Notes under the pieces: generated by a model
Databases searched by the model: none
Seen by the model: only the letters and a program-made list of their open reading frames with translations
What the model was told of the DNA's origin: nothing
Translations under genes and position numbers: made by a program
Shown: positions 1-64,000 of the stretch, in pieces
Position numbering within the stretch: the stretch's first letter is position 1
How the letters are laid out: the number at the start of each line of letters is the position of its first letter
NCBI GenBank assembly: GCA_034231615.1
Contig: CM067322.1
Location: 101,579,587-101,643,586 of the forward strand
Length of the DNA: 64,000 bases
Reading direction: 5' to 3'
Source: Meghimatium bilineatum
Taxonomy: Eukaryota; Mollusca; Gastropoda; Stylommatophora; Philomycidae

Positions 1-400
1 TAAAGTAATAACTATATTTTTCAGTAACTTGAGAGCAGAAATTGTGAGGGAAGACAGCATTACCTGTGTTACGACCACGAGTAGTATAATCATGGAGGTA
101 ACCAGTACATTGGCGTGGTTGGTATTTCAAACCTACGCTCACGTATACTTTCTCCGTGACTCAATGAGCATGCTAAGAAACGCTGAGAATGGTTGGGCAT
201 GTAGACATTGGTTGGAGTCAGTGACGTGGTCTTGTCTGATAAGAATCAATTTTATATTTATGCGTAGACATGCCGGTGTCCTAGGAAATAAACATGCAGA
301 CAGGATTACTGGTACGGCAGTCAAGGAAACCGAACAAGCAATGGATCGAGCTGATGTTCTGAATGCCCTTAAAGAGATAGGATGAGTAAGATATCTAACA
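1..400 (+). pseudogene. I-type non-LTR retrotransposon, RNase H fragment
   Basis: The frame over 29-385 matches the RNase H region of the better copies at 21540-22816 and 62722-63558. Aligned landmarks are DSMSM (around the third acidic residue), RHAGVLGNKHAD in place of the GHxGVxGNERAD motif, and the downstream MDRADVLNALK. The domain is cut at the window edge and decays after about position 385, with no (CTAA)n tail visible. It is a dead remnant of a retrotransposon, not a host gene. Confidence 0.75.
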
Positions 401-842
401 CATGCTTGTGGGTATGCAACCCTGAGAAGACTACACGGACACCAAGTCAAAAGTGGTGTGGGGGTGTGGCTAAGCAAGCACATAACGCAGGTAACCAGAG
501 GCGACTGATAAAGCAAGACTGAGTAGGTGTGGTCAGTCGCTACACGCCGAGGACTATCTTCAGCAGATCTCAGCACTTGTGGACCAATGGTTCATTGTAC
601 AGTGATGATTATCTTTCAGTGAACTAAGACAAGAACAATGTAGCTTGAATGTCATGCTAGACATCCTAACAGAAAATTAGGACACAGAAAAACAATACAT
701 CCTCTAATAGATGCCACAGTAACATCTGTGAGAAATCATACAAGTGTAGACTTTTTTTAAAAGATCTTAGAACATCTGACATCTCCCTCATTGTGTACTT
801 ATCTGGTAGGCATATATTTTTTAATTCATGTTTGTCATTCTC
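400..842. other. No gene recognised
   Basis: AT-rich sequence, possibly the decayed 3' end of the preceding element. No exon, RNA gene or tandem repeat stands out. Confidence 0.5.
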
Positions 843-1250
843 CAATTCTGTAATCATTTGTGAATTTATAATTCTGAACTCATTTGTGAATCTCTATTTC
901 TGTACTCATCTGTAAATTTATAATTCTGTACTCATTTGTAAATTTATAATTCTGTACTCATTTGTGAATCTCTATTTCTGTACTCATTTGTAAATTTATA
1001 ATTCTGTACTCATTTGTGAATCTCTATTTCTGTACTCATTTGTGAATCTCTATTTCTGTACTCATTTGTGAATCTCTATTTCTGTACTCATTTGTGAATC
1101 TCTATTTCTGTACTCATTTGTGAATCTCTATTTCTGTACTCATTTGTGAATCTCTATTTCTGTACTCATTTGTGAATCTCTATTTCTGTACTCATTTGTG
1201 AATCTCTATTTCTGTACTCATTTGTGAATCTCTATTTCTGTACTCATTAA
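843..1250. repeat. 27-bp minisatellite next to a splice acceptor
   Basis: About 14 tandem units of roughly 27 bp (TCTGTACTCATTTGTGAATC then TCTATTT). The left units carry a TTTATAATT variant. The array ends about 20 bp before the splice acceptor of the exon at 1268, and the last unit merges into that exon's polypyrimidine tract. Confidence 0.95.
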
Positions 1251-1267
1251 TCTATTTCTATTCGCAG

Positions 1268-1423
1268 ATTTTGATGATGTTCATGAGTATAGCAGGCACT
1301 ACTATTGGAGGCATGACACTCCTCGGCACAATTTACGCTCTGCAACAACAAGGTTATTCCTTGAGTGACTTTTCATTGGATGGTTTATTTGATGCTGTCA
1401 TGCAAAAAGTGCAAGGTCATTAG
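1268..1423 (+). CDS. Terminal coding exon of an unidentified small membrane protein
   Basis: A pyrimidine-rich stretch ending in TTCGCAG (AG at 1266-1267) is followed by an open frame of 51 codons and a TAG stop at 1421-1423. The frame starts at the first exon base, so the intron is phase 0 if read this way. The peptide opens with a hydrophobic, glycine-rich stretch (MFMSIAGTTIGGMTLLGTIY), a probable single membrane helix. It then has QQQGYSLSDFSLDGLFDAVM and a short basic end. I do not recognise the family. A mitochondrial or ER membrane protein is a guess. Upstream exons lie outside the window. Evidence for a real exon is the acceptor, the non-repetitive composition and the ordered hydrophobic-then-polar design; no homologue could be checked. 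Confidence 0.6.
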   Translation: MLMMFMSIAGTTIGGMTLLGTIYALQQQGYSLSDFSLDGLFDAVMQKVQGH

Positions 1424-1498
1424 AGAATCTAATGTGAAGGACAATAATAGTGTGCATGGATTGAACATCAATATCTCAATATATTACATTTAAAAACA

Positions 1499-1530
1499 GT
1501 TTTATTAAATATAGACAAGTTGAATTTTAC
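1499..1530. repeat. Left target-site duplication (about 32 bp)
   Basis: Matches 2492-2523 at 29 of 32 positions. The pair brackets the LINE fragment at 1531-2491, so it is read as a long, old target-site duplication. Confidence 0.75.
1504..1509 (+). promoter_or_regulatory. Possible polyadenylation signal ATTAAA
   Basis: The common variant ATTAAA lies 81 bp after the stop of the terminal exon. It falls inside the left member of a 32-bp direct repeat flanking the retrotransposon at 1531-2491. The right member has ACTAAA instead. Confidence 0.35.
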
Positions 1531-2491
1531 TCCCTCTTCTTCTTTCGTTCACTTGAAACATGTCTATATCTGTAATTCTGTCTCCTTAATAAAACTCACT
1601 GTTTTTTGTAGTTCATACAGTGTCCCATAGAGTTTTGATTCCAGTGTTGTTTCCTCTGGCCAATATGTCTGCCTCAGTGTTTCATGCTCAGAACACTCTT
1701 GAAGTATATGTTTGGCACTCTGTGCTGCCTGTCCACATGTACACATGGCCGTATTGCCAATCTTGAACTTTGTATACATGTGACTAAGGAGTCAGTTGTG
1801 TCCTGTTCTGAGACGCAGAATTATAACTTGTTCTGATCTGTTCATAATATGATAGTCATCTTGTGTTGGTGTTTGTGGCTTTCTTATTGACTTGATCATC
1901 TGTTTTTTCTGATGGTAGGTGATTGGTATATCTGGTTGGTCTTCGGCAGCACCTTCCTTAGCCAGTTGGTCTGCTTTTTCATTTCCTGGTATTCCACAGT
2001 GAGAGGGTATCCACTGCATGGTTACCCTATACTGGTAAGACAATTCATTAAGTAGTTTTTGCAAGTCTGTTAGTTTTCCAGACTGGAGACCTTGAAGCAT
2101 TGACCTTGTATCTGTCAGGAATACCACAGGCTGTGGGCCATGATTGGAGTTCAGCAGTTTTTTTAGCTGCCACACTAATTGCCTGAATTTCTGCATAATA
2201 ATTATTGCAGAATTTTCTTGTCGGTGTTCTGATTGTATCTCTAGGCTTGTGTGGATATTCTATATATACACCTGCACCTACATTCCTCACGGCATTCTGT
2301 GCTGACCCATCTGTGTACACTCTGACCCATATATCTTGTGGATATTCCTCATCCAGGAAACTGAGGGTGACTGTCATTCGCTGCACACTGTTCTGTTCGT
2401 CCTCGCTTAGTATTCCTTTCTGAATGTATATTGACTGACATTCCATGCCTTTCACTCCACGGGGTTTGTTCTGGTACAGATCTTAAGGGGA
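1531..2491 (-). mobile_element. 5'-truncated RNase H-bearing LINE, copy 1
   Basis: Read on the minus strand, this encodes the C-terminal RNase H domain of a non-LTR retrotransposon polyprotein, broken by frameshifts. Visible motifs in order are VYTDGSAQNAV (first Asp), NNYYAEIQAI (Glu), VVFLTDTRSML (Asp) and WIPSHCGIPGNEKADQLAKE (His and last Asp). A Cys/His-bearing tail follows (MCTCGQAAQ...HILQECSEHE). The 3' end is GTGAACGAAAGAAGAAG, a short GAA-rich tail. It is the same family as the + strand copy at 6385-7318. The 32-bp direct repeats at both edges mark one insertion, possibly into the 3' region of the gene ending at 1423. Confidence 0.85.
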
Positions 2492-2523
2492 GTTTTACTA
2501 AATATAGAAAAGTTGAGTTTTAC
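2492..2523. repeat. Right target-site duplication (about 32 bp)
   Basis: Partner of 1499-1530, with three mismatches. Confidence 0.75.
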
Positions 2524-2559
2524 ATTTTGCAAATTTTAAAATGACATTTTTACTTTTAT

Positions 2560-2880
2560 CAGCATTAGTTTCTTCTTTTTGAGTGGCTTTTCTACGTTTT
2601 TGGTTAGCAGGATGTAGTTTGTAATGTTTTTGGTTAGCAGGATGTAGTTTGTAATGTTTGTGGTTAGCAGGATGTAGTTTGTAATGTTTTTGGTTAGCAG
2701 GATGTAGTTTGTAATGTTTTTGGTTAGCAGGATGTAATTTGTAATGTTTTGTCATGGTTCACAGCTTCACTGCATTATCTGCACCTTTCGGTCGGGCACA
2801 TTCGACTTCAGCATGTCTTCTGGGTCACTTTAAGATAGAATGGTGTATTCAGTTCCATCCATAACCATCTTAATCATATT
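2560..2880 (-). mobile_element. SINE-like repeat family A with internal tandem expansion
   Basis: The part after 2755 matches copies at 5985-6255, 14015-14180, 44690-44935 and 61710-61995. Shared blocks include CACCTTTCGGTCGGGCACA, GACTTCAGCATG and TCCATCCATAACC. The part before 2755 holds the family's AGCAGGATGTAG block, here repeated five times. The family's sense strand ends in a GAA-rich tail, so this copy is on the minus strand. Confidence 0.75.
2598..2757. repeat. 30-bp minisatellite inside SINE family A
   Basis: Five units of about 30 bp (TTTTTGGTTAGCAGGATGTA plus GTTTGTAATG). The core TTAGCAGGATGTAGT is the family A block seen once at 6018-6032 and 61734-61743, so the array grew from the SINE. 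Confidence 0.85.
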
Positions 2881-2964
2881 TTATAACATTCATGCAAGAT
2901 CAAAGTGTTTCATTTCTTTTATTGCTTCAAGAAAATAACTACACTGAGAAGCTGTTACCATTTC

Positions 2965-3968
2965 GTCAGACCTGCAGACAGATCTAATGTTACCATTTCC
3001 TGGACATAGATCTAATGTTACCATTTCCTGGACATAGATCTAATGTTACCATTTCTTCAGACCTGCAGACAGATCTAATGTTACCATTTCCTGGACATAG
3101 ATCTAATGTTACAATTTCCTGGACATAGATCTAATGTTACCATTTCCTAGACATAGATCTAATGTTATCATTTCTTCAGACTTGCAGACAGATCTAATGT
3201 TACCATTTCCTGGACATAGATCTAATGTTACCATTTCTTCAGACCTGCAGACAGATCTAATGTTACCATTTCCTGGACATAGATCTAATGTTACCATTTC
3301 CTAGACATAGATCTAATGTTATCATTTCTTCAGACCTTCAGACAGATATAATGTTACCATTTCCTGGACATAGATCTAATGTTATCATTTCTTCAGACCT
3401 TCAGACAGATATAATGTTACCATTTCCTGGACATAGATCTAATGTTACCATTTCTTCAGACCTGCAGACAGATCTAATGTTACCATTTCCTGGACATAGA
3501 TCTAATGTTACCATTTCTTCAGACCTGCAGACAGATCTAATGTTACCATTTCCTGGACATAGATCTAATGTTACCATTTCTTCAGACCTGCAGACAGATC
3601 TAATGTTATCATTTCCTGGACATAGATCTACTGTTACCATTTCTTCAGACCTGCAGACAGATCTAATGTTACCATTTCCTGGACATAGATCTAATGTTAT
3701 CATTTCTTCAGACCTGCAGACAGATCTAATGTTACCATTTCCTGGACATAGATCTAATGTTACCATTTCTTCAGACCTGCAAACAGATCTAATGTTACCA
3801 TTTCCTGGACATAGATCTAATGTTATCATTTCTTCAGACCTTCAGACAGATATAATGTTACCATTTCCTGGACATAGATCTAATGTTACCATTTCCTGGA
3901 CATAGATCTAATGTTACCATTTCCTGGACATAGATCTAATGTTACCATTTCCTGGACATAGATCTAAT
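2965..3968. repeat. 63-bp higher-order satellite (28 + 35 bp subunits)
   Basis: Alternating subunits both begin AGATCTAATGTTACCATTTC. One ends CTGGACAT (28 bp), the other TTCAGACCTGCAGAC (35 bp). Edges hold runs of the 28-bp subunit alone. Because 63 is a multiple of three and the unit lacks stops, both strands look open; this is not a gene. Confidence 0.95.
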
Positions 3969-3969
3969 A

Positions 3970-5670
3970 TTGAATTGATCTTTTATGAGCTGGTATTAAG
4001 GCATATACAGCATTGTTTTGATGAATGGTACATTTTTCACTCTTTAAAGTTTCTTCACATTCATATTTAAGTTTTCTATTGGATTTTCCTGTTCCTACGA
4101 GTTTATTTCATTTCCTGAAGAATGACACATCATTCTTGATCTTCCTTGTGTATTGAAATACGAAGTTAGCCTTTTACTACAGTTTTTCTTTCTCTCCTGG
4201 CAAATCTTTCTGTAGTTTTACATTTTCAGAACTTTTTTTTTCAAATTTGCAAAACTCTTTGCTTCATTATGGCTGTGGGATGCTTCATTGTAGCTGTGGG
4301 GTGTCTCAGTGTGGATGTGGGGTTCAGTGGCATAATCTGGGTGGCCGTATACTCTGAAAGAAACTTGGCAGTGATTTTTTGCAGTCTGGAGACAATCTAC
4401 AGCTCTAAGGGTTGATGCTTTTCCAGAAGTCTGCAGACAATCTACAGATGAAAGGAGACTGATAAATCCCCAATTATATTTATTCTTCATGTGAACTGTA
4501 TGCAATGGATTTCTGTTCTGATATAAATGTTTGGTTGGCCGGACCAAGTTTTTTAATGAGATTTGACTGTATATGTTTACCAGCAGGGTAAGGCACTATC
4601 TCCATAAATAACAGCATCAATAAAGGAGGAAGACAAACATAATACTGCTTGTTTATACACCAAGTAAATTGTTTTAGGAATGTTACACAGACACAATGGA
4701 TACAAGGCCAGAGGCGGACCATGCAAAAGATGGATTAAAGAAATACAAGAGACCACGAATACAGACATATATGAAACTCACAAAAAAGCAGGCTGCAGAG
4801 AACTCGCATACCCCTGATGCTGCAAGGTATAAAGGTAATCTCCAGAAAACTCGCCTACCCTTGATGCTGCAAGGTATAAAGGGTTAAAGCACACATAAGG
4901 AAGAACGAAAAGTAAATTGATTTTCCCCTTTGTCCCCATTCTCTAGTTGAAGTTTCAGATGCTGATATGCATTTCATCAACCAACTGTGGTCACCTGCCC
5001 CAGAGAAAGAGCTGTAGAACTTGTCCTTCAGATCTGTTTTGGATGGACATATTTTTCTTCTCGTGGTGTGGTAGGGGGCAGTTCTGTCAGATATAGAAAA
5101 TTGTTTGAATTTAAATTTTTCATAAAAATATGAAATATAATACAGTTTCTTTGTACCTTTTCCGTAAAAACCAAGCAATTTTGAGATGATTGGAATGGAG
5201 GTTAAATTTTAAAAATAAATATTTAGCAGTGAGTGTCTCATAATTATGGACATTTGTTGACAAGTGAGAGATGATAAAAAATGTGCACACAGTTTGTGTC
5301 ATTATTTATAAACAGCCACTGAGTCTTAGTGACAGCTTACTGGATACAACAGGTTAATATGTATTTCATTATTTAAATGTGTGATTCCTTCCATACATTC
5401 TTTCAATTTGTACCATATTTTTTGTTTCGAATTGTGTGTGTTATTTTTTATGAGTATCAGATAGGGTATAGAACTTAAGCTTCAATTCATTTTTATTTTT
5501 GGCTAGGCATGGATGTGTTTGAGAAAAATGTATATGTTAATTAAATAATTTGTATTATCCAGCTGTGTTGGAGCATTCAATACGTAGTCAATATTTATGT
5601 GTACGTTTGTTATTGTTATTTGATCAGAGTAGACAATTTCTTCAATAGGCATTGTCCACCTACCTGTCTG
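3970..5670. other. No gene recognised
   Basis: AT-rich sequence. Short near-direct repeats are present: CTGGAGACAATCTACAG and CTGCAGACAATCTACAG near 4387 and 4432, and GATGCTGCAAGGTATAAAGG at about 4816 and 4862. The short open frames are not supported by splice sites or a recognisable family. Confidence 0.5.
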
Positions 5671-5674
5671 ACTG

Positions 5675-5975
5675 TCTATCTATATAATCTATTTTATCTA
5701 ATTCAATCTAATATTACCTAATCTATGTATGTATCTATATCTATCTATCAAATCTATCGATCTAGTCGAATTTAATATAATCTAATTATATATAATTAGA
5801 TAAACTAATAATTAATTTAATAACAAAATTAGATATATAATTAGATAATTAAATAACCCGTATATCTATCTATCTAATATAGTCTAATTTAATCTATTCT
5901 GATCTAATTATATATATATCTGCATATCTATCTATCTAATCCATCTATGTAATATAATCGAATCAAATCTAATTT
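5675..5975. repeat. Degenerate TCTA/TAAT microsatellite
   Basis: Imperfect runs of TCTA, ATCT and AATC over about 300 bp. Confidence 0.8.
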
Positions 5976-5984
5976 ATTCTTCTT

Positions 5985-6255
5985 TCTTCTTCTGCGTTTG
6001 TTCTCAAACTCCTGCAGATTAGCAGGATGTAGTCCGGAGAACGGTATGCGTTGTGTCATGGTTTACAGCATTGCTGCGATATCTGCGCCTTTCGGCCGGA
6101 CACATCCGACTTCAGCATAGCTTTGGGTCGCTGACCCTATATGGGATGGGACAGCCAACTCCATCCCATAACCTCCTTAGTCGCCTTTTACGATATGCGT
6201 GGAAGGTAAACAGTGTTGCTATTCTTTGCTCCCCTTTCGGGCCCCGGCAACACAC
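5985..6255 (-). mobile_element. SINE-like repeat family A
   Basis: One of the best copies. On the sense (minus) strand it runs from a CGGGGCCCGAAAGG block through GGCGACTAAGGAGG, GAAGTCGGATGTGTCCGGCC and CATCCTGCTAATCTGCAGGA to a GAAGAAGAAAGAAG tail. No clear tRNA promoter is seen. The 3' region resembles family C, which suggests a shared 3' end. Confidence 0.75.
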
Positions 6256-6384
6256 GGGCGATAATTTATTCAAATATCTATCTATTGTCAGTTCCACTTG
6301 TGCAGTTTACCGTCTCATGATGCGAAGTTGGAGTATTTTGTCTTTGACCATTTTGGTCGCATTGATTTTTACCGCCCCGTAATT

Positions 6385-7318
6385 GTGTAGCAGAACAAAC
6401 GACTTGGAGTGTACAACATAAGACAGTCTCAGTCTACTGGATGAAGAATACCCACAAGACATATGCATCAGAGTCTGTACAGATGAGTCAGCATATAATG
6501 CGGTGAAAAATGGAGGAGCAGGAATATATATAGAGTTCCCAAACAATGGTAGAGTGTTAAAATACCAACCGGGAAATTCTACCATAATTACGAGGCAGAA
6601 AGCAATAATTATGATGCAGAAATCCAGGCAATTAGTGTGGCAGCTAAAAAACTTCTGAACTCCAACTCTGACCTACAGCCTGTGGTATTCCTGACAGATG
6701 CAAGGTCAGTGCTTCAAGCTCTCCAGTCTGAAAAACTAACAGACTTGAAAAACACTACTTAGCGAATTGTCTTACCAGTATAGGGTAACCACGCAGTGGA
6801 TACCCTCTCACTGTGGAATACCAGGAAATGAAAAAGCAGACCAACTGGCTAAGGAAGGTGCTGCCGAAGACCAACCAGATATACCAATCACCTACCATCA
6901 GAAAAAACAGATGATCAAGTCAATAAGAAAGCCACAAACATCAACACAAGATGACTATCACATTATGAACAGACCAGAACAAGTTATAATTCTACGTCTC
7001 AGAATAGGACACAACCGACTCCGCAGCCACATGTATACAAAGTTCAAGATTGGCAACACGGCCATGTGTACATGTGGACAGGCAGCACAGAGGGCCAAAC
7101 ATATACTTCAAGAGTGTTCTGAGCATGAAACGCTGAGGCAGACATATTGGCCAGAGGAAACAACACTGGAATCAAAACTCTATGGGACACTGTATGAACT
7201 ACAAAAGACAGTGAGTTTTATTAAGGAGACAAGAATTACAGATATAGACATGTTTCAAGTGAACGAAAGAAGAAGAAGAAGACGAGGCAGAAATTCACGC
7301 AATCAAGGTGACAACTAA
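6385..7318 (+). mobile_element. 5'-truncated RNase H-bearing LINE, copy 2
   Basis: Nearly identical in its 3' two thirds to the minus-strand copy at 1531-2491. The frame 6767-7318 is open: WIPSHCGIPGNEKADQLAKE, then a Cys-rich tail (MCTCGQAAQ, HILQECSEHE), ending in GTGAACGAAAGAAGAAGAAG. The upstream part is frameshifted, and the first RNase H motif is altered to VCTDESAYNAV, where copy 1 has TDGS. An incomplete, inactive LINE 3' end. Copies 1 and 2 lie in opposite orientation 4 kb apart. Confidence 0.88.
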
Positions 7319-7319
7319 A

Positions 7320-7845
7320 TTACTGCTAAACATCAATCTTGAATCACAGCCTCTAGTATTTGTGATAGATGCAAGATCAGTACTCTAAGGGCTCCACTCC
7401 TTGCGTCATTAATAAGGATGGAATGACACATTGTGTCTTATAGCGTAAACAGCAATGTAGAAAAGCAATTATTTTATAATGGGTAGCAACTCTTATTGCA
7501 ATTTGCGTATTATTATAGCTATTTCAACAGTAATCTCCCTTACTCAAAATCGACCAAATTAATTTAGTTCAAACTTACTGAAATCGAATGTGTCTGGCTA
7601 TTGGCAAATAACAATACACAACATAACTATTCACTGCATTACATCCTGCTGGAAATCTATAAGGATTATTATTCCTCTGCATGAGAAGTCCAGTGGTAAT
7701 TTGAGAGCTACACATTCTGGTTCTTCCTGCTACATCCTGGTACATCCTGCTACATCCTGGTAACTTGCAGGAGTTGGAGAAGAAAAGTAGAAGAGGATAT
7801 ACAATTAGCTCAAATTTTTCCACATGGAATGTAATAACTATAGCA
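7320..7845. other. Mostly unassigned; fragment of SINE family C
   Basis: At about 7640-7710 a piece of family C is visible (TACATCCTGCTGGAAATCTA). Near 7730-7770 CTGCTACATCCTGGTACATC is duplicated. Otherwise nothing recognised. Confidence 0.45.
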
Positions 7846-7847
7846 TG

Positions 7848-8855
7848 TTTCACTAGTTTTGCCTAACTATAGCAAGTTTCACTAGCTGTGCCCAACTATA
7901 GCATGTTTCACAAGTTTTGCCCAACTATAGCATGTTTCACTAGTTTTGCCTAACTATAGCAAGTTTCACTAGCTGTCTCCAACTATAGCATGTTTCACAA
8001 GTTTTGCCCAACTATAGCAAGTTTCACTAGCTGTGCCCAACTATAGCAAGTTTCACTAGCTGTCTCCAACTATAGCATGTTTCACAAGTTGTGTCCAACT
8101 ATAGCAAGTTTCACTAGCTGTGCCCAACTATAGCATATTTCACTAGCTGTGTCCAACTATAGCAAATTTCACTAGATTTGTCCAACTATAGCAAGTTTCA
8201 CTAGATTTGTCCAACTATAGCAAGTTTCACTAGATTTGTCCAACTATAGCAAGTTTTATTAGCTGTGCCCAACTGCAGCAAGTTTCACTAGCTGTGTCCA
8301 ACTATAGCATGTTTTCCATGTTTTGCCAAACTATAGCAAGTTTCACAAGATGTGTCAAACTATAGCATGTTTTACAAGTTTTGCCCAACTATAGCAAGTT
8401 TTACAAGTTGTGACCAACTATAGCAAGTTTTACTAGCTGTGTCCAATTACAACAAGTTTCACTAGCTGTGTTCAACTATAGCAAGTTTCACTAGCTGTGT
8501 CCAACTATAGCAAGTTTCACTAGCTGTGTTCAACTATAGCAAGTTTCACTAGCTGTGTCCAACTATAGCAAGTTTCACTAGCTGTGTCCAACTATAGCAA
8601 GTTTCACTAGCTGTGTCCAACTATAGCAAGTTTCACTAACTGTGTTCAACTATAGCAAGTTTCACAAGCTGTGTCCAACTATAGCAAGTTTCACTAGCTG
8701 TGTTCAACTATAGCAAGTTTCACTAGCTGTGTCCAACTATAGCAAGTTTCACTAGCTGTGTCTAACTATAGCAAGTTTCACTAGCTGTGTCCAACTATAG
8801 CAAGTTTTACTAGCTGTGTCCAACTACAACAAGTTTCACTAGCTGTGTCCAACTT
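7848..8855. repeat. 29-bp satellite, about 35 units
   Basis: Unit CAACTATAGCAAGTTTCACT then AGCTGTGTC. Left units are more diverged (GCATGTTTCACAAGTTTTGC), while right units are nearly uniform, suggesting recent homogenisation from the right. Confidence 0.95.
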
Positions 8856-8859
8856 CAAA

Positions 8860-9595
8860 ATAATGTATCTCAACAAATATAGAATACATATAATTGAAAG
8901 TGTGTGTGTGCATTTGAAATGATATGGAGAGGAGATGGCTACCGCCCTCATTTGCAGAGCCTCTGAATTGTGAGATCGCTAACATTTCACACCCCTACGT
9001 CTTTAATAAATGCTATGGGTTACTTTACTTACTTTACTATACCTTATGAATTAAATTTTTCCTTAAAATTCAGTCATTCATTTCAATTTTCTACTATTTG
9101 CGATATATATCAAAAGTCTATTTGTCAACAAATATTACACACACATTTTTGAAGATGTTTACAGTCAATTATAAGACGCGATTTACACATGATTCATTTA
9201 TCATTCAACTGACATGATTTAAGCGTGAACTTTGACTATTTTGTACTCTTGAACACAAGACAGACTGGGTATAAGGTTATATCCGGTGTAATGTCTGAAA
9301 GTAAAATTTATTTTCTCAACACACAATAATTAGTTATACCGACAAAGATCAAAGGATTTCATTCGTTTATATAACTGATGTTAGAGTCGTATTTTTTGTT
9401 ATTGGCAAACGGAACGGAGCAAATCAAGCACATCTACCCATGTTTTCTCCCTTGTCATGAATTCAAGCATAGCCCACTTTTGGTTGCGTCATTTTATTGA
9501 AATAATTCCCATGGCATACAAATTTCAGCTGGGAAAAAATACGAAAAACGACATAAGTTTTTTGGATGTTTAGAAAAATGTTTCAAATTCAAACA
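8860..9595. other. No gene recognised
   Basis: AT-rich unique-looking sequence. No exon, RNA gene or repeat recognised. Confidence 0.5.
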
Positions 9596-9597
9596 AT

Positions 9598-9793
9598 TTA
9601 ATTGGTGTATTAAAAAAACATCATTGTTGACGTTACATTTATTAACCACCCCCCCCCCTGGTTATCCATAATTTACGTCAAAAATTAGAGGAGGGGACGG
9701 GGTTTGAAAATTGTGTGTGTAAGGGTGGGAATGGAGAGGCTTGACAATAGTTTGGCGTCAACAAAACGGTTTTTGTATACACACACCGATTCT
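9598..9793. mobile_element. MITE-like family D with imperfect inverted ends
   Basis: Left end AATTGGTGTATTAAAAAAAC through ATTGTTGACG pairs imperfectly with the right end GGCGTCAACAAAACGG through TACACACCGATT. The interior holds long C and G runs. Related pieces lie at 12490-12660 and 62455-62665. Confidence 0.5.
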
Positions 9794-9955
9794 TATTCTT
9801 CTTCTTCGGCGTTTATTCTCAAACTCCCACTGGATCTCTCTTGTAGCAGGACCATGGTCTAACTAGATTTCCAGCAGGATGTAGCCCAGAGAATGGAAAT
9901 GCGCTGTGTCGCCGTTTTATTTGCGCCAATGACCCGACACATCACCGATTCAATT
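9794..9955 (-). mobile_element. SINE-like repeat family C
   Basis: On the minus strand it has GACACAGCGCATTTCCATTC, CTGGAAATCTAGTTAGACC, GGGAGTTTGAGAATAAACGC and a GAAGAAGAA tail. Copies lie at 24095-24295, 37150-37400, 51935-52095, 53955-54060 and 59785-59950. Confidence 0.75.
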
Positions 9956-9959
9956 GTGT

Positions 9960-12485
9960 TACAACTGGAAAGCAGAGGGGGAGGGGTTTACAAATTCCCA
10001 TAAAAGTGTGCACGTAATTCATGGACATCCTCTATCTTAATATATGCCTTATTCTCGAAACGTCATGATCTTGTATGAGTTCATAGTTGCCATGCTCTAA
10101 ACGTGATACCTTGTATAAGTTCATAGTTGCCATTTTGTTACAATTATGTGTTGTTATTTATATTTATTTACCATATTAAATAGGTCTGCAGTTGGTGAAT
10201 GAAGAATAAGGGCATAACGATGACCTTCTAGATAAACATTATGTAGATATTATCTGTAGGTCTATGGTCTTAACAGGTCTTTTCCCATCAGGGCTGTAGA
10301 GATTGTATGTATATATTATCTGTAGGTATATGGTCTTAACAGGTCTTTTCCCATCAGGGCTGTAGAGATTGTATGTATATATTATCTGTAGGTATATGGT
10401 CTTTTCACCTTTGAAAATAAATGTTTTAGAAGGCTATTAAACATACGTTGGTCAGACTTCAAATCAAACACAGTTGTCATGCAAGAATCAAAACAAGAAT
10501 ATGTATTCATATATATTAGAAAGCGTCGCTGGAATTACATCGGACACGCGCTACGAATGGATACTGAAAGACTTCCCTGTCAAGCTTTGATGCGGTTACC
10601 AAATGGTTACCAACGGGGAAACAAATGGTTTATAGTAGTGGTAAGGCGATAAGGTGACAAAGTGTGTTGTACGTATGAATCTTCATCGTACGTGATGGTT
10701 GGTTGGTCTGATTGTTGGTAATTGGTATTGTCACAAGATAAATGGTCAGGAAGGCGCGTGATGTATTTCCGTGTTCTATTTGTGAGAGGTGTCTGGGTTG
10801 TTACTCTGTATGTTGCAGCGTTACACAGTAACAGATGATCTGTACAAATAGTCCACACAGTTCTTTAATATAACAGACTGACTATTGGAGTAAATACATT
10901 CAACTATTTAATTTCAAATAAGCGACATCAACTTCCGGCACAAATAGTACCAATAAACTGTGGTTTAAACTCTCATAGACAATAGCAGCAGTAATAGTAA
11001 TATACGATTCATAGATAGACAGCATTAACTTCAAGTAATAGTATCAATAAACAGTGATCTATATTCTACGTATTCCTGGTCAGCTTGAAAATCGCTGACT
11101 ATAAATATGAAATCGAAGTATTTTCACACAAACACAAGCAATTAAGATTTCTCTGTCAGATAGCTGACAATAATTATCATAAATCGTAGTCTTTGTCACA
11201 CAGACACAGCATCCAAGAACTAATCTCGAAATTCCTATTTCATCGACATACAGGCCAAAAAACGCCTGTCTTCCACACAAAAAAACTCAACTCCAAACTA
11301 AACTTGAACTACCAACTACTGTCGCCCAAAACTAACTCAATTCTCCCCATATAACCCACTTTCGCTCACTAAATCGTTCACAACAAAACCCCGTGTCAAG
11401 ACTAATACACTCTACTGCTTAACTAATAATCGAACCAAGGGAAGGGGTAGGTAGGGGGGAAACCAGGGCGTCCCGATGTAATCATTGCAGATCAGACTAC
11501 AGGAGAATAACGAACTAGTAGTCTGATACTATCACAACCATAGGGCAAGAGAAAACAGGAAAACCAACAGAAATTTTACGTAGAACTATTACAAGGGAAA
11601 GTTTCCTCATCGGCATCAGAAACAATAAAGATCTAAAGCTAATTGCAATGAAACGAAAGACATGAAAAACTATGTCATCCGCCCTATGTGCCGTATTTTG
11701 TCCTAGAGGAATAACTAACTAACTATGGTATAAACATGTCTTCTCCAACCAGGGACGTAGAAATGTTGTAAGTAAGTTTACCTGAAGACAACAGTAATCA
11801 TAAAAGTCAGTCATGTGTGCTTTATGTCAATTCCTAAATTTGATGAAAAATCTGATGACCTTTTCGGCAGAAATCACTAGATGGGCTGAGGGTGAGTTAT
11901 CTACGTTTTGGATACGCTGCTAGTACTTAAAGTCACGCTCTGGTTTGCTAAGAAGGGGTATTTGATCCCTCCCCCCCCCCTCTTAATCTATGAGAATGTC
12001 TCCAATACTTCTGAATGACTTGAAAAAGAGCTACAATGTACCTTAATTTATAACTTCCGCTTGGTCACATAAACACTCGCATTCACAAGCACACAGGTTT
12101 ATTGAAAGTGGAACTTATGAACTGTTATTTGACACGGAGAGTGCCATAACGATGACGTCCATCACTCAATGTATCTTTTGTGATGTGTTTATTGTGGCTA
12201 TAACAAGGTCACGTGACTTGAAACGCATGGTCGGCCATGTTCCAATCTGTTTGTTCAGGAAACGACAACCGGAAACAGGAAGTCAACAAAATAGAACGCA
12301 TTGAAAGTGCGCATTGTATGACAATACAGGAGATGAAGGTAGTGGAGAGTATAGGGGCGGGAGGTATCAGCTGAACAACGTATGACTTACACAGAACCAT
12401 CAGGTGAAGAATGAAATATTATCATGGAAATGAAATTTGACATGACAGAATAATCATCTGTATACCATGAAAAAAAAAAAATTTC
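9960..12485. other. Intergenic or intronic sequence without a recognised gene
   Basis: A 66-bp unit (TATCTGTAGG...CATCAGGGCTGTAGAG) is repeated about 2.3 times at 10250-10400. Otherwise the 2.5 kb show no exon, RNA gene or mobile element I can support. Confidence 0.5.
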
Positions 12486-12489
12486 ATGA

Positions 12490-12660
12490 AAAGTGACACG
12501 TAAAGTGGCTAACCATAAATTACGTCAACATGAAAAGGGGGGGGGGGGGGTCTGAAAACAGTTTTTTCATTTGTTGACAAGGGAGGGAGAGGGGGTGTTA
12601 TTTGACAAGTGTGGATGTCAGCAATATTATTTTTATACACCGATTAAATTGTTTTAAAAT
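12490..12660. mobile_element. MITE-like family D fragment with poly-G tract
   Basis: Contains ATTACGTCAACATG, a run of about 14 G, TTGACAAGGGAGGG and a right end TTATACACCGATTAAATTG similar to that of 9598-9793. Confidence 0.4.
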
Positions 12661-12930
12661 ATATTCATCATCATCAAGTGCCAACTCTGAAAAACGATGG
12701 TTTACTGTAGAGGACCTCCAACATCCCCTGTCTCTTGTCTTGGTGGCGCACTCTGCTAGACTGTAACCTGTCCATCTTGTGATGTTACTCTATCACTTGA
12801 ATCTCCTCTACCATTTGCTCTCTTCCCTTTGACTTATCCCTCAAGTAAAGACTTCAACAAGGTGTCATGTCTTTTAACATGTCCACAATACTTTATTTGT
12901 CTGATCTTTATTTCCTATAATAGTATCATG
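12660..12930 (-). mobile_element. RTE-like LINE 3' end
   Basis: The reverse complement matches the 3' end of the + copy at 30520-31165, including the segment before the terminal GATGATGATGA tail, which here appears as TCATCATCATCAAGTGCC. The coding trace is badly decayed. Confidence 0.7.
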
Positions 12931-13200
12931 TAATTTGAAATCTATTAAACACGTTTAAATACAAAATTATATTGTAAAATTAACTCTACTGCACATGCCA
13001 TTATGGATATTTTTCCATCTTCACACTTGGCAGTAGATAATGGATATTATTGTCGTAACTACCAGATCTGATTTGAGCTTTCACCAAATAAAGTTTATAC
13101 AACTTAGTTAGACTCTATCGCGGTTCACTCAATTCGGAAACTATTCCATGAAAGAAATATCAAGAGATGTCATTAATATCCTTCAGAAAGAAAATGTTAT

Positions 13201-13417
13201 GACTTACCAACAGTCCCCAATGATCAAACATCCAACAATCTGACTTACCAACAGTCCCCAATGATCAAACATCCAACAATCTGACTTACCAACAGTCCCC
13301 AATGATCAAACATCCAACAATCTGACTTACCAACAGTCCCCAATGATCAAACATCCAACAATCTGACTTACCAACAGTCCCCAATGATCAAACATCCAAC
13401 AATCTGACTTACCAACT
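13201..13417. repeat. 41-bp minisatellite, 5.3 units
   Basis: Unit CTGACTTACCAACAGTCCCC then AATGATCAAACATCCAACAAT, nearly perfect. Confidence 0.95.
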
Positions 13418-13432
13418 GTGATCGTGATTAAG

Positions 13433-13600
13433 TAGTGGTGATGATAATACTCATGATGGTGTTGATGATGCTTATTATGATGATGGCGATGATAATGATG
13501 GTAATGATGTTAATGATGTTAATGATGTTAATGATGTTAATGATGGTAATGATGGTAATGACGGTGTTGATGGTGATGATGATGGTAGTGATGGTATTGG
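13433..13600. repeat. ATG/GAT trinucleotide microsatellite
   Basis: Imperfect GATGAT and GTTAATGAT repeats. The open methionine-rich frame is an artefact. Confidence 0.9.
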
Positions 13601-13727
13601 TGTTGTGTTGTTATATTTGTTGACATTGTTCTGTTATTTGCGCGTTTAAATGTAAGTTTTGTAATTCGCTATATTTCTTTGTCTTCTTGATTAGTTGTTC
13701 CAATCCCATTATATCATCTGATAGGAG

Positions 13728-13879
13728 CACAGTGCCGCCTGCGTAGCGTAGTTCAGGGACAGTGCCGCCTGCGTAGCGTAGTTCAGGGACAGTGCCACCT
13801 GCGTAGCGTAGTTCAGGGACAGTGCCGCCTGCGTAGCGTAGTTCAGGGACAGTGCCGCCTGCGTAGCGTAGTTCAGGGA
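13728..13879. repeat. 30-bp minisatellite, 5 units
   Basis: Unit AGTGCCGCCTGCGTAGCGTA then GTTCAGGGAC. One unit has a single G to A change. Confidence 0.95.
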
Positions 13880-14014
13880 TTTCAAAAGTATTGATGCTAT
13901 AACAAAGCGTGATAGTCATCGTTTTCTTGCATTTGAGTTAAATATGAAAGTATTCCAGAGTGTGTGAATGTCTTAGATAAGGTTGTGACTACATTTGCCC
14001 GATAAAGGAGCATA

Positions 14015-14180
14015 GAACAGTCACGCGGTTATCTGCCATGCACGTCGCAGGAAGCGACTAAGAAGATTTTCGGTGGCGGAGTTGACAATTCCATCCAATA
14101 GAGGGTCAACGTGACTCAGAAGCTATGCTGAAGTTGGATGTTTCAGGCCGAAAGAATCAGATCTGTAAAATCTGAAAGAA
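14015..14180 (+). mobile_element. SINE-like repeat family A fragment
   Basis: Sense orientation: GGAAGCGACTAAGAAGATTT, ATTCCATCCAATAGAGGGTC, AGCTATGCTGAAGTTGGATG and TCAGGCCGAAAG. The 3' end and tail are lost. Confidence 0.7.
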
Positions 14181-14477
14181 GACATTCCGTTCTATGGACT
14201 TACTCCTGATTTTTAAACAGTTTTCTACTTCAACAGAAATGTGAGCGCTTTCACGCAACGTCATTAATTAAACATTTTTCTACTTCGACAGAAATGTGGG
14301 AATGATTTTATTGAAATATGGAGCAGTACTTATTGTTTTCAAATGTTTGTCTTGTATTTCCTTAAAAAATACCTTAATGTTGAAAATGTCTTGTAAACTG
14401 TTATTTATAATTTTTCTTATCAATATTCAATATTCTGATAGTCTGTACGTGAATTGTCAAGTTGATCGATCTTGTGT

Positions 14478-14615
14478 TTTATGTGAGTACTGTTGTTATA
14501 GTTTTATGTGAGTACTGTTATAGTTTTATGTGAGTACTGTTATAGTTTTATGTGAGTACTGTTATAGTTTTATGTGAGTACTGTTGTTATAGTTTTATGT
14601 GAGTACTGTTATAGT
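14478..14615. repeat. 22-25-bp minisatellite
   Basis: About six units of GTTTTATGTGAGTACTGTTATA, some with an extra GTT. Confidence 0.9.
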
Positions 14616-14619
14616 TTTG

Positions 14620-15125
14620 CCGCTGTCCCACTTATTATCCATTGTTGAAATTTTAGAAGAATACTACAAATAAAAGATCTTACCCCACCTTATTCCCTTC
14701 CCCACTCTTCATATGGAAGGTCTAGGTCAACATTTTATTTCGGATATTGCCATGAGCTACCCTCCTCCGTGGGGTTAGTAGAAAACATTTAGAGCCAAAT
14801 TCTGGATGACTGGAGAAACAATATTATCAATTACTCTGATTCCAGAATTAAGCAAACTGAAACGTACTGCGCACATATATAAATTATATGTATATCTTGC
14901 CATTACACCGCCACTATGATCGCTCATCTGGACCAAGGATCTTCCATGCGACAGAAGCAGCAGATATAACCAGTTAAATCCACAGCAATTTACATTTTTA
15001 CGCCGTATTTATCCTTTGTTACTGTCGACTGACTTTAAATGAATATTAACTTGACATTTTTTGAATAGAATCTGCCATGTTTCTTTTCTTGAAGCCAACG
15101 AGTTACCCGAGTACGACATGGATCA
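14620..15125. other. No gene recognised
   Basis: Unassigned sequence with no repeat, exon or RNA gene visible. Confidence 0.45.
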
Positions 15126-15129
15126 GAGA

Positions 15130-16545
15130 ATAATAACACTGACATGTGTGATTTATTTCGTGACATGGCTGAATGTGTGAGATTCATGTAGTGGGACGGC
15201 TGAATGTGTGTGATTTATTTCGTGACATGGCTGAATGTGTGAGATTCATGTAGTGGGACGGCTGAATGTGTGAGATTCATTTAGTGGGACGGCTGAATGT
15301 GTGAGATTCATTTAGTGAGACGGCTGAATGTGTGAGATTCATTTAGTGAGACGGCTGAATGTGTGAGATTCATGTAGTGAGACGGCTGAATGTGTGAGAT
15401 TCATTTAGTGAGACGGCTGAATGTGTGAGATTCATGTAGTGAGACGGCTGAATGTGTGAGATTCATTTAGTGAGACGGCTGAATGTGTGAGATTCATTTA
15501 GTGAGACGGCTGAATGTGTGAGATTCATTTAGTGAGACGGCTGAGTGTGTGAGATTCATTTAGTGAGACGGCTGAATGTGTGAGATTATTTAGTGAGACG
15601 GCTGAATGTGTGAGATTCATTTAGTGAGACGGCTGAGTGTGTGAGATTCATGTAGTGAGACGGCTTAATGTATTGGTTTCATGTAGTGAGACGGCTGAAT
15701 GTATTGGTTTCATATAGTGAGACGGCTGAATGTATTGGTTTCATGTAGTGAGACGGCTGAATGTATTGGTTTCATATAGTGAGACGGCTGAATGTATTGG
15801 TTTCATGTAGTGAGACGGCTGAATGTGTGAGATTCATTTAGTGAGACGGCTGAATGTGTGAGATTCATGTAGTGAGACGGCTGAATGTGTGAGATTCATT
15901 TAGTGAGACGGCTGAATGTGTGAGATTCATTTAGTGAGACGGCTGAATGTGTGAGATTCATTTAGTGAGACGGCTGAGTGTGTGAGATTCATTTAGTGAG
16001 ACGGCTGAATGTGTGAGATTATTTAGTGAGACGGCTGAATGTGTGAGATTCATTTAGTGAGACGGCTGAATGTGTGAGATTCATTTAGTGAGACGGCTGA
16101 GTGTGTGAGATTCATTTAGTGAGACGGCTGAATGTGTGAGATTATTTAGTGAGACGGCTGAATGTGTGAGATTCATTTAGTGAGACGGCTTAATGTATTG
16201 GTTTCATGTAGTGAGACGGCTGAATGTATTGGTTTCATATAGTGAGACGGCTGAATGTATTGGTTTCATGTCGTGAGACGGCTGAATGTATTGGTTTCAT
16301 ATAGTGAGACGGCTGAATGTATTGGTTTCATATAGTGAGACGGCTGAATGTGTGAGATTCATGTCGTGAGGCGGCTGAATGTATTGGTTTCATATAGTGA
16401 GACGGCTGAATGTATTGGTTTCATATAGTGAGACGGCTGAATGTATTGGTTTCATGTAGTGAGACGGCTGAATGTATTGGTTTCATGTAGTGAGACGGCT
16501 GAATGTATTGGTTTCATGTAGTGAGACGGCTGAATGTGTGAGATT
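15130..16545. repeat. 31-bp satellite with two alternating unit types
   Basis: About 45 units around GTGAGACGGCTGAATGTGTG plus AGATTCATTTA. A second type replaces the end with TATTGGTTTCATGTA. The types occur in blocks (for example 15661-15820 and 16190-16520), and a 30-bp unit with a missing base recurs, so whole blocks were re-duplicated. Confidence 0.95.
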
Positions 16546-16624
16546 TGATGATTTTACCCTATGATCTCCATTGGAATGAGGCTTGCTGAATATCGATGCC
16601 TGTAGTGCTGGAATAAACCAACAT

Positions 16625-16715
16625 ATAAATGGGTCGTGGTGGCGTAGTGGTTAAGCGGTTCGATTTGTGGTCAAGAGGTCTCGAGCTCGAATCCCACGAA
16701 CGACGTCTTGTTTAT
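16625..16715 (+). mobile_element. tRNA-derived SINE head (family H)
   Basis: Box A-like TGGCGTAGTGGTTAAGCGG and box B-like GAGCTCGAATCCCAC are spaced as in a tRNA. An acceptor-like stem can form (TCGTGG with CCACGA), but no clean anticodon arm is seen. The same head is found on the minus strand at 43484-43550, both followed by GTCTTG. A SINE promoter is more likely than a working tRNA. Confidence 0.6.
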
Positions 16716-16954
16716 AAAATGATGTAATTAGGACATCCTGTGTGTTATCGTTTGAAGCTACAGAGTTACGTGCTGTGAGTGATACTATCAGCAGCTGCGT
16801 ACTGCTTTATTGGAGTACTTATGGAGTTACCGAGTTCCATGAAGTCAATTCTCTACGCCTTTTCAATATCCATAAAGTATTACCGTGAGATTACACACAC
16901 AAAATCACGACAAACTCTCCTGCGGAGTAGATGATATCATGCTAATGGCATTGC

Positions 16955-17120
16955 ACTCTACATCCACATTTCTCTCTCCATCCACATTGCACCCTACAGC
17001 CACGTTACACCATACATCCACATTACAATCTACATCAACATTAAATTCACATTACACCCTACATCAACATTACACTGTATATCCACATTACACTCTACAT
17101 CCACATTTACCCTACATCAA
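16955..17120. repeat. Degenerate short repeat of ACATCCACATTACAC
   Basis: Loose repeats of CTACATCCACATTACACC and CTACATCAACATTACAC. Confidence 0.6.
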
Positions 17121-17134
17121 CATTACATTCTATA

Positions 17135-17180
17135 TTCAGGTGACATATATTCAGGTGACATATATTCAGGTGACATATCG
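17135..17180. repeat. 16-bp repeat, 3 units
   Basis: ATATTCAGGTGACATA repeated, leading into the 42-bp satellite. Confidence 0.8.
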
Positions 17181-18987
17181 TATATTCTGCGTGAGCTAGT
17201 CACTTATCAACAACCATACATCGTGGTCCTGCGTGATCTAGTCAGTTACCGACAACCATACATCGTGGTCCTGCGTGAGCTAGTCAGTTACCGACAACCA
17301 TACATCGTGGTACTGCGGAAGCTAGTCAGTTACCGACAACCATACATCGTGGTCCTGCGTGAGCTAGTCAGTTATCAAGAACCATACATCGTGGTCCTGC
17401 GTGAGCTAGTCAGTTACCAACAACCATACATCGTGGTCCTGCGTGAGCTAGTCAGTTACCAACAACCATACATTGTGGTCCTGCGTGATCTAGTCAGTTA
17501 CCGACAACCATACATCGTGGTCCTGCGTGTGCTAGTCAGTTACCGACAACCATACATCGTGGTCCTGCGTGAGCTAGTCAGTTACCGACAACCATACATC
17601 GTGGTCCTGCGTGAGCTAGTCAGTTACCGACAACCATACATCGTGGTCCTTGCGTGAGCTAGTCAGTTACCAACAACCATACATCGTGGTCCTGCGTGAG
17701 CTAGTCAGTTATCAACAACCATACATCGTGGTCCTGCGTGAGCTAGTCAGTTACCGACAACCATACATCGTGGTCCTACGTGAGCTAGTCAGTTACCGAC
17801 AACCATACATCGTGGTCCTGCGTGAGCTAGTCAGTTACCAACAACCATACATCGTGGTCCTACGTGAGCTAGTCGGTTACCGACAACCATACATCGTGGT
17901 CCTGCGTGAGCTAGTCAGTTACCGACAACCATACATCGTGGTCCTGCGTGAGCTAGTCAGTTACCGACAACCATACATCGTGGTCCTGCGTGAGCTAGTC
18001 AGTTACCGACAACCATACATCGTGGTCCTGCGTGAGCTAGTTAGTTACCGACAACCATACATCGTGGTCCTGCGTGAGCTAGTCAGTTACCAACAACCAT
18101 ACATCGTGGTCCTGCGTAAGCTAGTCAGTTATCGACAACCATACATCGTGGTCCTGCATGAGCTAGTCAGTTACCGACAACCATACATCGTGGTCCTGCG
18201 TGAGCTAGTCAGTTATCAACAACCATACATCGTGGTCCTGCGTGAGCTAGTCAGTTACCGACAACCATACATCGTGGTCCTGCGTGAGCTAGTCAGTTAC
18301 CGACAACCATACATCGTGGTCCTGCGTGAGCTAGTCAGTTACCGACAACCATATATCGTGGTCCTGCGTGAGCTAGTAAGTTACCGACAACCATACATCG
18401 TGGTCCTGCGTGAGCTAGTCAGTTACCGACAACCATACATCGTGGTCCTGCGTGAGCTAGTCAGTTACCGACAACCATACATCGTGGTCCTGCGTGAGCT
18501 AGTCAGTTACCGACAACCATACATCGTGGTCCTGCGTGAGCTAGTCAGTTACCAACAACCATACATCGTGGTCCTGCGTGAGCTAGTCAGTTATCAAGAA
18601 CCATACATCGTGGTCCTGCGTGAGCTAGTCAGTTACCAACAACCATACATCGTGGTCCTGCGTGAGCTAGTCAGTTATCGACAACCATACATCGTGGTCC
18701 TGCGTGAGCTAGTCAGTTACCGACAACCATACATCGTGGTCCTGCGTGAGCTAGTCAGTTACCGACAACCATACATCGTGGTCCTGCGTGAGCTAGTCAG
18801 TTATCAACAACCATACATCGTGGTCCTGCGTGAGCTAGTCAGTTATCAACAACCATACATCGTGGTCCTGCGTGAGCTAGTCAGTTATCAACAACCATAC
18901 ATCGTGGTCCTGCGTGAGCTAGTCAGTTATCAACAACCATACATCTTGGTCATGCGTGAGCTAGTTAGTTACCAATAACTATACATC
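17180..18987. repeat. 42-bp satellite, left block (about 43 units)
   Basis: Unit GTGAGCTAGTCAGTTACCGA then CAACCATACATCGTGGTCCTGC. It encodes an apparent 14-residue repeat (ELVSYRQPYIVVLR) only because 42 is a multiple of three. One frame break occurs at about 17650 (CCTTGCG). The block resumes at 23107 after the retrotransposon. Its last unit carries the rare variant CCAATAACTATACAT. Confidence 0.97.
18967..18987 (+). repeat. 21-bp inverted-repeat arm at inversion junction (left)
   Basis: AGTTACCAATAACTATACAT plus C, identical to the reverse complement of 21518-21538. It is satellite-derived. Confidence 0.85.
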
Positions 18988-18995
18988 AGAGTGTG

Positions 18996-20402
18996 AAAAA
19001 AAACACACCCAGAGATGTCATTGTTCTAGTTCTTTCTAAACTTTTCCCGGACAACGAAACTTGTGGCATGGGTGTCTTTACCATGTGATTGTTCAATGAA
19101 ACCCACGTCACGAATGCCTTAGACGGATTAACCACTGCTCCCGTATCTCGACACCAATTTGTCAGTCTGTCCAGCTCCTTCTGTAGTTCCACGACGCACT
19201 CTTCTCGATTTCTGCCCTGTCTATACACCAGGATATCATCGGCATATGACATCGTTCTGCCAACACCTGTGATTTGATTGCCAGCGATATGTACTTTGTA
19301 TACATTGAAAAGTACAGGAGATAGAAGCGATCCCTGTGGCAGGCCAGGGCTAATAACCGTTTGTGTAGATATCCAGTTACCACACTTAAGAATTACAACC
19401 CTGTGCATCAGGGCGGCGCCAACCCAATGCACGACAAAATGATTAACTGCAAGATTTAACAGCTGGTGCATCAAGATATCCAAGGTCACCCTATTGTTCT
19501 CATCCTCAAGGTCTATTGCGACCGCACATGTCTCCATGCGCGAATCGAACCCCTCAAAAACATCCTGCGCAAATATGGCTGCATTTTGCCATGTCTTCTT
19601 TCCTGGACGATATCCTCCTAACAATGTTGGTAAACACTTATTTCTTTCAAGATAACACGATACCTTCCGGGCCACAATTTTTTCCAAAAGCTTGCCAATC
19701 GTATTCTGCATAGTTATTATTCTGTAGCCATGTATCCTGGTGTGGTCCTTCCCAGGTTTGGGTAGTGGAACTAAATAGCTGTGTAACCAGTCTTCTTTCA
19801 CTGTGCCCTTTAGAAGGCTATTATTGAACATGTCCGCCAACTCTCCCAACTCCTCATCCGTTCTCCGACTAATGTCATCGTATCTAATGCCATCTGGCCC
19901 TGGTGCTGTTGTTTTTGTACTTTTCAGTGCCTTCCTGATTTCTTCAACTGTGATTAGCATATGGTTTTCCATGCTCAAGTTCTTACACGTGTCTGTGAGC
20001 GTTTTCCTGATTTCTTGATATGCCTCCACATTTCTCTGACCAATTTGTGCGGTGTAGTGTGCCAGCAACGCCGCACCTTTTGTCTCGTCCGTCTTCTGCC
20101 AGACGGTATCGTCGCTCTGGAAATCGGCAATAGTCACGCGTCTTGTCAGACCATTCATGGACTTGTGTAACCGCCAGAACAAGTTTAGTGACTTTTCGCG
20201 TGTGATCTCCTTGCAAAATTCGTCCCATTTTGACGCCTTTGCTGACTTTGCAATATCTTTGAATGTTTGGACTAAGATATCTTTCTTCCGTTTCCATTGT
20301 GCGACCTCCATGGGCTGAGCCGCAACACGTTTCCGTGCCCTTTGCCATAGTGATACTGCTTTCCGTTTCTCGCTCCAAGCCCTTTGAACCTCTTCGTTCC
20401 AC
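18996..20402 (-). pseudogene. Reverse transcriptase of I-type LINE (ORF2 middle part)
   Basis: Minus-strand frame with the standard RT blocks in order: LVPLPKPGKDHTRIHGYRI, then AVAIDLEDENNRV (first catalytic Asp), GLPQGSLLSPVLFNVY, and SYADDILVY with the intact DD pair. The next conserved element, SLGVFF, is where the inversion cuts the protein. Upstream linkage to the endonuclease needs at least one frameshift near 20270-20400. The enzyme would copy element RNA at a nicked chromosomal target. The long open RT frame suggests a fairly young insertion, yet it cannot make a full protein in this arrangement. Confidence 0.88.
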
Positions 20403-20409
20403 CAGGGGG

Positions 20410-21175
20410 CCTATCCCACACCTGATTTCCCACTACTTGAGCCTTACGTTTGTCTTGTCGAATTCTGCTCAAAACATCCACTCCTCTGCGATCATACTTA
20501 AAGGATCTTACCTTTGACCTTATCTGCTTACTTTTGTCATTTTTTAAGAGAACAACACATGTGATGTGGTCATTGCCATGATGCCCTAGCACGTCCCATT
20601 TGCAGATAGCCACAGAAGCTGATGACACTAGTGCCAGGTCGATAGCGCTATCATCATCACCATCCCTGCTTGCCATCCTTGTTATACGGCCATCGTTAAG
20701 GCACACCAGGTCCGTATCTGTCAGGGCTTCCTCAAGTTCTCTTCCCTGTTTGTTCGAAGCACTAGTGCCTCATGATGTACCTTTCGCATTGAAGTCACCG
20801 CAAAAGAGGATCTGCTTTTCCTGTTCCATTATCTCCCCTAGGATCTTCCAACCCTGAAGATCAATGCTCGTGTTGCAGGCATACACATTTACAATCATGA
20901 TTGGGTGCTGGACCCTCTGGACCCTCACTGCCTGTAACTGGATATTGTCGCTATCCCACTTGGATATATCAACCTCGCATACACTAAAACCCTCGCGTAC
21001 TAAGATTGCCTGTCCAAGATGTCGCCTGTTGTAGAAACACTTAAATCCGGCTATCCTGATATTACCACTTTCACCTAGCTGTGTTTCTTGCAATGCAATG
21101 ACGTCAGCCTCATAACACATCTTTTCTAGCTCTGGTCTACGCTTGTGTACACTGGCCACATTCTAAAACAGCAAA
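20410..21175 (-). pseudogene. AP-type endonuclease of I-type LINE (ORF2 start)
   Basis: Minus-strand exonuclease-endonuclease-phosphatase fold domain. Visible motifs are RRPELEKMCYEADVIALQET (QET), CGDFNAKG (GDFN), DDDSAIDLALV (the SxIDLxL block) and GNDHITCVV in place of the usual SDH. An in-frame stop occurs just after GDFNAKGTS (20768-20770). Another lies before NVASVHKRRP, where related proteins have a WN-type motif. It nicks target DNA to prime reverse transcription. Broken by stops here. Confidence 0.85.
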
Positions 21176-21189
21176 CGCACGTTTTTAAT

Positions 21190-21288
21190 TCATAGCCTAG
21201 CTGTTTTCGATCTCGTTCTTCTAGAACCCGCCCGGTGACTTTTCCTTTTTGAGCCACCTCGTTTAGGCCGCTTGATATTGGCCGCCAT
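21190..21288 (-). CDS. Short, very basic ORF upstream of LINE endonuclease
   Basis: ATG at 21288 (minus) opens 32 codons ending TGA at 21190: MAANIKRPKRGGSKRKSHRA followed by GSRRTRSK. Arginine and lysine make up over a third of the residues, resembling a nuclear localisation or RNA-binding tail. It sits where ORF1 of an I-type element would be, but no zinc-knuckle motif follows. It could be an ORF1 remnant, a leader peptide or chance. Confidence 0.3.
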   Translation of the reverse strand: MAANIKRPKRGGSKRKSHRAGSRRTRSKTARL

Positions 21289-21517
21289 TTTTCATACAGT
21301 GTGACAGCGAATACACTCACGAAGACTTCAGCTCAGATGCACGCACTCCGTTAACACCGGCGAAGATCTTAATGAGTGGACCTCCTGGTCAGAGAATAAC
21401 AACACAACACCACACAATCTCCTAAATGAAAACAACGAATATATCCATTGTTCAAGTGAAACTGTAGGCGACACACAAAACACTTGTGTTGTTATCCACC
21501 ATTTTGACCGGAAGTTC

Positions 21518-21538
21518 GATGTATAGTTATTGGTAACT
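21518..21538 (-). repeat. 21-bp inverted-repeat arm at inversion junction (right)
   Basis: Satellite piece in reverse orientation between the element's 5' end and the resumed sense half. Part of it (AACTATACATCG) also follows the (CTAA)n tail at 23104, consistent with the original target-site duplication. Confidence 0.8.
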
Positions 21539-22807
21539 GAGTTTCAGGGAACATGTTGATCACATTATCATAAGGGCAGGCAAAGGCTTAGCACAATGAA
21601 GGTTATGGCTGCTGCGCAGTGTGAGCAAAGATTGTTATTTCTTTTGTACCAGGGTTTGGTTGTGGCTGTGGTGGAATATGCACTGGCAATTCTGACTCTT
21701 AGTCAAACTCAGATCGAAAGACTGGATAGAGTCCAGAATGCATCAATGCGTATCATTCTGGGATGCACAAGAGACACATCGACAAGAGCTATGCGATACC
21801 TACTTGACTGCCCAACAGCTGAGCATAGATTACAGTATTGCCGTGCACGGGCGTACCTTCAAATACATGCAGATAAGGAACACCCGTTGCATTCCGAAAT
21901 ACAGAAAGTTAAAGGCAGCAGACTCAAGCGAGGAAGGTCGTGGATCGGACGTGCTGAGGATGTCATACAAAGCGTGTGCAGATTACAGGATGTGGCAGCA
22001 GGTGCGGAATGGATAGGTCTACCCACATATTTCGAAACTTGTTTGAGAGTAGTAATATCACTTAGCAGGGAATGCAGAGAATGGTGTCCCACAGCTGTGG
22101 AGAAAGAAGTGCAGGCTTTAATCAGTGAGAATACCAAAGAGGGGGATGTGATTATATACACTGATGGATCTGTAATTAGGCATGTTCGCAGTGCTTGGGC
22201 CTTTACAGCTCAGTGCGCAGGTAAAACGATTAAGGAGGAAAGTGGTGCCTTTGCGGTCACTACGAGTAGTATGACCATGGGGACTATGGCGGTGACCAAG
22301 GCATTTGAGTGGCTACGCACACAGAAGGTAACGCAGGTCTGCATCTTGAGTGACTCTATGAGTATGATTAAGAAGGTACAAGTGGGTCTCGTTCGCGAAC
22401 AGTGGATTGAGGCCTTGAGAAATGCGAGCCTGAAAGCGGTTACATTTATTTTCGTGCCGGGACATGTGGGCGTTCGAGGCAATGAAAGAGCGGATCAACT
22501 GGCATCGTGTGCGATTGTGGCACAGGGCGATGGGGCAATGGATCGCGCTGACGTTTTGAACTCCTTAAGAGATATAACACGCGAGAGTGATACTAATGTG
22601 GATGATGATTCCTTTTCAATGGCTAGGATTAAAGATCAGAGATTGAAATGCGGTGTTGCTAGAGGTGAACATTTTGGAGGGCGCAGAAGAATGATGGTCA
22701 ACCAGCATAGGACCGGTACTGTCAGCAGAAGTGTGATGGCGGATACACTCAAGGAGAGTTCGGAGCAACTATGGATATGTCAAGTTTGCAGTGATGATTA
22801 TCCGACG

Positions 22808-22816
<9 letters not shown>
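21539..22816 (+). pseudogene. I-type LINE, RT thumb and RNase H (sense half)
   Basis: From 21540 the trace reads LSFREHVDHIIIRAGKGL, then a one-base frameshift into the long frame 21596-22816. The N-terminal part is RT thumb (VVAVVEYALAILTLSQTQIE, RVQNASMRIILG). RNase H follows with IIYTDGSV (Asp), MGTMAVTKAFEW (at the position of the usual Glu, here Met-Ala), ILSDSMSMI (Asp) and FVPGHVGVRGNERADQLA (His, Asp). The protein ends in VCSDDYPTTN and stops inside the first CTAA units. The apparent loss of the RNase H Glu (copy at 62722 keeps MEILAVTKAL) suggests damage. Confidence 0.9.
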
Positions 22817-24078
<1,262 letters not shown>

Positions 24079-24094
24079 TCCACATAAAAAGATA

Positions 24095-24295
24095 TTTTAT
24101 CCTTTTTCTTCTTCTTTTATTCTCAAACTCCCACTGGATTTCTCTTCTAGCAGTACTATGGTCCTACTAGATTTCTCTTCTAGCAGTACTATGGTCCTAC
24201 TAGATTTCCTGCAGGATGTTGTTCAGAGAATGAAAATGTGATGTGTCGCCATTTTATTCGCTCCAATGGCCAAACACATCCGTATTTGGGGATAG
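24095..24295 (-). mobile_element. SINE-like repeat family C
   Basis: Minus strand: CCAAACACATCC region, GCGACACATCACATTTTCAT, TGCAGGAAATCTAGTAGG, GGGAGTTTGAGAATAAAAG and a GAA tail. The CTAGTAGGACCAT segment is duplicated (24144-24202). Confidence 0.75.
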
Positions 24296-24299
24296 AAGA

Positions 24300-24960
24300 T
24301 ATGTGGGACTTATATTTAGACTTCGATGCATTTACAATATTGATGACTCTATTTGAATATGACACAGAAGCAGGGCAGATTACACAGAACATAGAGGCTT
24401 ACAGAATGGCAGTGTAGACAACGTTCTCTTAATCAATCATATGTTACATAGAAGGAAAAGGACAGTTAAAGGCAACATTACAGATTGAGTCTGTTAATTC
24501 TAAGCTCCCCTTTCTTAACTTACCAAGTAAACCCGCTAAAGATTAACGCACTTAATCAGTTTATCAACCCTGGAATGTAAAGTGTTTGGGAGTTTCAAAG
24601 AAAAGCCCGTTAGTTTAATCACACGTAATGTTATTGATAGTATTCAAGTCGATCAACAAATACAGGCAACAGAAATATGGCCAAGTTAACATTAATATAT
24701 ACGAAACAGTTTGGTGTAAATCTGGTAGAGGACTTAACAATAAGGGTTGTGTATATATAAAATGTCACTGAGTGTATATGCCAGATTGAAATTTTGTGCC
24801 TGTTTCAATTTGTGGGCCATGTTTTTTTTAAAGTTAGGTGTTTCATAACATTGGGTTATTTTATTTAAGGGATGTCAAGGTATGAATATTATTCAATGTA
24901 TGGCAGGTGTAGGTAATGTGTGTGTGTATGCGTATGTGTGCGTGTGTGGCAAGATGGCAA
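24300..24960. other. No gene recognised
   Basis: AT-rich unassigned sequence; ends with a short GT-rich stretch (24918-24950). Confidence 0.45.
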
Positions 24961-24974
24961 AAGAAGTTTATGTT

Positions 24975-25790
24975 AAAGGTAGCATGTACTTGTGAGACGA
25001 AACAGGTGTATGTGAGAGCTAACTTGTATAGGTGAGACATAACAACTACACGTGGGACGAAACGTAAAGGTAAAAACTAACAGTACATGTAGACTTACAG
25101 GCGAGCTGTAACATGTACAGGTGAGACGAAACATATGAGAGTAACATATGCGGACGAAATGTGTGCAAAAAGTAGGTAACATATACAGGTGACGAATAAC
25201 GTGTACATTTGAGAAGTATCATGTGCAAGCGAGAAAAAAGCACTGGTTAAAGGTAACTTGTACAGGTGAGAAGTAACATGTACAGGTCAGACAAAATATG
25301 TACAAGTGAGACAAAACAGGTACGTATGAGAAGTACCGGGCACAGGTGAGAAAAAACTGATACAAATGAGACAAAACAGGTACATAGAAAATGATAATAT
25401 ACTTCAGTGAGACAAAAGCGTGTGTACGGGAAGTAATATACAGGTGAGAGGTACCAGGCACAGGTGAACCAAAACGTACGGGCTAGAGGTAAACAATACA
25501 TAGATTAAAGAGTTAAAGTAAAGATGAGCAAAACACAATTACAAGGCTGTAACAGGTGAGATTAACACGTACATGTAGGAGATACTAGGCACCGGTGAGA
25601 CTAAACAGGTACGTCTAAAAGTTAGAGGTAACCGTTACAAATGAGACGAAACGTGTACATGTGAAAGGCAGCAGTTACGAGTGAAAGGTAAATGTACAGG
25701 TGAGAGGTAATAAACTCAGATGAAATAAAACAGGTACAGGTGAGCAATAGCATGTACAGATGAGACGAAACATGCGCAGTTGATATTTGT
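24975..25790. repeat. Highly diverged ACATGTACAGGTGAGAC repeat
   Basis: Dozens of loose copies of a 17-20-bp motif (ACATGTACAGGTGAGACGAA). It is an old array in which units have drifted apart. Confidence 0.8.
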
Positions 25791-25794
25791 GCAA

Positions 25795-26250
25795 TGTGTC
25801 CTTGATGTTATCTATCCAACTTTTTCTTTGCTTTTGTCTAATTTTACATCTAAATCATCCACCTGTTGTAGGTACATGATGGTAGTTGGTTAGAATTTAT
25901 TTGTACTAACGTTTCATACAAATAACTGAGACGCAACATTTTTGGAATACAAGCAACAGGTAAATATGAAGCACAACAGGTGAGACAAAGCGAGTACATA
26001 TTTAAAAAAAACAATAAAAATATTACAGGCGATGTGTAACAGGTAAGCCAGACATAGCAGACACAGGTGAGGCATAATATTTATAGATGGTTGCTTATAC
26101 AGAATTCCATAAGCTCATGCCTTTTTATCTAACTTCCAGCCGTCGTTGGTGTGCCACATTTTCACCTGACTGACGGATAATAATTATAGAGTTGTTATTG
26201 TCTTCTTGATGGTGCTAATGAAATAATTCCGTTAGCTGTGATATCTTCTT
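25795..26250. other. No gene recognised
   Basis: Unassigned, with further scattered CAGGTGAGAC-like motifs up to about 26070. Confidence 0.45.
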
Positions 26251-26254
26251 GTTA

Positions 26255-26344
26255 TGTTCTACATATGTTCTTGTTATGTTCTACATATGTTCTTGTTATG
26301 TTCTACATATGTTCTTTTCTACATATTTTCTTGTTATGTTCTAC
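26255..26344. repeat. 22-bp minisatellite, first segment
   Basis: TTCTTGTTATGTTCTACATATG repeated about four times. The same repeat resumes at 27935-28085 and 30075-30250, so the two elements between appear to be insertions. Confidence 0.85.
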
Positions 26345-26519
26345 AAAAATCAGTGTGATCGCTATGGGCACTAAGATGTGACCTAGCAATGCCTGCTTGT
26401 TCATGGACCACCTTGAGCACCAGGTGTGGGAGTCCTATTGTGGGCCCTTCATTGATGTCCCATAGGTATATCGATGATACAATCTGTATCACTAACATGG
26501 CTGAGGCTGAACTGTCACG

Positions 26520-26925
26520 CTTCATTCACTTCATAGATAACTTTCACTCAGCCACCAAGTTACGCTTCATTCACTTCATTGAAAACTTTCACCAGCCACC
26601 AAGTTACGCTTCATTCACTTCATTGATAACTTTCACCCAGCCACCAAGTTACGCTTCATTCACTTCATTGAAAACTTTCACCAGCCACCAAGTTACGCTT
26701 CATTCACTTCATTGAAAACTTTCACCCAGCCACCAAGTTACGCTTCATTCACTTCATTGATAAGTTTCACCCAGCCACCAAGTTACGCTTCATTCACTAC
26801 ATTGATAACTTTCACCAGCCACCAAGTTACGCTTCATTCACTTCATTGATAACTTTCACCCAGCCACCAAGTTACGCTTCATTCACTTCATGGATAACTT
26901 TCACCAGCCACCAAGTTCACATTCA
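26520..26925 (+). repeat. 44-45-bp minisatellite grown from Penelope RT codons
   Basis: About nine units of GCCACCAAGTTACGCTTCAT then TCACTTCATTGATAACTTTCACC(CA). The unit is the codon stretch for RFIHFIDNFHSATK of the RT. Units of 44 and 45 bp are mixed, so the frame shifts between units. Confidence 0.95.
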
Positions 26926-26984
26926 AGATCTCCACCTCCCATGTGAACTTCCTGGATATATCCATCACTATCCAACCTTCCTGT

Positions 26985-27413
26985 CTTAGCACAGCGGTAC
27001 ACTACAAACCGACTGATGCTCTTAGCACATCGGTACACTAAAACCGACTGATGCTCTTAGCACAGCGGTACACTACAAACCGACTGATGCTCTTAGCACA
27101 GCGGTACACTACAAACCGACTGATGCTCTTAGCACATCGGTACACTACAAACCGACTGATGCTCTTAGCACAGCGGTACACTACAAACCGACTGATGCTC
27201 TTAGCACAGCGGTACACTACAAACCGACTGATGCTCTTAGCTCATCGGTACACTACAAACCGACTGATGCTCTTAGCACAGCGGTACACTACAAACCGAC
27301 TGATGCTCTTAGCACAGCGGTACACTACAAACCGACTGATGCTCTTAGCACATCGGTACACTACAAACCGACTGATGCTCTTAGCACATCGGTACACTAC
27401 AAACCGACTGATG
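26985..27413 (+). repeat. 36-bp minisatellite grown from Penelope RT codons
   Basis: About 12 units of CTTAGCACAGCGGTACACTA then CAAACCGACTGATGCT, encoding LSTAVHYKPTDA in the RT frame. An AG/AT variant (CACAGCGG or CACATCGG) alternates. The RT frame continues after the last unit with VHSFLLYTS. Confidence 0.95.
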
Positions 27414-27809
27414 TCCACAGCTTTCTCCTGTATACCTCATTTCATCCTTCTGCCTGTCGCGATTCCCTTTCCATTCTCTCAACTTCTTCGTCTCCGACGT
27501 CTGTGCAGTGATGAAGATAGATTTCTCGAGAAACCCCACGGGATGATGGACTCCTTCCGCTGTCGGAATAGAATTATATTATGAATATCGGATTATTCCG
27601 TCATTTCTCTCTTTGTCTCGTTTTCACATTTATTTGGGTTTGTTTTTGTATATTTCCTTTTTGGTTTTTTTCTTCACATTTCTTATTTGTGTCACCTCTG
27701 ACTTATTTCTATCCTTCCGGCCACCCCCCCCCCCCCATCTCACTTGACACGTGAACGCCAGTTTTTTCGTACTTGCCCGTCGATTTTAGATGTATATGTG
27801 TATGTAACA

Positions 27810-27837
27810 TTGATAAAGGTCGTTTGATCGAAACGTC
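27810..27837 (+). ncRNA. Hammerhead-like ribozyme core in Penelope terminal region, copy 1
   Basis: TTGATAA, an extra A, stem GGTC/GATC with loop GTTT, then GAAACGTC. The layout matches CUGANGA-stem II-GAAA of hammerheads known from Penelope-like elements. The core bases at positions 3 and 8 are U and A instead of C and G. Folding of stems I and III was not verified, so activity is unknown. Confidence 0.5.
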
Positions 27838-27934
27838 GATTTGTGCCTGTGATTATGTGTGCGTCTAGCTATTAACAAAACTTCATTACCCCGTTTCAAG
27901 CTTTCCTGTTGGATTTCAGTTTTGCGCAGTTAGT

Positions 27935-28085
27935 ACATTGTATGTTCTACATATGACATTGGTATGTTCCAGTTCTATTCTTGTTATTTTCAAGATATGT
28001 TCTTTTTATGTTCTAGTCATAATTTGGTTATGTTCCTATTTTATTCTACGTATGTTCTTGTTATGCTCTATACTGGTTTGAATTT
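27935..28085. repeat. 22-bp minisatellite, second segment
   Basis: TATGTTCTACATATG and TTCTTGTTATGTTCTA motifs, a degenerate continuation of the array at 26255-26344. Confidence 0.7.
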
Positions 28086-28596
28086 ACTTCTATAAATGAT
28101 ATTCGCTTATTTAGACATCATATCAGTTCACCTGGTCATTAACTTCTCGTGGTTACTTGAATTGTACTCATATCATGATTCGTGAAGTCATCAAAGAGGT
28201 CAAGATCAAAATGACTAACATTTTTGGCAATAACTCGTGACAGGTTCATGAGAATCTCATGAAACGTAGTTAGCACAAAAATCTATGTCCTTATTATTGA
28301 ATGCCTATAAAAGATTGTCAGTCCTCGAATACATTTAGCTGAAAACTAAATGGTTCATCTCACTACAGAACAATTCATCATCAATGGACGCTTACAGACT
28401 CGACAATCACAACGTGTTGTGGCCAGAAATGTAATGTAGTTAGACGCACCCCCATTAGCAGCATGTGGAGGCGATTTCAGCAAACTGGCTCAGTGGCAGC
28501 CCAGCCGCCAATTGGAAGATCCAGTCATAAGTCCTGCCGAAGACTACTTCATACAGCTCCATCAGCTCAGAAATAAATTTGCACCTGCGCCCCTCC

Positions 28597-28690
28597 AGAG
28601 TCCCACTCAATGCCCTGTCACAGTCCCACTCAATGCCCTGTCACAGTCCCACTCAATGCCCTGTCACAATCCACTCAATGCCAGCAGCTC
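28597..28690 (+). repeat. 23-bp minisatellite inside Tc1 remnant
   Basis: Four units of AGTCCCACTCAATGCCCTGT plus CAC, the last shortened. Confidence 0.9.
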
Positions 28691-28932
28691 GTTGAATTTC
28701 ATATCAAACGGCTGCACACCGCCCTTTTTTAATGGAGATAGAATACCATATAGAGGACCTATTCTTACGGACCGGCATTGTCAGAACACTGCAGTGGGTG
28801 AACCAGCATCGTTAATGTACCATTGGGAATAACCGGAGACCGGTTTGATTTATTGATGAATCATTTTTTGTGTGTGCTTCAGAAACACGTTAGACGGAGA
28901 AGAGTGTACCGCAGAGTTCTGCCCACGGTTGT

Positions 28933-29445
28933 TGAGGATTCTGTGAACAACGTTGCTGAGGATTCTGTGAACAACGTTGCTGAGGATTCTGTGAACAACG
29001 TTGCTGAGGATTCTGTGAACAACGTTGCTGAGGATTCTGTGAACAACGTTGCTGAGGATTCTGTGAACAACGTTGCTGAGGATTCTGTGAACAACGTTGC
29101 TGAGGATTCTGTGAACAACGTCACTGAGGATTCTGTGAACAACGTTGCTGAGGATTCTGTGAACAACGTTGCTGAGGATTCTGTGAACAACGTTGCTGAG
29201 GATTCTGTGAACAACGTTGCTGAGGATTCTGTGAACAACGTTGCTGAGGATTCTGTGAACAACGTTGCTGAGGATTCTGTGAACAACGTTGCTGAGGATT
29301 CTGTGAACAACGTTGCTGAGGATTCTGTGAACAACGTTGCTGAGGATTCTGTGAACAACGTTGCTGAGGATTCTGTGAACAACGTTGCTGAGGATTCTGT
29401 GAACAACGCTGCTGAGGATTCTGTGAACAACGTCACTGAGGCTTC
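28933..29445 (+). repeat. 24-bp minisatellite grown from Tc1 transposase codons
   Basis: About 21 units of GTTGCTGAGGATTCTGTGAA plus CAAC, reading AEDSVNNV in the frame that begins RRRVYRRVLPTVVEDSVNNV. Units are nearly identical, indicating recent growth. Confidence 0.95.
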
Positions 29446-29494
29446 TTCACATTGTGGTGAAGGTGTACTGATGTAAGGGGGGGGGGTGATCAAC

Positions 29495-29590
29495 TTCATG
29501 GGAAGAAGAGATCTATTGCAAACTGAAGGACTCCTGAATGCCGAACGATACACCTCTCAAACTGAAGGACTCCTGAATGCCGAACGATAA
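29495..29590 (+). repeat. Tandem duplication in Tc1 remnant
   Basis: CAAACTGAAGGACTCCTGAATGCCGAACGATA occurs twice, offset by about 40 bp (29518 and 29558). The copied segment is the transposase block read as EGLLNAERY. Confidence 0.85.
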
Positions 29591-30074
29591 GTTGCTTAAA
29601 TTGTTCGTTCTCGCGTCCTTCCAAGTTTGGCTGCACGAGGGTAGATTTTGCAGCAGGATAACAGTCGACCTCATGTGGTACAACTCACCACCCAGCTTCT
29701 AGCTTAAAGTAACGTCCAGACCATTCCGTGGCCAGTCATGTCATCCCATAGAACACTAATGGGATGAACCCAACAATCGACTCCACCAGCGAGACGTGGC
29801 TCCAGCCAATCTTCGACAGTTGTTTCATGCACTGCGGGAAGAGTGGGCAGCCATCCCACAACAACAGAACCAACGACTAATCGGATCCATGTCACGGAGA
29901 TATCGTTCTTTGATAGAGGTATGAGGAGGCCATACACCTTTACTGAAACGGAGGCATCAGTCGCAAAGAATCAAAGTTCAAACCAAATTTAATGAACATC
30001 ATTTCATTGTTAAAGTCAGCGTTTCTTCATGCTAAGGTTGAAACATTGATTCCGTAGAATAAAATGTCAGTGGA

Positions 30075-30250
30075 CATGTTCTAGATGTGTTCTCATTATC
30101 TTCTAGATGTGTTCTTCTTATGTTCTAGATATACTCTTATTATGTTCTACATATGTTTTTGTTATGTTCTAGTTACGTTCTATATATGTTCATGTTATGT
30201 TCTAATTATTTTTTTTTAGATATGTTCATGTTATGATCCACTTATGTTTT
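30075..30250. repeat. 22-bp minisatellite, third segment
   Basis: Degenerate TTATGTTCTAGATATGTTC units. It resumes the array interrupted by the Tc1 remnant. Confidence 0.7.
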
Positions 30251-30519
30251 TGCTAGTTATCTGCCGTATAAAATATCTATTAATATACTTGCAGTCTTGT
30301 TTATGACATGGCCACGCTTACAACGAGTGTCGTTGACCTAAATAAGCTCAATAGACCTGGCAATGTCATTAAAAATTTGACTGATGATTCATGTATTTTA
30401 CCTGTACTATGCATGGGGTCAATATTAATATTTTGCGGTCTAGTGGGTTGTTGTCTTTTTGGGGAGGGGGAGGGAGGGCTGGGACTTGTGTCTATGTATT
30501 AGCTGTTTATTACATGACG

Positions 30520-31165
30520 AAAACGTATGTCCTAGGCAGGAAGTCGCTAATAGCGCAGCTCCGCAGTGAAACCAACATGACAACGTATTTAGCTCTTCCA
30601 AACGGAAATGCACACAGATGTGAAACAGAAGTTAAAAGGAGAATAGGAATGGCTAAAAGTACCGTCAATGACATGAGGATATTAGTAACATCTAAACAAA
30701 TTACAAACAAGTTAAAAATTAGAATTATAAAATGCTACAACTATTCTATATTAATGTATGGATCAGAAACATGGACACTAAACAAACAATTAGAAGACAA
30801 AATTGATGCCTTTGAGATGTGGGTGTATAGGAGAATATGGAGAACATCATGGAAAGAGAAGAAAACAAACAAAGAGGTTCTAAAAACACTTAATATGAAG
30901 AAAGAATTACTAAGAGAAATAAAGATCAAGCAAATAAAATATTTTTGACACATTAAAAGACATGACACCTTATTGAAGATCGTACTGGAGGGTAAAGCCA
31001 AAGGGAAGTGAACAAGAGGTAGGCAGAGATACAGGTCGGAGAGCAACATCTCAAGATGGACAGGCTACAGTCTAACAGAGTGCACCACCAAAACAAGAAA
31101 CAGGGGATGTTGGGGGTCTGTTACAGTCCACCTTCGTTACGGAGACGGCACTTGATGATGATGAG
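30520..31165 (+). mobile_element. RTE-like LINE, C-terminal RT region and 3' end
   Basis: Frame 30391-30948 contains TEVKRRIGMAKSTVNDMR, YSILMYGSETWTLNKQLE, DKIDAFEMWVYRRIWRTSW and KKTNKEVLKTL. Past a stop it continues HIKRHDTLLKIVLEGKAKGK. This is the typical C-terminal tail of RTE-like endonuclease-reverse transcriptases. It ends in GATGATGATGAG. The 5' end is lost. Related fragments lie at 12660-12930, 38325-38520, 41245-41275 and 50595-51450. Confidence 0.8.
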
Positions 31166-31304
31166 TTGTTAATGGGTCAAGACTGTGACCCTCTATTATG
31201 TTCTTACATTTACTTTCAGTTCTGTCTATATGAAACTATACTTTCTTCGTTTTCTCCCCTGTCTTCCCCAAATTGTTGATTGGTTGGTTGGTTGCTGATT
31301 CAGC

Positions 31305-32155
31305 GGTATATGGTCTCATGTCCTTTGACCCAAAGCCATTGTGTGATTGATAAGTTGTACAAGCTGTATGCGCAGTCGGAAGATGAGACTCTGGTCTTTC
31401 ATTCCCAAGAGGTTGTTGTTGTCTTTAGGATTTGGGCTGGTCATATATTTATAGAATTCCCTCCGAGTGTTTCCCATGGCCCATATGTTCATCCATTTTT
31501 CTTTACTGTGTGCATGGTTGTTTGTGTATATGGCTGTTCTTGTTGTGCTCCCTTCTTTGCTAGTCTGTCTGCCGTGTCATTGCCAAGTGTGTTTGAGTGA
31601 CCAGGAATCCACTGCATAACAATGCTGACTTCATAAGATGTAAGCATTGTGGTTGGCATGGTGATATATTTTAAATTGATCAGATTTACAATGTTAATCA
31701 CATTATAGTGTTTGAAAAGCGGACATAGTGTCTGTAAAAATCACAATGTTTAGGACTCTTGGTGGAAAGGCGCCGAATATAGTCTTCAGGTGGTACAAGG
31801 AAACTTCTAGGGCAGTTTTTTCAGCTTCATTGTTCGAACAGATCTCCCTACGGGCATCAACCAACTCATTAGATGTTTTGTCTGGATATTCTATATAGAC
31901 ACCATAATCTTCTTTGATCGTAGCTTTTAAAACAGAACCGTCAGTATAAACACGAATCCATTGTTCTAGGTGTCTATTGTTTTCTGTGTTGCTTTCATAA
32001 GACTTACTTAAGACCTTTTACAGACACATCTGTATAGACATTAATCCATTGTTCTGGGTAGGTGTCTATTGTTTTCTGTGTTGCTTTCATAAGACTTACT
32101 GGTTCCGAACTTTTCGCTGCATTATCTCTTAATTGTGTCTTTATTTCTGCAATTT
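31305..32155 (-). mobile_element. RNase H-bearing LINE fragment (second subfamily)
   Basis: Minus-strand trace: EQWIRVYTDGSVLKATIKED, EYPDKTSNELVDARREICSN, NNEAEKTALEVSLYHLKT, IVIFTDTMSAFQTL, then after frame breaks QWIPGHSNTLGNDTADRLAK and a C-terminal part around LRIQLVQLINHTMALG. It is related to but distinct from the copies at 1531 and 6385. A segment of about 75 bp (AAGTCTTATGAAAGCAACAC onward) is tandemly duplicated at 31950-32100. Confidence 0.8.
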
Positions 32156-32159
32156 AAAA

Positions 32160-32630
32160 CATAATTGTGGCGGTAAACATTTTTTCAATATTCTCCAATT
32201 TTTTTCCAATTCCCCAATTTGTTCTAGATCCATGTTTCCAAACGTGTGTTGCACGCGCCACTTGGTGGGGGGGGGGAGGAGGCAATTCGAGATGTATCAA
32301 CATACCTCAATCTTGAAACGTTGATCGCGACGAAAAACATAAGACAAAAACAACAGAACAGAGAGGTTCAGGCAAGACATAGTAGTCTGTAATTAAATCA
32401 ATGCACTCTTAAATATGTACAAATAGGAATAAGAGGGACAACGGAAGAAAATGTTTGAGAAAGTGGCAACAATCAAAGAAGATGTGGGTCTAATCAACGT
32501 GCAAGATGTACACACACAAGCATCATACCGATGGAGCTGGAGAGCTCTGTTTTCTGGTCTATCAGCCTTACAGATTGGGAAACACTGTTCCATATCTCCC
32601 ATTTCTGAATTTTCTTTGCAGATGATATCT
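32160..32630. other. No gene recognised
   Basis: Unassigned sequence with a G-run at 32265-32277. Confidence 0.45.
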
Positions 32631-32634
32631 TCCG

Positions 32635-32942
32635 ATGTAATCTGTTGTCTTTCTCAGAGTGTGATCAATCCATCTTTATTTCTCAGAGTGTGATCAAGCC
32701 ATCTTTGTTTCTCAGAGTGTGATCAAGCCATCTTTGTTTCTCAGAGTGTGATCAATCCATCTTTATTTCTCAGAGTGTGATAAATCCATCTTTATTTCTC
32801 AGAGTGTGATCAAGCCATCTTTATTTCTCAGAGTGTGATCAAGCCATCTTTATTTCTCAGAGTGTGATCAAGCCATCTTTATTTCTCAGAGTGTGATCAA
32901 TCCATCTTTATTTCTCAGAGTGTTACCAATCCATCTTTATTT
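32635..32942. repeat. 29-bp minisatellite, about 10 units
   Basis: Unit TTTATTTCTCAGAGTGTGAT then CAAGCCATC; AATCCATC and AAGCCATC variants are interspersed. Confidence 0.95.
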
Positions 32943-32944
32943 CA

Positions 32945-33780
32945 CTAACATAATTTTGTGAGTAAGCATGATACTGCACTGTTTTCATCGAATCCCCAAC
33001 GTCTGATCCTATCTTGCCCCTCAACGTCTGATCTTATTTTCTTATTTCATATGAAAAAAATCATTCACGAGCAGTTGTTCACATTTGTTTGCAGCTAATG
33101 TTATTTTATCTCTGTCATTTTCCATGTCTCCGATGCCGTGTATTTCGTCAATAACATAATCCTGCTGGCTCAACGAGAATCATTATAACTGTAAAGTGAC
33201 ACGTTTAACTTTATCGTGTCTTTCATTGGTAGCTTCCTGCATACTTTGTGTTGAAAGACATTGACAATTACGGGGAAAGTCACATTAGTTCCTTAGAAGG
33301 AAGATTCCCAATTTAGCCCACAGGTCTTATATGGTCGATGGTCAGAAGACATGCAACAAAAGAGACTTAGTTGACAATGCCCTCCCCCCCCCCCTGCCCA
33401 TATTATGTCGTTCCACCGAATTTTGTGCACACTCTAGCACTTATTCTGTTACACTAGGTTTCTTTGTTCGTAGAATGTCATTCTAAACTTTGGCACATTG
33501 CCTACAGAATCAAACCTGTATGGCTTATAGCAAGATTAGACCTGTAGGGCATATTGCCTTACAAGCCCAACACATGACTTTTAGTACTATACATTCAGCT
33601 TAATCGTGGGTAAGAATACCTCCCTTAACGATTTTTCACAATAAGGTCTTCAAATGTCTTATAAAAAAGATGGAAACATATTTGAAAATGGGAGAAGGGC
33701 CTTTAATTTAGGTAAAATTGCTCCTTACAGAAACCCCCCCCCCCGCCCCTTATCTTGGGATCACCTAACGTAAGTCATGT
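32945..33780. other. No gene recognised
   Basis: Unassigned, with C-runs at 33385-33394 and 33737-33748. Confidence 0.45.
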
Positions 33781-33784
33781 GTTT

Positions 33785-34045
33785 GAGAATATGCTCTTCC
33801 ATCATTTCTCTGTTTGTTTCGTTTCACTATTATTTGGTTATGTTTTTAGATATTTTCTCATTGTGTTGTTTCACCTCTGACCTAGTTTCCACACTTCCGG
33901 GTTATCATCAAATTTAGCTCTGCCACGTGAACGTCAATAGTGATGTTCTTTCTCGTCTTTTTTTTTGTTGTGAATGTGTTCTTGATAAGACCTTTTGGTC
34001 AAAACGACGATGTGGGTGTGTGTTTACAGTGATTAGCAAAACTTG
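33785..34045 (+). mobile_element. Penelope-like element 3' terminal region, copy 2
   Basis: Similar to 27600-27900: CATTTCTCTGTTTGTTTCGT, TTTCACCTCTGAC, CCACGTGAACGTCA and the hammerhead-like motif. No coding part is present. Confidence 0.7.
33982..34008 (+). ncRNA. Hammerhead-like ribozyme core, copy 2
   Basis: TTGATAA, perfect stem GACC/GGTC with loop TTTT, then AAAACGAC, so the usual G12 is A. Probably dead. Confidence 0.4.
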
Positions 34046-34195
34046 ATGAACATGTTCCAAGCCTTACATTACTGTACACTTCATGAACATGTTACCAGCT
34101 TCATATTACTGTAAATGTCATTACCATATTGCAAACCTTACATTACTGTAAACTTTATTACCATGTTGCAAGCCTTACAATACTGAAAACGTAAG
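34036..34195. repeat. About 36-bp repeat at the Penelope 3' edge
   Basis: Roughly five degenerate units of GAACATGTTCCAAGCCTTAC plus ATTACTGTA. The first overlaps the element tail (AGCAAAACTTGATGAACATG), whose counterpart at 27868 is single copy. Confidence 0.75.
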
Positions 34196-34296
34196 TACAT
34201 CCCTGAATAGCATGTTCACGTACATAATATTTTTGGCCCTGGACAACGTTGAGAAGCATTTCCCTGCCACAGAATATACCTCTCAACAGAATGTAT

Positions 34297-34390
34297 TGTA
34301 TCGTGTTGTTTTATCTCGTGTTGTTTTATCTCGTGTTGTTTTATCTCGTGTTGTTTTATCTCGTGTTGTTTTACCTCGTATTGTTGGATT
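34297..34390. repeat. 15-bp minisatellite
   Basis: GTTGTTTTATCTCGT repeated five times, then looser copies to about 34440. Confidence 0.9.
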
Positions 34391-34449
34391 GTTTACCTTG
34401 ATTGTTGGATTATTTCCTGTTTACCTCGTGTTGTTGGATAATTTCCTCG

Positions 34450-34590
34450 CATTTCGTTAGTAGTCACTAGCAGACGACACAAAGTATATAAATAGTGACC
34501 AACGAAAAGCACGGACATAAACACAATAATCGCGTATAAAGGTTTTTTGTGATTCCCCTGGTATTTTTCTATTGGCGAGAGGTCAGGTAC
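34450..34590. mobile_element. MITE-like family E fragment
   Basis: GCAGACGACACAAAGTATAT, GACCAACGAAAAGCACGG and CTATTGGCGAGAGGTCAGG match the copy at 46075-46280. Confidence 0.55.
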
Positions 34591-34669
34591 AACTTACCAA
34601 TGTTACAAAGTGTTATAGCCTTCAGGAGAACAAACTCATCTCGAGTGACGAGGAGTCTTACTATCTAAA

Positions 34670-34795
34670 CAATCTATCTGTCTGTCTGCCTGTCTTCCTT
34701 TCTACCTACCTGTCTCTATGTCTGTTTTCCTGACTATCTCTCTGTCGATCTGTATATTTATCTGTCTGCCTGTCTGCCTATCACTCTATCTACGC
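34670..34795. repeat. TCTG/CCTG tetranucleotide-rich stretch
   Basis: Imperfect TCTGTCTG and CCTGTC repeats. Confidence 0.8.
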
Positions 34796-34865
34796 TCTGT
34801 GAACGATGCTAATGAGAGTCATGAATTTGAAACAATAAGTTAAATACATTATCATTAAAATATAC

Positions 34866-36255
34866 ATGTTGTGTAGTAGGTACAGGTGTTGTGTAGTAGA
34901 TTCAGATGTTGTGTAGTAGGTACAAGTGTTGTGTAGTAGGTACAAGTGTTGTGTAGTAGGTACAGGTGTTGTGCACTAGGTACAGGTGTTGTGTAGTAGG
35001 TACAAGTGTTGTGTAGTAGGTACAAGTGTTGTGTAGTAGGTACAGGTGTTGTGCACTAGGTACAGGTGTTGTGTAGTAGGTTCAGATGTGTAGAAGGTTT
35101 AGATGTTGTATAGTAGGTTGAGATGTTGTGTAGTAGGTTTAGATGTCGTGTAGTAGGTTCAGATGTGTAGTAGGTTTAGATGTTGTGTAGTAGGTTCAGG
35201 TGTTGTGTAGTAGGCTCAGATGTTGTGCACTAGGTACAGGTGTTGTGTAGTAGGTACAGGTGTTGTGTAGTAGGTACAGGTATTGTGTAGTAGGTACAGG
35301 TGTTGTGCACTAGGTACAGGTGTTGTGTAGTAGGTTCAGATGTGTAGTAGGTTTAGATGTTGTATAGTAGGTTTACATGTTGTGTAGTAGGTTTAGATGT
35401 TGTGTAGTAGGTTCAGATGTGTAGTAGGTTTAGATGTTGTATAGTAGGTTTAGATGTTGTGTAGTAGGTTTAGATGTTGTGTTAGGTTCAGATGTTGTGT
35501 AGTAGGTTCAGATGTGTAGTAGGTTTAGATGTTGTGTAGTAGGTTTAGATGTTGTGTAGTAGGTTTAGATGTTGTGTTAGGTTCAGATGTTGTGTAGTAG
35601 GTTCAGATGTGTAGTAGGTTTAGATGTTGTGTAGTAGGTTTAGATGTTGTGTAGTAGGTTCAGATGTGTAGTATGTTTAGATGTTGTGTAGTAGGTTTAG
35701 ATGTTGTGTAGTAGGTTTAGATGTTGTGTAGTAGGTTGAGATGTTGTGTAGTAGGTTCAGATGTGTAGTAGGTTTAGATGTTGTGAAGTAGGTTTAGATG
35801 CTGTGTTAGGTTCAAATGTTGTGTAGTAGGTTCAGATGTGTAGTAGGTTTAGATGTTGTGTAGTAGGTTTAGATGATGTGTAGTAGGTTCAGATATTGTG
35901 TAGTAGGTTCAGATGTGTAGTAGGTTTAGATGATGTGTAGTAGGTTTAGATGCTGTGTAGTAGGTTCAGATGTTGTGTTAGGTTCAGATGTTGTGTAGTA
36001 GGTTCAGATGTTGTATAGTAGGTTTAGATGTTGTGTAGTAGGTTCAGATGTTGTGTAGTAGGTTCAGATGTGTAGTAGGTTTAGATGATGTGTAGTAGGT
36101 TTAGATGTTGTGTAGTAGGTTCAGATGTTGTGTTAGGTTCAGATGTTGTGTAGTAGGTTCAGATGTTGTATAGTAGGTTTAGGTGTTGTGTAGTAGGTTC
36201 AGGTGTTGCATAGTAGGTTCAGGTGTTGTGTAGTAGGTTCAGATGTTGTGTAGTA
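34866..36255. repeat. 20-bp satellite with 16-bp variant units
   Basis: About 70 units of TGTTGTGTAGTAGGTTCAGA and TTTAGA or TACAGG variants. Shortened units (TGTGTAGTAGG) recur regularly, giving a higher-order pattern of about 90-130 bp. Confidence 0.95.
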
Positions 36256-36369
36256 AGCTCAGATGGGCCATCATGGTCGATAGTGGGCACACCACACAAA
36301 CAAAATACTGTTGAACTTGTTTTTGGTTTGAAAGCCAGTCATTTACATTTTACTGGCGGTCGGTGTATC

Positions 36370-36423
36370 TACCTACCTACCTACCCACATATCTGTCTGC
36401 CTGTTTGTTCTGTCGGTATGTGC

Positions 36424-36517
<94 letters not shown>

Positions 36518-36740
36518 GTCTGTCTATCTGTCTGTCTGTATGTCTGTCTGTTTGTCCGTCCGTCCGTCTGTCCGTCTGTCTGTCTGTTTGTCTGTCTATC
36601 TATCTATCCGTCCGTCCGTCCGTCCGTCCGTCCGTCCGTCCGTCCGTCCGTCTGTCTGTCTGTCTGTCTGTCCTCTCTGCCTGCCTGCCTTTGTACCTGT
36701 TTGCCTGCCTGTCTGTCTGTCTATCCATTCATCTATCTAG
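36370..36740. repeat. TATC/TGTC/CCGT microsatellite
   Basis: Blocks of TATC (about 30 units), then TCTG, TCCG and CTGC units. Confidence 0.97.
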
Positions 36741-36744
36741 CGTG

Positions 36745-37140
36745 ACGTCTTTAGCAGAAGGTATTCCTCACCGCCACTAGGTTCTGTCCAGACTGTACTG
36801 CTTGATCTGGTGGCATACTCAAGAGATTTTAGTATCCTATGTGAATCGTACTGTCTTGGTCTGACTAGTGTTCTCGTACCTGGCAACGTTTCCTTCCCTG
36901 ATTAATTTCTCTAACCATGTAACTGTTCAATAATATGTTAGCTTATGTTCTGTGCTTGAACTTTATTATCTCTACAAGCTTCATCTATCATTTATAACCA
37001 TATTACGTCACTGTATAAGGCTGTCCCGATTGTTGTCCCGCTTGTCAGTTTCTGCAGAAACGATGTATAAATAAATGATTAATGATAAGAGCATGGTAAG
37101 TCGGAGTGGACTAACACAGTGACGTTACAAACAGGGGCAT
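36745..37140. other. No gene recognised
   Basis: Unassigned sequence. Confidence 0.45.
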
Positions 37141-37149
37141 GTTTATCCA

Positions 37150-37400
37150 AGTTCGCTGGTTTTATTTGAAATAGTTCCGCGGAAGACGGATGTGTCGAGC
37201 TATTGGCGCACATAAAACTGCGACACAACGCATTTCCATTCTGTGGTCTACATCCTGCTGGAAATCTAGTAGGGCCATGGTCCTGCTATGAGAGAATTAA
37301 AGCGGGAGTTTGAGAATGAAATCTAGTAGGACCATGGTCCTGCTATGAGAGAATTAAAGCGGGAGTATGAGAATGAGCGCTGAAGAAGAAGATTAATAAG
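37150..37400 (+). mobile_element. SINE-like repeat family C with internal duplication
   Basis: Sense orientation: GGAAGACGGATGTGTCGAGC, GCGACACAACGCATTTCCAT, CTACATCCTGCTGGAAATCT, GCGGGAGTTTGAGAATGA and a GAAGAAGAAG tail. The last part of about 57 bp is duplicated in tandem (37264-37320 and 37321-37377). Confidence 0.8.
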
Positions 37401-37414
37401 AAGAAATTTGAAAT

Positions 37415-37872
37415 AGTTGTGAGCCAATCCTTTCCTGTGTTCATGTTTTTGCAGAAGTCTGTGTTGATGTTTTTGCAGAAGTCTGTGTTCATGTTTTTGC
37501 AGAAGTCTGTGTTCATGTTTTTGCAGAAGTCTGTGTTGATGTTTTTGCAGAAGTCTGTGTTCATGTTTTTGCAGAAGTCTGTGTTGATGTTTTTGCAGAA
37601 GTCTGTGTTCATGTTTTTGCAGAAGTCTGTGTTCATGTTTTTGCAGAAGTCTGTGTTCATGTTTTTGCAGAAGTCTGTGTTCATGTTTTTGCAGAAGTCT
37701 GTGTTCATGTTTTTGCAGAAGTCTGTGTTCATGTTTTTGCAGAAGTCTGTGTTCATGTTTTTGCAGAAGTCTGTGTTCATGTTTTTGCAGAAGTCTGTGT
37801 TCATGTTTTTGCAGAAGTCTGTGTTCATGTTTTTGCAGAAGTCTGTGTTCATGTTTTTGCAGAAATCTGTGT
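37415..37872. repeat. 24-bp minisatellite with acceptor-like units (about 19)
   Basis: Unit TTCATGTTTTTGCAGAAGTC then TGTG. TTCATG alternates with TTGATG in a few units. Each unit contains TTTTTGCAG, which resembles a 3' splice site on the + strand. Confidence 0.97.
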
Positions 37873-37913
37873 TGGATCGCCTCTCTGATCATGATATTCT
37901 TATTGTCTTTCTG

Positions 37914-38130
37914 TAACATTTCATTTCATTTCTGTAACATTTCATTTCATTTCTGTAACATTTCATTTCATTTCTGTAACATTTCATTTCATTTCTGTAA
38001 CATTTCATTTCATTTCTGTAACATTTCATTTCATTTCTGTAACATTTCATTTCATTTCTGTAACATTTCATTTCATTTCTGTGACATTTCATTTCATTTC
38101 TGTAACATTTCATTTCATTTCTGTGATATT
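37914..38130. repeat. 21-bp minisatellite, about 10 units
   Basis: Unit CATTTCATTTCATTTCTGTAA; the last units have TGTGA. Confidence 0.97.
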
Positions 38131-38144
38131 TTCATTCTGTTGCG

Positions 38145-38270
38145 AGTTGTCATTTCCCATGTCTCACAGATATGGCAAACCATGGCGCGTTAAAGAGAAG
38201 GTGACACATTTCCCATGTCTTGCAGTCGTAATGCAAAGAATGGCGCGTTGAAGAGAAGGTGAGACAACTA
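38145..38270. repeat. About 62-bp tandem duplication
   Basis: CATTTCCCATGTCTCACAGA through AAGAGAAGGTGA occurs twice with moderate divergence. Confidence 0.75.
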
Positions 38271-38324
38271 AATTGTAAACATCCGCTCACCGGAGTCCTC
38301 TTTGACTTATCGTATTGTGTGTGT

Positions 38325-38520
38325 GTGTGAATAACTAGAAGACAGAATTGATGGCTTTTGGATATGGTTATACAGAAGAATACGGAGAACATCATGGAAA
38401 GAGATGGAAACAAAAAACACAATAGGGAGAACATCAAGGAAATAGGGAAACAAATAAAGAGGTTCTAGCACACACTTGGTATGAAAAATGAAGTTGTTCG
38501 TCCATCACATGATGATGATA
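38325..38520 (+). mobile_element. RTE-like LINE fragment
   Basis: AACTAGAAGACAGAATTGAT and AGAACATCATGGAAAGAGA match the DKIDAFEMW...RTSWK region of the copy at 30520, then a short stretch to GATGATGATAATC. An internal deletion removes most of the 3' part. Confidence 0.65.
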
Positions 38521-38742
38521 ATCATTTTTTGGATCATTTATTACATTCACTTTTCAAATTCAGCGTTATGTCATTGATTACGAGTTCGTAGATGGCTAAT
38601 AAACTCTATTCGAGCTGCTAATGTTTGTGGACAGTTTGGGCATGGGATGACCACTGAAGATGGTTTGTGGTCTACCCATGACTTTCTAGCTACTCTTCGC
38701 TGCTGACCTGCTGCATTTCTCCATTTCTCACAAGATGATGCT

Positions 38743-38885
38743 ATCTGTCTGTCTATCTGTCTGTCCGTCTGTCTGTCTGTCTGCGTGTCTGTCTGTCTGT
38801 CTGTCTGCGTGTCTGTCTGTCCGTCCGTCTGTCTGCCTGCCTGTCTGTCTGTCCGTCTGTCTATCTGTTTGTCCGTCTTTCTATC
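38743..38885. repeat. TCTG/TCCG microsatellite
   Basis: TGTC, TGCG and CCGT units, imperfect. Confidence 0.9.
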
Positions 38886-38969
38886 TAATCTTATTATATA
38901 TATATTGATCTATACCGTGTGGCCTTTGTTTGCCTTCCAGCTTCAGGGTGTAAGAGTTCTCTGGAGATG

Positions 38970-39478
38970 GTCTTCCTGTGTGCTATGTGTAAGCTTGTTC
39001 CTGTGTGCTATGTGTAAGCTTGTTCCTGTGTGCTATGTGTAAGCTTGTTCCTGTGTGCTATGTGTAAGCTTGTTCCTGTGTGCTATGTGTAAGCTTGTTC
39101 CTGTGTGCTATGTGTAAGCTTGTTCCTGTGTGCTATGTGTAAGCTTGTTCCTGTGTGCTATGTGTAAGCTTGTTCCTGTGTGCTATGTGTAAGCTTGTTC
39201 CTGTGTGCTATGTGTAAGCTTGTTCCTGTGTGCTATGTGTAAGCTTGTTCCTGTGTGCTATGTGTAAGCTTGTTCCTGTGTGCTATGTGTAAGCTTGTTC
39301 CTGTGTGCTATGTGTAAGCTTGTTCCTGTGTGCTTTGTGTAAGCTTGTTCCTGTGTGCTATGTGTAAGCTTGTTCCTGTGTGCTATGTGTAAGCTTGTTC
39401 CTGTGTGCTATGTGTAAGCTTGTTCCTGTGTGCTATGTGTAAGCTTGTTCCTGTGTGATATGTGTAAGCTTGTTCCTA
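38970..39478. repeat. 25-bp minisatellite with donor-like units (about 20)
   Basis: Unit GTAAGCTTGTTCCTGTGTGC then TATGT, nearly perfect. Each unit contains TGTGTAAGC, similar to a 5' splice site, and a HindIII site. Confidence 0.97.
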
Positions 39479-39484
39479 TGGCAT

Positions 39485-39880
39485 CTTTGATTTATGTAAT
39501 CCTTCTCTTACATGGTTCACCTCTGGCTGTATAGCCGTGATGTCTATGTGTCCTATCCATTTGTGGCGTGCTGTCTGTTAGTAGTCTGGAAGCGTGTGAG
39601 AACCATTTTATCTTTTGTCTTTTGATGTGTTCCAATACTGGTATTGTTTTAGTTATCTGTCTGATGTTATCGTTTATAATTCTATCTCTTAATGACACTC
39701 CGAGTATTCTTTGTAGACATGTCATTTCTACTGTCGCTATATTTCTTTTGTCTTGTGCTGTCATTGTTCAGGTTTGCCACTGGTAGCACAGTGATGGAAT
39801 AATAATAGTCTTGTATAATGCAACTTTAGTGTCTATGTTTAAATTTTTGTTCTTGAAAATACGTGTATGATATTAACATA
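39485..39880 (-). mobile_element. LINE RT C-terminal fragment
   Basis: Minus-strand trace: KVALYKTIIIPSLCYQWQ, then TCLQRILGVSLRDRIINDNI and PVLEHIKRQKIKWFSHASRL. This is the usual C-terminal pattern of non-LTR endonuclease-RT proteins. Clade not determined. Confidence 0.75.
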
Positions 39881-39884
39881 ACAC

Positions 39885-40130
39885 TTTGAAAACACAGTGG
39901 CCCACACGACACTGGAAACACAGTGGCCCACACGACACTGGAAACACAGTGGCCCACACGACACTGGAAACACAGTGGCCCACACGACACTGGAAACACA
40001 GTGGCCCACACGACACTGGAAACACAGTGGCCCACACGACACTGGAAACACAGTGGCCCACACGACACTGGAAACACAGTGGCCCACACGACACTGGAAA
40101 CACAGTGGCCCACACGACACTAGAAACAAA
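39885..40130. repeat. 26-bp minisatellite, about 9 units
   Basis: Unit ACACAGTGGCCCACACGACA then CTGGAA, almost perfect. Confidence 0.97.
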
Positions 40131-40168
40131 ATAGCGTCCATATTGACGTGACGTAGATCACTTATATA

Positions 40169-41237
40169 CGAGGCGTGTTCAAATGAAAACGGGACTTGTT
40201 ACACCACGCGTGATAGAGCGCACTGATATTGATGATATTTTGCACTAGTAATGAGTATCCAATAATTTACATACGATCACGTGTTCATCTTCCCAGCATG
40301 CATATGTGCTGCAGAAGACTGTTAACAATATGGCGGGTGTGATTCCGAACCCGTCCAAAGTGAATCAGCGTGCTGTGATCCAGTTTCTTTCATTTGAAGG
40401 ATGTCAAGCAGTAGACATTCATCGGAGAATGAAGGCAGCATATGGTGACAAATGTTTGTCGAGGACCAGAGTGATGGAGTGGGTGCGTATGTTTAAAGAC
40501 GGACGTGAGTTAACGGCAGATCTTGCACGGCCAGGTCAGGCGCATATTGTTGCAACAGAAGAAGCCATAGCCGTGCTTGATAAAGCAGTACTGACTGACC
40601 GTCGTCGGAGCATTCGTTCGCTTGCAGAAGAATTCCATATGTCAATTGGGACAGCCCACATGGTTGTTCGGAAGAAATTGAACTATCGGAAGGTGTGTTC
40701 ACAGTGGGTCCCACGGATGTTGACTGACCACCATAAGGAAGAACGGATGGGGTGGAGTTTGAACCACCTGATTCGTTACAGGGCAGAGGGTGGTGCATTT
40801 CTGTTGAGCATTGTGGCAGGTGATGAATCGTGGTGCCACCACTATGAACCGAGCAGCAAAATTGACAGCATGCAATGGAAACATCCAGGTTCACCAAAAC
40901 CCAAAAAATTCAAGACACAGGTTTCTGCAGATTTCCATTTGTTCGGACCGTTGAAGAAAGCACTAAAGGGACAGCGATTCAACAGCGACGCAGACGTGAA
41001 GACAGCGGTGACCACATGGTTCAGAGAACAGCCACGCAACTTTTTCTCGGACGGCATTCGACGTCTACCTAAACAGTGGGATGCTTGCCTAAATGCATAC
41101 GGAGATTTTTTCTGATGAACCCAGGTGCATTCTTATTCACAAGTGGTTGCTTTGTTCAATTCCGTTGAAAATATTAAATTGCGTATGATACTTTTTAAAT
41201 AAATCCACAAGTCCCGTTTTCATTTGAACACGCCTCG
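40169..41237 (+). mobile_element. Internally deleted mariner transposon
   Basis: 31-bp terminal inverted repeats, identical at both ends as read (40169-40199 and 41207-41237, starting CGAGGCGTGTTCAAATGAAA), flanked by TA at 40167-40168 and 41238-41239. It encloses one transposase frame and is about 1.07 kb, against roughly 1.3 kb for full mariners. Matching ends suggest recent movement, which must have used transposase from elsewhere. Its right edge directly adjoins RTE-derived sequence and the 12-bp array. Confidence 0.95.
40330..41115 (+). pseudogene. Mariner transposase with internal deletion
   Basis: ATG at 40330 gives 262 residues; family members have about 345. The N-terminal part has an HTH-type DNA-binding region (RAVIQFLSFEGCQAVDIHRR, then SRTRVMEWVRMFKDGR). 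The first catalytic Asp is D165 in VAGDESWCHHYEP. After KPKKFKTQ the sequence jumps to SADFHLFGPLKKALKGQRF, so the stretch with the second catalytic Asp (HDNARPH region of mariners) is missing. The third Asp, in the (S)DxHLFGPLKK block, appears retained. The frame is intact across the deletion. The product cannot cut DNA but could still bind the inverted repeats. Confidence 0.92.
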
Positions 41238-41244
41238 TAAATAT

Positions 41245-41275
41245 CAAACAAATGAAGTATTTAAGACATGTAAGA
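41245..41275 (+). mobile_element. RTE-like LINE scrap that seeds the 12-bp array
   Basis: Reads IKQMKYLRHVRQDTLLRIL in frame, clearly related to IKQIKYF-stop-HIKRHDTLLKIV at 30923-30985. The 12-bp units begin inside the DTLLRIL codons. Confidence 0.75.
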
Positions 41276-42515
41276 CAGGACACCTTGTTGAGGATCTTGT
41301 TGAGGACCTTGTTGAGGACCTTGTTGAGGACCTTGTTGAGGATCTTGCTGAGGACCTTGTTGAGGATCTTGTTGAGGATCTTGTTGAGGACTTTGTTGAG
41401 GACCTTGTTGAGGATCTTGTTGAGGACCTTGTTGAGGATCTTGTTGAAGACCTTGTTGAAGACCTTGTTGAGGATCTTGTTGAAGACCTTGTTGAGGACC
41501 TCGTTGAAGACCTCGTTGAGGACCTCGTTGAAGACCTTGTTGAAGACCTTGTTGAAGACCTTGTTGAGGATCTTGTTGAGGATCTTGTTGAGGACCTTGT
41601 TGAGGACCTTGTTGAGGACCTTGTTGAGGATCTTGTTGAGGACCTTGTTGAGGATCTTGTTGAAGACCTTGTTGAAGACCTTGTTGAAGACCTTGTTGAG
41701 GATCTTGTTGAAGACCTTGTTGAGGACCTCGTTGAAGACCTTGTTGAGGACCTCGTTGAAGACCTTGTTGAAGACCTTGTTGAAAACCTTGTTGAAGACC
41801 TTGTTGAGGACCTTGTTGAAGACCTTGTTGAAGACATTGTTGAGGATCTTGTTGAGGACCTTGTTGAGGATCTTGTTGAGCACCTTGTTGAGGATCTTGT
41901 TGAAGACCTTGTTGAGGACGTCGTTGAAGACCTTGTTGAAGACCTTGTTGAAGACCTTGTTGAGGACCTCGTTGAAGACCTTGTTGAAGACCTTGTTGAA
42001 GACCTTGTTGAGGACCTTGTTGAAGACCTTGTTAAAGACCTTGTTGAGGACCTTGATGAAGACCTTGTTGAGGATCTTGTTGAAGACCTTGTTGAAGACC
42101 TTGTTGAGGACCTTGTTGAAGACCTTGTTGAAGACCTTGTTGAGGACCTTGTTGAGGACCTTGTTGAAGACCTTGTTGAGGATCTTGTTGAGGACCTTGT
42201 TGACGACCTTGTTGACGACCTTGTTGAAGACCATGTTGAGGACCTTGTTGAGGATCTTGTTGAAGACCTTGTTGAAGACCTTGTTGAAGACCTTGTTGAG
42301 GATCTTGTTGAGGACCTTGTTGAGGATCTTGTTGAAGACATTGTTGAAGACCTTGTTGAAGACCTTGTTGAGGACCTTGTTGAGGATATTATTTAAGACC
42401 TTGTTGAAGACCTTGTTGAGGACCTTGTTTAGGACCTTGTTGAAGACCGTGTTGAAGACCTTGTTGAGGACCTTGTTGAGGACCTTGTTGAGGGCATTGT
42501 TGAAGACATTGTGTA
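41262..42515. repeat. 12-bp minisatellite, about 100 units
   Basis: GACCTTGTTGAG with GAA and GATC variants. All six frames are nearly open because the period is 12, so the long frames (for example 390 residues of LVED) are artefacts. Variant units recur in blocks, pointing to repeated segmental duplication. Confidence 0.97.
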
Positions 42516-42639
42516 GAGTTGAGACATGGCCGAGCTCCGGTAGAAGACATGTTCGCTAAATTAAGTTGGACCCCATTCGTGACGTGTATTATTATTCTGT
42601 GTCACTACGAGTGGCTACTTCATTCGTTTCATTGTCGGG

Positions 42640-43015
42640 CAACATCTGTGGTCTCACCTTCATGCCCACCTGTCGTTATATCTTCTCTTTGGCGCATCAT
42701 GGATAAACCTTCATGCCCACCTGTCGTTTCATCTTCTCTTTAGCGCATCATGGATAAACCTTCATGCCCACCTGTCGTTTCATCTTCTCTTTAGCGCATC
42801 ATGGATAAACCTTCATGCCCACCTGTCGTTTCATCTTCTCTTCAGTGCGCCATGGGCAAAATATTCATGCACACCTTCAGTCTCACCTTCTCTTCAGTGC
42901 GCCATGGGCAAAACATTCATGCACACCTTTAGTCTCACCTTCTCTTCAGTGCGCCATGGGCAAAACATTCATGCACACCTTTAGTCTCACCTTCTCTTCA
43001 GTGCGCCCTGGCAAA
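42640..43015. repeat. About 51-bp minisatellite, 6-7 units
   Basis: TTCATGCCCACCTGTCGTTT then CATCTTCTCTTTAGCGCATC. A second subfamily from 42840 reads CTTCAGTGCGCCATGGGCAA. Confidence 0.95.
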
Positions 43016-43019
43016 CCTT

Positions 43020-43475
43020 TATGCAACCAAATACTGATAAAAATGAAAATAAAATGAGGTATCGACTTTGGAATGTTCTCTGACAAATTTGTTTACGCTG
43101 TGGATCTTTGGACCGTGACCCAGAAAAATAAAAAAAAACCAAGTGCCATACAAGATAACCAGACAACCCTTTTTGTGTGGTTGTCAAAATTTCATAAACA
43201 AGTTATCTAGGGTCGTACAAGGTTTAGTTTTACGTGTGCTAGAGAATTGTTGAATTTGTTGTACTAGCGATTAATTTCTAGTTGACACCTGACCCAACTT
43301 TTAATGCTAGAAAAGATAGACATTGTAGAGGATTTACTTCATTGTTCTTGGGTACCCCACATGTAATCCGTCCCTCTCAAAGATGCGGCACGCCACCTGC
43401 CGAGAGTACCGCTCACAGCACGTACTTTCGTAGATTCAAGAGATAATCCCCAGGGATTTCCGAAAAAATCCTCTT
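43020..43475. other. No gene recognised
   Basis: Unassigned sequence. Confidence 0.45.
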
Positions 43476-43483
43476 TTTATCAA

Positions 43484-43550
43484 GACGACGGGAGCGGGAT
43501 ACAAACTCGCGTATCTTGAGCACAAAGTGAGCGGCTTAACCACTGAACCA
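43484..43550 (-). mobile_element. tRNA-derived SINE head (family H)
   Basis: Minus strand: CTGGTTCAGTGGTTAAGCCG (box A), TTTGTGCTCAAGATACGCG, a degraded box B GAGTTTGTATCCC, then CGTCGTCTTG. Same layout as 16625-16715. Confidence 0.65.
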
Positions 43551-43916
43551 GAGAGTGGCTTACCCATTAAACCAGGGAACAGCTTAACCACTAAACCGGG
43601 GAGCGGCTTAACCACTGAACCAGGGAGTGGCTTAACCACGAAACCAGGGAACAGCTTAACCACTAAACCGGGGAGCGGTTTAACCACTGAACCAGGGAGT
43701 GGCTTAACCACTAAACCAGGGAGCGGCTTAACCACTGAACCAGGGAGTGGCTTAACCACTAAACCAGGGAACAGCTTAACCACTAAACCGGGGAGCGGCT
43801 TAACCACTGAACCAGGGAGTGGCTTAACCACTAAACCAGGGAACAGCTTAACCACTAAACCGGGTAGCGGCTTAACCACTGAACCAGGGAGTGGCTTAAC
43901 CACTAAACCAGTGAGT
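43530..43916 (-). repeat. 24-bp array of Pol III box A motifs (16 units)
   Basis: Each unit read on the minus strand contains TGGTTTAGTGG or TGGTTCAGTGG, matching box A consensus TRGYNNARNGG, followed by TTAAGC. Three unit types (GCGG, GTGG, ACAG) recur in order as a 72-bp higher-order unit. The first unit is the box A of the SINE head at 43484-43550. Confidence 0.9.
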
Positions 43917-43919
43917 TAA

Positions 43920-44305
43920 TTGTACTTGTCCTGATATAGCTATGGTCGACTAACAAATGAATGATCATAAAATGGGGAAAAGGAGGAATGCATCACCTAA
44001 AATATACTTTTTCCTTCATACCGGTTATCCTGTACTGTCGGAACATATATTTTTTGGTCGCGTGTCAACTAGTCGGGTTGCATGCCACAGCTGAAGGTAC
44101 GCTTCTCGGTCAGGTATCTCTGACTTCAGCACCTGTGCTTGCTTGGGCAGGACTGTGGTCCTATTCGTTATTGGCTTGACCAGACCAGTCTTAGTTTCCA
44201 GGGTCTGTTGGCTGGACTAGGCCCCATCTCCACTTCAAGGAGTTAGCCTCGATTGAAGGGGGGGGGGGGATATATTTATAAGATTGGTCTTCAGCAGGCT
44301 TCCTA
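43920..44305. other. No gene recognised
   Basis: Unassigned, G-run at 44259-44269. Confidence 0.45.
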
Positions 44306-44309
44306 ATAG

Positions 44310-44490
44310 CACAGAGCAAACCTCACCTCTAAACTTCTTAGTCGCCTCTTATTCTACGCATGGTAGGTGGCTCTTACTATGTTGATAGTTGGTATACAAC
44401 AAGTATAAAATAACGTCCCCAAGGGTAGGACTGTTACAACTGTTTCTTGTTCCGACGTCGATTCCCGATGTAACACGGGCGAGGCGTCTC
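44310..44490 (-). mobile_element. SINE-like repeat family A fragment
   Basis: CTTCTTAGTCGCCTCTTATT and the CGTCCCCAAGGG...TAACACGGGCGA region match 6165-6255 loosely. Confidence 0.5.
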
Positions 44491-44689
44491 ATTTACCTAC
44501 ACATGTGTCCTGCACCTCAGCCTCACGAGGCCATGATGACTTGGTTACCAGAACCGGAACATACACAATTATTTGATGGTTATATAGATCTGATATAACC
44601 AAACTGATCTTGAGTCCGCGGTTGAAAGTAGCGTGCTTCACCATAAGAGCGACTTTTTATTTAGCCAAGCTGCATCTAAGCATCACTTT

Positions 44690-44935
44690 TGATCACTGTT
44701 TACCTTCCATGCATGTATCAAGAAGCGATTAAGTAGGTTATTGGGTGGAATTTGCTGCGTCATCCCATTTAGGGCCAAAGTTGCACATAGGAAATGCCGA
44801 AGTCGGATGTGTCAGACCGAAAGAAGGCGTGGATATTGCAGCACGGCTGTAAACCATCACACAACTCATTGCTAAATCCTGCTAAGCTGCTGGAGTTTGT
44901 GATCGAACGCGGAGGAAGAAGAAAATGTAGATAAT
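44690..44935 (+). mobile_element. SINE-like repeat family A
   Basis: Sense: GTTTACCTTCCATGCATGTA, GAAGCGATTAAGTAGGTTAT, GAAGTCGGATGTGTCAGACC, ATCCTGCTAAGCTGCTGGAG and a GAGGAAGAAGAAA tail. Confidence 0.75.
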
Positions 44936-45196
44936 TGTCTTAATTGTACTCGGATTCCCCCACAATCACGTTGCCTCAAAATAACTGCACAACAGCTGTC
45001 GAGAATACCACTAAATAATCCGCCTCTTCTCCTTCTACCCTTGATTGTTCCGTGCACAATAGTTTTCAGAAAGTGAGTCGTGTCTCGTTACATGTCCAAA
45101 CCAAACAAGTTGATGCCGTTTCACCACTGTCACAAGTGGTTCTTGAGAACCAGCACATTTGTTTATTTGGGCACCACCGAGTAATAATCTGCTATA

Positions 45197-45466
45197 CTCT
45201 GTTCACTTTAAGAATGAAGTGGGTCAAAATATACCCTCATATTAATCCGTAACAACAGTTGATTTTTAAACAGCTGATGACATGTAAAAACAATATTATT
45301 TAAAAGATTCAAAAACAATATTTAAATAACATTAAAAACATTTAAAAACGAAATTTAAAAACAATATTATTAGGCACTTAACAATCGATTGCAATGATTA
45401 TAATGCGTTCTGAGCCCAACAACCAACCAGAAGTACTGACCCACTTTATTCTTATAGTGAACAGAG
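45197..45466 (+). mobile_element. 270-bp MITE (family F), intact copy
   Basis: Inverted ends CTCTGTTCACTTTAAGAATG and CATTCTTATAGTGAACAGAG-like (imperfect, about 30 bp), flanked by TA on both sides (45195-45196 and 45467-45468). No coding capacity. The TA duplication suggests mobilisation by a Tc1/mariner-type transposase. A second copy lies at 50932-51166 in reverse orientation. Confidence 0.85.
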
Positions 45467-45599
45467 TATTCCACACTTAATACTAATATATGTATAAATA
45501 CTACTCCCACACTTAATACCAAATTCGATTTGGGCGCCACCGAATAAAATTCCGCCCATGGAAATTATACACTTGATCGTATCGGCACAGCAACCTAAT

Positions 45600-45935
45600 G
45601 CGTCACTTGACTCACCTGTCATAAATAGAGGGATACGATATGCTGTGTGAGTGTGTATTGATAAAATTCACTCAGGGAGCTAGCCTCACGTGCGAGCACA
45701 TCACACGGTATTACATGGGACACATTGCGCACGAGCGCCGGTCTATTAATATCTGATGACGTGGTCGAGCGTTCTGATAGGTTGAGCACATCATCGCTGT
45801 AAACAGTGACGTAGTTTCTAACATGGCCGTGTTACTAAAAATAGCATCAAATGCACGTGAGACCAACGTCAACAGGTGTGAGAGTTCACGTGTTCCAGTT
45901 ACCGTACTCATGGTATGACGTCAACAGGTGTGTGG
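45600..45935. promoter_or_regulatory. Candidate regulatory module rich in ACGT-core motifs
   Basis: Unique, CpG-richer sequence between repeats. Motifs: AP-1-like TGACTCA at 45608, TATA-like ATAAATAG at 45621, CACGTG E-boxes at 45687, 45854 and 45887, TGACGT at 45757 and 45807, and a full CRE palindrome TGACGTCA at 45916. ACGTCAACAGGTGTG occurs twice (about 45867 and 45919). Function is inferred from motif density only. Confidence 0.35.
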
Positions 45936-46074
45936 TCTATTTTGTCCTCAGGAGTTAGAAGTTGCTCAATTGCAATGATAAATGTTGATAAAATACAAGA
46001 GGAATGTTCCATTTCAGGTGCCATCAATTCTCCATATACAGCTCGGCTTCAACCGTGAGTCTCGACAATACAAG

Positions 46075-46280
46075 ACGTGCCAACAGAATTAAAATAAGAC
46101 TTTTTAGGGGGTTTTTTCCCCCAAAGTATTTTATTTTTATTATTTGTGCATTGGCAGACGACGCACGCAACGTATACACAAAACGACCAACGAAAATCAC
46201 GACAATAATTAAAATCGTCGCGTATGAGGTCTTGTTTTGATTCTGTTCGTACGGATATTCTATTGGTGACAGTCACGCTT
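46075..46280. mobile_element. MITE-like family E
   Basis: CAACAGAATTAAAATAAGAC near the left pairs with GGTCTTGTTTTGATTCTGTT near the right as imperfect inverted repeats. The middle holds GACCAACGAAAATCACGA, also seen at 34490, 55325 and 55918. Confidence 0.6.
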
Positions 46281-46284
46281 CAAT

Positions 46285-46655
46285 GCGGTCAATTTAGAGG
46301 TAGAAACTCATATATTGGGGGTTGGAGGTTCAGGAGGTTTTGTAGTGTATATTTTGAATATATATATTGTTGTCTACCTCATCTCTTCATAGAGGTTATC
46401 GTATGTTGAAACGCCTTCTTAACAATGACATGTTTAACACACATATTTAGTTATTACTCATATTTAATCCTTTTAAGTTCACTTTTTCTGATATATTATG
46501 TTTTCTTGTAATGTAAGATCTCACTCTTTGTGCGGTTTTTTTTAAACCATCACTTCTCCACCAGAAAATCAAGATTGAAAAGACAGACACATCTACAATT
46601 TTTATACCAACACTCTACTACCAATGTCACACATGGTCTTTAGCAGTTTCGCAGA
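46285..46655. other. No gene recognised
   Basis: AT-rich unassigned sequence. Confidence 0.45.
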
Positions 46656-46659
46656 AAAA

Positions 46660-46985
46660 TAAAATCGTTACATGTGAAATGAAGTGTCTGAGAAAAGCTG
46701 AAATCGTTATTAAACTAGATAAAATAAGAAATGAAGAAATTGGGGGGAAAAAAAGTTGGTATAACAACATGTATTGAACATATGCAAAATATCAAGTAAA
46801 ATGGTTCGGTCACCGTATGAGAATTAACCCAAATGAAATACCAAAAAGAGTATGTAACCATTGAGTATCCGAGCCAAAGGTGAACCAAGAAAACGGTGAA
46901 CAGAATACATCAAGATAACTTTGAGTAAACACGGACTCAACGCAACCAAGAAGACACATCTGGTAGTGGAACTACAACTGAATCT
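46660..46985 (+). mobile_element. Decayed LINE RT C-terminal fragment
   Basis: Trace KYQVKWFGHRMRINPNEIPK followed by broken KVNQENGEQN-like residues resembles the GHxxRM...IPKR tail of endonuclease-RT proteins. Confidence 0.55.
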
Positions 46986-47104
46986 CTCACATCTAAACTT
47001 AACAGCAAGTGTGGATAATATGTACCATCATTCAGTTGGCAAAAGGCAATGTACAATTGTTTTTTTCTTATTTAACTACCACTAGCTCCCCCCCCCCATT
47101 TCCG

Positions 47105-47335
47105 TTAGGTTATTGATCAATGCCTCACGCTGTGGCGGGGAAGTGCAGGGATCGTCTGTGACGGTCAAGATACCGGGTTCGAATCCCACCGCAAGAAAAT
47201 GAGCATCTGGCCTGTTCAGACAGAAATGGCAAACTATTGAATGTATTTATATTACCTAGCAAAACAATACAGCCCAAACAATTCTAGGCTGATGACTACT
47301 TCCTGAATGCAACCAATTTTTAAAAAAAAAGTATA
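47105..47335 (+). mobile_element. tRNA-derived SINE (family B)
   Basis: Box B CGGGTTCGAATCCCACCG is perfect; the box A region (GCTGTGGCGGGGAAGTGCAG) is poor. The body includes TGGCAAACTATTGAATGTAT and the end is A-rich. A minus-strand copy lies at 55695-55905. Confidence 0.75.
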
Positions 47336-47339
47336 TGAA

Positions 47340-47470
47340 CACTACATAATTCTATGTAGTTCCCTTCTATATTGGTGCCCTTTTCATTGTTTGTTTGTCC
47401 CTACCTTGATAAGACCCTTTGGTCGAAACGTCGATTAGTTCTGTTGGTAAGCTCTCTGTAAAACTTTGTT
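47340..47470 (+). mobile_element. Penelope-like element 3' terminal fragment, copy 3
   Basis: TTTTCATTGTTTGTTTGTCC, then the hammerhead-like motif and GTAAAACTTTGTTA, as in copies 1 and 2. Confidence 0.6.
47406..47432 (+). ncRNA. Hammerhead-like ribozyme core, copy 3
   Basis: TTGATAA, perfect stem GACC/GGTC with loop CTTT, then GAAACGTC. The best preserved of the three; differs from the canonical core only at positions 3 (U) and 8 (A). Confidence 0.5.
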
Positions 47471-47544
47471 ATATCTATCTATCTGTCTTATCTCTGGGGT
47501 TTTTTTCCTGTAAGTAGTGACGACCGGTTTTCTCGTTATGACAC

Positions 47545-47622
47545 GTTTGATCATTTACAATAATATTGTGACATCTCAGAATGATCGTTTACAATAATAT
47601 TGTGACATCTCAGAATGATCGT
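47545..47622. repeat. 37-bp tandem duplication
   Basis: ATCATTTACAATAATATTGT through CATCTCAGA occurs twice; the second begins ATCGTTTACAATAA. Confidence 0.85.
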
Positions 47623-47761
47623 AACTCACCTTCATGTTTTTCAATCCACCTTTTTCTTGGCCTTCCTCTGTATATAGATGTTTCCATGTTCATGTTGTAT
47701 GCTCTTACCGCTGGTCAATAAGGGTTCAATCTCATTAAGAGGATAACCATTTCGGTCTCAT

Positions 47762-48385
47762 GTTATCAATATATTTGAGCACAGACGTTGTTCCAACAGT
47801 TCTTGTATTTGAGCACATACGTTGTTCCAACAGTTCTTGTATTTGAGCACATACGTTGTTCCAACAGTTCTTGTATTTGAGCACATACGTTGTTCCAACA
47901 GTTCTTGTATTTGAGCACAGACGTTGTTCCAACAGTTCTTGTATTTGAGCACATACGTTGTTCCAACAGTTCTTGTATTTGAGCACAGACGTTGTTCCAA
48001 CAGTTCTTGTATTTGAGCACATACGTTGTTCCTACAGTTCTTGTATTTGAGCACAGACGTTGTTCCAACAGTTCTTGTATTTGAGCACAGACGTTGTTCC
48101 AACAGTTCTTGTATTTGAGCACAGACGTTGTTCCAACAGTTCTTGTATTTGAGCACAGACGTTGTTCCAACAGTTCTTGTATTTGAGCACAGACGTTGTT
48201 CCAACAGTTCTTGTATTTGAGCACAGACGTTGTTCCAACAGTTCTTGTATTTGAGCACATACGTTGTTCCTACAGTTCTTGTATTTGAGCACAGACGTTG
48301 TTCCAACAGTTCTTGTATTTGAGCACAGACGTTGTTCCAACAGTTCTTGTATTTGAGCACAGACGTTGTTCCAACAGTTCTTGTA
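47762..48385. repeat. 34-bp minisatellite, about 18 units
   Basis: Unit GTTCCAACAGTTCTTGTATT then TGAGCACAGACGTT, with CATACGTT and CCTACAG variants. Confidence 0.97.
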
Positions 48386-48389
48386 ATTT

Positions 48390-48600
48390 CCTCATTTCTG
48401 AAAAACCTAGTTCACGAATTTGTTATTTATTATTTGTGTATAAGTATCTACCTTTATGGTGCATGCTTTTACTGGTCGCACACTAAGGTAGTTTTGTTAT
48501 CATTGAATATGTACCTGGATTTTCTCAGGTAAACAGAATCCAAACTGTTAAGTGATTTAAGGCTGACACTGTCAATTAGTTAAACGATTTTCTATTGTGT
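48390..48600. other. No gene recognised
   Basis: Unassigned. Confidence 0.4.
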
Positions 48601-48614
48601 ATCCCCAGGTGAAT

Positions 48615-48995
<381 letters not shown>

Positions 48996-49325
48996 TCATT
49001 CACCTATCTTCCTGTGTAAATCAGAGACATTCACCTATCTTCCTGTATAAATCAGAGACATTCACCTATCTTCTTGTGTAAATCAGTCATTCACCTATCT
49101 TCCTGTGTAAATCAGAGACATTCACCTATCTTCTTGTGTAAATCAGTCATTCACCTATCTTCCTGTGTAAATCAGTCATTCACCTATCTTCCTGTGTAAA
49201 TCAGAGACATTCATCTATCTTCTTGTGTAAATCAGTCATTCACCTATCTTCCTGTGTAAATCAGAGACAATCACCTATCTTCTTGTGTAAATCAGAGACA
49301 TTTACATATCTTCCCGTGTAAATTT
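48996..49325. repeat. 27-31-bp minisatellite, about 11 units
   Basis: ATTCACCTATCTTCCTGTGT plus AAATCAG, with or without AGAC. Confidence 0.93.
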
Positions 49326-49329
49326 CTCT

Positions 49330-49815
49330 TTTGGATAAGTTCCTAGAACTAAAAATATGTCTAGTTTCTCAAGAGAGGTGTTACAACATGCCCCCCTCCC
49401 TCATCAACCTGTATCTACGGGCTTGACCGACGTCCTGAGACGAGACAATACTCGTGCATGTCAAGCGACCAAACCAGACACAGCTGGAAAAACCAATCGT
49501 CATTCAGTCCCGCGACAACTAAAACGTAAGCACAGAAAATACAATGGATAGACAGATACAAAACTCTAGGAGAATAAGAACAATTTATCGAAAGAAATAT
49601 TTCAATTTTATGTGTCCTGGTATCGTCTGATTGAAGCCACTTGACACGCAGATTGAAATGGAGGCATGCGAATCGAAGCTTAGCTTATGCAACACAGTTT
49701 GTGATTTCATCACAACGTTTCCAACGATAATTTGATTCATTATGTAAGTTTGCTGTCGGACAAATAAACAGGTTCTAGGAATATCCTTGGTCATTTAGGT
49801 TTATATAGACACTTG
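49330..49815. other. No gene recognised
   Basis: Unassigned unique-looking sequence; the short frame 49357-49551 has no recognised motif. Confidence 0.45.
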
Positions 49816-49817
49816 AG

Positions 49818-50590
49818 GTAAGTAGGTGTTAGATGTGCGGTTATGTAGGTGTGTTGTTTCGTAGTTGTGCGGTTATGTAGGTGTGTTGTTTTGTAGATTT
49901 TAGGTTATGTAGGTGTGTTGTTTTGTAGATGTTAGGTTATGTAGGTGTGTTGTTTCGTAGTTGTGCGGTTATGTAGGTGTGTTGTTTTGTAGATTTTAGG
50001 TTATGTAGGTGTGTTGTTTTGTAGATTTTAGGTTATGTAGGTGTGTTGTTTTGTAGATGTTAGGTTATGTAGGTGTGTTGTTTTGTAGATGTTAGGTTAT
50101 GTAGGTGTTTATGTTTTGTAGATGTGCGGTTATGTAGATGTGTTGTTTTGTAGATTTTAGGTTATGTAGGTGTGTTGTTTTGTAGATGTTAGGTTATGTA
50201 GGTGTGTTGTTTTGTAGATGTGTGGTTATGTATGTGTGTTGTTTTGTAGTTTTGCGGTTATGTAGGTGTGTTGTTTTGTAGATTTTAGGTTATGTAGGTG
50301 TGTTGTTTTGTAGTTTTGCGGTTATGTAAGTGTGTTGTTTTGTAGATGTTAGGTTAATTAGGTGTGTTGTTTTGTAGTTGTGCGGTTATGTAAGTGTGTT
50401 GTTTTGTAGATTTTAGGCTATGTAGATGTGTTGTTTTGTAGATGTGCGGTTATGTAAGTGTGTTGTTTTGTAGATTTTAGGCTATGTAGATGTGTTGTTT
50501 TGTAGATGTGCGGTTATGTAGATGTGTTGTTTTGTAGATGTGCGGTTATGTAGGTGTGTTGTTTTGTAGATGTGCGGTTATGTAGGTTAC
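49818..50590. repeat. 30-bp satellite, about 25 units
   Basis: GGTTATGTAGGTGTGTTGTT then TTGTAGATGTTA, with TGTGC and TTTTA variants. Confidence 0.95.
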
Positions 50591-50594
50591 GTAT

Positions 50595-51450
50595 AGACTG
50601 TAACCTGTCCATCTTGTGATCTCACTTGTATATCTGCCTACCTCTTGTTCGCCTCCCCTCTACTTTACTCTCAAGTAAGGTCTTCAACAAGCTGTCACGT
50701 CTTTTAATATGTCCACAATATTTTGTTTCTTTGATCAATATTTCCTTTAATCATTCTTTCTTTATATTAAATGTTGTTAGAACTTCATTGTTTATTTTCT
50801 TCTATTTCCATGAGGTTCTCCCTATTCTTCTATATATCCACATCTTGTTGACACCAATTTTGTTTTCTGTAATAGAACATTGATGTCTGACTTATTCACC
50901 GAATTTATTACTAAAATAACATATAAATATACTCTGTTCACTTTAAGAATGAAGTGAGTCAGTGCTTCTGATTGGTTGTTGGAAGCAGAACGCATTAATC
51001 GATTGTTTTTAAATATTTTTATAATGTTTAAATATTGTTTTTAAATGTTTTAAATAATATTGTTTTTACATGTCATCAGCTGTTTAAAAAGCAGATGTTG
51101 TCGCGGAGTAATGTGTGGGAGGGGGGGTGTTGTTTTGACCCACTTCATTCTTAGAGTGAACAATGTTATAGTTACTTGTTCATTGTCCATGTTTCTGAAC
51201 CATACATCAATATGGAATAGATGTAGCGTTTTATAATTCACGTTTTTAGAGTGTTCATAATGTATTCAGATGTGAATATTTTCCTCATGCCGTTGAAAGT
51301 ATTTTTGGCTATTTATGTTCTCATTTTAACTTCTGTTTCACATCTGCCGTCATTTGTGATGATGTGTCAGAGATATTGGCATGTTCTACTTGTAGTAGTT
51401 TCTCTCCATGTATTCTTATGTTTTCCAAATGTTCTACAATTTTGTTGATT
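50595..51450 (-). mobile_element. RTE-like LINE fragment interrupted by a MITE
   Basis: Minus strand: 51167-51450 matches the region around YSILMYGSETWT of the copy at 30520, and 50595-50880 matches DKIDAFEMW...RRI to the 3' end. The pieces are separated by the MITE at 50932-51166 plus about 50 bp of unassigned sequence. Confidence 0.75.
50932..51166 (-). mobile_element. MITE family F, copy 2
   Basis: CTCTGTTCACTTTAAGAATG at the left and CATTCTTAGAGTGAACAATG at the right, with TA at 50930-50931 and 51167-51168. The interior is the reverse complement of 45197-45466 (for example TTACATGTCATCAGCTGTTT). Contains a G-run. Confidence 0.8.
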
Positions 51451-51454
51451 TTTA

Positions 51455-51930
51455 TTTGTTATGTATTGAGACGTTAATTCCTCTAATTATTTGTAAACAA
51501 TGTCGATTTTTCATACGAGCGGATGGAATAATACTGTCACAAATGTGACATACGAGCTGATGGAATAATACTGTCACATATTTGGCGGAATGTTATTGTT
51601 TTATTACAAAATCTAGAACATCTGGGTCATAGGTCGTTCTAGCATAACTCGGTCACAAGACTGATAAGAAAACCATACTATTAATAATTGGTGGTATGAA
51701 TTATGAAGACTCAACGTAGCCAAGACTATTGTGAGACACAAAGTAGAGACTATTATGAGACACAAAGTAGAGAAGACTATTATGAGACACAAAGTAGTCA
51801 CGGATAGGCAATGTAGACAAAATATTCACGGATGACGTCAAGTTAGACTTACTGAAACTACAACCTCTATATATTGTTATGGTCACATCTTTGATATGTC
51901 ATATAACTAATTTAAATACCCCCCCCCCTC
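51455..51930. other. No gene recognised; short 25-bp repeat
   Basis: GACTATTATGAGACACAAAG repeated about three times at 51722-51797; TACGAGCGGATGGAATAATA-like duplicate at 51515 and 51550. Confidence 0.5.
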
Positions 51931-51934
51931 CCCA

Positions 51935-52095
51935 CCGAAGTCGGATGTGTCGGGATATTGGCGCAAATACAACGGCGACATAACACATTTGTATTCTCTG
52001 GACTACATCCTGCTGGAAATCTAGTAGCACCATGGTCCTGCTACAAGGGAGATCCAGTTGGAGTTTGAGAATGAACGCTGAAGAAGAAGAAGATA
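51935..52095 (+). mobile_element. SINE-like repeat family C
   Basis: CCGAAGTCGGATGTGTCGGG, TACATCCTGCTGGAAATCTA, GGAGTTTGAGAATGAACGCT and a GAAGAAGAAGA tail; compact and complete-looking. Confidence 0.8.
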
Positions 52096-52159
52096 AACAC
52101 TCCTTTTGGAAATGAGGTTACCTCATCATAAGAAATACTTGTGATTTGTAAGAAAAAGT

Positions 52160-52453
52160 CTTACAACATACATCTATCACATCTGTACAACATACATCTA
52201 TCACATCTGTACTACATACATCTATCACATCTGCACTACATACATCTATCACATCTGTACTACATACATCTATCACATCTGTACTACATACATCTATCAC
52301 ATCTGTACTACATACATCTATCACATCTGCACTACATACATCTATCACATCTGTACTACATACATCTATCACATCTGTACTACATACATCTATCACATCT
52401 GTACTACATACATCTATCACATCTGCACTACATACATCTATCACATATGTACA
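52160..52453. repeat. 24-bp minisatellite, left block
   Basis: TACATACATCTATCACATCT plus GTAC, about 12 units. Confidence 0.97.
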
Positions 52454-52621
52454 CAGGGCCGGTCTTAGGTCATTGCAACCCATGCGGCTTCAGTGGGCCC
52501 CGCACTTTCATAGGCCCATAAATTCATATTATAATTTATTTTATTATCCTCTTCCCTACCCAGACTGGGCCCCGCGCAATCCGTTTTACATAGGGCCCCT
52601 CAATTGTTAGGGGCGGCCCTG
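52454..52621. mobile_element. 168-bp hAT-like MITE
   Basis: Ends CAGGGCCGGTCTTAGG and TTAGGGGCGGCCCTG form imperfect inverted repeats. The interior contains two GGGCCCC-type blocks. Flanking sequences TATGTACA and CTGTATAA may be a decayed 8-bp target duplication from the surrounding array. Confidence 0.65.
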
Positions 52622-53790
52622 CTGTATAACATACATCTAACACATCTGTACAACATAAATCTTCTATCACATTTCTACAACATAAATCTTCTATCACATT
52701 TCTACAACATAAATCTTCTATCACATTTCTACAACATAAATCTTCTATCATATTTCTACAACATAAATCTGTCACATTTCTACAGCATAAATCTATCACA
52801 TTTCTACAGCATAAATCTGTCACATTTCTACAGCATAAATCTGTCACATTTCTACAACATAAATCTATCACATTCTTACAACATAAATCTATCATATTTC
52901 TACAGCATAATCTGTCACATTTCTACAGCATAAATCTGTCACATTTCTAAGCATAAATCTATCATATTTCTACAACATAAATCTATCACATTCCTACAAC
53001 ATAAATCTATCATATTTCTACAGCATAAATCTATCACATTTCTACAGCATAAATCTGTCACATTTCTACAGCATAAATATGTCACATTTCTACAACATAA
53101 ATCTTCTATCACATTTCTACAACATAAATCTGTCACATTTCTACAACATAAATCTGTCACATTTCTACAACATAAATCTTCTATCACATTTCTACAACAT
53201 AAATCTTCTATCATATTTCTACAACATAAATCTTCTATCATAATTCTACAACATAAATCTTCTATTGTATTTCTACAACATAAATCTTGTATCATATTTC
53301 TACAACATAAATCTTCTATCATACTTTTAAAACATAAATCTGTCACATTTCTACAACAGAAATCTGTCACATTTCTACAGCATAAATCTGTCACATTTCT
53401 ACAGCATAAATCTATCATATTTCTACAGCATAAATCTGTCATATTTCTACAGCATGAATCTGTCACATTTCTACAACATAAATCTGTCACATTTCTACAA
53501 CATAAATATGTCATATTTCTACAGCATAAATCTTTCATATTACTACAGCATAAATCTGTCATATTTCTACAGCATAAATCTATCACATTTCTACAGCATA
53601 AATCTGTCACATTTCTACAGCATAAATCTATCATATTTCTACCGCATAAATCTGTCACATTTCTACAGCATAAATCTATCATATTTCTACCGCATAAATC
53701 TGTCACATTTCTACAGCATAAATCTATCATAAATCTATCATATCTCTACAGCATAAATCTGTCATATTTCTACAACATAAATCTGTCATA
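52622..53790. repeat. 24-27-bp satellite, right block
   Basis: TACAACATAAATCTATCACA then TTTC, about 47 units; a 27-bp version has CTTCTATCAC. Units with CAGCATAAATC dominate the right. Related to the left block but a different subfamily. Confidence 0.95.
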
Positions 53791-53919
53791 TTGTACAAAC
53801 AGTTATTTGAAACATACAAATCTATGATTGAGTAAACGGAATTTACAACAAGATTTATTGTCATAATTGATGTCCATAAACGGTCAATCCTCTTCAGTAT
53901 TCATTCTTATACTCGCACC

Positions 53920-53954
<35 letters not shown>

Positions 53955-54060
53955 AACAGGACAATGAGTATATTGTACTAGATTTCCAGCAGGATATAGA
54001 TGATTGTGTTGTCGTTTTATTTGTGCCAATGACACAACATATCCGTCTGCAAAATGGAGA
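53920..54060 (-). mobile_element. (TC)n tract and SINE family C fragment
   Basis: About 14 TC units at 53923-53951, then CTAGATTTCCAGCAGGATAT and GTTGTCGTTTTATTTGTGCC of family C in minus orientation. Confidence 0.65.
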
Positions 54061-54542
54061 TCTCGTTATGATAAAATTCAGACTTGAATAATGGTCTGGT
54101 GGTTTTCACATTTGGTTTAGCGTATAGTGGACTTCACATTTGATTTAGAGTATAGTGGAATTCTCATTTAATATGGAGCATAGTCGGCTTCACATTTGAT
54201 GTGGAGTACAGTGAACATCACACTTCACTTGGAATAAAGTTGATTCCACATTTGGTTTTGAGTATGGTGGACTTCACATTTGGTTTGGAGTCTGGTGGAG
54301 TTCACATTTGGTTTGGAGTCTGGTGGAGTTCACATTTGATGTGAAGTATAGTGGACTAAACATTAATTTTTTAGTATAGTGGAACACATTTGATGTGAAT
54401 TATAGTGGAATCACATTTCATTAGGAGTTTGGTGACTTTCACATTTAGTTTGGAGTATAGTGGATTTCACATTTGATGTGGATTATAGTGGACTTCATAT
54501 GTGATGTGGAGTATAGTGGACTTCGCATTGGATATGGAGTAT

Positions 54543-54555
54543 AGTGGATTTCACA
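54543..54555. repeat. Target-site duplication, left (13 bp)
   Basis: AGTGGATTTCACA, identical to 54788-54800. Confidence 0.9.
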
Positions 54556-54787
54556 CGTGTGACGATTGGCCGAGAGGTTAGAACGATAGTCTCACACGAG
54601 TGAGATCTAGAGTTCGATTCCTGGTAAGGACTGGGTTTTTTCTATCGAAGGGTAAATTAAAAAACTCACCCTGTACATGACGTGGCGACAGCAAGTGCAT
54701 GCGGCCTTTATCACACAGCTATTCAATCCCCTCCCTGCAACGCCTGAACTGGTAAAATGCAGTATTGAAATTTTTATTTTTTTTAAC
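54556..54787 (+). mobile_element. Full-length tRNA-derived SINE (family G)
   Basis: tRNA-like head with box A TTGGCCGAGAGGTTAGAACG and box B GAGTTCGATTCC, a body including CATGACGTGGCGACAGCAAG, and a T/A-rich 3' end. Exact 13-bp direct repeats on both sides show a complete retroposition event. Its box A layout resembles a tRNA-Ser or Leu type, which is inference. Confidence 0.88.
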
Positions 54788-54800
54788 AGTGGATTTCACA
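54788..54800. repeat. Target-site duplication, right (13 bp)
   Basis: AGTGGATTTCACA; resumes the 28-bp satellite. Confidence 0.9.
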
Positions 54801-55224
54801 TTTGATGTAGATTATAGCGGACTTCACATTTGATGTACAGTATAGTTGACTTCACATTTGATGTACAGTATAGTTGACTTCACATTCTGTTTGGAGTATA
54901 GTGAACTTACCTGTGATGTTGAGTATAGTGGACTTCACATTTAGTTTGGAGTCTGGTGGACTGCACATTTTGATTGGAGTACAGTGGGTTTCAAATTTGA
55001 TTAGGAGTCTGGTGGAGTTAACTTTTGGTTTCGAGTATAGTGGACTTCACATTTGATGTGAAGTATAGTGGACTTCCCGTTTGATGTGAAGTCTGGTGGG
55101 CTCACGCTTGAAACTGAAGATCATATAAAGAGGCGTAGTATAATTAATTTACCTACCGCCCTCATAGCGTTCTGTAGAGATCTATAAGTGCTCAGTGTAC
55201 CAAAGCTAATGTCGTAGGTTATGC

Positions 55225-55396
55225 AAGCGGCCGAGAGGTTGACCACATTAACGAAGTCGTGGTTATCGCCAATAAAGGTCTTGCAACAGAATTGAAACAA
55301 GACTTCCTACGTCATATGATCGATTATGTTCGTGAATTTCGTTGGTCACCGTTCGCAGGTGACACAAAATGTGTACATAATGGCCGTAGGACAGAC
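55225..55396. mobile_element. MITE-like family E, left part
   Basis: GGTCTTGCAACAGAATTGAA through GACACAAAATGTGTACATAA. Continues at 55910-56000 after an insertion. Confidence 0.5.
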
Positions 55397-55690
55397 GAAG
55401 CGTGTCTACGATACTGTTGTCACTGACTCTCTTTCAAATAGACACAAAGTATTTGCAAAAATCTTGCACAAGACAGGTCCGACTGGCGTCGTATAATCAA
55501 GAGTGGTGTAGTAGTTGCAGAGAACATCAGACATCATGTTGCGCAGCAAAAACGCGATAAAAGAATGACAAGATCTTCTCAATCTGCTCAAGATCTGACT
55601 CATCAGTTGGGCACATCGCGGACATCAACATCCACATCATTGTCCCAGTTTAGCTGAATGATTATCGTCGACTATAACGGACAGTAAAGA
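55384..55690 (+). other. Unclassified coding-like segment
   Basis: ATG at about 55380 gives MAVGQTKRVYDTVVTDSLSN and HKVFAKILHKTGPTGVV, then a stop. After a shift of frame, SGVVVAENIRHHVAQQKRDK continues to a stop at about 55656. Composition looks protein-like rather than repetitive, but I recognise no family and see no splice sites. It may be part of an unknown element inserted with the SINE at 55695. Confidence 0.3.
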
Positions 55691-55694
55691 GAAA

Positions 55695-55905
55695 CAAAAT
55701 GGTAGCATATCTTATGTAGGATGTAGCCATTTTCTAGCATTATTTGTTTTATTTTTTTGGCTGTAGTGATTTTCTAGGCAATAAAAGTACATTCAATAGT
55801 TTGCCATTTATTTCTGAACGTTCCGGATGCATGCTGCGGGATTCTAACCGGATACCTTGACCGTCACAGAAGTGCTAAAACCAGACCGGTCACAGAACCT
55901 GACCA
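55695..55905 (-). mobile_element. tRNA-derived SINE (family B)
   Basis: Minus strand: GTGACGGTCAAGGTATCCGG, a box B derivative GGTTAGAATCCC, then ATGGCAAACTATTGAATGTA, matching 47105-47335. Confidence 0.7.
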
Positions 55906-55907
55906 AC

Positions 55908-56000
55908 CACACATAATGACCAACGACAACACGGAAATAATCAAAATCATCTAAGTAAGAAGGTTTGCTTTGATTCTCCTTGTAGGTCCTTCAATAGCAG
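55908..56000. mobile_element. MITE-like family E, right part
   Basis: CATAATGACCAACGACAACA and GTTTGCTTTGATTCTCCTTG. CATAATG also ends the left part, which would fit a target duplication around the 515-bp insert. Confidence 0.5.
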
Positions 56001-56009
56001 GAGTCATGT

Positions 56010-56515
56010 TCAAGAACTGGTTGATGTCAGTGTGATTTCACTGGAGTGAGAGTCATGTTTAAGAACTGGTAGCTATCAGTGTGATTTCACTTCAGATCAA
56101 GAACTGGTTGCTATCAGTGTGATTTTACTTGATATCAAGAACTGGTTGCTATCAGTGTGATTTCACTTGATATCAAGAACTGATTGCTATCAGTGTGATT
56201 TCACTTGATATCAAGAACTGGTTGCTATCGGTGTGATATCACTTGATATCAAGAACTGGTTGCTATCAGTGTGATTTCACTTGATATCAAGAGCTGGTTG
56301 CTATCAGTGTGATTTCACTTGATATCAAGAACTGGTTGCTATCAGTGTGATTTAACTTGAGATCAAGAACTGGTTGCTATCAGTGTGATTTCACTTGATA
56401 TCAAGAACTGGTTGCTATCAGTGTGATTTCACTTGAGATCATGAACTGATTGCTATCAGTGTGATTTCACTTGAGAGTAAGAACTGGTTGCTATCAGTGT
56501 GATTTCACTTCCCCA
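56010..56515. repeat. 38-bp minisatellite, about 12 units
   Basis: AACTGGTTGCTATCAGTGTG then ATTTCACTTGATATCAAG; the end units vary (GAGATC, GAGAGT). Confidence 0.95.
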
Positions 56516-56519
56516 AGAA

Positions 56520-57190
56520 CATCTAATAGAACACATTATATAGAACGAACCAAAAACTCACAAGTAGTATTCCACTCCCCCCCCCTACCCCTACCAACAC
56601 GACATTAGGGTGAAGGACAAAAGACCAAACACTGTTGGATTAGCTGAAATGAAGAATTGATGAATTAAGTCTGTGACACGGGAAGGACGGTTGAGAGCTT
56701 TTTTTATGAATGAAAGATGTGACGTGTTTCTTGATACGGTTTGTGGATTCGACATATAAGGAAAGTGGGCGTGGTGTTCTAATGCCAAGTAGTAGGTGAG
56801 CGCATCACGTGATACGCATAGAACTGGAAAATGTCGGTGTAGTTTCTCATTTCCCTTACCCCCTCCTCCAACTTGTTGAGGGGGATTACAAATATAAGTG
56901 CCTGGTGTATTTTGGTTGCTAATCGAATCGTATCTAGGCCTCTGTGAACTGTTCTTCACCCAGGCAATTTCAACTGTCGCCATCACTCCACGAACAAGTG
57001 TCCATTATCACTGTTGGATGTTTCTGAAGTCTTCGTTCGATATTTAGCTGATCAGCGACATTGGAAAATTGATAAATTATTTCGCCCTGATTCCAGATTT
57101 AGGATTAAGTGTAATATTACTATATTTTTCGTGCTTACGTTTTCAAAGATATTTTACCAGATAGAGACCAGGTGATTGTGTGATAACAAG
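56520..57190. other. Unique sequence, possible ERR upstream region
   Basis: Mostly non-repetitive. If the candidate first exon at 57214 is real, this holds the promoter and 5' UTR. No convincing TATA box seen. An AAGGTCA core (preceded by AC) lies at 57186-57194. Confidence 0.35.
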
Positions 57191-57194
57191 GTCA

Positions 57195-57214
57195 GGATTC
57201 ATTTCTGTAAGATG
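57195..57214 (+). CDS. Candidate first coding exon of ERR-type receptor (end only)
   Basis: ATG at 57212-57214 is followed immediately by the donor GTAAGT. The next exon at 60809 is open from its first base in phase 0. Splicing would therefore give Met followed by [17 protein letters not shown] and the internal Met at 60860. Exon start and transcription start are unknown. The alternative is that translation begins at 60860 and this site is unused; RNA data would decide. Confidence 0.4.
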
Positions 57215-57654
57215 GTAAGTTACGCCGCCGGCAATCTCCTGACTGCTGTTGCTGTGTGAGTTTAAAATATTGTGTTAGCGCATTCAGTTAGTAAAGTCAG
57301 TTTCTCCGAAATAGTCTTGCGAAAAGATTCAAAAACAGCCTTACTTATTTTGCCCGATCAAATTATTTTTTACTTTTAAAAAAAAAATCTGTTGACATAA
57401 GAGTAAACTTCTATATATAGTGACAAAATAGTAAACTTATATATAAAGTGACAAATCATATTTTTATCAGCCAAGAAAAGTGACAATATTTGGGAAAGTC
57501 AAGGCCATCTAAAAATACGAGCATCATAGTAAGAGGATATTGTCAACAATTATTTCCGGGATTACCCGTACGATATTCATCAAGTTTTTCTCCAGCATAA
57601 TCAATACGCGACCAATTGCCAGATAAGGCATACCAGCGGAATAAAAAAAATAAA

Positions 57655-57965
57655 TAAACAATGTTCATTTGGGGACGGGGGGGGGGTGGGGGTGTCTGAA
57701 TAGGTTTGAGAGTTGGTGAAAATGAAGTGGGGGTTGACAAATGTTGGCGTAAAACAAGTGAATTGTGGCAAAATCTGAAGAAGAAAAAACATTTTGTGAT
57801 GTGCGACTTTTCATGCAAAAAATATTTTTGGAGGGAGGGGGTTAATTTGTTTTGACATAGTAATGCATGGTGGGGGGGGGAGGGGTATGATTCCAGTATT
57901 TTTGACAGTTTTTTGACAAAGGGGGGGGGGGTTGAGGGTAAAAAATTGGTACAAAAATGGAAAAC
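57655..57965. other. G-tract-rich sequence
   Basis: Three long G-runs (about 57677, 57871 and 57920) separated by TTTTTGACA-type sequence. It may be a decayed relative of MITE family D. The short frames here are artefacts. Confidence 0.4.
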
Positions 57966-57974
57966 TTTGGCGTA

Positions 57975-58810
57975 ATTTGTGGACAGTTCTTAGACTGTGA
58001 GAAAGTTGCCAGCAATATTTGTATTTAAACCTAGGCTGTGAGAGAGTTGCCAGCAATGTCTGTGTTTAAGTCTAGACTGTGAGAGAGTTGCCAGCAATGT
58101 ATGTGTTTAAACCTAGGCTGTGAGAGAGTTCCCAGCAATATTTGTATTTAAACCTAGGCTGTGAGAGAGTTCCCAGCAATATTTGTATTTAAACCTAGGC
58201 TGTGAGAGAGTTCCCAGCAGTGTCTGTGTTTAAACCTAGGCTGTGAGAGAGTTGCCAGCAATATTTGTATTTAAACCTAGGCTGTGAGAGAGTTGCCAGC
58301 AATGTCTGTGTTTAAACCTAGGCTGTGAGAGAGTTCCCAGCAATGTCTGTGTTTAAACCTAGGCTGTGAGAGAGTTGCCAGCAATATTTGTATTTAAACC
58401 TAGGCTGTGAGAGAGTTGCCAGCAATGTCTGTGTTTAAACCTAGGCTGTGAGAGAGTTGCCAGCAATGTCTGTGTTTAAACCTAGGCTGTGAGAGAGTTG
58501 CCAGCAATGTCTGTGTTTAAACCTAGGCTGTGAGAGAGTTGCCAGCAATGTCTGTGTTTAAGTCTAGACTGTGAGAGAGTTGCCAGCAATGTCTGTGTTT
58601 AAACCTAGGCTGTGAGAGAGTTGCCAGCAATGTCTGTGTTTAAGTCTAGACTGTGAGAGAGTTGCCAGCAATGTCTGTGTTCAAGTCTCGACTGTGAGAG
58701 AGTTGCCAGCAATATTTGTATTTCAATCTAGACTGTGAGAGAGTTGCCAGCAATGTCTGTGTTTAAACCTAGACTGTGAGAGAGTTGCCAGCAGTGTCTG
58801 TGTTTAAACA
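57975..58810. repeat. 41-bp satellite, about 20 units
   Basis: GCTGTGAGAGAGTTGCCAGC then AATGTCTGTGTTTAAACCTAG. Variant AATATTTGTATTTAA alternates. Located in the candidate first ERR intron. Confidence 0.96.
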
Positions 58811-58814
58811 ATCA

Positions 58815-59305
58815 TCTCCTGTGATGTTGACACATTCCGTAACATATTTTTTGATGTGAATATCTGTTGTTGAGGTCACTTATAGAACCGAAACGGACTC
58901 ATTCACGACTGAAACTCGCCCCGTGCACATCAGATCTGTATCTCTAGACTTAAAATAATGTTGTCAATGTCATTGCCCCATCTAGACGTCTTTTAATGTT
59001 ATACCTATAAATGTACTTATTTCTCTAGACTTATTTTAATTCTATGAATGCAAATAACCTGTATGCAAGCCCTTGGCCTGGTACAATATCCCGTATGCAG
59101 ACCTGGGCTTAGTAAAATTGACCGTGTGGAAATCTGGGCGTAGTAAATTAGCCCGTGTGGAAACCCTGGGCTTAGACGCAAACCCATATATAAGGAGGGG
59201 GTTTGAGTGTTCAACCCCCTCTCCCCCCTAACTCATCAGAACATAATTGTTAGTTCTAGGAATTTACCATAAGGTAGGTAGATCCCATCGCTTAACGTTT
59301 TTTTT
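58815..59305. other. No gene recognised
   Basis: Unassigned intronic-type sequence; TGGGCTTAG and CCCGTGTGGAAA motifs recur loosely at 59090-59180. Confidence 0.45.
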
Positions 59306-59311
59306 ACAAAA

Positions 59312-59512
59312 CTGTCATCGCTTTTCTAATCAAATATTTCTAATCAAATATTTCTAATCAAATATTTCTAATCAAATATTTCTAATCAAATATTTCTAAT
59401 CAAATATTTCTAATCAAATATTTCTAATCAAATATTTCTAATCAAATATTTCTAATCAAATATTTCTAATCAAATATTTCTAATCAATATTTCTAATCAA
59501 ATATTTCTAATG
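59312..59512. repeat. 14-bp minisatellite, about 14 units
   Basis: TTTCTAATCAAATA, one unit shortened. Confidence 0.96.
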
Positions 59513-59784
59513 AAATAGAGAAAATTACCCACGAAAACGGGCGATTATTTTTAGGAAGAACCCCCCCTCTTTAAACATACCTACGGCCCTGCTTGGATTT
59601 CTTGTGTAGTGGGATGCTAGATGTGCTATCACTATAGATGGGACAAACAGACCTGACACAAGAATCATGCACTAGTCGGCACAGACGTTTGCGCTACGCT
59701 CCTGACAGGACTTGATGACCCTGTTATACTGCTACACTGAAATGCCTCCCTTCGGGGTGTAAACATGCATCCTTACACACTATC

Positions 59785-59950
59785 TACCACCGAAGACGGA
59801 TTTGTTGGACCAGTGGCGCAAATAAAACGGCAACACAACGCATTTTCATTCTCTGGACTATATTCAACTGGAAATCTTGTAGGACCATTGTCCTGTTACA
59901 AGAGAAATCCAGCGGGAGTTTGAGAATGAACGCTGAAGAAGAAGAAACAT
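59785..59950 (+). mobile_element. SINE-like repeat family C
   Basis: CCGAAGACGGATTTGTTGGA, GGCAACACAACGCATTTTCA, AGCGGGAGTTTGAGAATGAA and a GAAGAAGAAGAA tail. Confidence 0.8.
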
Positions 59951-60064
59951 CATCTAGCACTGTCATGCCATGGAGACAGCGAACCGTATGGGATTTGAGT
60001 GTCATTTTGGTTAGTCAACTGAGGAGGACCCGTGCTTTTCTCAGCTCACAGCTAACGAGATTAT

Positions 60065-60515
60065 ATCACCATCACTGTAAATGTCCTCATGTCTCAAGAC
60101 TTCTTCTTGTAATATTATCACTGCAAATGTCCTCATGTCTCAAGACATCTTCTTGTAATATTATCACTGCAAATGTCCTCATGTCTCAAGACATCTTCTT
60201 GTAATATTATCACTGCAAATGTCCTCATGTCGCAAGACATCTTCTTGTAATATTATCATTGTAAATGTCCTCATGTCTCAAGACTTCTTCTTGTAATATT
60301 ATCATTGTAAATGTCCTCATGTCTCAAGACATCTTCTTGTAATATTATCATTGTAAATGTCCTCATGTCTCAAGACATCTTCTTGTAATATTATCACTGC
60401 AAATGTCCTCATGTCTCAAGACATCTTCTTGTAATATTATCATTGTAAATGTACTCATGTCTCAAGACATCTTCTTGTAATATTATCACTGCAAATGTCC
60501 TCATGTCTCAGAATG
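60065..60515. repeat. 46-bp minisatellite, about 10 units
   Basis: CCTCATGTCTCAAGACATCT then TCTTGTAATATTATCACTGC and AAATGT; CACTGC/CATTGT variants. Confidence 0.96.
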
Positions 60516-60559
60516 TCTTATAATCTGTTATCTTGTTTTGTAGACGTGCCCATGCCTCA

Positions 60560-60755
60560 TAGACAGTCCTCGTGTGTGTTATAGACGTGCCTCGTGTGTG
60601 TTATAGACGTGCCTCGTGTGTGTTATAGACGTGCCTCGTGTGTGTTATAGACGTGCCTCGTGTGTGTTATAGACGTGCCTCGTGTGTGTTATAGACGTGC
60701 CTCGTGTGTGTTATAGACGTGCCTCGTGTGTGTTATAGACGTGCCACGTGTGTGT
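60560..60755. repeat. 22-bp minisatellite, about 9 units
   Basis: GTGCCTCGTGTGTGTTATAGAC; ends about 55 bp before the splice acceptor of the ERR exon. Confidence 0.96.
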
Positions 60756-60808
60756 TTATCACCCAGAACATCCATCTTCGTTTCTAACATTAACGAATAT
60801 TTCCACAG

Positions 60809-61259
60809 GACGTTGACGACAATAGTCTTACCTATCGCCTTGGAACGTTGTGGGCTGGCATGGATCTTGACTCTGTAATCAAGTGTGAGCCCGACAGCCC
60901 TTTAGGCATCAGCAGCTGCTCACCGTCACACATGAATGACAGCTTCCCCCGTGACATGTTCGCATACGATCCTTCACCAGATGACTACGGTTCGGATCGC
61001 TCGTGGCCTGGAGACAGTGCCGACAGCGGTAATATCTCTCCGTGTAGTTCAGACAATACCCCACAGGAATTCTGCTCTAATTCGTTCAGTTCAGACAGCA
61101 CCAGACAGGAATTCTGTTCTAATTCCTTCAGTTTGGATAAAGAAGTCTGCGATGGAGCCAAGAGACTATGCTTGGTCTGCGCTGATGCAGCCTCAGGATA
61201 CCATTATGGCGTATCTTCCTGCGAAGCATGCAAAGCCTTTTTCAAAAGAACGATTCAAG
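60809..61259 (+). CDS. ERR: ERR-type nuclear receptor exon: N-terminal region and first zinc finger
   Basis: Encodes a DNA-binding transcription factor of the estrogen-related receptor type (NR3B), acting in the nucleus. Acceptor TTCCACAG (AG 60807-60808) and donor at 61260 (CAAG/GTAAGT), phase 1, bound the exon. From the internal Met at 60860: VIKCEPDSP (residues 6-14) fits the phospho-dependent sumoylation motif psiKxExxSP known in vertebrate ERRs. A Ser/Asp-rich region follows, including a 14-residue tandem duplication ([14 protein letters not shown] and [14 protein letters not shown]). Then [25 protein letters not shown] (P-box, residues 121-125) and AFFKRTIQ complete zinc finger 1 with its four Cys at 104, 107, 121 and 124. 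CEACKAFF and KRLCLVC favour ERR over ER (CEGCK). Second finger and ligand-binding domain are not in the window. Ala108 replaces the usual Gly. Confidence 0.92.
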
Positions 61260-61297
61260 GTAAGTCAAGCGTGTCATGTTCATTGGAGTAGACGAGT

Positions 61298-61510
61298 ATG
61301 TTTCTTCACAACCACATGTCTCTTGTATTGCTAGTTCTTCACAACCACATGTCTCTTGTATTGCTAGTTCTTCACAACCACATGTCTCTTGTATTGCTAG
61401 TTCTTCACAACCACATGTCTCTTGTATTGCTAGTTCTTCACAACCACATGTCTCTTCTATTGTTAGTTCTTCACAACCACATGTCTCTTCTATTGTGAAT
61501 TAGTTCACAA
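61298..61510. repeat. 33-bp minisatellite, about 6 units, just after ERR exon
   Basis: TTCTTCACAACCACATGTCT then CTTGTATTGCTAG; begins about 40 bp inside the intron. Confidence 0.96.
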
Positions 61511-61514
61511 CTAC

Positions 61515-61705
61515 ATGCCTCTTGTATTGTTAATTGGTTCACAATACAACACCACACTATTGATAGACACAATACAACACAACACTGTTGATCTTTGTAT
61601 TGGTAATTAGTTCAGCTGGTGACATTCTCCGTGGATCTCTAAGATGTCAGGATATGTTACGGGTTTAACCATGTCACGGTAACAGTTGGATATAAATTAT
61701 CTTTC
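61515..61705. other. Intronic sequence, no feature recognised
   Basis: A short ACAATACAACACCACACTATTG-like duplication (about 61541-61590) only. Confidence 0.45.
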
Positions 61706-61709
61706 TAAG

Positions 61710-61995
61710 TCCATTCTCACACTCCCGCAGATTAGTAGGATGTAGTCCAGAGAATAGAAGATGGTGTGACATGATTTACTACAGCTTGGCTGCGATGTAT
61801 GCGCCTTTCGGTCTGATACATCCGATATCAGCATGATTTTGGATGACTTTGGCCATCTTTAGGCCCACCGTGACAGCCATTTCCACCCCTTCAAAAAAAC
61901 AACCTTTTTAATAACTTCTTATGACATACATGGCAGGTAACACTGTTTTCTATTCATTGCTACCCTCTCGGGTCCCGGCAACACAGGCGAAGTAA
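61710..61995 (-). mobile_element. SINE-like repeat family A in ERR intron
   Basis: CAGATTAGTAGGATGTAGTC, CGCCTTTCGGTCTGATACAT, CGATATCAGCATGA and TCTCGGGTCCCGGCAACAC match 5985-6255. Confidence 0.75.
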
Positions 61996-62206
61996 ATAGA
62001 TAATACCGGTAGTTGCTTGACATTACACTGTTTTCTATCACTTTTTGGCAGCTTTACTACTGGCCTGTCAAACCGGTTAAAACTGGTTATACGGTCCTAG
62101 AGCGTATCCGTGCAACTAGCGATATATGCATTTCCACATGCTATGATGGCAGCCAATCCAGCATCCTTCTATCTTTCCGGTGGTCACTAACAGTTCAAAC
62201 TATATT

Positions 62207-62385
62207 CTTTTCATCACACGCCCAATACATTATGTCATCACACGCCCTATAAATTATGTCATCACACGCCCTATAAATTATGTCATCACACGCCCTATAA
62301 ATTATGTCATCACACGCCCTATAAATTATGTCATCACACGCCCTATATATTATGTCATCACACGCCCTATAAATCTTGATTGTAT
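62207..62385. repeat. 24-bp minisatellite, about 7 units
   Basis: TCATCACACGCCCTATAAAT plus TATG. Confidence 0.96.
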
Positions 62386-62454
62386 CTAACTTTTACTGCA
62401 ATTTGTTAATGTACTCCAGCATCTGTGAGGACTTTTCCAGTGGCTGCCATTAAG

Positions 62455-62665
62455 TACGCCAACAATTTTTTGGTTAATTTTTGACACTCCCCACCCCTTT
62501 GATGTCAAAAACTGTTAAGAATTCTCAGAAACCCCTGCTCAAATATATCAAACAAATTTTATCCACCCCTACCTCCCAAAAATTATTAAAGTAGAAAATT
62601 TACAAATAAATACTACATCATGTTTTCACATAATTGGTGTATTCAACAGTATTGTTGACGTCAGC
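62455..62665. mobile_element. MITE-like family D relative
   Basis: ACATAATTGGTGTATTCAAC and TATTGTTGACGTCAG at the right, and TACGCCAACAATTTTTTGG at the left, recall the ends of 9598-9793; C-rich interior. Confidence 0.4.
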
Positions 62666-62712
62666 TTTCGTCAACTTTTCTCCTATTTTTATTCCCTGTC
62701 AAGAAGTGTCTA

Positions 62713-62721
62713 AACTGTCTT
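62713..62721. repeat. Target-site duplication, left (9 bp)
   Basis: AACTGTCTT, repeated directly at 63559-63567. Confidence 0.8.
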
Positions 62722-63558
62722 GGAGGATGTACTACCTTGTGCCGAATGGAGTCTGGTACCCTCGGATTATCCAACAGCCTTCGAAGGAGTAATAACACTT
62801 AATAGAGAGTGCAGGGAATGGTGTCCGACAGTGGTCGAGTCGGAGGTGCTCGCTCTGATCAGTGAGAATTCCAGGGAAGGGGATATAATTATATATGCAG
62901 ATGGGTCGGTTGAGAGACACATCAGGAGTTCCTGGGCTTTCACGGCTCAAAGGTAGGGGGAGACTATCAGAGAGGAAAGTGGTGCATTCGTTCAGACGAC
63001 AAGCAGCATGACAATGGAGATCCTGGCGGTGACCAAAGCTTTGCAATGTGTCTGCTCACAGACTGTCTGCGAGCATGCCTGTGTACTCAGTGACTCCATG
63101 AACATGATTGTGAAAGTTCAGACGGGGTACGTTCGAGAACAGTGGCTGGATGCAGTGAATAATTCCTGTGTGCGTACAGTGACTTTTATTTTTGTGCCGG
63201 GACACGCGGGAGTCCGGAGTAATGAAAGAGCAGATAGGTTGGCCGCCCTCGCTGCTACTACGGCTGATGATGGAGCGTTGGATCGGGCAGTTATTTTGAA
63301 TGCCCTACGTAAAAACGCACGAACAAATGACTGTACAAGTGTTGATGACTCTTGTTCCATGATTAGAATAAAGGAACTTGGTTTGAAATGTGGTGTCGCT
63401 AGAAAGGAGAGTTTTCGTGGGCGAAAAAGAATGATGATCAATCAACAACGTACTGGGACTGTCAGTCAACGTGTAATGGCGGATACACTCAAGGAAAGAT
63501 CTGAGCACCTATGGACTTGTCAGGAGTGCAATTACGATGATCCAACGACTAACTAACT
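62722..63558 (+). mobile_element. 5'-truncated I-type LINE in ERR intron
   Basis: RNase H region of the same family as 21539-22816. Motifs: IIYADGSVERH (Asp), TMEILAVTKAL (Glu), VLSDSMNMI (Asp), FVPGHAGVRSNERADRLA (His, Asp), then the conserved tail GVARKESFRGRKRMMINQQR and DDPTTN. One in-frame stop (TAG at 62955) breaks the domain. It ends in about three to four CTAA units and is framed by 9-bp direct repeats, the signature of target-primed insertion. It starts within the linker before RNase H (DVLPCAEW), so it was dead on arrival. Confidence 0.9.
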
Positions 63559-63567
63559 AACTGTCTT
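63559..63567. repeat. Target-site duplication, right (9 bp)
   Basis: AACTGTCTT, overlapping the last CTAA unit. Confidence 0.8.
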
Positions 63568-63569
63568 AC

Positions 63570-63885
63570 TTTTTCAGACCCTCATTCCCTAATAGTTGAC
63601 GTAATTCATAGACAGTCCCTACAGCAGTTTTCTTAGATGTCCATGCATAGACCTCTAGAGATGATTACGTAAATAGAAAACATAAAACATTCTGAACGTT
63701 GCGTACAAACGGGAGCATAGCAGCGTAGATTTGAACCCGATCCGTTCAGTTGTCGTCAATTCACCTTGCAACACTAAAACCTCTGAATTTTGCAATAATC
63801 TTCTAGAAAATTCATTTTCACGTGATCCATCTGATGGAACCATGTTTCTATTTATATGTTATTTATGTTTATCGTCATACAACAT
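63570..63885. other. Intronic sequence, no exon recognised
   Basis: No second zinc-finger exon of ERR is visible here. Confidence 0.5.
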
Positions 63886-63889
63886 GAAG

Positions 63890-64000
63890 GTCTACTGGTC
63901 CGTGCAGTATCAACGTTTATTGGTCCGTGCAGTACCAACGTTTACTGGTCCGTGCAGTATCAACGTTTACTGGTCCGTGCAGTACCAACGTTTACTGGTC
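63890..64000. repeat. 25-bp minisatellite, cut by window end
   Basis: GTTTACTGGTCCGTGCAGTA then TCAAC, at least four units. Confidence 0.95.

Follow-up and report, generated by a model that had tools for sequence, protein, structure and literature searches.

The stretch of DNA analysed here (the window, 64 kb) lies at 101.58-101.64 Mb on a 105.18-Mb contig, about 3.5 Mb from its end. Tandem repeats found with TRF make up 37.7% of the window (41% to 43% with looser settings) and 44.5% to 48.9% of positions 26345-43916, which is less than the "over half tandem repeat" of the original prediction. The arrays and the elements discussed below are as follows.

2596-2750, plus strand: 30-bp array of 5.2 units at the edge of an interspersed SINE-like repeat, SINE A (TRF)
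17187-24078, plus strand: 42-bp array in two parts, 17187-18987 and 23112-24078, split by a LINE at 18988-23111 (TRF)
26346-27935, plus strand: degenerate Penelope-like element fragment, RT part (sister alignments)
26517-26917, plus strand: 45-bp array of 9.0 units, unit from the RT part (TRF; single copy in L033)
26984-27413, plus strand: 36-bp array of 12.0 units, unit from the RT part (TRF; single copy in L033, L022 and L027)
28330-30075 (outer limits approximate), plus strand: degenerate Tc1-type transposon copy (33 colinear sister places)
28599-28682, plus strand: 23-bp array of 3.7 units in the Tc1 copy (TRF; sister comparison)
28928-29446, plus strand: 24-bp array of 21.6 units in the Tc1 copy (TRF; sister comparison)
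37435-37873, plus strand: 24-bp array of 18.3 units in an interspersed repeat (single copy in L013)
37908-38136, plus strand: 21-bp array of 10.9 units in the same interspersed repeat as the preceding array (single copy in L013)
38973-39477, plus strand: 25-bp array of 20.2 units in an interspersed repeat (single copy in L015)
41282-42512, plus strand: 12-bp array of 102.6 units that begins in an RTE-like RT tail and has no element sequence on its right (TRF)
43529-43915, minus strand: 24-bp array of 16.1 units at a SINE edge, unit being the terminal part of a tRNA-type SINE (TRF)
47772-48385, presumably minus strand: 34-bp array of 18.1 units in what is presumably a LINE-tail-like repeat
52162-53729, plus strand: 24-bp array that seems to be interrupted by a short insertion with inverted ends (52453-52627)
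54105-55099, plus strand: 28-bp array in two parts, 54105-54555 and 54788-55099, with a SINE-like repeat between them (54556-54787) that seems to have split it

Arrays inside elements were compared with sister copies from the same 1.61-Gb genome. We take the fragment at 26346-27935 to be Penelope-like from its motifs; Pfam and PDB searches with window and sister pieces gave no relevant match, whether to a Penelope-type RT or to a GIY-YIG endonuclease. It lacks about 850 bp that sister L022 retains between the RT part and the 3' UTR. Nineteen sister loci were fetched, three of which extend to the array-bearing part of the element. The 36-bp unit is single in all three, with 35 bp between the mapped flanks in each. 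The 45-bp unit is present once in L033, with 44 bp between the mapped flanks, and once in L022 too, there judged from an alignment limited to the unit and its right side.

For the Tc1 copy, 40 of 3496 candidate places were scored. Leaving aside the window copy itself, 39 remain, of which 33 align across both array positions in one piece, none of the 33 being longer than the query. No array was found at the window positions in any of eight copies fetched, which had been picked as one-piece matches, a choice that favours array-free copies. At the 23-bp array, sisters show only 8-19 bp between the flanks, so this unit is partly new sequence. A Tc1 transposase domain was identified in sister L049 (Pfam HTH_Tnp_Tc3_2, PF01498, E 5.5e-10), which also matched the Sleeping Beauty chain 5cr4_A in PDB (E 5.4e-4); a Pfam scan of three other sister pieces gave no Tc1 match. 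The privacy of these arrays is reciprocal. Another Tc1 copy, in random locus L003, has its own arrays (26-bp unit × 3.1 and 30-bp unit × 21.3), of which the first is single-copy in L043 and the second in the window Tc1, while the L003 copy is single-copy at both window array positions.

Three arrays (2596, 41282 and 43529) have element sequence on one side or at an edge only. The array at 41282 had been placed within an element, and its left flank and about one unit do match element tails, at window positions 12854-12910 and 30920-30981 and in random loci, but no significant match was found for its right flank. The RTE label of this LINE tail is a presumed assignment; at 30388-30948, Pfam gave no relevant match and PDB only a chance-level one. 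A mariner end adjoins the array and dominated the matches of query 41120-41281, which are uninformative on the array itself. For the SINE array at 43529, whose unit carries a presumed box A motif, the 39 other places among the matches listed end at query 162-182, in or just beyond the first unit. For SINE A, the 40 other rows among the matches listed have their start at query 165-187, within the unit or close to it.

All seven arrays named in the original prediction are thus present by TRF, and each unit matches an element, but only four are enclosed by one. Single-copy versions in sisters, likewise claimed, were found for both Penelope-like arrays and the 24-bp Tc1 array and for only part of the unit of the 23-bp array, whereas the SINE arrays sit on the repeat edge. 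With four additional ones that the original prediction did not list, 11 window arrays have element-derived units. Element sequence lies on both sides of those at 26517, 26984, 28599, 28928, 37435, 37908 and 38973; at 47772 it spans about 180 bp on the left and only about 15 bp on the right. For the enclosed arrays, the comparisons support the conclusion that the unit is a segment of the surrounding element, multiplied in single copies.

We consider it probable that each enclosed array is a private minisatellite born in a single decayed copy, through a genome-wide process in which the elements are bystanders. A short segment, 21 to 45 bp long where the element encloses the array, would have been duplicated in place once and later expanded. 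Short direct repeats may have given rise to the first duplication in some cases, through slippage or repair, with another route taken elsewhere, and expansion may have proceeded by unequal exchange or slippage. Such a process would not be aimed at mobile DNA, and later insertions would in turn split arrays. Four arrays appear split in this way; the LINE at 18988-23111 is inserted into the older 42-bp array. Dead elements reveal the pre-array state because they are multicopy. Decay preceded expansion in some arrays, such as the 24-bp Tc1 array, whose unit is 80% identical to sisters and whose flanks are 85% identical, with 97% TRF matches inside the array. Three of eight arrays have a unit that is nearer to the sister than their flanks are, so expansion after decay is unsupported there.

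Direct repeats that could account for unit length were seen for one copy. The junction block of the 47772 array is covered by 39 other places, and 23 of the 24 fetched are without a long array there. Two of the 39, L051 and L052, were chosen for a second unit match. The same LINE-tail segment has given different units: 34 bp in the window copy, 33 and 48 bp in L052. Of 22 other copies (L053-L074), 13 have TTCTTGT repeated at a spacing of about 33 bp and TTGTTC at one of about 48 bp; these spacings equal the two unit lengths of L052. The chance of such a repeat run at random positions is 0.009 for TTCTTGT and 0.039 for TTGTTC, as tested after the repeats were noticed. We conclude that in this one copy the unit lengths are those set by 6- to 7-bp direct repeats of array-free copies. 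The window's 34-bp unit shows no direct-repeat excess (0.61), and a sister-based test of exact repeats at unit ends gave no p value below 0.05 for any of 12 arrays, whichever sister was used; short direct repeats are therefore not general. Microhomologies picked by eye (TGAG, CACAGC and ACC) showed no excess over random positions, L052 alone passing. Array ends were also scored in 43 clean arrays (free of indels, with a period of 15 or more, 2.9 copies or more and matches of 93% or more). Of these, 17 end in a partial unit of 3 to 8 bp, a range chosen after the values were seen; a uniform distribution would give 8.7 (p = 0.0026), and simulated blunt births gave 14%.

The window could instead be a local hot spot driven by a mechanism of its own, owing for example to its nearness to the contig end (about 3.5 Mb). 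It is indeed rich in tandem repeats. Twenty random loci, drawn from parts of 25 contigs (about 1,295 of 1,612 Mb), average 18.4% (range 0.9 to 59.6%), and only one of them reaches at least the 37.7% of the window; the six 10-kb slices of the window hold 28.5 to 45.4%, more than the random loci (Mann-Whitney p = 0.0035, adjacent slices not being independent). However, one random locus stands at 59.6%, and private arrays within a repeat also occur in random loci, shown in L003 and probable in L011 and L013. The "unusually active local" process first proposed thus agrees with the richness of the window, but the same kind of event in L003 means that array birth inside elements is not restricted to it. 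We regard a separate local mechanism as unlikely.

It is less likely still that mobile DNA is the preferred raw material, with transposition or retrotransposition itself seeding duplications. This reading would account for the 11 arrays with element-derived units, seven of them named beforehand, and for the position of both SINE arrays at a repeat edge, and Ahmed and Liang (2012; PMC3389668) propose such a link for young human elements. We compared units with other sampled sequence for 136 arrays (period at least 20, length at least about 60 bp, away from sequence ends), with the fetched Penelope and Tc1 loci forming part of the library. Units matched in 26 of 136 arrays, 3 of these 26 matching only another array, compared with 23 of 1360 shuffled units and 413 of 1360 random segments of equal length taken outside arrays in the same loci. 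Units thus match at 11 times the rate of shuffled units, but at a lower rate than random real segments (Fisher p = 0.0056); in the window alone, the values are 12/54 versus 30.4% (p = 0.24). The shuffled-unit comparison proposed at the outset did give the difference, yet it is misleading: it is the wrong yardstick, suggesting a special association of arrays with mobile DNA that is absent when real-DNA controls are used.

Tests of array surroundings gave either a depletion or no sign of enrichment. Repeats spanned 6 of 58 array junctions in the window against a null of 26.1% (p = 0.004, a depletion) and 10 of 88 in random loci against 17.6% (p = 0.16). Both flanks lay in repeats for 0/49 window arrays versus 9/56 artificial cuts (p = 0.003), and for 6/81 versus 29/186 in random loci (p = 0.08). 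Artificial cuts and collapsed arrays were used against bias from alignment edges beside masked arrays. In neither the window nor the random loci were arrays enriched in interspersed repeats by these junction and flank tests, which detect only families common enough to occur in the 0.2 to 0.29 Mb of sampled DNA. Five further arrays were drawn at random from 14 eligible among 41 unlisted ones, replacing, before any search, an earlier draw that held weak, two-copy and window-edge arrays. Four were scored, and one (47772) lies in an interspersed repeat. The DNA surrounding array 831 had no other match, the junction of array 56061 is not spanned by a repeat, and array 54788 has a SINE-like repeat beside it, which splits it. 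The Penelope-like and Tc1 copies, moreover, show decay, and at these positions the sisters examined carry no arrays. Enrichment of arrays in mobile DNA is rejected by the flank, junction and unit tests, and the idea that the process uses mobile DNA as a special target is not upheld.

Very improbably, the arrays would belong to the elements and spread by transposition. Arrays of 106- to 107-bp units × 2.6 to 2.8 do occur in aligned copies of a single repeat in random loci L002, L006 and L019, with sequence related to the 106-bp repeat in L030, and two copies of another repeat in L019 have arrays at corresponding positions (8335 and 9367). For the four enclosed named arrays, this reading is refuted by sisters that are single-copy; the elements do not themselves contain the arrays in all copies, a possibility raised with the original prediction, and carriage by the element is ruled out as a general explanation. 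An assembly artefact, with arrays or unit number created or collapsed by the assembler, is hardly credible, given that units differ within arrays and the flanks are still colinear with sisters.

Our preferred reading therefore remains private array birth in single dead copies. A bolder form of it, which we advance tentatively and hold at somewhat less than even, is that this genome makes minisatellites so fast that single dead copies gain several private arrays, and that one and the same element segment yields different units in different copies. If so, high-copy families would be natural replicate experiments with a known pre-array sequence, and the first step of minisatellite birth would become measurable, as the share starting at short direct repeats versus by another route. 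Private arrays beside array-free sisters offer a direct before/after comparison of the first duplication.

TE-derived minisatellites as such are already known. In Ahmed and Liang (2012; PMC3389668), 7,276 of 31,472 human minisatellites are TE-derived, and 300 have flanking direct repeats of 5 to 20 bp. The two established models are reported there to account for the origin of just 6% of human TE-derived tandem repeats. As described there, the human arrays resemble ours in their element-segment units, the many single-locus cases and local expansion, and partial duplications beside Alu 5' ends recall our edge arrays. The human Alu classes average 2.3 to 2.4 units, whereas the enclosed arrays here have 3.7 to 21.6. 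Further differences are that one copy here may bear two arrays and that there is no excess over real-DNA controls. The study's cut-off was a unit identity of at least 95% and a GC content of at least 40%; TRF matches here are 95% (26517), 97% (28928 and 26984), 84% (43529) and 89% (41282). The 106-bp repeat of L002, L006 and L019 is like the LTR12-type elements with transposed internal repeats in the same source, although the four enclosed named arrays are missing from the sisters examined. The short-direct-repeat model of Haber and Louis, as outlined in PMC3389668, differs from our results in that 0/12 arrays tested in sisters had a repeat excess, but L052 resembles it, in that its 33- and 48-bp units equal the spacing of the 7- and 6-bp repeats found in other copies.

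The window's Tc1 copy carries two arrays, with units of 23 bp (at 28599) and 24 bp (at 28928). Using this copy minus its surplus units as query, we scored 39 other places of 3496 candidates. A one-piece alignment ran through both array positions in 33 of the 39, none of the 33 being longer than the query, and none of the eight aligned sister copies had an array, these copies having been chosen as one-piece matches, which favours array-free ones. The prediction that single-copy versions exist in sisters holds for Tc1, in the case of the 23-bp array for part of the unit. Because the sister flanks of the 23-bp array lie 8 to 19 bp apart, less than one unit, that unit is only partly element sequence. 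The Tc1-type family gave a PF01498 match in one sister (L049, E 5.5e-10), absent from three other sister pieces scanned, and a match to Sleeping Beauty (E 5.4e-4).

A second Tc1 copy, found in the random 10-kb locus L003, has arrays of its own (26-bp x 3.1 at 1270-1349; 30-bp x 21.3 at 2021-2658). The place of its 26-bp array is single-copy in another sister, L043, that of its 30-bp array is single-copy in the window copy, and the window's two array places are single-copy in L003. We conclude that two Tc1 sisters each gained two private arrays, at four different positions. On our reading of the sequence, a further 2-copy duplication at 29500-29600 of the same window copy, AACTGAAGGACTCCTGAATGCCGAACGATA, which is not among the TRF rows, would be its third duplication event.

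For the Penelope-like element, a query with the 3' end gave 40 scored candidates. We took 20 of these loci, one of them the window itself, which left 19 sisters; three of the 19 reach the array region. Colinearity with the window copy extends across both arrays in one of the three (L033) and across the second array in the other two (L022 and L027). The 45-bp unit occurs once in L033, with mapped flanks 44 bp apart, and the 36-bp unit once in all three, with flanks 35 bp apart in each. For the 45-bp array in L022, two-flank mapping failed and support comes from alignment of the unit and its right side only. The window copy is internally truncated, missing about 850 bp kept in L022. Single-copy units were recovered for both arrays. 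The name Penelope is based on sequence motifs and was not confirmed by Pfam or PDB searches.

Unlisted arrays were examined by collapsing all arrays and then comparing the sequence with itself, and by a genome-wide search with five drawn arrays, of which four gave a result.

Unlisted arrays within interspersed repeats
37435-37873 and 37908-38136: two arrays in one shared interspersed repeat; single-copy sister in L013
38973-39477: array in another interspersed repeat; sister in L015
47772-48385: randomly drawn array in a LINE-tail-like repeat; junction block covered at 39 other places

Sister identity in L013 and L015 is about 67 to 71% over longer alignments. Among the four drawn arrays, only that at 47772-48385 lies inside an interspersed repeat; the element extends for about 180 bp to its left but for only about 15 bp to its right. 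The DNA around another had no other match in the genome-wide search; another is not spanned by a repeat but has a short one in its left flank; and another adjoins a SINE-like repeat that splits it, 1 of 39 other rows reaching query 210, into the array unit, and the rest stopping by 191. We examined 24 of the 39 sisters at 47772, two of them (L051 and L052) picked for a second unit hit. In L052, arrays of 33- and 48-bp units, overlapping the 34-bp unit of the window, continue to the end of the examined stretch. L051 has a second, non-adjacent unit copy, L071 a 10-bp duplication, and L072 a hit of 12 bp x 2.2 at another place; nothing of the kind appeared in the remaining 20.

The original prediction saw a single-copy version in every case, which stands for the Penelope-like and Tc1 arrays (for the 23-bp unit, in part); the box A SINE, SINE A and RTE-tail arrays show no enclosed single-copy state. 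The two SINE arrays lie at the edges of their repeats, and among the copies listed, ends or starts fall in or near one unit. The 12-bp array starts in the RTE-like tail, in a stretch that the sister near position 30970 of the window reads as GACACCTTATTGAAGATC, and no significant match was found for its right flank. A mariner-type copy (40255-41244), whose match to HTH_48 fell short of the Pfam cut-off, directly adjoins this array. Its 3' end recurs across the genome at many places, with identity of up to 100% over 122-125 bp, so the family is probably recent.

Is mobile DNA the preferred raw material, as had been proposed? As far as the compared sequence can tell, it is not. Array units matched elsewhere in 26 of 136 cases (3 of the 26 matching another array only), above the shuffled units suggested as a control (23/1360; p=8e-16) but below segments of equal length drawn at random from those loci (413/1360; p=0.0056). 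Window units alone did not differ (12/54 vs 30.4%, p=0.24). Array junctions fell in repeats less often than expected in the window (6/58 vs a null of 26.1%, p=0.004) and without enrichment in random loci (10/88 vs 17.6%, p=0.16); both flanks lay in repeats for 0/49 window arrays vs 9/56 artificial cuts (p=0.003) and for 6/81 vs 29/186 in random loci (p=0.08). These unit, junction and flank tests detect only families common enough to occur in 0.2 to 0.29 Mb.

At least four window arrays seem to have been interrupted by insertions.

Arrays apparently split by insertions
18988-23111: LINE splitting a 42-bp array
54556-54787: SINE-like repeat splitting a 28-bp array
52453-52627: short insertion splitting a 24-bp array
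26241-26345, with remnants near 27936-28075 and 30076-30209: 22-bp array split by the Penelope-like and Tc1 copies

The similarity of the pieces, 76 to 85% in best alignments, suggests that those of each array once formed a single whole. A layering results in which arrays hold elements that themselves hold arrays, the two processes operating alongside each other. The LINE terminates with an (ACTA)75 tail, and the 42-bp array around it has flank ACTATACATC common to both sides. Within the LINE, the 5' part lies in the opposite orientation to the 3' part, the layout expected of twin priming; L005 has pieces of the two parts in uninverted form, with 96-97% identity (break at L005 7930/7940). The insertion at 52453-52627 has inverted ends rich in GC (CAGGGCCGG... 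/ ...GGCGGCCCTG) and resembles a non-autonomous DNA element. Elsewhere, an array with units of 106 to 107 bp (x 2.6 to 2.8) recurs in aligned copies of one interspersed repeat (L002 4118-4409, L006 1147-1444, L019 5459-5730) and seems to belong to the element and spread with it.

Short direct repeats may be used for the first duplication in part of the cases. Partial end units of 3 to 8 bp, a range chosen after the values were seen, occur in 17 of 43 clean arrays vs 8.7 if uniform (p=0.0026), or 40% vs 14% in simulated blunt births; 30% of clean arrays have uninterpretable below-zero remainders. At 47772, TTCTTGT spaced about 33 bp and TTGTTC spaced about 48 bp, the unit lengths of L052, recur in 13 of 22 copies (L053-L074), with chances of 0.009 and 0.039 at random positions in a test run after the repeats were noticed; the window's 34-bp unit has no such bounding repeat (0.61). 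Direct repeats at unit ends in sisters showed no excess over random in 12 arrays, a set that includes mappings poor to lean on (RTE12, L011-30, Pen45 in L022). Of eight arrays, five had unit-to-sister identity within 0.05 of flank identity and three had units closer to the sister than the flanks are, while matches within the eight are 95 to 100% (TRF); expansion after decay is thus supported in the group of five only, and homogenisation within arrays is a possible alternative contributor. Duplication reaches coding DNA too: a nuclear receptor exon (60794-61291; zf-C4, E 7.4e-16), presumably resembling ERR, has a 42-bp tandem duplication (copy at 61046-61133) that reads QEFCSNSFS twice. By this exon the genome is taken to be that of an animal.

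The window (C25:101579587-101643586 of 105,182,576, in a genome of 1,612,235,226 bases and 32 contigs) is 37.7% tandem repeat (24,135 bases, 106 TRF rows), not over half as first estimated. Across twenty random 10-kb loci the mean is 18.4% and the median 19.4%, with values from 0.9 to 59.6%; 19 loci picked via the Penelope-like 3' end have a mean of 13.2%. The window is therefore tandem-repeat-rich yet inside the range of random loci.

Passages of Ahmed and Liang (2012; PMC3389668) derive 7,276 of 31,472 human minisatellites from elements, describe local expansion with hot spots in some elements, and attribute only 6% of births to known models; part of PMC9659126 reviews the same theme. Judged against these passages, the window arrays are a further example of an established phenomenon, and the value of the finding lies in the replicate design that high-copy element families provide.
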